A stretch of 29,652 bases of DNA, taken from IMG/VR virus record IMGVR_UViG_3300025276_000146, positions 1 through 29,652 of that record. The stretch is one strand, 5' to 3'. The notes under the pieces were generated by a model. The model saw nothing but the letters and a program-made list of their open reading frames with translations, did not search any database and was not told the DNA's origin. Position 1 is the stretch's first letter. Each line of letters begins with the position of its first letter. Origin of the DNA: a virus. A program made the position numbers and the translations under genes. Positions 1 to 29,652 of this stretch are shown here, piece by piece.

Positions 1-1612
1 GATTTGATGGCCCTGTTGTATACAAAGTAGTTTCACCAGTCTTGTAAACTCTTAATTGGATTTGCACTGCCGTACTCTTCGTTTCTGCATAAGGGTTTTG
101 ATTCGAACCACCAGTATTTGTAGACCATTTGAATTCGACGCCCGTTTGAGACGAACCATTCCAAACATTATGCCATGTGTTTTTAGCCTTTGCACCAGTT
201 GGATTACTACTATCAAATGGGGCTTTAGCACTACCACCACCTGTTTCGGTTTGCTGGTCAGAACTTGAAGTCCACTTCACATCAATAGACCAAGTGTTAT
301 CAATTGGACTGTATACATCAATGTAGTCTTCATATGCAGGCCCTACCGCTGATGAGTCAACAGCATACCAGTTTGTTTTTACTTTGTTGACATTACTTCC
401 ACTAGTTTGATAGTTGAATTCCATACTTGCAGCTGCTGAATTTGAAAAGCTTGACTGATACGACCTTTGTGTATCCCAAGTTCTGTTTGTTGTCCCTTGT
501 GAATATTGTGCATTTGTATGTTGGGCTGCACTATTGCCTGGGCCCCAAGTAGTATTACCTACCCCATTATCATCTCCATCTACACCATCAAAGATGAAAG
601 GAGTTCTTCCTACTGCTGGAGACCTTTGACTTGTAGTTGCTGGAGTCTGTACATTATATGTGAAAGGTGTTTGACCCTGTCTTGCATATGTAAATGGACT
701 TCTGTGTTGGTACGTAAATGGTGACCTAGCATTTGCAATGTACGGATATGGTGTCTGTGACTCCGAAGGTTGCTGAGCGTCTGAGGGTTGTCTTGCGTTT
801 CTAATGTTAGGTTCTTGACCACTCACTGGGTTTCTATATGTAAATGGAGACCTGTAATTGTACGTAAACGCTGTTTGGTTATTCCTAATATTAGGTTCTT
901 GAGTTGTCACTGATACAGTATAAGTAGTAGGTGTTTGACCAGTTCTCTGATACGTAAACGGTGATTGATTGTTTCTAATGTTAGGTTCTCGACCCGACAC
1001 TGGGTTTCTATAAGTGAAAGGAGACCTGTGTTGATAATCAACTAATGCTTGTGCATTCCTAATATTGGGTTCTTGACCAGCTGCGATATTAGGTTCTTGT
1101 CCAGTTGCAATATAAGGATAAGGTATTTGTGAGTTTGCAATATTTGGTTGTTGCCCACTTACTGGATTCTGATAAGTGAACGGACTAGGATGCTGATAAA
1201 AACCCGAGGCTCTTGCCTGTGCTATATAAGGGTAAGGTTGTTGTGCATTCCTTCCATTCGGTTCTTGTCCAGTTGCAATATAAGGATAAGGTTGTTGATG
1301 TTGATATATTGCTGGTTGTTGTCCAGTCCTAACATATGTAAACGGTGACCTATGTTGATACGCTGCTGGAGATTGTCCTTGTCTTACATAAGTACTAGGT
1401 TGTCTTGCATTTCTTATGTTAGGTTCTTGTGCAGATACAGGATTGTTGTAAATGAACGGACTTCTGTGTTGATAAGTATTTGGTTGACGTGCGTTTGCTG
1501 GAGACTGTATTGCTACCTGTCGTATATTAGGTTCTTGGGCATTTGCGGGAACTCTAGCAATATAAGGTTGCTGAATCTCCGTCGCTATATTTACAAAAGT
1601 TTCTTCAGACAT
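1..1612 (-). CDS. Proline/tyrosine repeat virion protein, 3' end outside window
   Basis: The frame opens at ATG 1612-1610 and stays open to the left edge (537 codons visible), so the C-terminus is missing. The start lies 1 nt after the stop of the upstream 524-residue fibre-like gene, suggesting translational coupling. Residues ~10-335 are built of short units of 8, 10 or 12 residues, each punctuated by proline: QEPNIRN, HRSPFTY, RNPVSG, YPYIATG, RQPSTY. From ~338 the composition changes to a non-repetitive domain rich in Gly, Ser, Asn and Trp (begins FDGVDGDDNGVGNTTWGPGN) that looks like a folded fibre or adhesin head. No signal peptide or TM segment is seen. Position at the distal end of a baseplate/fibre operon suggests a virion-associated fibre or adhesin. 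That role is inferred; I do not recognise a named family. Confidence 0.85.
   Translation of the reverse strand, partial: MSEETFVNIATEIQQPYIARVPANAQEPNIRQVAIQSPANARQPNTYQHRSPFIYNNPVSAQEPNIRNARQPSTYVRQGQSPAAYQHRSPFTYVRTGQQPAIYQHQQPYPYIATGQEPNGRNAQQPYPYIAQARASGFYQHPSPFTYQNPVSGQQPNIANSQIPYPYIATGQEPNIAAGQEPNIRNAQALVDYQHRSPFTYRNPVSGREPNIRNNQSPFTYQRTGQTPTTYTVSVTTQEPNIRNNQTAFTYNYRSPFTYRNPVSGQEPNIRNARQPSDAQQPSESQTPYPYIANARSPFTYQHRSPFTYARQGQTPFTYNVQTPATTSQRSPAVGRTPFIFDGVDGDDNGVGNTTWGPGNSAAQHTNAQYSQGTTNRTWDTQRSYQSSFSNSAAASMEFNYQTSGSNVNKVKTNWYAVDSSAVGPAYEDYIDVYSPIDNTWSIDVKWTSSSDQQTETGGGSAKAPFDSSNPTGAKAKNTWHNVWNGSSQTGVEFKWSTNTGGSNQNPYAETKSTAVQIQLRVYKTGETTLYTTGPSN
600..1590 (-). repeat. Coding repeats: QEPNIR / SPFTY / NPVSG modules
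   Basis: This is a degenerate repeat array inside the proline/tyrosine-rich gene. At protein level about nine QEPNIR-type cores (QEPNIRQ, QEPNIRN, QEPNGRN, QQPNIAN, REPNIRN) alternate with SPFTY-type cores (HRSPFTY, HPSPFTY, NQSPFTY) and YPYIATG/YPYIANA units. At DNA level the plus strand repeatedly shows ttaggttcttg. Unit length varies in steps of two residues (8, 10, 12), always ending in proline, which fits an extended beta or polyproline-like rod rather than a random low-complexity tract. Confidence 0.85.
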
Positions 1613-1613
1613 A

Positions 1614-3188
1614 TCATATCACAAACCATAGGTGTCCAACTTCGGTTCCATCCACACTACTAGGAGCCGATGACACTATTTCATAATCCAATTGTATTTT
1701 ATCTGTAACAAGACTGCCTGAGTGTTTTAACCCATGGCCTGGGTCTGTTGCAAACGTTAATGCATTTCCATCACCAGTATATGTTTCAGTAATACCAGTA
1801 CCACCCACTGTCAATGCAGCGACATCGTTATCTCCGTATGTAGGAACTCCAGTAAGTATAATTTTGTCAGCTGCATCGTCATATGATGCAGTGATGTTTG
1901 TATGAGAACTATGATTTAATAGTCCCGACACTTTGTCTTGTGCAAATTCTTGGAAAGTTACTCCACTGAATGTTAGGTTACCAGCAATATCTACGTTGCC
2001 ACTTACATCTAATGAACCTGCGTCTAGTTCACCACTAAGTGTAACGTTTCTGAATCCAGTGATGTCTTTGTTTGCATCTACTACGACTGTTCTATTTGCA
2101 ACTATGGTTCCTTGAGTTGAACCATCATTGAAGTTTAGTTCGGTTGCAGTTGAACTTACGGTCACACCGTTAAGTGAGAACCCATCTGTTTCAAGAATAC
2201 CATCAACGTCAACGTTACCACTGATATCTAAAGAACCTGCGTCGAGTTCTCCAGTCAATGTTATATTTCTGAATCCAGTAATGTCTTTGTTTGTATCTAC
2301 TGCAACTGCTTTACTAGCAATTACAGTTCCATTTGTTAGGTCATCGATTTTTTCTAAATCTGTTTGGTCTATTCTTGCACTTCCGATTACGAATTCACTT
2401 CCAGCAATTATGTCTGTAGATGACGTAATGTCTCCACCAGCTTGAACTGTTGAAGTTAGAACTGCAGTCGTACCACTTAGATTACCGTTGAATACTGTTG
2501 ATGTGATTGCAGTAAATCCTGTACCCACACCGCCTGTAATCGTTGCTGTTGAGTCGGTAAAGGTTGGTGCGGTGATTGTATGTCCTGTGTCTACTGTAAG
2601 ATTGCCATTAAGGAAGGTCTTACCGTATAATTCTATATCATTGGTACCTGTAAGAGTTGTTACCCTACTGGCTGCATCTGCATAGTTACCATTTATAATA
2701 ACACCGTTATCGTTATGATTATAAATTGTATTTGCAGCGGTCTCTGTAAAGAAACCTATTGCAGTTCCACCTTCAGTTGATGTACCTAAGTATGAACCTG
2801 TGAATGAGTATATGACAACCATGTCATCAACATTAACGGCTGCCGTTAAAGTGATTCTGAAATAGATATTTCCAACAACTTGAGAGATAGAGTAGTCAGC
2901 ACCCTCTAATAATAGAGTAGAATTTTTGAATACTTGGAACCTATCTTGTCTTAGTCTAAGTGTATTATTAAAATCATCTACACCTTGGAATACTGTTTGA
3001 CCTGCTGTTGAGGTATAGATAAACTCTTGAAAGAAAAACGATTTGTCTTCTAGACTATTCAGAGCATCGATTACCGTTTCGGTATTCTCCGTTCTTAAGC
3101 CAGACTTATCACCAACGTCAACTGCTAATTCGTTGTACTTGGTTCTAAACTGTTCAATAGTTGAGTATGTGTCTACTGTCTTTGCCAT
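1614..3188 (-). CDS. Tail fibre-like structural protein (524 aa)
   Basis: The protein starts MAKTVDTYSTIEQFRTKYNE and its ATG overlaps the previous stop as TAATG. Residues ~1-45 form a helical N-terminus of a kind seen on marine T4-like fibre proteins. Residues ~50-125 hold a beta module beginning YTSTAGQTVFQGVDDF and containing VFKNSTLLLEG. The middle is a beta-rich, low-charge region with two copies of an ITGFRNxTLxGELDAGSLDxSGN block separated by an ATELNFNDG turn, typical of trimeric beta-helical fibres. The C-terminus (HGLKHSG, then a Ser/Asp-rich tail) is probably the distal tip. It lies between a small coiled-coil gene and the repeat protein. The exact T4 equivalent is unclear; long or short fibre and whisker are all possible. 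Confidence 0.8.
   Translation of the reverse strand: MAKTVDTYSTIEQFRTKYNELAVDVGDKSGLRTENTETVIDALNSLEDKSFFFQEFIYTSTAGQTVFQGVDDFNNTLRLRQDRFQVFKNSTLLLEGADYSISQVVGNIYFRITLTAAVNVDDMVVIYSFTGSYLGTSTEGGTAIGFFTETAANTIYNHNDNGVIINGNYADAASRVTTLTGTNDIELYGKTFLNGNLTVDTGHTITAPTFTDSTATITGGVGTGFTAITSTVFNGNLSGTTAVLTSTVQAGGDITSSTDIIAGSEFVIGSARIDQTDLEKIDDLTNGTVIASKAVAVDTNKDITGFRNITLTGELDAGSLDISGNVDVDGILETDGFSLNGVTVSSTATELNFNDGSTQGTIVANRTVVVDANKDITGFRNVTLSGELDAGSLDVSGNVDIAGNLTFSGVTFQEFAQDKVSGLLNHSSHTNITASYDDAADKIILTGVPTYGDNDVAALTVGGTGITETYTGDGNALTFATDPGHGLKHSGSLVTDKIQLDYEIVSSAPSSVDGTEVGHLWFVI
1996..2308 (-). repeat. Two spaced direct repeats inside the fibre gene
   Basis: About 90 bp near 1996-2089 and near 2215-2308 are diverged copies of each other, encoding ITGFRNVTLSGELDAGSLDV and ITGFRNITLTGELDAGSLDI. 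The shared DNA core is tttctgaatccagt. They repeat the fibre shaft unit about 220 bp apart and could recombine. Confidence 0.75.
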
Positions 3189-3388
3189 TATTCCCTATCC
3201 AATAATTGTTGAAGCATCACTTTCATGTCCGATACTTCGTTCTTTAATGTATTTATCTCTTCTCTCTGAGCTAAAAACTTTTGTTTTCTAACTCTGTGTA
3301 ATCTATACTGTTCTGTATCAGTATTTATGATAGCATGAGATGTTGCATCTCTATAAAGATGAGTATGTCCCTCAACCTTTATAGACAT
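3188..3388 (-). CDS. Small conserved-looking coiled-coil protein (66 aa)
   Basis: The better start is the ATG at 3388 (MSIKVEGHTHLYRD), one base after the TAA of the giant upstream gene. A TTG three codons earlier would overlap that stop and has no advantage. The stop overlaps the next start as TAATG, so the gene is sandwiched and tightly coupled. Residues ~1-35 are polar with several His and Tyr; residues ~38-64 (FLAQREEINTLKNEVSDMKV) have heptad-like Leu/Val/Met spacing and probably form a coiled coil. I do not recognise a named function. The position between two fibre/baseplate genes and the coiled coil suggest a connector or assembly factor, which is inference. Confidence 0.75.
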   Translation of the reverse strand: MSIKVEGHTHLYRDATSHAIINTDTEQYRLHRVRKQKFLAQREEINTLKNEVSDMKVMLQQLLDRE

Positions 3389-3389
3389 C

Positions 3390-6300
3390 TTATGCAAGTG
3401 CCATACATCTCAATGCAGTTACCGCTGGTACCACTGAGGTGTTTTGACCTTGTCCTACTATCTTAACTACGAATCCACTAAACTCGGGTAAGTTGTTTAC
3501 AGTAAACTCATATTCTTTAAAGTTTCTTGCATCAGCTTCTGTTGCCACATCGGGTGCGCCAGTTGTATTGAAATATTCAAAACCGACATCATCTAGTAAA
3601 GTTTCTTCGTCATTTTTGATGATTTTATACATCAATTTAACTTCTGTTGTTGGTGGTCTAAAGACATCGCAAATAACCTTAATGGATGTTGCTGGAGTCT
3701 TGAGATTAACCTTTCTTGTTACATAGACCATTACGTTATTATCACCTTCGGACTCTGTTGATGGGACATATACTGACCCACTTGGTAGAGAATTTGTAGT
3801 TGTATTAACTTTCTTCGAAGTTGCACTGTCTATGTTATTAATTCTGTTTGCAATACCTAAGCAACCACATGTTTGTACGTCAATCATAGGTGATATATTA
3901 GGGTTAAATGACATTAATTGTAACTGTAGGTTAAACGATTTCTGTGAGGACATGTTTAACTCTTCATTTTCGGGTGAAGCCACGATTGCTGGTGCATCCA
4001 TGAAGACATTGTCATTTAATGTTACAAATTTATTTGTTAGGTTCCTTGTATATACAGTTCCATTGATACTACCTTCGGGTGAGTACTGAGGAGTTGTAAG
4101 AACGTTTGCACTAATTATAGTTCCTTTCAATTGTACTGAAGGAATCATTGTGTGTAATGCATCGAAGTAATAGTTTCTAGTTGCAGTTGCGCTACTTCCA
4201 CCACCGATTGTTGAATCGAATGCATATGAAGCTGAAAAACTATAACTTGATACCGAAGGAGTGATTCTAAATGAATCTATTCCTCTATCTGCCATTGTAC
4301 TGGCAAGATGTAGTTTATTAAGAGATGAAAGAGGACATCCACCGAGGGTGTCTTCGACTGTACCTAATACAACGGTTACTTCTGCAGTTCCAGTTCCCAT
4401 GTCTGTGATGACAATACTATCACCAGTAGTGTAGTTCTGTCCACATTTTAGAATGTTTACATCTGTTACTGCACCACTTGCTACGATAACTTCAAATTTG
4501 ATTCCACTACCTGTTCCACCACTATGGACATCATTCGTACAATCGATTGTTGCATCTGCTGGTAATGTTCCACTACCAGTCGTTGAAAAACTAGTTACGA
4601 GTACTGCAGAATTTTTCTTATCTGCAACAATACCTGCTAGAGTTACGTTATCTTTACTACTAGTATCATCATAGAAACCATGTTGATATGAATATACTTT
4701 GATTTTCTTATCAGCAAAAGTTTCGATTGGGTTTAACTGTAGTTTAGTTGCTGGTATAGCATCGTTTTCAAAATTAACATTACCTATTTTTGTAATATCA
4801 TATTTTGCAACTTTCATGTTAAATTTAAGGTCGTCTGTCTGTTCTGCAGTCCAAGTGGAAGCATTCTGAGACATGAATAATGACCCAGCATATGGTTGAC
4901 CACTTATAACTTCTGCAGTCACTATGTCTGTTTCTCCCATTCTAGAAATGAAGCACTCATACTCGTTTGAGTTAGAGTAAACAACGAAACAATATTCATT
5001 GTCTTGTTCTAAATGAACTGCTGAATCAAATGTAAATGTTGTTTTAACTGAACCATCTGCAGAGGTATTAATATCTGCTGGATTCTTAGTAACATCTGAG
5101 AATGGCATTACAATCTGGCCTGGATATCCATTGACCATGTTTCTAATTTGTACTGAACAAGGCATGAATGTATCTTTTGTTGAAAAGAACAAGTCGATTG
5201 AAGTCATGTCCATACCACCCTGTGCATCAACCAAGAATGATTGTGCAAGTGGGTCACCCCATCCTCTCATCTCTCCACCATTCAATATTTGGATTAGAGG
5301 TCTGTCAATTGACAATCCACTGAAATCTCTTCTGTCAATAAATGGTACTGCTGGTGGCAACGGAGGCGGTGTTGGTAGAGATATAACAGGTGGTATAAAC
5401 CTAATATTTGGTATAATGTTAGGTATCAATATCGGTATTGGTATCTCGGGAATGAATATATCAATTATAACTGGTATGTTATCAATTGGTATCTCATTGA
5501 CTGGCGGTAGGTCGGGTGCAGTAGTATCATGTACTTCTGAGTTCAGTCTTTCACCTCTTCTAGAGAAATCTCTAGTTGCTGAACGGTCTTCTCTAATAAC
5601 TCTACCATTTCTTGTTGAAACTACTTCTGTTTGAGACGCTTGCAATATACCTTGTGCAGTATACATTGCATTACCTTGTGAAGCAGGGTTGGCCATGTTG
5701 TAGAAACTTGAAGTTATTCTAAAGTCTCTTTGTCCTGTTGGGAATCGTTGAGTTGCATTGTTAGGCAATACAAATACTGCTCTTAGTCTACCATTACCAT
5801 CTGTTTTACACTGTAGTGGTAAATTAGCTGCAAGTGTAAGGAAGTCCTCATCACTTGAACCTTCAACAAATGAATCGGGTGTTTGAGCATACGTTGAACT
5901 ATAAGGTCTTACAAATTTGTTAACATTGATGTTATCAAAGTAGAAGTAATGGTTCGAATTTGGTTTTAAATTAGTTGCATCAACTGTAATAAGTCTTGTA
6001 CGGATAAATGGTATCAATGACATTGACACAATTCTATCGTTTCTTGTCTCTACAAAATCTTCAACTACACTTGTTGAAACACCAGTTCTTGTTTGAATTT
6101 CGGGTGTGTCTGTAAGTTCTCTACTAACCTGTAGTCCAGCAATCCATTCACCACCTTGTAGTGGGTCTCCACTCCATGAACCATTTGAAGTTGCTTGTAC
6201 TTCACTTGATACAGTAGATGGTTCTCCTGCCCATGTTGTTTGCCATGAGTTCCAAACTGTTCCTAATGCATTTGCATTAGTAGACATCAATGCATCGAAG

Positions 6301-9300
6301 TTACCTTCACGGTTAACTCTTACATCTGGCAGTCTGTCTGTGTCTTGCCAAATATCTGTATCGGGTGATAACTTAATGTTACCAATGAATGCAAATACGT
6401 GATAAGGGTTTACGTTTATTGAACGAGATGCTTTTGTTTGATTGACATAACTAACTTCACTATATGGTAAAGTAATCATATCACCAGTTCTTTGATAGTT
6501 AGATGATGCACCAAGATTCTGTGTGACACCGAAGAACTGAGTGAACGACTTAGGTCTTAACATACCTGTTTTAGTATCGATAGCACAGTTATAGTCGGGA
6601 TGATTTACATCACCAATCTTGTGACCTCTAAAGTTATCTACTAGGAAGCCTGACTTGTATCTATCAAATCCTTCTGCATCTAGTATCTGTTTTGTTTGTG
6701 TGTCTTTTTCTAATAAAGAAAGAGACGTAATTCTTTCAAGGTTAGTAACCCTGTTGTTTATCTTACCGATATCCTTCATGGTATATCGTCTATGGTCGAA
6801 ACTTCTTACCGATATATCACTTAACTTATTGGTATAAGGTGGTATTTTCATTTCAAACATTTGAATACAATCGTCTAATGCTGTTGGCTTAGTCGGTGAT
6901 AATGCTGGTGTTCCCTGTGATATTTCGAACTTACCTTTCTTATGTAAGAATACTTTATCGATTCTTCCAACATAGAATGAGATGTTACCAGTAACAGCCG
7001 AACCACTTACTGGAACGTCTACTGAGTTAGCACCTGTTGATGTAATACCAGTTCTTGCACCCAAGAATGAACGACCACTCTCATATCCAAATGGTGCATA
7101 GTATGCTCCATTCGAATTATCCGATAAATCTACTGGTGATGATGGGTCATTATCTGTTGTTCCGAAACTTGAGGTTCCAAGAATTTGTCCTACAACTGGT
7201 CTAAAGTCCAATGCATCTGAAAGTTCATATGTTCCATCGGGTTCTAATCCACCTAAATCTACTTTGTTTGGTGAGTAAACTGGGATGTCTGAATAATCAA
7301 TTGTTGAATATGAAGATACATCAAAGAAATCTCCACCACCCGATACTCTAAAGTAATCGAATACGATTAGAAGAGGCCCGTTAGGTGTTGGTTGCCCAGG
7401 CTTTAATGTTAGTTTTGATAGGTCATAATACCCATCTCTCTGACCGTTGTCAAAGAAGTATCTGTCTTTAATATCGAGTGAACCAGTTTCCAGTCCAGTT
7501 GCCAGTGGCATTGTTCCAGTTGCTAAGGATGTTTGTCCTACTACGGTTTCACTTGCAGAGAATACTTCACCATCTGTTGATTTGTAATACCAGTATGATT
7601 TGGTACCACCACCATTTTTGATGAGACATGCTCTTGCGCCCGATGTTTGTCCAATGAATGTTTCATAGTTGACAAATGTACCACTTGTTGTGGTTATAAT
7701 TCCGTTAGGTGTGATTGGTGTTCCATCCACTCCTTCGTATACTGCAACAATCTTGTGTACGTCTGCAACACCAAATGATATATCTTTATCATCGTATGCA
7801 GTTCCGTAATGACCATTACTACTTCTTGGTAATGATACTTTAAGACATCTTGCTTGAGATAACGTTTTACCTCTTGCAGTAGGGGATGCTACAATAACTG
7901 TGTACGTTGCATCGATTATAGCAGTATTGTTCCCACTAGGAACGGTCAATGTTAATGTTTGTGTATTTCCACTGGTTGTAACGTTTGGTGATAGGTCTTC
8001 AATATTAATTATGTCACCAGCATTGTATCCGCCACCAATTGCTTCTCTTACTGAGATTGCAAAGTTGTCTGTAGTTCTAGAATCAAATTGTTCGCCTGCG
8101 TTAGTTACAATTTGTATACTAGTTCCACCGACTTGTTTACTTACCTGTCTTCTTACTTTTGAAGTAAGTGGAGTATGGGTCTTGACCCAATCTCTAGGGA
8201 ATGAATGAATGTTTGCAGTTTGGTTTTGGTCATATAGTTTTGCACGTCTTCTGATTGCATTACCACTATATGTTGATGAACCAACAGCAGTTAAAGTTAA
8301 ACTTGTTTCTGACTGTACCGAAAGTACTTGGTTTATAGTACCTGCTTGGTCTAGGAGTTTGTCCCCTTCTTTTAGTTCTTTTGCAAACTGAGTTGCAAAA
8401 CCTGTAACGGTTGCTGAACCAGTTGACATTGTAACTGTTCCAGTTACGACATTGTCTAGGGTTAGTGAGATGTCTGCTTTAAATATCTCTCTTGCAACTA
8501 CGTTAGGTGTTTGTAAGATTGACCTTGCACGGTCTAAGTTATAAGCTCTTATTGCAGTATTATTAGCTGCAGTAATTGTTGCAGTGTTACCTGTACCAAT
8601 TGCTGTTATTGCATCTGAAGTTGTGAATACACCTTGTACATCATGCACATATAGTCCTGCTGAACTTCCACTTCCATCAATGTGATGAACTATAGCACTT
8701 GCACCACTTACACTACCAGTGACTTTATCACCTGCTACAAATGTATTTGTTTGTGTTCCAGTAATTTTAGTGAACATCTTGATATCAAATAGATATAGAT
8801 TGAATACTGCATCCGTACCATATACGTCACTTGAATCAACACCACTAACATGGTCAACGTTTCTAATTCTACATGTTCCAATGTTTAAACCAGCAGACGC
8901 TGCTAAACCATCATGTAGTAATGCTGGATTGTGTGGGTCTATTACATCTGAACCAACTTCGTTACCGAACTCGGGTAGACCATGAGCATTGAATACTCTT
9001 AATTTGTTTCCTAATCTAATAGGTGCTGATACACCAGTTAGGGATTCTGTTGTTCTTGCTTTTGGAATGTTTAGAGTAGTTGTTCCAACCTTATCGATTT
9101 CATATCCTCTAACATATGCCTTGCCCGGCGATACCATGAATACAAATCTTGCTTCTTCTCCACCATTATTTTTTGTGTAGAAACCTAGATTGGTTCCATC
9201 GTCTAAATGTTGTCTCATTGATGCAGTGAATTGTGAAACTACAAAGTCTCCGTTTGCATCGAATGTTCTTCTTGCAAGAGTATTTTCTATCTCTGCATAT

Positions 9301-10187
9301 TTTGTTTTGTCTATTTTAAGTGTGATGACACCTGCGTTAACTCTTGATAGTTCAACGAAGGATGTTCCCAATACTGAATCTAAAGTGTGTTTACCTAATG
9401 TTAGATTGAATTGTAAACGGTCAGCACCAACTGCGTTTTCGTTTGTTGTTCCCGAGGCGTTATCTTCTAGAGATGTATCAGCTGATGATGTTACTAATGT
9501 TTCAACAATGTCTAAACCCACTCTGAAAGAAGGTGAACCATTGTATTTTTCTAACATTAATGTTTGTTTTGCAACCTTGACAAAGAACCCTCTTACGAAT
9601 ACAATACCTTCTGATATTTCTGCAAGAGATGCTCTACCAGTTGGGGACTCTGATTTAGGTTGGACTTCGAAATCATTGTTCGATGCTGAATCAGCAGTAA
9701 CAGTACCATTTGCATCATAACCAACTAACTCTAATGTTTCTGTTGCAGAGAACATGAAGTCGGCACTAGCATTAGTACCTTGTTGAACTGGTCTAACAAA
9801 TAATGTTAGTTTATCTGCAGTAGTTTCTGCAGTAGATGTTACAACTTTTGCAACGACACCAGTAGTTTGACCTCTTACATACTTCTCATGAAATGATTCT
9901 CTGTATGTTTCTACTGAAGTGTCACCCGCTGAATTTGGGTTTGCAGCTTTTACTTTAACAAAGTAGATATCCATATCGATGTTCGTTTGAGCACCTTGGA
10001 TAATTGTTCCCTCTTCGAAGAAATGGTCACCCATTCTTTCAATTTGGTTTTGCAATATAGATTGAGACTGAGTTAACTCCCTTGCTTGCAGAGGACGGCC
10101 CGCACGATAAAGAACTTTATGGAACTTTTTATCTTCGGAAAAATCGTCGTAATAAGGTGTTATATTTAAGTCTGTCTTCTCTGCCAT
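3390..10187 (-). CDS. Giant DUF4815-like virion structural protein (2265 aa)
   Basis: The N-terminus (DLNITPYYDDF, then KFHKVLYRAGRPLQARELTQ and QSILQNQIERMGDHFF) has the signature I associate with DUF4815 proteins, large structural components near the baseplate of marine T4-like phages and relatives. The chain is mostly Ser/Thr/Gly-rich beta modules. At residues ~1560-1620 there is a Pro/Ile-rich segment (IPEIPIPILIPNIIPNIRF, then PTPPPLPP) that separates the N-terminal two thirds from a C-terminal part starting DRRDFSGLSIDRPLIQ. A GxxY-type module (VTDVNILKCGQNYTTGDSI) lies near residues 1895-1940. The gene occupies the place of T4 genes 9/10 after gp8 and probably supplies the peripheral wedge or fibre-attachment structure. 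The start is ATG 10187 with only a weak upstream purine tract. The DUF assignment is from memory of the N-terminal motif. Confidence 0.85.
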   Translation of the reverse strand: MAEKTDLNITPYYDDFSEDKKFHKVLYRAGRPLQARELTQSQSILQNQIERMGDHFFEEGTIIQGAQTNIDMDIYFVKVKAANPNSAGDTSVETYRESFHEKYVRGQTTGVVAKVVTSTAETTADKLTLFVRPVQQGTNASADFMFSATETLELVGYDANGTVTADSASNNDFEVQPKSESPTGRASLAEISEGIVFVRGFFVKVAKQTLMLEKYNGSPSFRVGLDIVETLVTSSADTSLEDNASGTTNENAVGADRLQFNLTLGKHTLDSVLGTSFVELSRVNAGVITLKIDKTKYAEIENTLARRTFDANGDFVVSQFTASMRQHLDDGTNLGFYTKNNGGEEARFVFMVSPGKAYVRGYEIDKVGTTTLNIPKARTTESLTGVSAPIRLGNKLRVFNAHGLPEFGNEVGSDVIDPHNPALLHDGLAASAGLNIGTCRIRNVDHVSGVDSSDVYGTDAVFNLYLFDIKMFTKITGTQTNTFVAGDKVTGSVSGASAIVHHIDGSGSSAGLYVHDVQGVFTTSDAITAIGTGNTATITAANNTAIRAYNLDRARSILQTPNVVAREIFKADISLTLDNVVTGTVTMSTGSATVTGFATQFAKELKEGDKLLDQAGTINQVLSVQSETSLTLTAVGSSTYSGNAIRRRAKLYDQNQTANIHSFPRDWVKTHTPLTSKVRRQVSKQVGGTSIQIVTNAGEQFDSRTTDNFAISVREAIGGGYNAGDIINIEDLSPNVTTSGNTQTLTLTVPSGNNTAIIDATYTVIVASPTARGKTLSQARCLKVSLPRSSNGHYGTAYDDKDISFGVADVHKIVAVYEGVDGTPITPNGIITTTSGTFVNYETFIGQTSGARACLIKNGGGTKSYWYYKSTDGEVFSASETVVGQTSLATGTMPLATGLETGSLDIKDRYFFDNGQRDGYYDLSKLTLKPGQPTPNGPLLIVFDYFRVSGGGDFFDVSSYSTIDYSDIPVYSPNKVDLGGLEPDGTYELSDALDFRPVVGQILGTSSFGTTDNDPSSPVDLSDNSNGAYYAPFGYESGRSFLGARTGITSTGANSVDVPVSGSAVTGNISFYVGRIDKVFLHKKGKFEISQGTPALSPTKPTALDDCIQMFEMKIPPYTNKLSDISVRSFDHRRYTMKDIGKINNRVTNLERITSLSLLEKDTQTKQILDAEGFDRYKSGFLVDNFRGHKIGDVNHPDYNCAIDTKTGMLRPKSFTQFFGVTQNLGASSNYQRTGDMITLPYSEVSYVNQTKASRSINVNPYHVFAFIGNIKLSPDTDIWQDTDRLPDVRVNREGNFDALMSTNANALGTVWNSWQTTWAGEPSTVSSEVQATSNGSWSGDPLQGGEWIAGLQVSRELTDTPEIQTRTGVSTSVVEDFVETRNDRIVSMSLIPFIRTRLITVDATNLKPNSNHYFYFDNINVNKFVRPYSSTYAQTPDSFVEGSSDEDFLTLAANLPLQCKTDGNGRLRAVFVLPNNATQRFPTGQRDFRITSSFYNMANPASQGNAMYTAQGILQASQTEVVSTRNGRVIREDRSATRDFSRRGERLNSEVHDTTAPDLPPVNEIPIDNIPVIIDIFIPEIPIPILIPNIIPNIRFIPPVISLPTPPPLPPAVPFIDRRDFSGLSIDRPLIQILNGGEMRGWGDPLAQSFLVDAQGGMDMTSIDLFFSTKDTFMPCSVQIRNMVNGYPGQIVMPFSDVTKNPADINTSADGSVKTTFTFDSAVHLEQDNEYCFVVYSNSNEYECFISRMGETDIVTAEVISGQPYAGSLFMSQNASTWTAEQTDDLKFNMKVAKYDITKIGNVNFENDAIPATKLQLNPIETFADKKIKVYSYQHGFYDDTSSKDNVTLAGIVADKKNSAVLVTSFSTTGSGTLPADATIDCTNDVHSGGTGSGIKFEVIVASGAVTDVNILKCGQNYTTGDSIVITDMGTGTAEVTVVLGTVEDTLGGCPLSSLNKLHLASTMADRGIDSFRITPSVSSYSFSASYAFDSTIGGGSSATATRNYYFDALHTMIPSVQLKGTIISANVLTTPQYSPEGSINGTVYTRNLTNKFVTLNDNVFMDAPAIVASPENEELNMSSQKSFNLQLQLMSFNPNISPMIDVQTCGCLGIANRINNIDSATSKKVNTTTNSLPSGSVYVPSTESEGDNNVMVYVTRKVNLKTPATSIKVICDVFRPPTTEVKLMYKIIKNDEETLLDDVGFEYFNTTGAPDVATEADARNFKEYEFTVNNLPEFSGFVVKIVGQGQNTSVVPAVTALRCMALA

Positions 10188-10215
10188 AGTCTTTTAGCCT
10201 TGTATAAAATGTAAA

Positions 10216-10229
10216 GGGGATTACTCCCC
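10216..10229 (-). terminator. GNRA hairpin after gp8, possible weak terminator
   Basis: On the minus strand GGGGA-GTAA-TCCCC forms a 5-bp G/C-rich stem with a GNRA tetraloop, 4 nt after the gp8 stop codon and followed by TTTACATTTT. The T tract is interrupted, so this could equally be an mRNA-stabilising or processing hairpin between gp8 and the giant gene. Confidence 0.35.
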
Positions 10230-10233
10230 AGTA

Positions 10234-11700
10234 TTACATTTCAATAATTAATTTAATATCTTCTATTTGGTCTGCAGCCCTTGAAACAGCACCACGATTC
10301 TCAATGTACATGATGTTGCCAGAGTAATGTTCTACTTCGGGATGTGCAGCAGATACTGCTGAGACGGTACCAATGTTTGCACCAGCCTTATAGACTACGT
10401 CAGCATTGGCGAAGTTGAAATACCCACCTTCTGAGTTTGCAACTGGAATGTGAGATACCACTGTACCGTTTATAGAAACGATTCTTGATACTGCAGTTCC
10501 TGCTACATCTGAGCTTGAATCTGTGATAAGGTCATCGGGAGATAGACCTGTAACACTTGATAGTGTCATCTGTGAATAAGCAGTCATTGAAGTGTCTGAA
10601 CCTATAATTGTTGTACCATTTTTGAATGGGTCTTGCACCAATCCAATTCTTCTAAAGTCGTTATCTGTTGGGAAGTCTCCACCACCTTCACCGAACTCAA
10701 ATCTAGAGTTGATGATTATGTAGTTTCCACCTAATTCTTCTACTGGGTCTGCACCGTGTCCAATGATTGGTGATACGATTACCTTAATGACGCCTGATGA
10801 ACCACCACCGATTCCACTGATACCAGCAACATCGATAGTTGCACGTCTGTATCCCGAACCTACAGTTGTTACTGTTGCATGTGTGATTGCTCCACTTGAT
10901 ACGTGTACTGAAACTTTACCTAGTGAACCATCTCCGTCGATTGCAACATTTGCGTATGTACCATCTGTATAACCCGAACCTGCTGAAGTTACAACGGCAT
11001 GATTTGCTCCACCGTCTACTGCATCTTTTTCAACATCGTACTGTGCTGTAGAATCATCTGTTGCTACAGTTCCTAATGCACCGTTAGTACCAGTACCGTA
11101 AATCTCTGATTGAGCTCCGATTGTTTTAACTGGGATAAAGTCATTAGTTACGAATTTGATTACGTCTGAAGCAGAGATTGAGTACATATATTTCCATACA
11201 TATCCTCTACCTGTTCCTGCGCCTGAATCTGCAAGTGTTAATAAGGTTGTTGAAGATGTACCAGTAGGTTTGACGCTTGAGGCAACAACAGCACCATCTG
11301 AATCTCTACCAGTTCTTATACATTTGTATACGTTGTACTCTTCTGTCATCACATAAAATCTAGAATCGTAAATATTTGAGGCACTAGTTGCAGTGGATGT
11401 GTTTGTTGCACTTACATCATGCTGATATTCGTCATAGGTTGTGTTAGTAGTCCAGTTATATCTGACTAAACCATGAGTTACGTCTGAATTAGGCACCTTC
11501 TTAAGTGCAATCATGTCTGACCATGCGTCTAACTCTTCACCAACTGAGTTTGCTGGTGCAGTAGGAACTGCATCGTTCGGCCAAGCAAATGACCTTCCTA
11601 TGAATATGTATGTTGAAGAAGCGGTTTCTGCTGATGAGAAGTCTTCTTTGAATTGTTTCGCATTATGTGTACGAAACTTCTCTGTAATTATAGCTGCCAT
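10234..11700 (-). CDS. gp8: Baseplate wedge protein gp8 (488 aa)
   Basis: This is a homologue of T4 gp8, a wedge subunit. Matching landmarks are the N-terminal ITEKFRTHNAKQFKEDF, the FIGRSFAWPND segment, the DMIALKKVPNSDVTHGLVRY segment and the C-terminal SGNIMYIENRGAVSRAADQ followed by IEDIKLIIEM, which parallels the T4 C-terminus ending in a MIYMENRPP...DQTEEI pattern. It is longer than T4 gp8 (about 334 aa). The excess includes two tandem GSGY modules at residues ~235-290 (VVTSAGSGYTDGTY and TVTTVGSGYRRATI). The start is ATG 11700 with a good Shine-Dalgarno (GGGAGAG, ~8 nt upstream). A doubled late promoter lies ~32-52 nt upstream. It acts in the baseplate wedge with gp6, gp7 and gp53. Confidence 0.92.
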   Translation of the reverse strand: MAAIITEKFRTHNAKQFKEDFSSAETASSTYIFIGRSFAWPNDAVPTAPANSVGEELDAWSDMIALKKVPNSDVTHGLVRYNWTTNTTYDEYQHDVSATNTSTATSASNIYDSRFYVMTEEYNVYKCIRTGRDSDGAVVASSVKPTGTSSTTLLTLADSGAGTGRGYVWKYMYSISASDVIKFVTNDFIPVKTIGAQSEIYGTGTNGALGTVATDDSTAQYDVEKDAVDGGANHAVVTSAGSGYTDGTYANVAIDGDGSLGKVSVHVSSGAITHATVTTVGSGYRRATIDVAGISGIGGGSSGVIKVIVSPIIGHGADPVEELGGNYIIINSRFEFGEGGGDFPTDNDFRRIGLVQDPFKNGTTIIGSDTSMTAYSQMTLSSVTGLSPDDLITDSSSDVAGTAVSRIVSINGTVVSHIPVANSEGGYFNFANADVVYKAGANIGTVSAVSAAHPEVEHYSGNIMYIENRGAVSRAADQIEDIKLIIEM

Positions 11701-11731
11701 TTTAATATCTCTCCCGAAATTTTTATAATAC

Positions 11732-11752
11732 TATTTATTAATACTATTTATA
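11732..11752 (-). promoter_or_regulatory. Doubled T4-type late promoter for gp8
   Basis: The minus strand carries TATAAATA (11752-11745) and AATAAATA (11739-11732), each inside an exact 13-bp tandem repeat (plus strand taatactatttat at 11726-11738 and 11739-11751). The first matches the T4 late consensus perfectly, the second 7/8. They sit between the gp7 stop and the gp8 start, leaving a leader of about 40 nt or less with an SD. In T4 such sites are read by host polymerase with gp55, gp33 and the sliding clamp. Confidence 0.7.
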
Positions 11753-11755
11753 ACA

Positions 11756-14700
11756 CTAACCCGACTTAACATAAGCGGAATAGGTTAAATTTGTTCTTTT
11801 ATTTGCAAAACTCTTCTCATATTCGTCCGAATATCTTCTTGGGAAGTAGTTTTCGTAGTCACTTATTCTTATACCTTCATATTTAGGTGTTTCAATTAGG
11901 ACATTTCCAGTACCATTCTCTAAAACTATACCATCATGTCCTTCGAAAGTTAAGGTTCTATAGTCTGACATGTTAACTGCATGACTCAAAGTGATTTGAG
12001 TAGTACTAACTTTGGCTACAATTGTTGGAGCGGTATCTAAATTAGTTCCTAACACCTCATCTCCAACTTCAATCCTTGAATTGATTGCTGAACCGAAGTT
12101 TACCGTGGTAGAATTAACTACTGGGTTTGAAGTATGTTGTATTAATGTTCCATCTGAGTCACGATGACCTTCACCTTTCATATAGAAAGACATATCATAT
12201 GACTGCTGACTTGATAACATATTTAGTCGTCTTAATGTCGTTCCAAAACCGTAATTCTGTTCTGAAGCTGCATAAGTTTGAGTTCTTTCTGTTACAAAAT
12301 ACTCTTCTTCTCTTGTTGTTGTTGCATCTTCTAGTTCCATAGAATCATTATCTTCATATTGCATGATGTCTCCTTCCTCTGCAGCGGTATTCTGTGCATG
12401 GGTAGGTTCCATTTGCATGAAGTTATGAATTTGTTCTTGAACTATCTTTGAACCATCTTCTAATACTAGTCCTTCATCTCTAAGTGATTGGACTGAAGTC
12501 TGTACTTTACCATCCATAGAAGTTCTTGTTGGTAATGGTATAAGATTTGGTGGTGTTGATTGGTCATATACAGCACTGTTTATGTTTCCACCAATGCCTG
12601 AAATCTCTACGTGGTCTCCGTACTGGTCTGTTGGATATAAGGATACTACAGTTTCATAAATCGGAACAACCTTCGATGCTTTACCACCCATGTTGTCATG
12701 ACTCGAACAGAAATAATAAAGAGTAGTTGGTGTTGAACCATCTACAATTAATTGAGTCATGTTATACAAGTCGGCTGCATTATTATGGGCATAATGTATT
12801 ACACCAGTTGTGTGAAAGACTCCACCGTTATGTGTTCCTCTATCAGTTGTTGAAAATTTTAATGGGTGTGCTTTAGGTGTTGTAAAGAAGTATTGATACC
12901 CCTGTTGCATAACAAAAGCACCATTGTCATCTGCAATATCCATTACAAATTTACCACCGACCACTGTTACATTAACATGTGCATACTTCAGATTAGTATT
13001 AAGTCTAGTTGTCTTTCTTACTATTGGCGATGACTTAGAAACGATTCTTGTAATGTTTACATGTCGTTGTTGTAATCTAGTTGATACCTGTACTGGGTCT
13101 GTTATAACCATTGATGATGAGTCATCAACCTCGTCACCGTCACTATCTTGGACTCCTGTAACTCTAAGTGTATCTGTGTCAAAAACACCATCTGAAATTG
13201 GTGAACCAGCATCATTATAGAATGTTATTGGTGCATTGATTCTCGCAGCTGGAATGAATCTCTCATCATTAATCTTACTCTCTGCTCTTGATAGTTCACT
13301 GATAAACTTGGTGAGACTTGAATTTGTATAGTCTTCATGACCAAATGGAATTCCATCCTCTTGACATATGTGATGCTCTTCATAAAGTTTACCGTCTACT
13401 TTAGTCTCAAGAACCAAGTAATCTGTAAGGTATATTTGTATAATTCTTTTTGATTCTTTAGAAGTGTGTGCAAAATTGTCTCTAGAGTTTTCATTCTCTA
13501 GTAGATGTATGTTTGATGGTGTATATAAGTCATGGTCAATTGCTAATCCATCCTCAAGAGCAAGATGGTCTTGTCCATCTCTATGAGATGTTTCTAACAG
13601 GACATTGTCTGTCGGGTGCAATTGCATTATAACCATAGGCACAAATGTTGATGTGAGTGCCATTGCATTTTCGGGATTTAGGTCTTCCTCGGAAAATCTT
13701 CCATCATAGATAGCCAAGTCTGTAGATTTTACAACGTTTTCAATTGCAACTTCACCAAAGAATATATGACCAGCTGGATGTAGTAAATCTTTAACCACAC
13801 TTCTCCATTTATTAATGGACTCACCAACTTTAACCACATAAGAATGTGATTGGTATCTATAGTTATCATGTATGTTGGCTGCAGAAGCATCCAACCAAGA
13901 TTTGTCACCTAGGAATTGTTCTTGTATTACACCTTCACCACCAAAAGTACCACGACCATTATATGGAGTGTCAATTAATACGGTGAATGAGTCCACATTT
14001 TCGAATGCACATCTTTCGTTCTCTAAGAATGACCCTTTTAAATTTGTGTACTTAAGTACGTGTCTGTCTTGGTCATATCTAACAACGGTTGCACTTGCAC
14101 CCGAGATATCACCAGTAAATTTCAAACCAGTGTTCAAATTTCCAGTTGGAGTGGTAATCAACATAGGGAATGTTGAAGTAGGACTTGCTACTGCATCTGA
14201 ATTAAATCTGTTACCTTGGTTTAGTATGTTTAAACTTTCAATTGCACCAATAGTATCTGAGTATACAAATAGTTTTGCACCGTTACCTGTTGCAACATTA
14301 TTGTTAACAATGATGGTTGTTGCTAGAGATGTACCACCTTTGACTAGTTTTGTATTTACAAATACACCTGTATGTGTACTGTCTCTTAGGACTGTAATTC
14401 TGTTTAAGGATACATCTATTTCTAAAATCCTTGCTGTGGCAGTGGTACTTCCACTTTCTATCTGTTGTAATTGTTCACCTACTACCAATCCTGCTACAGA
14501 TTTAGCAAAGATATGTCCGCCTGGATATGCTTTAGGAAGAGTATGGTAACCAGCACCACCGTCTGTAATTACGACTTCTCTAATTCTTCCATCGGTTGAT
14601 GAATAGTTAATTACTGTACTATCTTCATAAACCATTCTGTAGTATTCGATAACAATCTCTACTACATCACCAGCATTTGTTGGTTCTGTGAATACTACTC

Positions 14701-16357
14701 TATCGTTTTTATGTGAGTAGTCATGAACTGTATGTGAAGTATTAGCCTTTCTTTCTATTCCATTTTTGAATACTGTTATTGAGTTATCATTGAAGAATAA
14801 ACTCTTACCATGAATATCATTACCATTGAAAAGTGTTTGTCCAGCAGTTGCAATGTATTCATATTGTCCAAATGTTTCATGGTTTTCTTGGATGACCTCG
14901 TCACCTACAGAACCCAATACAGCAGCTGCACCCGAACCTCCAGTGGCAAAATTGTCAAAGACAATCATCTCTCCACCTTCGTAATTGGTTCCACCTGTTT
15001 CTATATAAATCTTTTTAACACCACCTAAAGATAGACCATTAATGGATGTTACTGCTTCTATAGTATCAGTGTCATCTTTTGCACCAAGGAAGTTAATCTT
15101 ATCCCCTTGTGAGTACATGGAACCCGCGGTTCCACCTTCCATTAGAACACCGCCACCGTCTTCCCATAATAGGTCAAACTCTACAGCTTCTTGTAATAGA
15201 CTGAACCCATCTTCCTGTAGTACAAGTGACCCATCTTCCAATGCCATTGCACCGTCTTCAGAATCTACTGAGATGTATGTTGCTGATGCATCATGATTTA
15301 TAGAATGGACTAGACCTTGTAGAGTTGCAGTCTCGATTGTTATACCGTCTCTGTCAACTAAGTCAACTAATTTCCCAGCAGTAAATGTTCCTTTATGATT
15401 GTCTGTAATCTCTAGTGAGTATTCATCGTTTTCTACAGAAGTAACAAACACTGCTTCGATAATACTCTCTGCTTGAACTACTGTCTTGGTATCATTTTTA
15501 TACTCTATTATCTTATCTGTGGCAACTGGAATGTTACCAACCTTTGTCATCTTAACATTGACTCTTCTCTTCTGAGAGTAGTTAGAATCGGATGCAAATA
15601 TAGTTTCGTTATAAGGGTATCGCACCGTTGCATCTTGACCATAGATAAGTCTCATTAAGAATTTTAATGAATCTTCTGTACCCTTTTGTTGGTATAGGTC
15701 TTTGATGTTTTTGATTGTAAGTCTTTTGTTTACTGTAAGACCCAAATCGAAAGATGGTGCTAAATCTTTTTGGAAGTAGTCTAAAAACTCTTCCGTTGTA
15801 TGGTCGATATCAGAATAATCTAATAGTCGATTGTTTGCGAGAATGCTATTCTCTTTGTACGATTTTACAGTAGCAGTTTGTCTACCTTGTCGTCCAGTTA
15901 TGGTTTCACTTTTTGCAAAACCTGTTCCCGATATTGTTTTTATGTATAATGTTTTACCATTAATTACCGTAATCTCTGCAACTGTTTTAGTCTTAGAACC
16001 CACAATATACTCACCAACTGTAAGTGGCATTGCCAATATCTTGTTGTTGCTAGAGTCTAATTCTGCTTTGTTGTCTTGGGGGTTAGTTGCACTTTGTTCA
16101 TATCTAATTTTTGACGTTTCTTCGTCGGGTGATGGTGAGACGGTAGCAGTTTCCAATAACATGGAACCTGTACCGTCTTCATTTAAAACACCATCTATGT
16201 CACTCACTACATCGAGTGTTAAGATTTCTGCTTCTAGATATTCAAAGTATGCATTGAGGAAAGCCTCAAACATTGGAGACTCTTCCTTCAAATACTCGGG
16301 AAGTAATGAAGGAAGTCTCTGACTTAGTTTATCTATAGAATATTCTTGGTGTGACAT
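11756..16357 (-). CDS. gp7: gp7-like baseplate wedge protein with added domains (1533 aa)
   Basis: Position between gp6 and gp8 is that of T4 gene 7. The conserved core is recognisable: LPEYLKEESPMFEAFLNAYF (residues 19-38), KNIKDLYQQKGTEDSLKFLM around 215-240, parallel to T4 gp7 STKGIEASYKFLFKVLY, and KWRSVVKDLLHPAGHIFFGE near 850-870, parallel to T4 RWKSDVIRFVHPVGFGF. Inserted or appended are an AGQTLFNGNDI beta module (~500-575), GGTNY and GGAGY modules, scattered LEDG/LLxE motifs, and a cupredoxin-like domain (~1125-1230) with H1164, C1217, H1220 and M1223. The C-terminus ends with RRYSDEYEKSFANKRTNL. It is much larger than T4 gp7 (about 1030 aa), and the core lies at the N-terminus instead of being preceded by a large N-terminal region. 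Confidence 0.85.
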   Translation of the reverse strand: MSHQEYSIDKLSQRLPSLLPEYLKEESPMFEAFLNAYFEYLEAEILTLDVVSDIDGVLNEDGTGSMLLETATVSPSPDEETSKIRYEQSATNPQDNKAELDSSNNKILAMPLTVGEYIVGSKTKTVAEITVINGKTLYIKTISGTGFAKSETITGRQGRQTATVKSYKENSILANNRLLDYSDIDHTTEEFLDYFQKDLAPSFDLGLTVNKRLTIKNIKDLYQQKGTEDSLKFLMRLIYGQDATVRYPYNETIFASDSNYSQKRRVNVKMTKVGNIPVATDKIIEYKNDTKTVVQAESIIEAVFVTSVENDEYSLEITDNHKGTFTAGKLVDLVDRDGITIETATLQGLVHSINHDASATYISVDSEDGAMALEDGSLVLQEDGFSLLQEAVEFDLLWEDGGGVLMEGGTAGSMYSQGDKINFLGAKDDTDTIEAVTSINGLSLGGVKKIYIETGGTNYEGGEMIVFDNFATGGSGAAAVLGSVGDEVIQENHETFGQYEYIATAGQTLFNGNDIHGKSLFFNDNSITVFKNGIERKANTSHTVHDYSHKNDRVVFTEPTNAGDVVEIVIEYYRMVYEDSTVINYSSTDGRIREVVITDGGAGYHTLPKAYPGGHIFAKSVAGLVVGEQLQQIESGSTTATARILEIDVSLNRITVLRDSTHTGVFVNTKLVKGGTSLATTIIVNNNVATGNGAKLFVYSDTIGAIESLNILNQGNRFNSDAVASPTSTFPMLITTPTGNLNTGLKFTGDISGASATVVRYDQDRHVLKYTNLKGSFLENERCAFENVDSFTVLIDTPYNGRGTFGGEGVIQEQFLGDKSWLDASAANIHDNYRYQSHSYVVKVGESINKWRSVVKDLLHPAGHIFFGEVAIENVVKSTDLAIYDGRFSEEDLNPENAMALTSTFVPMVIMQLHPTDNVLLETSHRDGQDHLALEDGLAIDHDLYTPSNIHLLENENSRDNFAHTSKESKRIIQIYLTDYLVLETKVDGKLYEEHHICQEDGIPFGHEDYTNSSLTKFISELSRAESKINDERFIPAARINAPITFYNDAGSPISDGVFDTDTLRVTGVQDSDGDEVDDSSSMVITDPVQVSTRLQQRHVNITRIVSKSSPIVRKTTRLNTNLKYAHVNVTVVGGKFVMDIADDNGAFVMQQGYQYFFTTPKAHPLKFSTTDRGTHNGGVFHTTGVIHYAHNNAADLYNMTQLIVDGSTPTTLYYFCSSHDNMGGKASKVVPIYETVVSLYPTDQYGDHVEISGIGGNINSAVYDQSTPPNLIPLPTRTSMDGKVQTSVQSLRDEGLVLEDGSKIVQEQIHNFMQMEPTHAQNTAAEEGDIMQYEDNDSMELEDATTTREEEYFVTERTQTYAASEQNYGFGTTLRRLNMLSSQQSYDMSFYMKGEGHRDSDGTLIQHTSNPVVNSTTVNFGSAINSRIEVGDEVLGTNLDTAPTIVAKVSTTQITLSHAVNMSDYRTLTFEGHDGIVLENGTGNVLIETPKYEGIRISDYENYFPRRYSDEYEKSFANKRTNLTYSAYVKSG

Positions 16358-16371
16358 ATTTTAGTTTAACC

Positions 16372-16845
16372 TTAACTTAAAGTTGCACCAGTAGATGAAA
16401 CTACGAACCATGAAGTTCCGTTCCACATTAACAATACTGCTTCTCCACGAGTATCTAACTTAATTTGCTCTGTACTGTCAGCTGAGTAACCCCAACTTGA
16501 AACAGTAATAGCAGCTTTATAAGTTGAAGCTGGTTCTGTTGAAGCAAGAATAACTTTTAACTGACCTACGTCTGTTCCGTTATCCAAAGTGAATGCCACA
16601 TCAGCACTGAATGCAGTACCATCAATGAACGTTGCAAAAGTTGATGCAAGGTTTGATGCTGTCGCTGTCAATGTTGCAATGTCATCGATTGCAATGTGTG
16701 TTGGAATGTTTTCAAACATCTGACCAATGGTCATCTTTTTGTTTACAGGAGTTCCGCCTGGATTGTCTACTATGTGCAATAAATCATCAGCACCGATTTC
16801 TGAATCAGCAACTGCTGTTAAAGCTGTTATTTTCTTGTCTGCCAT
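16372..16845 (-). CDS. Small fibre/decoration-like structural protein (157 aa)
   Basis: The protein begins MADKKITALTAVADSEIGAD and continues LLHIVDNPGGTPVNKKMTIG, an N-terminal motif common on phage fibre, whisker and decoration proteins that need a short anchoring segment. The rest is beta-rich and ends LMWNGTSWFVVSSTGATLS, like the tip domain of small trimeric fibres. A strong Shine-Dalgarno (AGGAG, ~8 nt before ATG 16845) contrasts with the weak site of the next gene, so high expression is plausible. It sits between gp6 and the gp7-like gene, with no T4 equivalent there. Function as a baseplate- or head-attached fibre is inferred. Confidence 0.8.
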   Translation of the reverse strand: MADKKITALTAVADSEIGADDLLHIVDNPGGTPVNKKMTIGQMFENIPTHIAIDDIATLTATASNLASTFATFIDGTAFSADVAFTLDNGTDVGQLKVILASTEPASTYKAAITVSSWGYSADSTEQIKLDTRGEAVLLMWNGTSWFVVSSTGATLS

Positions 16846-16881
16846 TTTTATTTCTCCTAAAATTGACTAATTTATTATAAA

Positions 16882-16928
16882 CCTCTTTCGAGGAATGCTA
16901 CTCTAAGCACTGAACCTACAGTCTTAGA
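16882..16928 (-). other. Two-hairpin structure in gp6/fibre intergenic region
   Basis: The 98-nt spacer after gp6 can fold twice on the minus strand. The first hairpin (16928-16902) pairs CTAAG-ACTG with CAGT-CTTAG around a TAGGTT loop with one bulged base, plus an extra A-T closing pair. The second (16893-16882) is CCTC-GAAA-GAGG, a GNRA tetraloop, followed by TTTATAATAAATT. Together they resemble a terminator, attenuator or RNase-protected end that separates gp6 from the well-translated 157-residue protein. Confidence 0.5.
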
Positions 16929-16943
16929 CCACTCTATGCATAA

Positions 16944-18818
16944 TTAATATGCCGAGGATGATGTTGATTTATAACCAACTCCAGCACTCGACTCACCACT
17001 TGCAATGGTGTCTACCTCACCTGTTACCTTAACATCTATTGGTGCAATATCAATTAGATTACCTCTACTTGCTACTACATCATTACCTGCTGGGATAACT
17101 GTGAAATCAATCGTTGAATCAGTATTACTTGTAGAAGTAATGTTGATGGCATTGATTGTTATTTTTCCATTTGGATAATCCACTGTACCAGCTGTATTGT
17201 CCAAATAAACTCTAGCACCACTTGATAAGTAGTACCTTCGGATTACACCTAAACCATCATCATCGAAATAGTGAAGGTTAGTTGCGTCTCCTTGAGTATA
17301 GAAACCTGTTGTTTGGATGATACCACCACCCACTGAATTATAACCACTGTTAGGGTTATAGAATCCATTACCAAACGAACTTGTATAACCGAGAGTTTTA
17401 CCTACGATTACGTTAGTCGCTTTCTTTAATCTGATATTACATGTGTTAGATAGTATTGCACTATCTGTTTCATCGATTGCCTTAACAAGATTCGAATGTC
17501 TGAATACAGAATCGAAGTTTGCAAGGTTAGTATTATCGAATACATTAATTGCACTCGTTACAAGTGTTACCAACTCTCCGTTAGAGTATTGGGTTGCATT
17601 CTCATTGTACTTGAATATACATGTTATTAAAATTTTAACTATATCTGCATCAACAATAGTAGGTCTTACTGTCAACATGTTCAATGCATTTAGTTTTGTT
17701 TGTACTGACTTCTTCTCTGTGTCTGATAGGTAGTCTGAGTTCTTTGGTTTAAGTGCAATAAACACTTTACCATATTGTGGTGGGTCATTATCTTCTCCAC
17801 CCCATACTGCAACTGCATCTGCGTTCGGGTAATACTCACTGACCTTTGCTTTGTAGTCATTCAGTGTTACCAGTCTGTTCTGAGATGTATAGAACTTTGT
17901 TGCTTTAAATTTGATTGAGTCTATAGATTCTTTCTCTGCACCACCGCCTGCCTTGACGACTCTTGTAGTTGTGATATCTGAGAATCCATTGATGTTACTA
18001 GTAATTGAGAACTTGTTCGCTCCGTCTGCGTGAGTCACATCAACAACAATGTAAGTTACTGTTATTGTATCACCATCTTTTAGAGCTGCACCTAGAACAC
18101 CATCTCCGAAGTATAGTTCTACATACCCCTCTTCGTTTTCTTGAGTGTAGTATACTTTAGATGATGTAGTAATTGAAGAGATATTTGTTGACAATGCATA
18201 GGTCGATGTCACACCATTAGATGCTACTGTTACAGCAATCTGTTGTTTATCGATTCTTGGATTTGATAATACAAATTTAGGATTTGCAATCTGTGTGTCA
18301 AAGATAAATGTATCAGTTGAATAGGTTCCTTGAACTAAATTTACATCCGTGTAATTGTAAGTAGTTCCGTTCTGAGATGGTCTGACTGTTGAAGTCACAA
18401 CAAAGTTATAGTTAGTTCCATCATAAACTGTTTGGAAAACTGTTCCTCTTAGTAACTGCATCGCTGCAGTAGATGGGGAAGTCCCATCTGAATTGATTAC
18501 TTTAGAACATGCAACATCAATTGTTGCTACTGAAGCAGTCTCGGAAGCAGGTGTAAATCCTAAATCCTTTGCACGAGACACTACGTTCTTTCTCATCTGA
18601 GCAGAATCTAAGAATAGTTCAGAAGCTGCAATGTTAGTATTTACTGCACCAATGTGTGATGCATATGCAAGTAGGTCAATCAACACTGACATGTTAGACC
18701 CTTCAAAGTCATAATCCTTAAACTTATCTTGACCTTTGAGATACCCTTTTAGATTATCTGCAATTGCATCAAAATCTAAATCGGTTACGTTTATTTGTGA
18801 ACTGTTTGTTGTTGCCAT
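16944..18818 (-). CDS. gp6: Baseplate wedge protein gp6 (624 aa)
   Basis: This is a homologue of T4 gp6 (660 aa), the wedge protein that forms the inner ring of the baseplate and belongs to the gpJ-like wedge group. The diagnostic block is at residues ~40-93: SNMSVLIDLLAYASHIGAVN followed by ELFLDSAQMRKNVVSRAKDL and GFTPAS. Further family-like stretches are a middle part with TRVVKAGGGAEKESIDSIKF and then LVTLNDYKAKVSEYYPNADA. The ATG at 18818 follows the gp25 stop directly (TAAGATG), so gp25 and gp6 are co-translated, as expected for proteins of one wedge. The C-terminus is short and Ser-rich. No frameshift or missing segment is apparent. Confidence 0.93.
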   Translation of the reverse strand: MATTNSSQINVTDLDFDAIADNLKGYLKGQDKFKDYDFEGSNMSVLIDLLAYASHIGAVNTNIAASELFLDSAQMRKNVVSRAKDLGFTPASETASVATIDVACSKVINSDGTSPSTAAMQLLRGTVFQTVYDGTNYNFVVTSTVRPSQNGTTYNYTDVNLVQGTYSTDTFIFDTQIANPKFVLSNPRIDKQQIAVTVASNGVTSTYALSTNISSITTSSKVYYTQENEEGYVELYFGDGVLGAALKDGDTITVTYIVVDVTHADGANKFSITSNINGFSDITTTRVVKAGGGAEKESIDSIKFKATKFYTSQNRLVTLNDYKAKVSEYYPNADAVAVWGGEDNDPPQYGKVFIALKPKNSDYLSDTEKKSVQTKLNALNMLTVRPTIVDADIVKILITCIFKYNENATQYSNGELVTLVTSAINVFDNTNLANFDSVFRHSNLVKAIDETDSAILSNTCNIRLKKATNVIVGKTLGYTSSFGNGFYNPNSGYNSVGGGIIQTTGFYTQGDATNLHYFDDDGLGVIRRYYLSSGARVYLDNTAGTVDYPNGKITINAINITSTSNTDSTIDFTVIPAGNDVVASRGNLIDIAPIDVKVTGEVDTIASGESSAGVGYKSTSSSAY

Positions 18819-18819
18819 C

Positions 18820-19239
18820 TTATCTTGCCCTTGTTACGGTGAATGTTAAATCTTGATTCTTCACACCATCTACTATGTTATAAAAGATAGTTACGTCCAT
18901 CTCGTTTCTTTCTACGTCTCCAAATCTGACTACTACGTTTGAAACTCTTGGTTCAAAAGTCTCTATCATTTCCTTTATCGTACCACGCATTCTATTAATC
19001 TTTCTATCGGTATCCAATTCGAATAACATGTTTCTAATAGAAGCACCAAAGTTTGGTTTAAATGGTCTCTCATACTTATTGGTAAGAACTATATTTCTGA
19101 CTGCTCTTTTGATTGCATCTGTATCGGACTTAAGAGTGACATCACCTGTAACTGGATGAGCTCTCATACCAATATCCATATCAGAGTAAATATTTTTCGT
19201 TGCAACGGTCTTCCCGTTATTGATTATTGAATCTACCAT
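18820..19239 (-). CDS. gp25: Baseplate wedge protein gp25 (139 aa)
   Basis: This is a GPW/gp25-family protein (T4 gp25 is 132 aa), the sheath-initiating wedge subunit that nucleates the contractile sheath and contacts gp6. The family landmarks are IYSDMDIGM near residue 17, the RNIVLTNKYERPFKPNFGAS block at 48-67, and the EPR motif at residues 96-98. The ATG at 19239 is preceded by only 5 nt after a perfect TATAAATA, so the predicted late transcript starts on the initiation codon. No Shine-Dalgarno is available from such a transcript. Read-through from gp5 upstream could supply a longer leader. Confidence 0.93.
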   Translation of the reverse strand: MVDSIINNGKTVATKNIYSDMDIGMRAHPVTGDVTLKSDTDAIKRAVRNIVLTNKYERPFKPNFGASIRNMLFELDTDRKINRMRGTIKEMIETFEPRVSNVVVRFGDVERNEMDVTIFYNIVDGVKNQDLTFTVTRAR

Positions 19240-19244
19240 GTATC

Positions 19245-19252
19245 TATTTATA
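19245..19252 (-). promoter_or_regulatory. T4-type late promoter abutting gp25 start
   Basis: A perfect TATAAATA on the minus strand ends 5 nt before the gp25 ATG, inside the 27-nt gp5/gp25 spacer. In T4 late promoters this box occupies about -13 to -6, which puts +1 on the A of the start codon. Confidence 0.7.
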
Positions 19253-19266
19253 CTCGCTTAACATCT

Positions 19267-20565
19267 CTAACTTGGTTTCTTAGAAGTATATGTACCCGAA
19301 CTTGAACCACCACTTACAATTGTCTTATGTTTGTGGGTTGCAAGTGTCGGAGCTGCTCCAGCCTTAGTTGAGATATCTCCAGTCGCTGCAATTGTTGAAT
19401 CATTTGTTTGAGCTCCAGTGATATGAACCGTTCCGTCAACCTTTAAGTTTGTAGTCATTGTTGTTTCGGGTGAAGTCAATGTAGTATTGCCTGTGACATC
19501 TGCATTCAGTGTTCCACCTATCTGTGCATCTACGTTACCTTCGGTCACATCTAAGTTGACGTTTCCTTTTGTTACTGTTGTAAGAACATTTCCTTCTGAA
19601 ACTGTTGTAGTCATGTCTCCTAGTAATACGTTTGTTGTTACGTTACCTGTATTGACATTGATAGTTACGTTACCTTTCTCTACGGTCACCTCTGCATTAC
19701 CAGCGATGTAAATCTTGTCGTCCTTACATACTACTTGATAGTGGTCGTTAACTATTCGTGAAACCTCTGACCCATCGGGATGTATCTCATGGAACGTTCC
19801 CGACCTGTGATGTATGTTGAGTCTTTCTGCACCTAGTGTGTCATCAACTTCGATTAGATGACCCGACTCTGTTGCTGTTACTTTGTTGTATGGATAGACT
19901 GGTGCTTCTGCACTGTCTAAGAATCCTTCTAGGTTGTCTGATAGTTTATGTTCATATAGAGTTCCTTCTTTGGAAGTTCCTCTAGCAAAACTTGACAAAT
20001 CCGAAGCATCGGTATATAATGGATAGTATGGTAAATCTTTTTCTGTAAGTTCTGTCTCTGTGATTGTAGAACCTGTTGCATCATACATTACCGTAATTTC
20101 TTTTGGAGTCTTTGGTGCAGTATCCATTGCCGTTGTTAATCCAAATCCCCTTCTAGTATCTTGTACTGGATTAGGCCCATCGGATGTATCTTTGTAATCG
20201 TCAACGGTTAATTTTCTTGGGTCATTGAACCCTCTTTCAGTTGTCCTAGTTATAAGATTATCTTGGACGGTTTCTTTGTATCCTGCTTGAGTGATTCCTG
20301 CTGTTGTTCCTAGGATGATTGGGTCTTGTTTTAAATCCCCATCTCTAAAGTAACCGAATACAGTAGAACCTTCTATCAGTCCATGTTGTGTTCCTATTCC
20401 CGAAAGACCTGCTGTGGTTGTTGGAAGGATTACTTGACACCATGGTAAATCGGGAGACGCAATGTATTGTTTGTCGTCTGTATGAATTCCGTATATACGT
20501 ACACGTACCCTACCTATCATAAGAGGGTCTTGTCTGTCCTCAACTATTCCATAAAAATATTCCAT
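19267..20565 (-). CDS. gp5: Baseplate central spike gp5, no lysozyme domain (432 aa)
   Basis: Residues ~1-110 form the OB-fold typical of gp5/VgrG spikes (MEYFYGIVEDRQDPLMIGRV, then GYFRDGDLKQDPIILG). T4 gp5 (575 aa) carries a lysozyme domain after this. Here residues ~110-280 show no lysozyme-like catalytic layout and seem to be a linker with a small domain. Residues ~285-375 are a triple beta-helix needle with 9-residue repeats of the form xxTxVxxGN (VEKGNVTINV, NTGNVTTNV, SEGNVLTTV). The C-terminus has an HxH pair (H411, H413) before a Ser/Gly tail. The protein punctures the outer membrane at the tip of the tail tube. Start and upstream stop overlap as TAATG with the gp27-like gene. Confidence 0.9.
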   Translation of the reverse strand: MEYFYGIVEDRQDPLMIGRVRVRIYGIHTDDKQYIASPDLPWCQVILPTTTAGLSGIGTQHGLIEGSTVFGYFRDGDLKQDPIILGTTAGITQAGYKETVQDNLITRTTERGFNDPRKLTVDDYKDTSDGPNPVQDTRRGFGLTTAMDTAPKTPKEITVMYDATGSTITETELTEKDLPYYPLYTDASDLSSFARGTSKEGTLYEHKLSDNLEGFLDSAEAPVYPYNKVTATESGHLIEVDDTLGAERLNIHHRSGTFHEIHPDGSEVSRIVNDHYQVVCKDDKIYIAGNAEVTVEKGNVTINVNTGNVTTNVLLGDMTTTVSEGNVLTTVTKGNVNLDVTEGNVDAQIGGTLNADVTGNTTLTSPETTMTTNLKVDGTVHITGAQTNDSTIAATGDISTKAGAAPTLATHKHKTIVSGGSSSGTYTSKKPS

Positions 20566-22013
20566 TATACGTTCTTCGCTCCTTTATCAGAATCATAAGC
20601 AGATTGTGCATCCTCAATCTTCATTGTTAAACTTTCCTTGACACATTCTAAATGCATTACACCACTTCCTTCAGTCGGTTGAAAATTAACACTAAGGTCG
20701 GTTATAAGATATCTGTCATCATTTAAACTATCACCACTATTACCGTCTATGGTTTCTGCATGTGGTATGTTAAGTTTAATAACCATCCCCACTGAGATGT
20801 CTGTTCTTAATGGTATGGATACTACCATCCTATGTTGTTGTAAAATTTCCATCAATGCCTTTCTTTCTAGTTCTGCATTACTCTTACTTTTTGAACCTTG
20901 AAAGACTTCATCTGTTTCAATAGAATCTGCATTATCAAATGTATGATTAGATGTATACCCATAGTGAACTACGGAATCAAATCCCATGTTCATTGCTATG
21001 TCAACATCTAATTCCATTGAATCGGGAGACTGTCTATCATCTGTTTGGTTATGAGCGGACATAACAACTTCGGGTTCGTCGGTTATGATTAATGGGAAGC
21101 CAGAGATGTGAGCTCCTCTTTCCATAGTTTCTTTGTAATCATAAACCACGTCCTCTTGTAGTTTTCTAACTGGGTCATAGATTTTCATAGAAGACCCATA
21201 TGCACCACCGATTAATCCTGCGAGAGTATCGAACTCTTGTGGTTTGTAATAAGATAGTATTCTACTGTTGAGACCGCCTGGAGCGTTTAAGTCTTTATTT
21301 TCACTGTCGGTATCGCCTGATGTTGGTTTGAATGTAAACTCAACTGGGAATTCCATACCAAACATTGAATCAACTGAACCAAATCTAAATCCACCATTGA
21401 GTGTTTGATAAAAGAACATAGAGTTTTTCCAACCCTCACTCTTTTCAGAATTAGAGGTATTGACAATGTAATCTATGAATCTATTTACCGTCCAATTAGG
21501 ACAAATGAATTGATGGTTTGCTGGAGTGGTTTCTTCCCACAAGTCAAACTCATCTACTTGGAAATGGGCATCGTCTATTAATGCACTGAGTAGCATTGCA
21601 CTCTTTGACCCTCTAAAGGTCTTACTTAATCTTTTCTTTTTAACAAAGAATTGTCTAGGGTCAATGAAAGATAACACATATGACTGTGTACTTTCTTTTG
21701 GTCTTTGTACGTTCTCTACTTTATAAATTCTGAAGGTCTTATCTATAGTAAATTCTTTTGCAGCTTCTTCATCGAAACCTTCTTTCTGTTTAATGGATAT
21801 ACGGATGAATTCTTGACCTGTAAATCTGTAGTTCTTTAATAGTCCTAGACCATCAATAACGGATGCTTGACCCGAACAAAACTTTGAGTAGATTGATTCA
21901 TATAAGGTAACCCCTACAGTCGTTGCGTCGACAACTACTGTCTCACCAAATTGGTTTATAATTGTGAATGCTTCGAGGGTAAACCCCCCTGCTACGAAAT
22001 TACCTGTCGCCAT
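20565..22013 (-). CDS. gp27: gp27-like baseplate hub protein (482 aa)
   Basis: This fits the tail-hub fold that joins the gp5 spike to the tail tube. Features parallel to T4 gp27 (391 aa) are an early VTLYESIYSKF segment (T4 MRDSLYG), FIRISIKQKEG, FRIYKVENVQRPKESTQSY, and then the LSKTFRGSKSAMLLSALID block (T4 [20 protein letters not shown]). The C-terminal part DRYLITDLSVNFQPTEGSGV is equivalent to the T4 YVDEVIHELSNNNSVTHL region. The gene directly precedes gp5 with a TAATG overlap, which matches the known gp5-gp27 complex. The N-terminal MATGNFVAGGFTLEAF strand is additional. Assignment is by recalled motif alignment plus context; sequence identity to T4 is low. Confidence 0.8.
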   Translation of the reverse strand: MATGNFVAGGFTLEAFTIINQFGETVVVDATTVGVTLYESIYSKFCSGQASVIDGLGLLKNYRFTGQEFIRISIKQKEGFDEEAAKEFTIDKTFRIYKVENVQRPKESTQSYVLSFIDPRQFFVKKKRLSKTFRGSKSAMLLSALIDDAHFQVDEFDLWEETTPANHQFICPNWTVNRFIDYIVNTSNSEKSEGWKNSMFFYQTLNGGFRFGSVDSMFGMEFPVEFTFKPTSGDTDSENKDLNAPGGLNSRILSYYKPQEFDTLAGLIGGAYGSSMKIYDPVRKLQEDVVYDYKETMERGAHISGFPLIITDEPEVVMSAHNQTDDRQSPDSMELDVDIAMNMGFDSVVHYGYTSNHTFDNADSIETDEVFQGSKSKSNAELERKALMEILQQHRMVVSIPLRTDISVGMVIKLNIPHAETIDGNSGDSLNDDRYLITDLSVNFQPTEGSGVMHLECVKESLTMKIEDAQSAYDSDKGAKNV

Positions 22014-22729
22014 TACGAACTCATTACTCTATCAAACTCTTGTACTACTCTTCTTATATACTCGGGTCTGATAATCTTTATTAGTCTCTTCTTCTCATTT
22101 TTGTCGAACTCATCCTGCCATAGAGTTACAGACGAGAACCCACTTGCAAAGGTGTTTCTTATTAACCCATCTGCATTTTTATAATATGCAATACCATCAA
22201 TCTGATTGATAGCATCTTGGACTGTTGATGACTTATTAGATATTGAACCAGTAATAGTATCACCACCTGTGAAAGGTAACACACCTGTAACACCCATACG
22301 GCTATATGTAGGTTGCACTTTGATGACGTTTCCTGTATTACCATCTCCAGCAGTAATGGTTTCTCCTAATAGGTACTTACTTGTCTGAGATATCATCGAT
22401 GAGGTATCTGCAAACGTCAACCATTGGCCTGGATATTTTTGTTTTAAATATGTCTCGAAGGTCTGTGTATCTTTATGCCAATCGAAGTAGGATTCCATTT
22501 CATTAACTAATAGGAATGTCCAATGAAGGTCACCGTTACCGTACAACTTAGTTGCAACTACATCGGGCCGTTCACCATCTTCCAATTCGTAGAACTCATA
22601 ATTGACAATTTGATTAACTGCATTTTGTTCTATAGAAGACTTTCTAAAAAAGTCTTTGATTGTAATCCATTTACCATTACTAAGTTTGTATTGAGTTGTA
22701 GGAAAATTCTTAAAATATTCGTTTGCCAT
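22013..22729 (-). CDS. gp53: Baseplate wedge protein gp53 (238 aa)
   Basis: This is a gp53-family wedge component, which in T4 (196 aa) joins neighbouring wedges around the hub. The landmark is residues ~1-80: YFKNFPTTQY, then NYEFYELEDGERPDVVATKL followed by YGNGDLHWTFLLVNEM. A region at ~120-175 (LGETITAGDGNTGNVI, then GVTGVLPFTGGDTITGSIS) is a small glycine-rich beta insertion absent, as I recall, from T4. The C-terminus IKIIRPEYIRRVVQEFDRVM matches the family's basic helix. Its stop overlaps the gp27-like start (TAATG) and its start lies 2 nt after the gp48-like stop, so it belongs to one tightly packed operon. Confidence 0.9.
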   Translation of the reverse strand: MANEYFKNFPTTQYKLSNGKWITIKDFFRKSSIEQNAVNQIVNYEFYELEDGERPDVVATKLYGNGDLHWTFLLVNEMESYFDWHKDTQTFETYLKQKYPGQWLTFADTSSMISQTSKYLLGETITAGDGNTGNVIKVQPTYSRMGVTGVLPFTGGDTITGSISNKSSTVQDAINQIDGIAYYKNADGLIRNTFASGFSSVTLWQDEFDKNEKKRLIKIIRPEYIRRVVQEFDRVMSS

Positions 22730-22731
22730 TC

Positions 22732-23853
22732 TTAACCACCGCCTGGTTTGTTAGGTTTTTGAGACATTGCAACGGTATCTGACCTTCTACTTGCAAGTGA
22801 CTTATTACCTTCACCAATAGTCTTATCTGCATATGAATTTTTAGATATCTGCTGATAGTTCTCTTGAGTGAGTATTTTTATTTCTGTGAAACTTATTGAC
22901 ATAGATGTTGAGATTGGGTATCCATCTTCGAATAACTTAGTTGAATGTTTGACTGTTACATTTGTACAAACCATAGGTAGGAAGTCATCGAATCTCATTG
23001 CGATTGGGCCTTCCCAAGCAACATCAAAAATATTAGGATAATTGAAATAGTTTTCTACTGCAGTTTCCCCTTCAGCATTACTATATGTATCGGGTAGCAT
23101 TGCAGTCTTGAATGCCCATATGATATCCTGTACTGCTTTTGCTTCCTGTGTATTTCTAGGATAGAATTGGTAATCAAAACTAAAGTCTCTGAAAGGAACT
23201 CCTTCAAACATCTGTTCTTCCATAGGGTTGATTGCTCTACCAGCAAGGAAGTTTGATGCATCACCAACAACCATTGTTGCAAGGGATTGCAGTCCAGTCT
23301 GAATTGCACCTTCTAATGCAGTACCAGTCGCTTGCATTGTTGAACCGTCCATCTTACCATTAAAGGAATCTTTTATTTCTAAGACACCTCTGATACCAGC
23401 ACCAATACCAGTTTTAGCATAAGAGGCATCAACCTTATCATCCATTTCTTCTGGCACGTATAATGCAATCACTGCTTTCTCTGTGGAAAGTAGATTCTTA
23501 TTGTTTGCACCTTCTCTTGCTGTTCTTGGTCTAGTAGTAAAGACGATGAAGTTTTCCACACCGTCACCAATTGGATATTGCATTTCCCTTACTGTAGTCG
23601 CAGGGGACATCTTAGCATACTTTTTAGTGTTTCTAGTTTCTTGACTTTTGCTTAGACTGTTCCTTCTTGCATTCAAAGTCTGATTTGCTTTTTCAGCTTG
23701 TTGTTTAAGTACGTCTGCTTTGGCGTCTGTCAAACCCTCAAAGTCTTTTATATCGTATCCAGTTCCAGTAAGTTTTGCTTGTATTCCTTTTAGGGATTTA
23801 ACGGCACTCTTTGCTTGGTTTACTTTGTTCAGTATCTTGTTGATATTCGGCAT
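22732..23853 (-). CDS. gp48: gp48-like baseplate tail tube cap (373 aa)
   Basis: This is the first gene of the leftward late operon. The C-terminal segment STSMSISFTEIKILTQENYQ corresponds to the T4 gp48 C-terminus (STFTLEITMREIITLNRASL), and the middle PFRDFSFDYQFYPRNTQEAK parallels T4 VFTWDLTPRSTEDL, both part of the tail-tube fold. Length (373 vs about 364) agrees. Residues ~1-75 are highly charged and helical (KLTGTGYDIKDFEGLTDAKA, QQAEKANQTLNARRNSL). The protein would cap the hub and, with gp54, initiate tube assembly. The leader is ~35 nt from a CATAAATA late box. A gp54-type homologue lies on the opposite strand at 26963, supporting assignment of this one as gp48. Confidence 0.8.
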   Translation of the reverse strand: MPNINKILNKVNQAKSAVKSLKGIQAKLTGTGYDIKDFEGLTDAKADVLKQQAEKANQTLNARRNSLSKSQETRNTKKYAKMSPATTVREMQYPIGDGVENFIVFTTRPRTAREGANNKNLLSTEKAVIALYVPEEMDDKVDASYAKTGIGAGIRGVLEIKDSFNGKMDGSTMQATGTALEGAIQTGLQSLATMVVGDASNFLAGRAINPMEEQMFEGVPFRDFSFDYQFYPRNTQEAKAVQDIIWAFKTAMLPDTYSNAEGETAVENYFNYPNIFDVAWEGPIAMRFDDFLPMVCTNVTVKHSTKLFEDGYPISTSMSISFTEIKILTQENYQQISKNSYADKTIGEGNKSLASRRSDTVAMSQKPNKPGGG

Positions 23854-23863
23854 TCGAAATCCC

Positions 23864-23871
23864 TATAAATA
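23864..23871 (+). promoter_or_regulatory. T4-type late promoter for the rightward operon
   Basis: A perfect TATAAATA on the plus strand lies 28 nt before the gp4 ATG at 23900, with predicted +1 at about 23877. It lies within the leader of the divergent gp48-like gene. Confidence 0.7.
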
Positions 23872-23894
23872 GTTATATTAATTATGGTTACTGT

Positions 23895-23902
23895 TATTTA
23901 TG
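23895..23902 (-). promoter_or_regulatory. T4-type late promoter for the leftward baseplate operon
   Basis: CATAAATA on the minus strand (7/8 match to the late consensus) lies ~41 nt upstream of the gp48-like ATG, with predicted +1 near 23889. The complement of its CAT is the gp4 start codon on the plus strand, so promoter and start codon share bases. Confidence 0.5.
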
Positions 23903-24349
23903 GCATATTCGGGTAAGTTTAAACCAAAGAACTACAAAAAATATAGAGGAGACCCTACTAAAATCTTTTATAGGTCGTTGTGGGAGCGTAGATTCATGGT
24001 TTACTGTGATGAAAACAGCAATATCCTTGAATGGGGAAGTGAAGAAATCATAATCCCCTACATTTCTCCCTTAGACAAACGAGCTCATAGGTATTTTCCC
24101 GACTTTTACATAAAGTATGTGAACGCACAAGGTAAAATACTCCGTGAAATCATAGAAGTGAAACCAAAACGACAAACTAAACCCCCCAAGATGCCTAAAA
24201 GAAAAACTCAAAGGTACTACAAAGAGGTTGCAACCTACGTTGTCAACGAAGCAAAGTTTAAAGCTGCAGAAAGTTTCTGCAAAGATAGGAAACTAGGTTT
24301 TAGAATACTAACCGAAGACCATTTACTCCCAAAGAAGGTAAAAAAATGA
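23900..24349 (+). CDS. gp4: Head completion nuclease gp4 (149 aa)
   Basis: This is a close homologue of T4 gp4 (also called gp50/4; ~150 aa), which acts on filled heads before tail joining and has been reported to be a nuclease. Conserved stretches are IFYRSLWERRFMVYCDENSN, WGSEEIIIPY, RAHRYFPDFYI and EIIEVKPKRQTKPPK. The last two give a PD-(D/E)xK-type active site, with D68, E86 and K88 the likely catalytic residues. The protein is basic, consistent with DNA binding. It is the first gene of the rightward operon and overlaps the next start by 4 nt (ATGA). An upstream ATG at 23884 is out of frame and is quickly stopped. Confidence 0.95.
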   Translation: MAYSGKFKPKNYKKYRGDPTKIFYRSLWERRFMVYCDENSNILEWGSEEIIIPYISPLDKRAHRYFPDFYIKYVNAQGKILREIIEVKPKRQTKPPKMPKRKTQRYYKEVATYVVNEAKFKAAESFCKDRKLGFRILTEDHLLPKKVKK

Positions 24350-24948
24350 AGAAATTATATGTATTTGATTTAGATGGAGTCTTGATTGACTCAAAAGCAA
24401 ACATGGAACTGGCATTCAACAAGTTAGACACTGGTAAACCTTTTGAGGATACCACTAATACGTTCCCAAGTTACTTTAAACACATCGGTAAACCGTTTAA
24501 AGATATCTTAACTGAGATGGGTATACTTACTGACCAAGATGAGTTGATGAGAAGGTACAATAGATACTCTGCAGCGAACTCTAAGTTGATAAAGTTTTAC
24601 GATGGGGTGGAAGAACACCTTCAATCTTTAGAGCGTGACGGTAAGAAATTAGCCGTGGTAACTTCGAAGTCGGAATCACGAGCAAATGCTATTCTCGCTG
24701 AGATTAACGTCAATTTTGAAATCATATGTTGTCCCACTGAAGGATTGAGAGGTAAACCGTCCCCCGACCAACTACTGTATACCCTTGCATATTGTAACAC
24801 TGACCCAAAGGATGCAGTCTATGTTGGTGACATGCAAGTAGATATGGATTGTGCAAACAGAGCGGGAGTGGATTTCATTTACGCAGAATATGGTTATGGA
24901 GATATAGAGTCATGTTGGAACAGAGCAGAATGCATACAGTCGGTTTAA
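24346..24948 (+). CDS. HAD-family phosphatase with cap domain (200 aa)
   Basis: This is a haloacid dehalogenase superfamily hydrolase. Motif I is YVFDLDGVLIDS with nucleophile D8 and acid/base D10. Residues ~15-85 form an alpha-helical C1 cap. Motif II is VVTSKS (T106/S107), motif III is GKPSP (K137), and motif IV is YVGDMQVDMDCA (D162, D166). The cap and size resemble phosphoglycolate phosphatase or beta-phosphoglucomutase-type members more than KdsC, which lacks a cap. It overlaps gp4 by 4 nt and the kdsB-like gene by 19 nt, so a joint role in sugar-phosphate metabolism leading to a CMP-sugar is plausible. The substrate cannot be told from sequence. Confidence 0.9.
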   Translation: MKKLYVFDLDGVLIDSKANMELAFNKLDTGKPFEDTTNTFPSYFKHIGKPFKDILTEMGILTDQDELMRRYNRYSAANSKLIKFYDGVEEHLQSLERDGKKLAVVTSKSESRANAILAEINVNFEIICCPTEGLRGKPSPDQLLYTLAYCNTDPKDAVYVGDMQVDMDCANRAGVDFIYAEYGYGDIESCWNRAECIQSV

Positions 24949-25649
24949 TCCCAGCACGTTGGGGTTCATCTAGGTTCGAGGGTAAACCCCTTGCAATCAT
25001 ATGTGGGGAGTCGATGATTAAAAGAACGTATGACCGTGCATCCGCTTCAAAGAGACTAGACCAAATTTATGTAGTTACGGATGATAAGAGAATTGAAAAT
25101 CATTGTAGTCTATTCAACATTCCTGTAATGAGAGTGGATGATGATTGTGCAACTGGAACAGATAGATGTGCAATTGCATCTCAAAAGATTGATGCCGATA
25201 TCTATGTTAACATACAAGGTGACGAACCTTTGATTGACCCCGAAGCAATCGATAGACTATGTGACTACTTCAAACCCGAAATCGGTGTGGCAAATGCATA
25301 CGTTACAATCGACAAACCATATAAGGTCATGGACAACGATGTAGTGAAGGTTGTCTTTGATACAAACCATTGTGCAATGTATTACTCACGTCATGGTATA
25401 CCTTTCCCACGAGGAGTAGGTGGTGCCTGTCATCAACAACTAGGATTGTATGCATTCACTAAGGAACGTCTCGAACAATTCAGTTCATTACCTATGCAGA
25501 CTTTAGAGAAAGCAGAGAGTGTTGAAATGTTGAGATTCCTTGAACATGGTCACAAAGTATTGATGGTCTATGTAGATGATGATGGTCTATCAGTCGATAC
25601 CCCTAAAGATATTACATTAGTAGAGGAAAGAATAAATGGTTATAACTAG
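24930..25649 (+). CDS. kdsB: 3-deoxy-manno-octulosonate cytidylyltransferase (CMP-KDO synthetase)
   Basis: KdsB transfers CMP from CTP to KDO, activating it for lipopolysaccharide or capsule synthesis in the host cytoplasm. The start is the ATG at 24930 (MHTVGLIPARWGSSRFEGKP), which gives 239 aa, close to E. coli KdsB (248). An in-frame ATG 27 codons upstream would read through the HAD coding sequence and adds no family residues. Motifs are the nucleotide-binding IPARWGSSRFEGKPL (7-21), VVTDD (48-52), TGTDR (75-79), NIQGDEPLID (94-103; D98 a likely metal ligand), YYSRHGIPFPRG (151-162), GLYAF (172-176), EMLRFLEHGHKVLM (199-212) and VDTPKD (222-227). All key motifs are intact. It sits in an overlapping three-gene cassette between gp4 and a probable gp2. 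Confidence 0.93.
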   Translation: MHTVGLIPARWGSSRFEGKPLAIICGESMIKRTYDRASASKRLDQIYVVTDDKRIENHCSLFNIPVMRVDDDCATGTDRCAIASQKIDADIYVNIQGDEPLIDPEAIDRLCDYFKPEIGVANAYVTIDKPYKVMDNDVVKVVFDTNHCAMYYSRHGIPFPRGVGGACHQQLGLYAFTKERLEQFSSLPMQTLEKAESVEMLRFLEHGHKVLMVYVDDDGLSVDTPKDITLVEERINGYN

Positions 25650-26352
25650 TGGCCTACGAGAAGCCTTCGAAAATAAATCTAGGGTATCAATACCAAAGAT
25701 AGCGACACTGGGTGAATGTAAACATTGGCATCCTTATCACCCGAAGTCGTTTGGTAAGAATCTCTTGTCATTTATCCATCATGAGAATGTTTCTGAGAAC
25801 AAGACCAATGAAGATGCATTACGAAACGAAGCACAGAAATTAGTTTGGTTAATAGACCAATACAAAACAGTCGGATTCTATTCCACACCACAAGCATGGA
25901 TTAAACCGAATGGTAAGTGGAGAGTACATCCAGGCTCCGTTCGTGTAAATGCTATGATACAATGTAAAGCCTATGAAACAAAATTCATTGTTTGGGATGA
26001 CTCAAACTATCTCCCCGACAATAAACAAATTACTTATGATGACTGGGTAAACGAATTCCCAATCCCCGAAGGTAGAACAAGCCAGTGCTTTGATGTCGAG
26101 GGTATGATTGAATTTCATATATCCGAAGACCGTGCCGAGATGTATGATTACTATAAAGAGTTGAGAGACTTATATGATGGTAAGAGACCTAGACTGTTTG
26201 GAACTTGTGATGAGAGTATCAAACATTTGTTTGATGATGATGGTAAGGTTGAAGTCAATGGACACATCACTGAAGATGACTTAGGGTCATTCTTGGAATT
26301 GACGCCAATTAATCGTAAAGTAATAGAAACAAATTTCACGATTGTTGCGTAA
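25636..26352 (+). CDS. Unrecognised protein in the CMP-KDO cassette (238 aa)
   Basis: I do not recognise this family. The ATG at 25636 lies inside the kdsB 3' end (14-nt overlap) with a good Shine-Dalgarno (AGAGGAAAG), so it is co-translated with kdsB. The protein is soluble and acidic towards the C-terminus (DDDGKVEVNGHITEDDLG). Notable segments are GECKHWHPYHPKSFGKNLLS (His-rich, residues ~27-46), GFYSTPQAWIKPNGKWRVHP (~80-99) followed by GSVRVNAMIQCKAYETKFIV, and FDVEGMIEFHISEDRAEMYD. There is no signal peptide or TM helix. The conserved-looking RVHPGSVRVNA could bind a nucleotide or sugar, but this is only a guess. Operon position suggests a role in surface-sugar synthesis or transfer. 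Confidence 0.85.
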   Translation: MVITSGLREAFENKSRVSIPKIATLGECKHWHPYHPKSFGKNLLSFIHHENVSENKTNEDALRNEAQKLVWLIDQYKTVGFYSTPQAWIKPNGKWRVHPGSVRVNAMIQCKAYETKFIVWDDSNYLPDNKQITYDDWVNEFPIPEGRTSQCFDVEGMIEFHISEDRAEMYDYYKELRDLYDGKRPRLFGTCDESIKHLFDDDGKVEVNGHITEDDLGSFLELTPINRKVIETNFTIVA

Positions 26353-26356
26353 AAAG

Positions 26357-26364
26357 TATAAATA
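26357..26364 (+). promoter_or_regulatory. T4-type late promoter abutting the gp2-like start
   Basis: A perfect TATAAATA starts 5 nt after the stop of the 238-residue gene and ends 5 nt before ATG 26370. The arrangement is identical to that at gp25, with predicted +1 on the A of ATG. Confidence 0.7.
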
Positions 26365-26369
26365 GTTCT

Positions 26370-26966
26370 ATGGTATCAAAAGTATTACTATCAGCTGTTG
26401 CAAAACTACTACCCGAGGCAATTGAAGCGGGAACAGAGGATAGTCTAGAATGGTTCAGACGGAACATAAGAGATATCAGACTTAGGCCTGATATGGTTAT
26501 GAGTAGTCTAAGTGGTAGTGGTGTTACTGGTTCACAAATGAAACAAGGTAAAGTATACATGTTTCATTATGATGCTAAACATCAAGATACCTTACCATAC
26601 TGGGATAAGTATCCGATAGTAATTCCTATTGATAGATACAAGGATGGATTTTTAGGAATCAATGTACATTACATCTCTCCAGCAATGAGAGTTGTATTAC
26701 TGAAACCGTTACTAGAACAATTGAGAAGTAACTCAATTGAAGGTGATGGAGATAGTAGATTGGATGTTGATTATAATATAATAGAAGCCAATAGTGATTT
26801 AAGGTTTGCAAAACCATGTATCAAGAGATACTTAACATCACATGTAGGTGCAAGGATAGTAGAAGTTCCATATGAGAACTGGGAAGCAATTATGATGTTA
26901 CCACTGGCAAAATTTAATGTCCATGCAAACACTGTATATAAAGATAGTAGAAGGAAAGTATTATGA
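26370..26966 (+). CDS. Possible gp2-like DNA end protector (198 aa)
   Basis: The protein resembles a family found in T4-like phages that I associate with gp2, which protects packaged DNA ends and is needed for head completion. The supporting segments are QGKVYMFHYDAKHQDTLPYW, DKYPIVIPIDRYKDGFLGIN, VHYISPAMRVVLLKPLLEQL and FAKPCIKRYLTSHVGARIVE. The C-terminus is basic (VYKDSRRKVL). In T4, genes 2 and 4 are neighbours; here they are parted by the CMP-KDO cassette, which supports the guess. The identity is from memory of motif style and could be wrong; a conserved virion protein of unknown role is the alternative. Its stop overlaps the next start (ATGA). Confidence 0.8.
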   Translation: MVSKVLLSAVAKLLPEAIEAGTEDSLEWFRRNIRDIRLRPDMVMSSLSGSGVTGSQMKQGKVYMFHYDAKHQDTLPYWDKYPIVIPIDRYKDGFLGINVHYISPAMRVVLLKPLLEQLRSNSIEGDGDSRLDVDYNIIEANSDLRFAKPCIKRYLTSHVGARIVEVPYENWEAIMMLPLAKFNVHANTVYKDSRRKVL

Positions 26967-27814
26967 GTATAGAAGCATTTAAAGCAAATTTCGATTCTGG
27001 CGCAAAAGCAAACATGTTCGATGTTACACTCTTGGGCCCATTGCAAGCGTTTCAATTTACGCAAGATGCAATGCTTCGTTGTAGAAGTGTATCTGTAAAT
27101 GGTTCATCAATGGGTACGAACACAAGGAATCAATACAATTCGGGATACGAGATTCCCGACGGAACTGTAGACCAAGGTGGAACGGTTGACCTCTCGTTTC
27201 TATGTGACTCATCATTTGTTGACCGTGCTTTAATCGAGGCATGGCACCAATACATTTTTACTGCAGAGTACAAAGGGCCCGAAGGTGGTACAATGGGTTC
27301 TGCACAAATACCAGTTATGAAATACTTAGATGATTATACAGGAAAAATGGAAGTGTTTACATTAAACAAAGCTGCACAACCAACTATGAAGATGGAGTAC
27401 TTTGATATATACCCTGTCTCTTTTGAATCACTGGATATGTCTGCTGATAGTGATTCACTATTAGAAATCTCTGTATCATTTCAATTCAGACATCATGAAA
27501 CAACTTATTTACCACCTTCGGAAGCAAGAACTCCTTATGAACCAATAAAGGAACCTTCTAAGAGACAACAAGTATTATCAAATATCAACTCTTCGTCTAC
27601 CATAAATAGTGGTAGGAAAGTTTTAGATACTGTCCTCGGCGGATTAAATGTCGGTGGCAGATTTAATAAAAAACTGGGTGGTTACTTTAAAAAGTTATCA
27701 GCCCTTGACACCGCTGCAACACGAGTGCAAAATCTTTCGGGTGGAGTATCTCGACAAGATTTAGCAAAACGAATGGCAGCTGCCAACAAACTTAATCCGT
27801 TTGGTGGTATTTAA
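26963..27814 (+). CDS. gp54: gp54-like baseplate tail tube initiator (283 aa)
   Basis: This is a tail-tube-fold protein. Landmarks parallel to T4 gp54 (320 aa) are the N-terminal FKANFDSGAKANMFDVTLLG (T4 NADFQRNNMFSCVF), GTVDLSFLCDSSFVDRALIE followed by AWHQYIF (T4 VISFRMDSEACNYRAMQDWV), and IYPVSFESLDMSADSDSLLE then ISVSFQFRHHETTY (T4 PISVSAPELSYDG...DVTFAYRVM). The last ~90 residues form a basic, Gly/Asn-rich tail (VLGGLNVGGRFNKKLGGYFK). With gp48 it would complete the baseplate and seed the inner tube. It overlaps the upstream gene by 4 nt and has a purine-rich AAGGAAAG ahead of the ATG. Confidence 0.88.
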   Translation: MSIEAFKANFDSGAKANMFDVTLLGPLQAFQFTQDAMLRCRSVSVNGSSMGTNTRNQYNSGYEIPDGTVDQGGTVDLSFLCDSSFVDRALIEAWHQYIFTAEYKGPEGGTMGSAQIPVMKYLDDYTGKMEVFTLNKAAQPTMKMEYFDIYPVSFESLDMSADSDSLLEISVSFQFRHHETTYLPPSEARTPYEPIKEPSKRQQVLSNINSSSTINSGRKVLDTVLGGLNVGGRFNKKLGGYFKKLSALDTAATRVQNLSGGVSRQDLAKRMAAANKLNPFGGI

Positions 27815-27837
27815 AATTTTAATTATGGAGTATAATT

Positions 27838-28542
27838 ATGGCATTACCAATTCAGGCAACACCCACATACAAATGTGACCTGCCCTCAACTGGTGCTGAA
27901 GTAAAATTCAGACCGTTCCTAGTAAAGGAACAAAAAATTCTTGTGATTGCACAAGAAAGTGAAGACCCTTCAACTACACTTAGTGCAGTTAAGGATTTAA
28001 TTAATAATGTAACGTTTGATAAAGTCAATGCGAATGAATTGACTATGTTTGACTTAGAGTATTTGTTCTGTAAAATCAGAGCAAAGTCTGTAGGTGAAAC
28101 CGTTCCCTTGAAGATGGCTTGTATGGTCACCGACTGTAAGGGAAGTGGAGAGACGGTAGTTAACTTAGATGAACTAACAGTAACAGAAAGTACTAGTGGT
28201 GACCCTAAGATAATGATATCCGATGAAGTTGGAATTGTATTAAGATACCCAACTGTTAAGGATATGGAAAAGATAACTACTGCAACGGAAGCAGAACAAT
28301 CGATAGAAGTTCTTAAAGCATCAATTACACAAATCTTTGATGCAGAGAATATCTATGAAGAGGCTGATATGTCAGCTGACGACAAAGCAGAGTTTGTGGA
28401 GAATTTAACCTTTCCACAAATCGAGAAGTTGAGTGCATTCTTTATGGGCATGCCCAAACTTCAAGGTAAAATAGGCTATACGTGTAACACATGTGGTAAG
28501 CAGAATGAAAGAATATTGGAAGGACTACAAAGTTTTTTTTAA
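27838..28542 (+). CDS. gp26: gp26-type baseplate hub / tail assembly protein (234 aa)
   Basis: This belongs to the T4 base plate protein family (gp26/gp51 type), small hub-assembly factors. The N-terminal half has EVKFRPFLVKEQKILVIAQE and ELTMFDLEYLFCKIRAKSVG, typical of the family. Two cysteine pairs (C95-x4-C100 and C216-x2-C219) probably bind zinc. The gene ends SFF-stop inside a run of eight T (28533-28540), and the -1 frame continues with 64 protein-like residues. This layout, short product plus frameshifted long product just before the tape measure, is that of tail-assembly chaperones such as lambda G/GT. The start is ATG 27838 with GGAG ~8 nt upstream. Confidence 0.9.
   Translation: MALPIQATPTYKCDLPSTGAEVKFRPFLVKEQKILVIAQESEDPSTTLSAVKDLINNVTFDKVNANELTMFDLEYLFCKIRAKSVGETVPLKMACMVTDCKGSGETVVNLDELTVTESTSGDPKIMISDEVGIVLRYPTVKDMEKITTATEAEQSIEVLKASITQIFDAENIYEEADMSADDKAEFVENLTFPQIEKLSAFFMGMPKLQGKIGYTCNTCGKQNERILEGLQSFF
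28533..28539 (+). promoter_or_regulatory. Slippery heptamer T-TTT-TTT for -1 frameshifting
   Basis: Zero-frame reading is AGT TTT TTT TAA. The heptamer T-TTT-TTT allows both P- and A-site tRNA-Phe to re-pair after a -1 slip, with the zero-frame stop immediately following. A GGTGTT/AACACC stem (28562-28567 with 28578-28583, 10-nt loop) lies ~22 nt downstream and may or may not stimulate. Polymerase slippage on T8 would give the same fusion. Confidence 0.65.
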
Positions 28543-28733
28543 TAACCCTTTCTCACGAGTCGGTGTTTAATTACTATAACACCAACTTTCAACTAATGCA
28601 ACATCACAAATATTCGTTAGATGAATTAGATACTATGATACCTTGGGAAAGGGAAGTCTACATCAAATTGCTAATGCAACATCTTGAAGAAGAACGTGAA
28701 CGTCAGAAGCAGGAACAGGCTAGGAACAGATAG
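28539..28733 (+). CDS. Frameshifted C-terminal extension of the gp26-type protein (64 aa)
   Basis: After a -1 slip the frame runs LITLSHESVFNYYNTNFQL, then MQHHKYSLDELDTMIPWERE, VYIKLLMQHLEEERERQKQE and on to TAG at 28731-28733. The full fusion would be 298 aa. The sequence is plainly protein-like from about ESVFNYY, i.e. 14 codons before the only early in-frame ATG (28596), and that ATG has no Shine-Dalgarno. An aromatic segment is followed by PWEREVY and a charged helix, the style of chaperone extensions that bind the tape measure. Independent translation from 28596 (45 aa) remains an alternative. Confidence 0.7.
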   Translation, partial: LITLSHESVFNYYNTNFQLMQHHKYSLDELDTMIPWEREVYIKLLMQHLEEERERQKQEQARNR

Positions 28734-28762
28734 ATTAACAGATTAAATTAGAGGACACACTA

Positions 28763-29143
28763 ATGAGCGATATGGAAAAATTTCAAGGCGACATGAGTCG
28801 TAACGAAGTCGAAATTGATTTGAAGAAATTCATGAGCATGGTTACTGAGATTGGTGACTTAAAACAAGAAATATTCGAATTAACAAACGAAGATAGAAAG
28901 AACCCTTGGCAGAAATGGGTATTTGCAGCCAAGACAATTGATGCATGGAGAGTAATACCTCGTGCATTCCTAGGTATATACATGTACCTACTATACTATG
29001 CAACATTTTGGTTTATGGAACTGCCTGAACCATCACTAGAACAATCGGGATTGATTTCCGTATTGGTTGGTGCTGGAGCAGCTTGGTTCGGATTGTACAC
29101 ATCAAGTGCATCCAAAGAACATGGTGATTCAAACCCTAACTAG
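28763..29143 (+). CDS. Holin-like membrane protein with two TM segments (126 aa)
   Basis: Residues 1-60 are soluble, acidic and helical (EIDLKKFMSMVTEIGDLKQE). Two hydrophobic segments follow, ~66-85 (PRAFLGIYMYLLYYATFWFM) and ~95-113 (SGLISVLVGAGAAWFGLYTS), joined by a short ELPEPSLEQ loop, then a short polar tail. The second segment with Gly/Ala packing and GLY, and the intervening LPEPSLEQ, resemble small phage membrane proteins often labelled holin-like. Both termini are probably cytoplasmic. A GAGG Shine-Dalgarno precedes ATG 28763. A holin role is not proven; placement between a tail chaperone and the probable tape measure is unusual for lysis genes. Confidence 0.8.
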   Translation: MSDMEKFQGDMSRNEVEIDLKKFMSMVTEIGDLKQEIFELTNEDRKNPWQKWVFAAKTIDAWRVIPRAFLGIYMYLLYYATFWFMELPEPSLEQSGLISVLVGAGAAWFGLYTSSASKEHGDSNPN

Positions 29144-29153
29144 GAATTAACAA

Positions 29154-29652
29154 ATGGCCGTAGATAACGCAGAAATAAAGAATTTCACACAAGGTTTAAT
29201 TGGAAGCTTAAACAGGGTAACAACTGGTTTTGCTTTCAAGCAGTCGGGTGAAATAATTAAAGCAAACGAGAGAATGAAAGATTCGCAAGAAAGACTTGCT
29301 CGTAGGCAATCTGCACATCAAGATAAGGTCGTCACACAACAAGAGAAGTATGAAAAGTCTCGTGAGAAGATTCAAGTAAAACACGCTAGCAATCAAACAC
29401 AACGTGACATTGAATTATTCAAATTAGACAATCGAAGAAATGCATCTACCAAAGAATTAGTAGATGACTTTGATACTTTCAAAAAATCGTTACAAGACGG
29501 TGTTGACTTAGAGAAGGAACATATCACTAACCTCAAATCTGAAGGTAGTATGAATAGTGGCTTCGATGGTATGTCTGCTGGTCTTGATAACATGACCAAA
29601 GGTATTGAAGGTTTAACATTCGGAATCGTCGACTTAAGTGGTGGTACTAGTA
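29154..29652 (+). CDS. Probable tape-measure / hub protein, N-terminal part
   Basis: The frame opens at ATG 29154 (AGGA about 9 nt upstream) and runs off the right edge after 166 codons. Residues ~1-30 (AVDNAEIKNFTQGLIGSLNR) are followed by a long charged helix, ~30-125 (ANERMKDSQERLARRQSAHQ, TQQEKYEKSREKIQVKHASN), likely a coiled coil. A Gly/Ser/Met-rich stretch (GSMNSGFDGMSAGLDNMTKG) follows at ~136-156. Coiled-coil content and position after the frameshifting gp26-type gene fit a tape measure (T4 gp29-like). The missing C-terminal part prevents a firm call. Confidence 0.75.
   Translation, partial: MAVDNAEIKNFTQGLIGSLNRVTTGFAFKQSGEIIKANERMKDSQERLARRQSAHQDKVVTQQEKYEKSREKIQVKHASNQTQRDIELFKLDNRRNASTKELVDDFDTFKKSLQDGVDLEKEHITNLKSEGSMNSGFDGMSAGLDNMTKGIEGLTFGIVDLSGGTS

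Follow-up and report, generated by a model that had tools for sequence, protein, structure and literature searches.

Two neighbouring genes, here called gene 1 and gene 2, very probably encode the two chains of an antiparallel beta fibre that are held in exact residue register over the whole length of their repeats. The antiparallel pairing, the register and the pairing code are strongly supported at the level of sequence, and from them we infer the three-dimensional structure of the fibre, its stoichiometry and its binding of a receptor. We analysed a virus record of 29,652 bases (the window, meaning this whole stretch of DNA) together with relatives labelled L###, among which the contig L002 comes from this very virus. 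Gene 1 is the last ORF on the minus strand of the window; its start codon lies at 1610-1612 and it exits the window at base 2 (Table 1). Extending the contig, as an earlier note on this DNA had advised, recovered the full 552-aa gene 1 product on L002, identical to the window protein at 537/537 residues. Its partner gene 2 lies beyond the window, at L002:9661-10788. The baseplate genes of the window are T4-like, and gene 1 occupies the position of a tail-fibre gene, in the fibre cluster after VrlC; the region downstream of VrlC is described as the host recognition cluster in pelagimyophages (PMC7029224). Genes for a TnsA-like endonuclease, a HAD hydrolase and a cytidylyltransferase adjoin the tail genes on the plus strand, at window positions 23900-25649.

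Table 1. Features of the 29,652-base window, with the subdivisions of gene 1
Feature	Position	Strand	Remark
Gene 1 (ORF A): repeat strand and C-terminal head	2..1612	(-)	537 of 552 aa, cut by window edge
Short non-repeat N-terminus, aa 1-15	1568..1612	(-)	putative basal end of fibre
Period-2 repeat strand, aa 16-338	599..1567	(-)	first to last in-phase proline
C-terminal head, aa 339-537 here	2..598	(-)	predicted beta sandwich; putative distal tip
524-aa neighbour, fibre-like, not a repeat protein	1614..3188	(-)	
VrlC/phrog_358 baseplate-region protein	3390..10187	(-)	marks start of host recognition cluster
gp8-like baseplate gene	10234-11700		
gp6-like baseplate gene	16944-18818		
Hub/lysozyme-like protein	19267-20565		
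Tail tube cap	22732-23853		

The repeat array that had been noticed at about 600-1590 is real, its prolines at residues 16-338 mapping to window positions 599-1567. All 44 of these prolines fall on even residue numbers, whereas 100,000 shuffles of the array placed at most 35 on one parity. The units are 6, 8, 10 or 12 residues long, and steps of 2, 14 or 16 occur sporadically; the earlier description, units of 8, 10 or 12, was right on all three lengths and had missed the six-residue ones. Identity autocorrelation of the array is strong at the even lags 8, 18, 28 and 54 and weak at odd ones, and a collagen-like three-residue periodicity was not found, the period being 2 and lag 3 being depleted. 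The same grammar governs the family. Three scans of viral contigs yielded 122 distinct ORFs, 106 of them non-redundant at 90%, and 104 were analysed after removal of the unrelated L012 and of L113_6728, which belongs to the family but has fewer than 8 core motifs. Their proline-to-proline gaps are even in 3840 cases and odd in 9, against about 46% even in shuffles, and 99 of the 104 ORFs have no odd gap at all. Counted as distinct inter-proline segments, 1140 of 1149 are even, and the 9 odd ones lie mostly where the array is interrupted. At these loci, 94 ORFs outside the family had 1431 even and 1338 odd proline gaps. As an extended beta strand requires a period of 2, the strict period points to a two-residue beta register. 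Two scans returned 237 and 288 confirmed viral stretches with the family, possibly overlapping.

Two residue alphabets alternate strictly along the chains. The proline face carries I, Q, T, R, N and D; the other face carries Y (2723 versus 6), F (1162 versus 24) and H (800 versus 7), and in addition A, S, G, E, V, L and K (142 versus 0 for K). In close pairs, proline was substituted at 1.1% of aligned sites, compared with 12-13% elsewhere. An attempt to assign a buried face from substitution rates failed, since the rates of the two faces (13.4% and 11.9%) are nearly alike. Within octads, which read P-x-[I/T]-x-x-x-[Q/R]-x, entropy is lowest at positions a, c and g.

Repeat ORFs mostly occur as adjacent two-gene sets on one strand that share a unit vocabulary, and the sets are of two kinds. 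A pair-1 gene 1 closes with a variable head, and its gene 2 with VKGVF..KIHQ. A pair-2 gene 1 opens with KTPTGWN motifs and closes with either a Hint domain or short tails, while its gene 2 closes with RWDG..WPGTP. The window holds gene 1 of a pair 1, and its virus also carries a pair 2 (L164). In many cases the pair-2 gene 1 finishes with a run of glycines and then a Hint/intein-like domain (C..HN), as in L085:4875-7196, L103:4857-6956, L078, L074 and L120:6579-7793; the tip of the fibre may therefore process itself.

The two arrays of a pair are nearly equal in length. Across 33 non-redundant pairs, with array lengths of 186-552 residues obtained by score-based segmentation of the period-2 region, the lengths of the two genes correlate at a Pearson r of 0.975, and the median difference is 6 in true pairs versus 80 when partners are shuffled. 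The comparison of repeat number among relatives that the earlier note had called for thus shows array lengths that vary between viruses and are locked between gene 1 and gene 2. Anchoring the arrays on flanking motifs gives sharper figures. In pair 1, the gene 2 span minus the gene 1 span equals 11 in 12/12 cases with an RTPFIF-type head anchor, with gene 1 spans of 222, 310, 316, 322, 332 or 336; these are 12 of 26 pair-1 rows (L091 was measured by hand, the remaining 11 by script), and in 14 rows the array end has no such anchor. One group of pair 2 has an offset of 5 in six of seven rows (spans 350, 386, 412, 430, 458 and 518), and among 11 other correctly anchored pair-2 rows the offset is 1 in nine (spans 246-544) and 3 in two (L079, L072). 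The pair-2 offset of L034 is out by 44. Regex anchors were mis-placed in six further pair-2 rows (L062, L068, L070, L075, L076 and L082), which were judged by their code-chosen register only.

Length changes are mirrored between the genes. Alignments of gene 1 and of gene 2 across 14 pairs of related genomes showed repeat indels in 11, of which 10 have an equal net change in both genes; as the gene pairs are evolutionarily related, neither these nor the other counts over pairs represent independent events. Wherever several indels resolve cleanly, their order in gene 2 is the reverse of that in gene 1. Between the window virus and L100, gene 1 differs by -10, +2, +8 and gene 2 by +8, +2, -10. 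The indels of L074/L078 read 10, 20 in gene 1 and 20, 10 in gene 2, and those of L025/L027 read 44, 2 and 2, 44; the longest series, in L062/L075, runs +6, +2, +2, +2, +12, +2 in gene 1 and +2, +12, +4, +2, +6 in gene 2. L055/L056 show matched -2 indels despite a mis-segmented gene 2, and in L058/L080 and L038/L073 net lengths match while the order is not clean. The exception is L028/L034, in which gene 2 of L034 alone loses 44 residues in an otherwise identical pair, either a real variant or an assembly collapse. An indel lies about as far from the end of the array in gene 1 as its counterpart does from the start of gene 2, which indicates an antiparallel arrangement.

The same direction emerges from the prolines. 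Antiparallel alignment opposed more of them than parallel alignment in 33/33 pairs (0.85 versus 0.50). When the order of gene 2 segments was permuted, the observed proline match was never reached in 31 of the 33 pairs (300 shuffles each), and gene 1 set against gene 2 of another genome gave an average of 0.51 and a maximum of 0.905. Beyond prolines, opposed positions follow a code, tabulated from all but three of the 33 pairs (those below a 70% cut). Observed counts far exceed expectation (in brackets) for H-R, 271 (31), S-N, 271 (56), R-I, 369 (68), and T-Q, 419 (125), and R is never opposed to R (0 versus 58 expected). One face pairs H-R, S-N, F-Q, F-E, L-E, Y-A and Y-G, and the other P-P, R-I and T-Q. 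At the level of units, where 840 segments of equal length are matched, PFTYxHRS opposes PNIRxAQE and PFTYRN opposes PVSAQE; the two chains of L101 are almost entirely of opposite unit type.

With unit types fixed, mutual information is concentrated in two cells: position b of the Y-unit against f of the R-unit (0.81-0.86 bits) and against h (0.58-0.65 bits). All remaining cells hold at most 0.19 bits (175 and 110 distinct octad pairs), whichever gene holds the Y-unit. This is the signal of direct and diagonal neighbours expected across an antiparallel pair. In the pairing code, F faces A..Q/E, L faces Q..E, H faces R, S faces N, and Y faces A. An R-unit with A..Q stands opposite F in 57/58 cases, Q..E opposite L (31) or T (9) of 48, N..Q opposite S in 10/10, S..T opposite A in 10/14, and R..N opposite D in 7/10.

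We scored the code with proline cells excluded and with similar pairs removed from training. It picked the register in 29 of 30 such leave-relatives-out tests; in the sole miss, L080, the proline peak is tied and the code prefers +8. For the gene 1 and gene 2 products of L002, the code places the antiparallel diagonal at an index sum of 356. A slip of 8 residues drops the code score from about 0.8 to about zero or below, with a few reaching 0.3. A fresh scan supplied 41 new distinct pairs, six of them dissimilar to the earlier ones, and five of these six held-out pairs fit the code register, including L120; L180 fails. L120 (JAAXIF010000105.1), filed under a Sphingobacteriales MAG, has a swapped gene order and lies among phage fibre and neck-like genes; it is probably a viral contig within the MAG bin. 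At least 70% of prolines are opposed in 61 of 68 distinct pairs, scored with register tables that include most of these same pairs and so are not independent of them. In the code-chosen register, the overhang at the base, measured for the VKG class of gene 2 from the first gene 1 proline to the AKVKG motif of gene 2, is +5 in 21/26 VKG pairs, and it is -3 in 36/40 RWD pairs. The fit is not clean in L055-L057, in which gene 2 is mis-segmented, or in L111, L113, L180, L192, L201 and L209.

Six single ORFs join a gene 1-like start, a middle loop and a gene 2-like end. Scored with tables trained on two-gene pairs only, each of the six has one unique best fold-back centre, and the score is clearly positive in four: best versus next, +136/-64 for L060, +127/-60 for L044, +92/-72 for L046 and +78/-64 for L053. 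The fold-back index sums of L060 and L044 are 502 and 456. Scores for L069 (-29/-72) and L063 (-48/-67) are negative though still best. Judged by these scores, the fused ORFs would fold back as the two-gene model predicts, clearly so in four of six.

In our reading the array is organised by its pairing with the neighbouring gene's product, and the proline-punctuated unit proposed earlier finds no support in that role. The two chains would run as extended beta strands side by side and antiparallel, and the paired chains would form a tail fibre of the virion. Its base may consist of the gene 1 N-terminus and the gene 2 C-terminal VKGVF or RWDG motif; a short similarity between the N-terminal motifs of pair 2 and the C-terminal motifs of pair 1 (E 5e-4, a single comparison) fits such a shared-base placement. 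The tip would be made by the variable gene 1 head and the gene 2 N-terminus. Several A:B pairs probably bundle, perhaps three of them by analogy with the trimeric fibres of other phages. If the strands run along the axis, 322 residues would give a fibre about 106 nm long. The variable letter at Y-unit b (F, L, S, A, T or D), set against R-unit f and h, would block both out-of-register zipping and pairing with the virus's other fibre pair. We consider it probable that this amounts to a complementarity like that of nucleic acids, in which a small pairing alphabet sets one antiparallel register and one partner, allows matched length changes in two genes and stops cross-pairing. The analogy with complementary nucleic acid strands extends to the antiparallel course and to a register drawn from few pairing letters; in contrast, the strands here are protein beta strands and their code is partly degenerate and contextual.

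Known phage fibres are mostly homotrimers, and their repeats say little about partner choice. One very unlikely alternative is that gene 1 and gene 2 products do not pair but build separate homotrimers, each a triple-stranded beta-helix of the T4 gp5 or gp12 kind in which every face takes one unit of 8 or 6 residues. The C-terminal beta-helix of gp5 (PF22178) and those of the gp12 type are likewise fibrous phage beta structures with alternating faces and low-complexity sequence, and their 8 or about 6 residues per unit, reported as the residues per turn, match the units of 8 and 6 here (PMC3004832, PMC4576200). The low entropy of octad positions a, c and g agrees with a beta-helix, as do weak matches to Gp5_trimer_C (PF22178) in 5/56 members at E of no more than 0.1 (the lowest E was 3.5e-4, and the single bit score given, 18.5, falls short of the curated cut-off of 30.9). 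Periodic models, however, fit periodic sequences easily, and a homotrimer predicts neither equal array lengths, nor reversed indels, nor complementarity between two genes. The gp5 and gp12 helices are products of one gene with a Gly/Asn/Val consensus and have no second protein or length lock, whereas the arrays here come from two genes and are antiparallel and complementary; nor do the octads here follow the gp5-type G-[N/D]-x4-V-[polar]. At E up to 0.1 the 56 members between them matched 15 families, and Hexapep, the family of the left-handed hexapeptide beta-helix, was not one of these; matches to Cementoin (PF10511) in 10/56 members were taken to reflect a similar short-repeat composition, not homology. 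A search of PDB sequences gave no match.

The receptor-binding needle of T4 gp37 is likewise the long thin tip of a T4-like fibre. Its strands run up and down the needle, which is much shorter than the fibre proposed here and is characterised by HxH iron-binding motifs; we know of no pairing code for it. Gp37 differs as a single-gene homotrimer, described with seven iron sites (PMC6957217).

A very unlikely alternative accepts a filament and places it outside the virion, secreted or on the cell surface during infection, tied for instance to phage-borne curli secretion genes. CsgG (curli secretion) is present in 7/10 repeat-bearing contigs, those behind L005, L057, L087, L104, L063, L069 and L117, yet the csg genes sit elsewhere in the contigs, and the repeat genes adjoin VrlC among fibre genes, as in the pelagimyophage host recognition cluster. 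CsgG is also described in pelagimyophages (PMC7029224). None of the 10 contigs carries a Photo_RC (psbA-type) gene, and gp6 of the window is closest to gp6 of Methylophilales and Pelagibacter phages (39-42% identity). We take the carriers to be uncultured T4-like phages resembling pelagimyophages. Fibres of the pelagimyophage and cyanomyophage host recognition cluster (HTVC008M, Mosig, Melnitz, S-RIM14) occupy the same place after VrlC and, unlike the window gene, have no match to the repeat profile.

Among isolate phages, tblastn with the window protein or its head found no match in 50,697 records, and repeat queries and blastn gave weak or short matches only. A match in SEN22 proved to be a different QQQPTLATV repeat, and those in ACG-2014e and Aeromonas were antisense to their genes. 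Because the BLAST low-complexity filter limits such searches, repeat profile A4 was run too; it matched 0/7 isolates (HTVC008M, Mosig, Melnitz-3, S-RIM14, metaG-MbCM1, P-SSM5 and ACG-2014e) and 10/10 repeat-bearing contigs, the positive control. Pseudomonas phage YA3, searched with the smaller profile A2 only, gave no match.

The earlier suggestion that selection maintains the repeats is borne out in relatives, where it is purifying: dN/dS within the repeats across 44 related ORF pairs is mostly 0.03-0.4 (overall 0-0.8, one undefined). Heads of relatives often have dN/dS near or above 1. In L038/L040, the head has a dN of 0.20 at a ratio of 1.0, against a dN of 0.008 at a ratio of 0.06 in the stalk, and in L104 against four near-identical partners the head ratio is 1.3-1.6; the contrast is mixed, being absent in L074/L078 and other pairs. 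A distinct non-repeat domain does follow the array, as had been proposed: AlphaFold2, run on single chains, predicts a beta sandwich for residues 360-550 (pLDDT mostly 65-85). We leave its fold unnamed because no confident structural relative was found, the best Foldseek hit having an E of 0.04 and VIA a Z of 4.1 (3.8 A over 100 residues). The idea of a stalk presenting a head kept its conserved stalk, its non-repeat head and its place in the tail-fibre region after VrlC; the word "flexible" found no support.

The array alone took no fold in the single-chain models (pLDDT about 23, or about 44 with 56 sequences), a result expected if a partner is needed and equally expected for disorder. A disordered or PPII spacer with no fixed partner, to which the Pro/Gln-rich composition would also suit, is nevertheless extremely unlikely, as odd gaps are almost absent and the sequences of gene 1 and gene 2 are complementary. 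Of the regular beta or PPII geometry first read from the two-residue steps, the extended beta form is the one supported, with near-absolute parity. The earlier note had also coupled pure disorder with a loss of unit spacing as signs against its reading; these parted, the lone chain being unstructured and the parity of spacing nearly absolute. It is scarcely credible that the mirror is a leftover of sequence history alone, with gene 2 arising from gene 1 by duplication, conversion or inversion, for although the genes are adjacent and share a unit vocabulary, a search for an inverted DNA repeat that might explain the mirror found none, opposed units differ (PFTYxHRS against PNIRxAQE, and near-wholly opposite types in L101), and the indel order is reversed with both genes on one strand.

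For the antiparallel two-chain fibre, sequence alone yields the partner, the direction, the register and much of the residue contact map. It would offer a readable protein-protein code and a test case for predicting beta structure. Protein engineers would gain orthogonal beta zippers of natural origin, and the attachment organs of uncultured T4-like phages would become easier to study. If the model is true, these viruses lengthen, shorten and reshuffle a fibre through matched changes in two genes, and two fibres in one virion are kept from cross-pairing. Our searches of the open-access PMC literature turned up no precedent for an antiparallel fibre that is encoded by two genes, locked in length and governed by a residue code; the nearest known systems are homotrimeric beta fibres. 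Another two-residue rhythm occurs in the VrlC proteins (window 3390-10187; L010:1-4482), which have stretches of alternating P/I/V, including a long PVPV run in that of L010.

Follow-up and report, generated by a model that had tools for sequence, protein, structure and literature searches.

A predicted −1 frameshift in a gp26/gp51-type gene, a putative tail-assembly chaperone gene, of a T4-like phage fragment

The gp26-type gene of a marine T4-like (kyanovirus-like) phage fragment most probably encodes a tail-assembly chaperone (TAC) in two forms, TAC-N and the longer TAC-NC, the latter being made by −1 ribosomal frameshifting of the lambda G/GT type; we estimate the probability of this reading as roughly 0.94. 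The slip site, the selection on the extension, the homology to known families and the tape-measure gene were read from the sequence, and from them we infer the slippage itself, its efficiency and the chaperone function. Most ribosomes would stop at the TAA codon at 28540, giving TAC-N (234 aa), and a fraction would slip back by one base on T_TTT_TTT, bypass the stop and produce TAC-NC, in which TAC-N is extended by the 64 residues of TAC-C. If the two act like lambda gpG/gpGT, TAC-N would coat the product of the tape-measure gene that follows, and tail-tube subunits would be recruited by TAC-C. An upstream Shine-Dalgarno-like (SD-like) element, as seen in relatives, and a downstream RNA stem, as seen in the clade of the analysed phage, are likely helpers.

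Gene order and product families

The window, i.e. the whole stretch of DNA that was analysed, comprises positions 1-29,652 of IMG/VR record IMGVR_UViG_3300025276_000146, and the whole record is a 29,652-base fragment. Its relevant features are as follows:

27838-28542, + strand: TAC-N, gp26-type gene (234 aa), ordinary decoding product
28518-28524, + strand: GGAAGGA, SD-like element, 8 nt ahead of the heptamer
28533-28539, + strand: slippery heptamer T_TTT_TTT, inside the T8 run 28533-28540
28539-28733, + strand: TAC-C, −1-frame extension, 64 codons plus TAG (phrog_634 match, pN/pS)
28557-28588, + strand: stem-loop GAGT.GGTGTT / AACACC.ACTT, possible stimulator (fold z-score, compensatory changes)
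28763-29143, + strand: 126-aa protein, phrog_10198 (function unknown), between chaperone and tape measure
29154-29652, + strand: tape-measure gene, 5' portion up to the end of the window

Upstream of the chaperone gene a gp2-like DNA end protector and a tail-tube-like protein are encoded. A full-length homologue of the gene at 29154, with 755 aa in one of the related loci (L008), matched several tape-measure PHROGs, the best being phrog_58 (6.4e-08). Thus, the early suggestion that the next long gene is a tape measure holds, with the correction that one 126-aa gene intervenes, and the gene order around TAC is the chaperone position of long-tailed phages.

TAC-N matches the gp26/gp51 family PF12322 (T4_baseplate) over residues 9-234 with an E-value of 1.5e-56 and 192 bits against a curated cut-off of 24.5, as well as phrog_150 (baseplate hub, 5.1e-60), and it has matches in more than 650 phage records. 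The first-pass annotation had called it a gp26-type hub gene; the gp26 type was confirmed by both matches, and “hub” is an inherited label. Folded alone, TAC-N gave a model with a mean pLDDT of 86.8, whose best BFVD matches belong to the same gp26 family. Its similarity to the HK97 tail-assembly chaperone 2ob9 is weak (E 0.8-1.0, probability 0.57-0.72, TMt 0.37-0.41); a structure search of the PDB with this model returned no significant match, and a sequence search of the PDB with the TAC-N profile returned none.

The gene ends with AGT|TTT|TTT|TAA at 28531-28542, and its run of eight T's is the sole T8 or A8 run in the window. The phase of the heptamer noticed at first reading directly before the stop is correct for a simultaneous −1 slip, and its coordinates were verified. 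Among the long ORFs of the window an in-frame T_TTT_TTN occurs only once, at the end of the gp26-type gene. Past the slip the first −1-frame codon is TTA at 28539, and the frame reads LITLSHESVFNYYNTNFQLMQHHKYSLDELDTMIPWEREVYIKLLMQHLEEERERQKQEQARNR (64 codons) as far as the TAG at 28731-28733. Its protein-like appearance, recognized from the letters alone, was borne out by a match to phrog_634 (baseplate hub assembly catalyst, i.e. gp51) at 6.6e-28, and in a tblastn search the extension found matches in 564 phage records.

Conservation of the slip site

Homologous loci were gathered from IMG/VR and from phage records, and fragments ending before the junction were left out. Other than T4, this gave 174 complete loci, of which 128 were distinct sequences, forming 59 clusters at 75% identity; KVP40 gp26 used as an IMG/VR query reached only 2 loci. 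All 174 contain an in-frame NN[T_TTT_TTN] at the same place followed by an open −1 frame, and an ATG codon in this frame upstream of the slip is absent in 56 of the 59 clusters (present in 3). The alignment of homologues, proposed earlier as a check, revealed conservation of both the slippery run and the −1 frame, in most clusters without an upstream start. Homologues with a separate ORF, its own ribosome binding site and no T run were also sought: among the complete loci T4 alone lacks the heptamer, and there the extension is fused in frame to a second copy of the gene.

The heptamer of the 128 distinct sequences was TTTTTTC in 83, TTTTTTT in 28, TTTTTTA in 14 and TTTTTTG in 3, so that its last base is variable and the six T's are invariant, synonymous positions included. 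The codon before the slip is always NNT and the first Phe codon is always TTT, even though other parts of these genes often use AGC, AAC, GAC and TTC. The heptamer stands 0-8 codons ahead of the zero-frame stop in relatives, and the extension is 56-73 codons long (124 complete cases). Since T_TTT_TTN is rare elsewhere in related genes (8 of 13,920 codon positions) and yet present in 174 of 174 loci here, the arrangement is more than chance. Its carriers include cyanophages, a Methylophilales phage, Vibrio phages KVP40 and nt-1, phages of Sinorhizobium, Rhizobium and Stenotrophomonas, Pseudomonas phage pf16 and an Aeromonas Angelvirus.

Signals flanking the slip site

The Glu codon located four codons before NNT is GAG in 77% of cases (weighted) versus 30% elsewhere, which is the highest value of 56 Glu columns. 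In 52 of 59 clusters the 21 nt upstream are predicted to pair more strongly with the anti-SD sequence than their synonymous recodings do (p 2e-8), and along the gene the excess of SD-likeness is confined to the region just before the slip. In relatives SD tetramers begin mainly 12-15 nt before the first T. These data support selection for the upstream SD-like GAGG across relatives, and it is a likely helper of the slip; GGAAGGA of the window itself did not rise above the synonymous expectation for anti-SD pairing.

Downstream of the slip, RNA folding in relatives exceeds the synonymous expectation, with a peak in 50-nt windows starting 0-20 nt after it (mean z from −1.2 to −1.4 versus about −0.3 elsewhere). 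The 6-bp stem GGTGTT/AACACC, noticed at first reading some 22 nt downstream, was found at 28562-28567/28578-28583, 22 nt past the heptamer, and GAGT/ACTT lengthens it to a 10-bp stem starting at 17 nt. The longer stem has −9.6 kcal/mol and a z-score of −3.1, none of 200 shuffles being as good. In 12 distinct sequences of the clade 90% of the pairing is kept, and three of the pairs show compensatory changes; for cells changed on both sides, 0 of 500 shuffles did as well, and sliding the stem left 39-53% pairing. Stimulator stems usually lie 5-9 nt past the slip site, and the greater distance of 17 nt in the window counts against such a role. Its conservation in the window's clade makes the stem a likely helper of the slip there. 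Other clades have stems at other positions, some of them 5-6 nt past the heptamer, so the folding excess is real and its position is clade-specific. A single stem common to all clades was also considered, and over 58 clusters no helix position beat synonymous recoding.

Frameshifting versus other origins of TAC-C

TAC-C might instead come from a short gene of its own, the one annotated as “gp51” in cyanophages, whose translation would begin at its own start codon or by stop-start coupling, with no frameshift at all. It is annotated in this way in many records, and TAATG or TGATG overlaps do exist in 10 of 59 clusters, those of KVP40 and Rhizobium phages among them; an SD sequence close to the end of a gene can, moreover, be used for re-initiation (PMC5009743). 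However, the remaining 49 clusters, that of the window included, have no such overlap. The first ATG of the −1 frame is found in the window at 28596 (45-aa product), with a GTG at 28563 (56 aa), and among relatives 40 of 59 clusters have it no earlier than codon 15, codon 18 or 19 being usual; the first possible starts are scattered. Within clusters, pN/pS over codons 1-9 of the −1 frame is 0.19 against 1.29 and 3.1 for the other two frames, and over codons 10-40 it is 0.06. These ratios indicate that the extension codes for protein right from the slip and that in most relatives purifying selection acts ahead of any start codon, in agreement with the early impression that coding begins before the first ATG. 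A separate gene would also leave unexplained the invariance of NNT TTT TTN at synonymous sites, and a start codon close by makes no difference to the strength of the SD-like signal. We consider this explanation, therefore, quite improbable. In the lineages with an overlap, re-initiation may supply some free TAC-C as well, though it cannot be the general mechanism. An overlap places a −1-frame ATG right after the slip in seven loci (L083 of KVP40, L025, L035, L145, L171, L172 and L175).

The frame might also be changed not by the ribosome but by RNA polymerase slipping on the T run. The window offers eight consecutive T's, which is long enough for bacterial RNA polymerase to slip. However, the run is just six T's in 45 of 59 clusters, and what relatives conserve is a ribosomal heptamer in fixed codon phase, whichever base comes last; the downstream folding excess and the SD-like bias likewise fit ribosomal slippage. 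The odds of this explanation appear very small. As for an assembly or homopolymer error or a decayed gene, conceivable for a metagenome virus record with a T8 run of the kind that attracts indel errors, its likelihood is negligible given the same arrangement in 128 distinct sequences, finished isolate genomes included, and purifying selection on both frames. Ribosomal frameshifting of the lambda G/GT design, as originally supposed, is thus supported by the slip site, the start-less extension and the tape measure in relatives, and we infer from them that it operates in cells.

Relation to gp26 and gp51 of T4

T4 resembles the window in both the PF12322 domain and the C-terminal extension of gp51, but it has two separate genes without a frameshift: gp26 corresponds to TAC-N, and gp51 to TAC-N fused to TAC-C. 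In alignments T4 gp26 follows the short product and ends at the would-be slip point, where it reads TTC TTT and the T run is absent. T4 gp51 continues this domain, in one frame, with an extension that can be aligned to the −1 frame. It matches phrog_634 at 1.2e-23, and the −1 extension of the window is homologous to its C-terminus. The assignment to the gp26/gp51 family made at first reading thus holds in relatives. The T4-type form of gp51 also occurs in Aeromonas phage 31 and in ten more T4-type contigs, and nearly all of these have a separate gp26 on the opposite strand where the retrieved stretch extends that far. An unrooted tree sorts these genes into three groups, namely gp26, gp51 and the frameshifting genes, and is compatible with either direction of change between the T4 arrangement and the frameshifting one. 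Based on these data one can suppose, with about an even chance of being right, that a dnaX-like cassette of three parts is common to T4-like phages, consisting of an SD-like GAGG 12-15 nt upstream, the T_TTT_TTN site and a downstream stem particular to each clade, and that the gp26/gp51 pair of T4 replaced it by duplication. In one contig (L190:2482-3255) a T4-type gp51 gene is split into two overlapping frames, which is likely a sequencing error or a broken gene.

Relation to known frameshifting systems

In 2022 Vladimirov, Gautam and Davidson reportedly described frameshifting for several groups of T4-like phages, with genes 26 and 51 being separate in T4 itself. According to the papers that cite it, frameshifting of gp26/gp51-type chaperones in T4-like phages is the subject of their work (Virology 566:9-15; cited in PMC10885494 and PMC12846349), and the latter of these papers credits it with poly-T signals for a −1 slip in T4-like TAC-N genes. 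So far as these citations convey, their TAC-N/TAC-NC genes are the same genes of the gp26/gp51 family, with no essential difference. Because that work covers T4-like TAC frameshifting, the novelty implied by the first-pass annotation has to be given up, and the predicted frameshift of the window is a correct, independent rediscovery in a metagenome fragment. Analysis of the SD-like bias and of the stem may go beyond the published account.

Lambda gpG/gpGT likewise form a short and a long chaperone ahead of the tape-measure gene, but their slip site has another sequence than T_TTT_TTT, and TAC-N of the window is a PF12322 protein of 234 aa; the likeness to gpG is one of layout. The TAC locus of Pseudomonas phage Adele and of Vandenendeviridae also has a −1 frameshift, with a GTTTTT motif, before the tape measure (PMC12846349); these are different phage families, likened to that of the window by the frameshift layout. 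The cassette of E. coli dnaX has the same order of an upstream SD-like element, a 7-nt slip site and a downstream stem (PMC5009743), but it slips on A_AAA_AAG and its shifted product is the short one. Compared with dnaX, the window has only the slip site and a distant stem as strong parts. The SD-like bias and the stem make up a directly testable frameshift cassette.

A review of 2016 still named T4 as an exception to tail-chaperone frameshifting (PMC5009743), and our comparison agrees with the later view that T4 divides the chaperone job over two genes. It also bears on annotation, since in many marine phage records TAC-C is annotated as a separate gene or not at all. Cyanophage gp51 was described as short, about 20% of the usual length (PMC3037559), and the frameshift extension explains this seeming truncation. 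In Aeromonas phage AsFcp_2 (L174:2441-3217) gp51 is unannotated, yet a 57-codon −1 extension follows TTTTTTC. By analogy, an overlooked extension of this kind may explain gp51 of Aeh1, noted as “missing” (PMC3037559).

Neighbouring genes

The 126-aa protein (28763-29143, + strand) has apparent membrane-spanning stretches, and in the corresponding position Melnitz, phiM19, DLP6 and Rhizobium phages have small genes. A T4-type baseplate module occupies 3390-23853 (− strand), where gp8-, gp6-, gp25-, tail-lysozyme/hub-, wedge- and gp48-like proteins are encoded together with structural proteins of very large size (2265 and 1533 aa). The baseplate genes are separated from the gp2/tail-tube/chaperone block by + strand genes for a TnsA-like nuclease domain (23900-24349), a HAD-family hydrolase (24346-24948) and a cytidylyltransferase (CTP_transf_3, 24849-25649), possibly a small sugar-nucleotide cassette.
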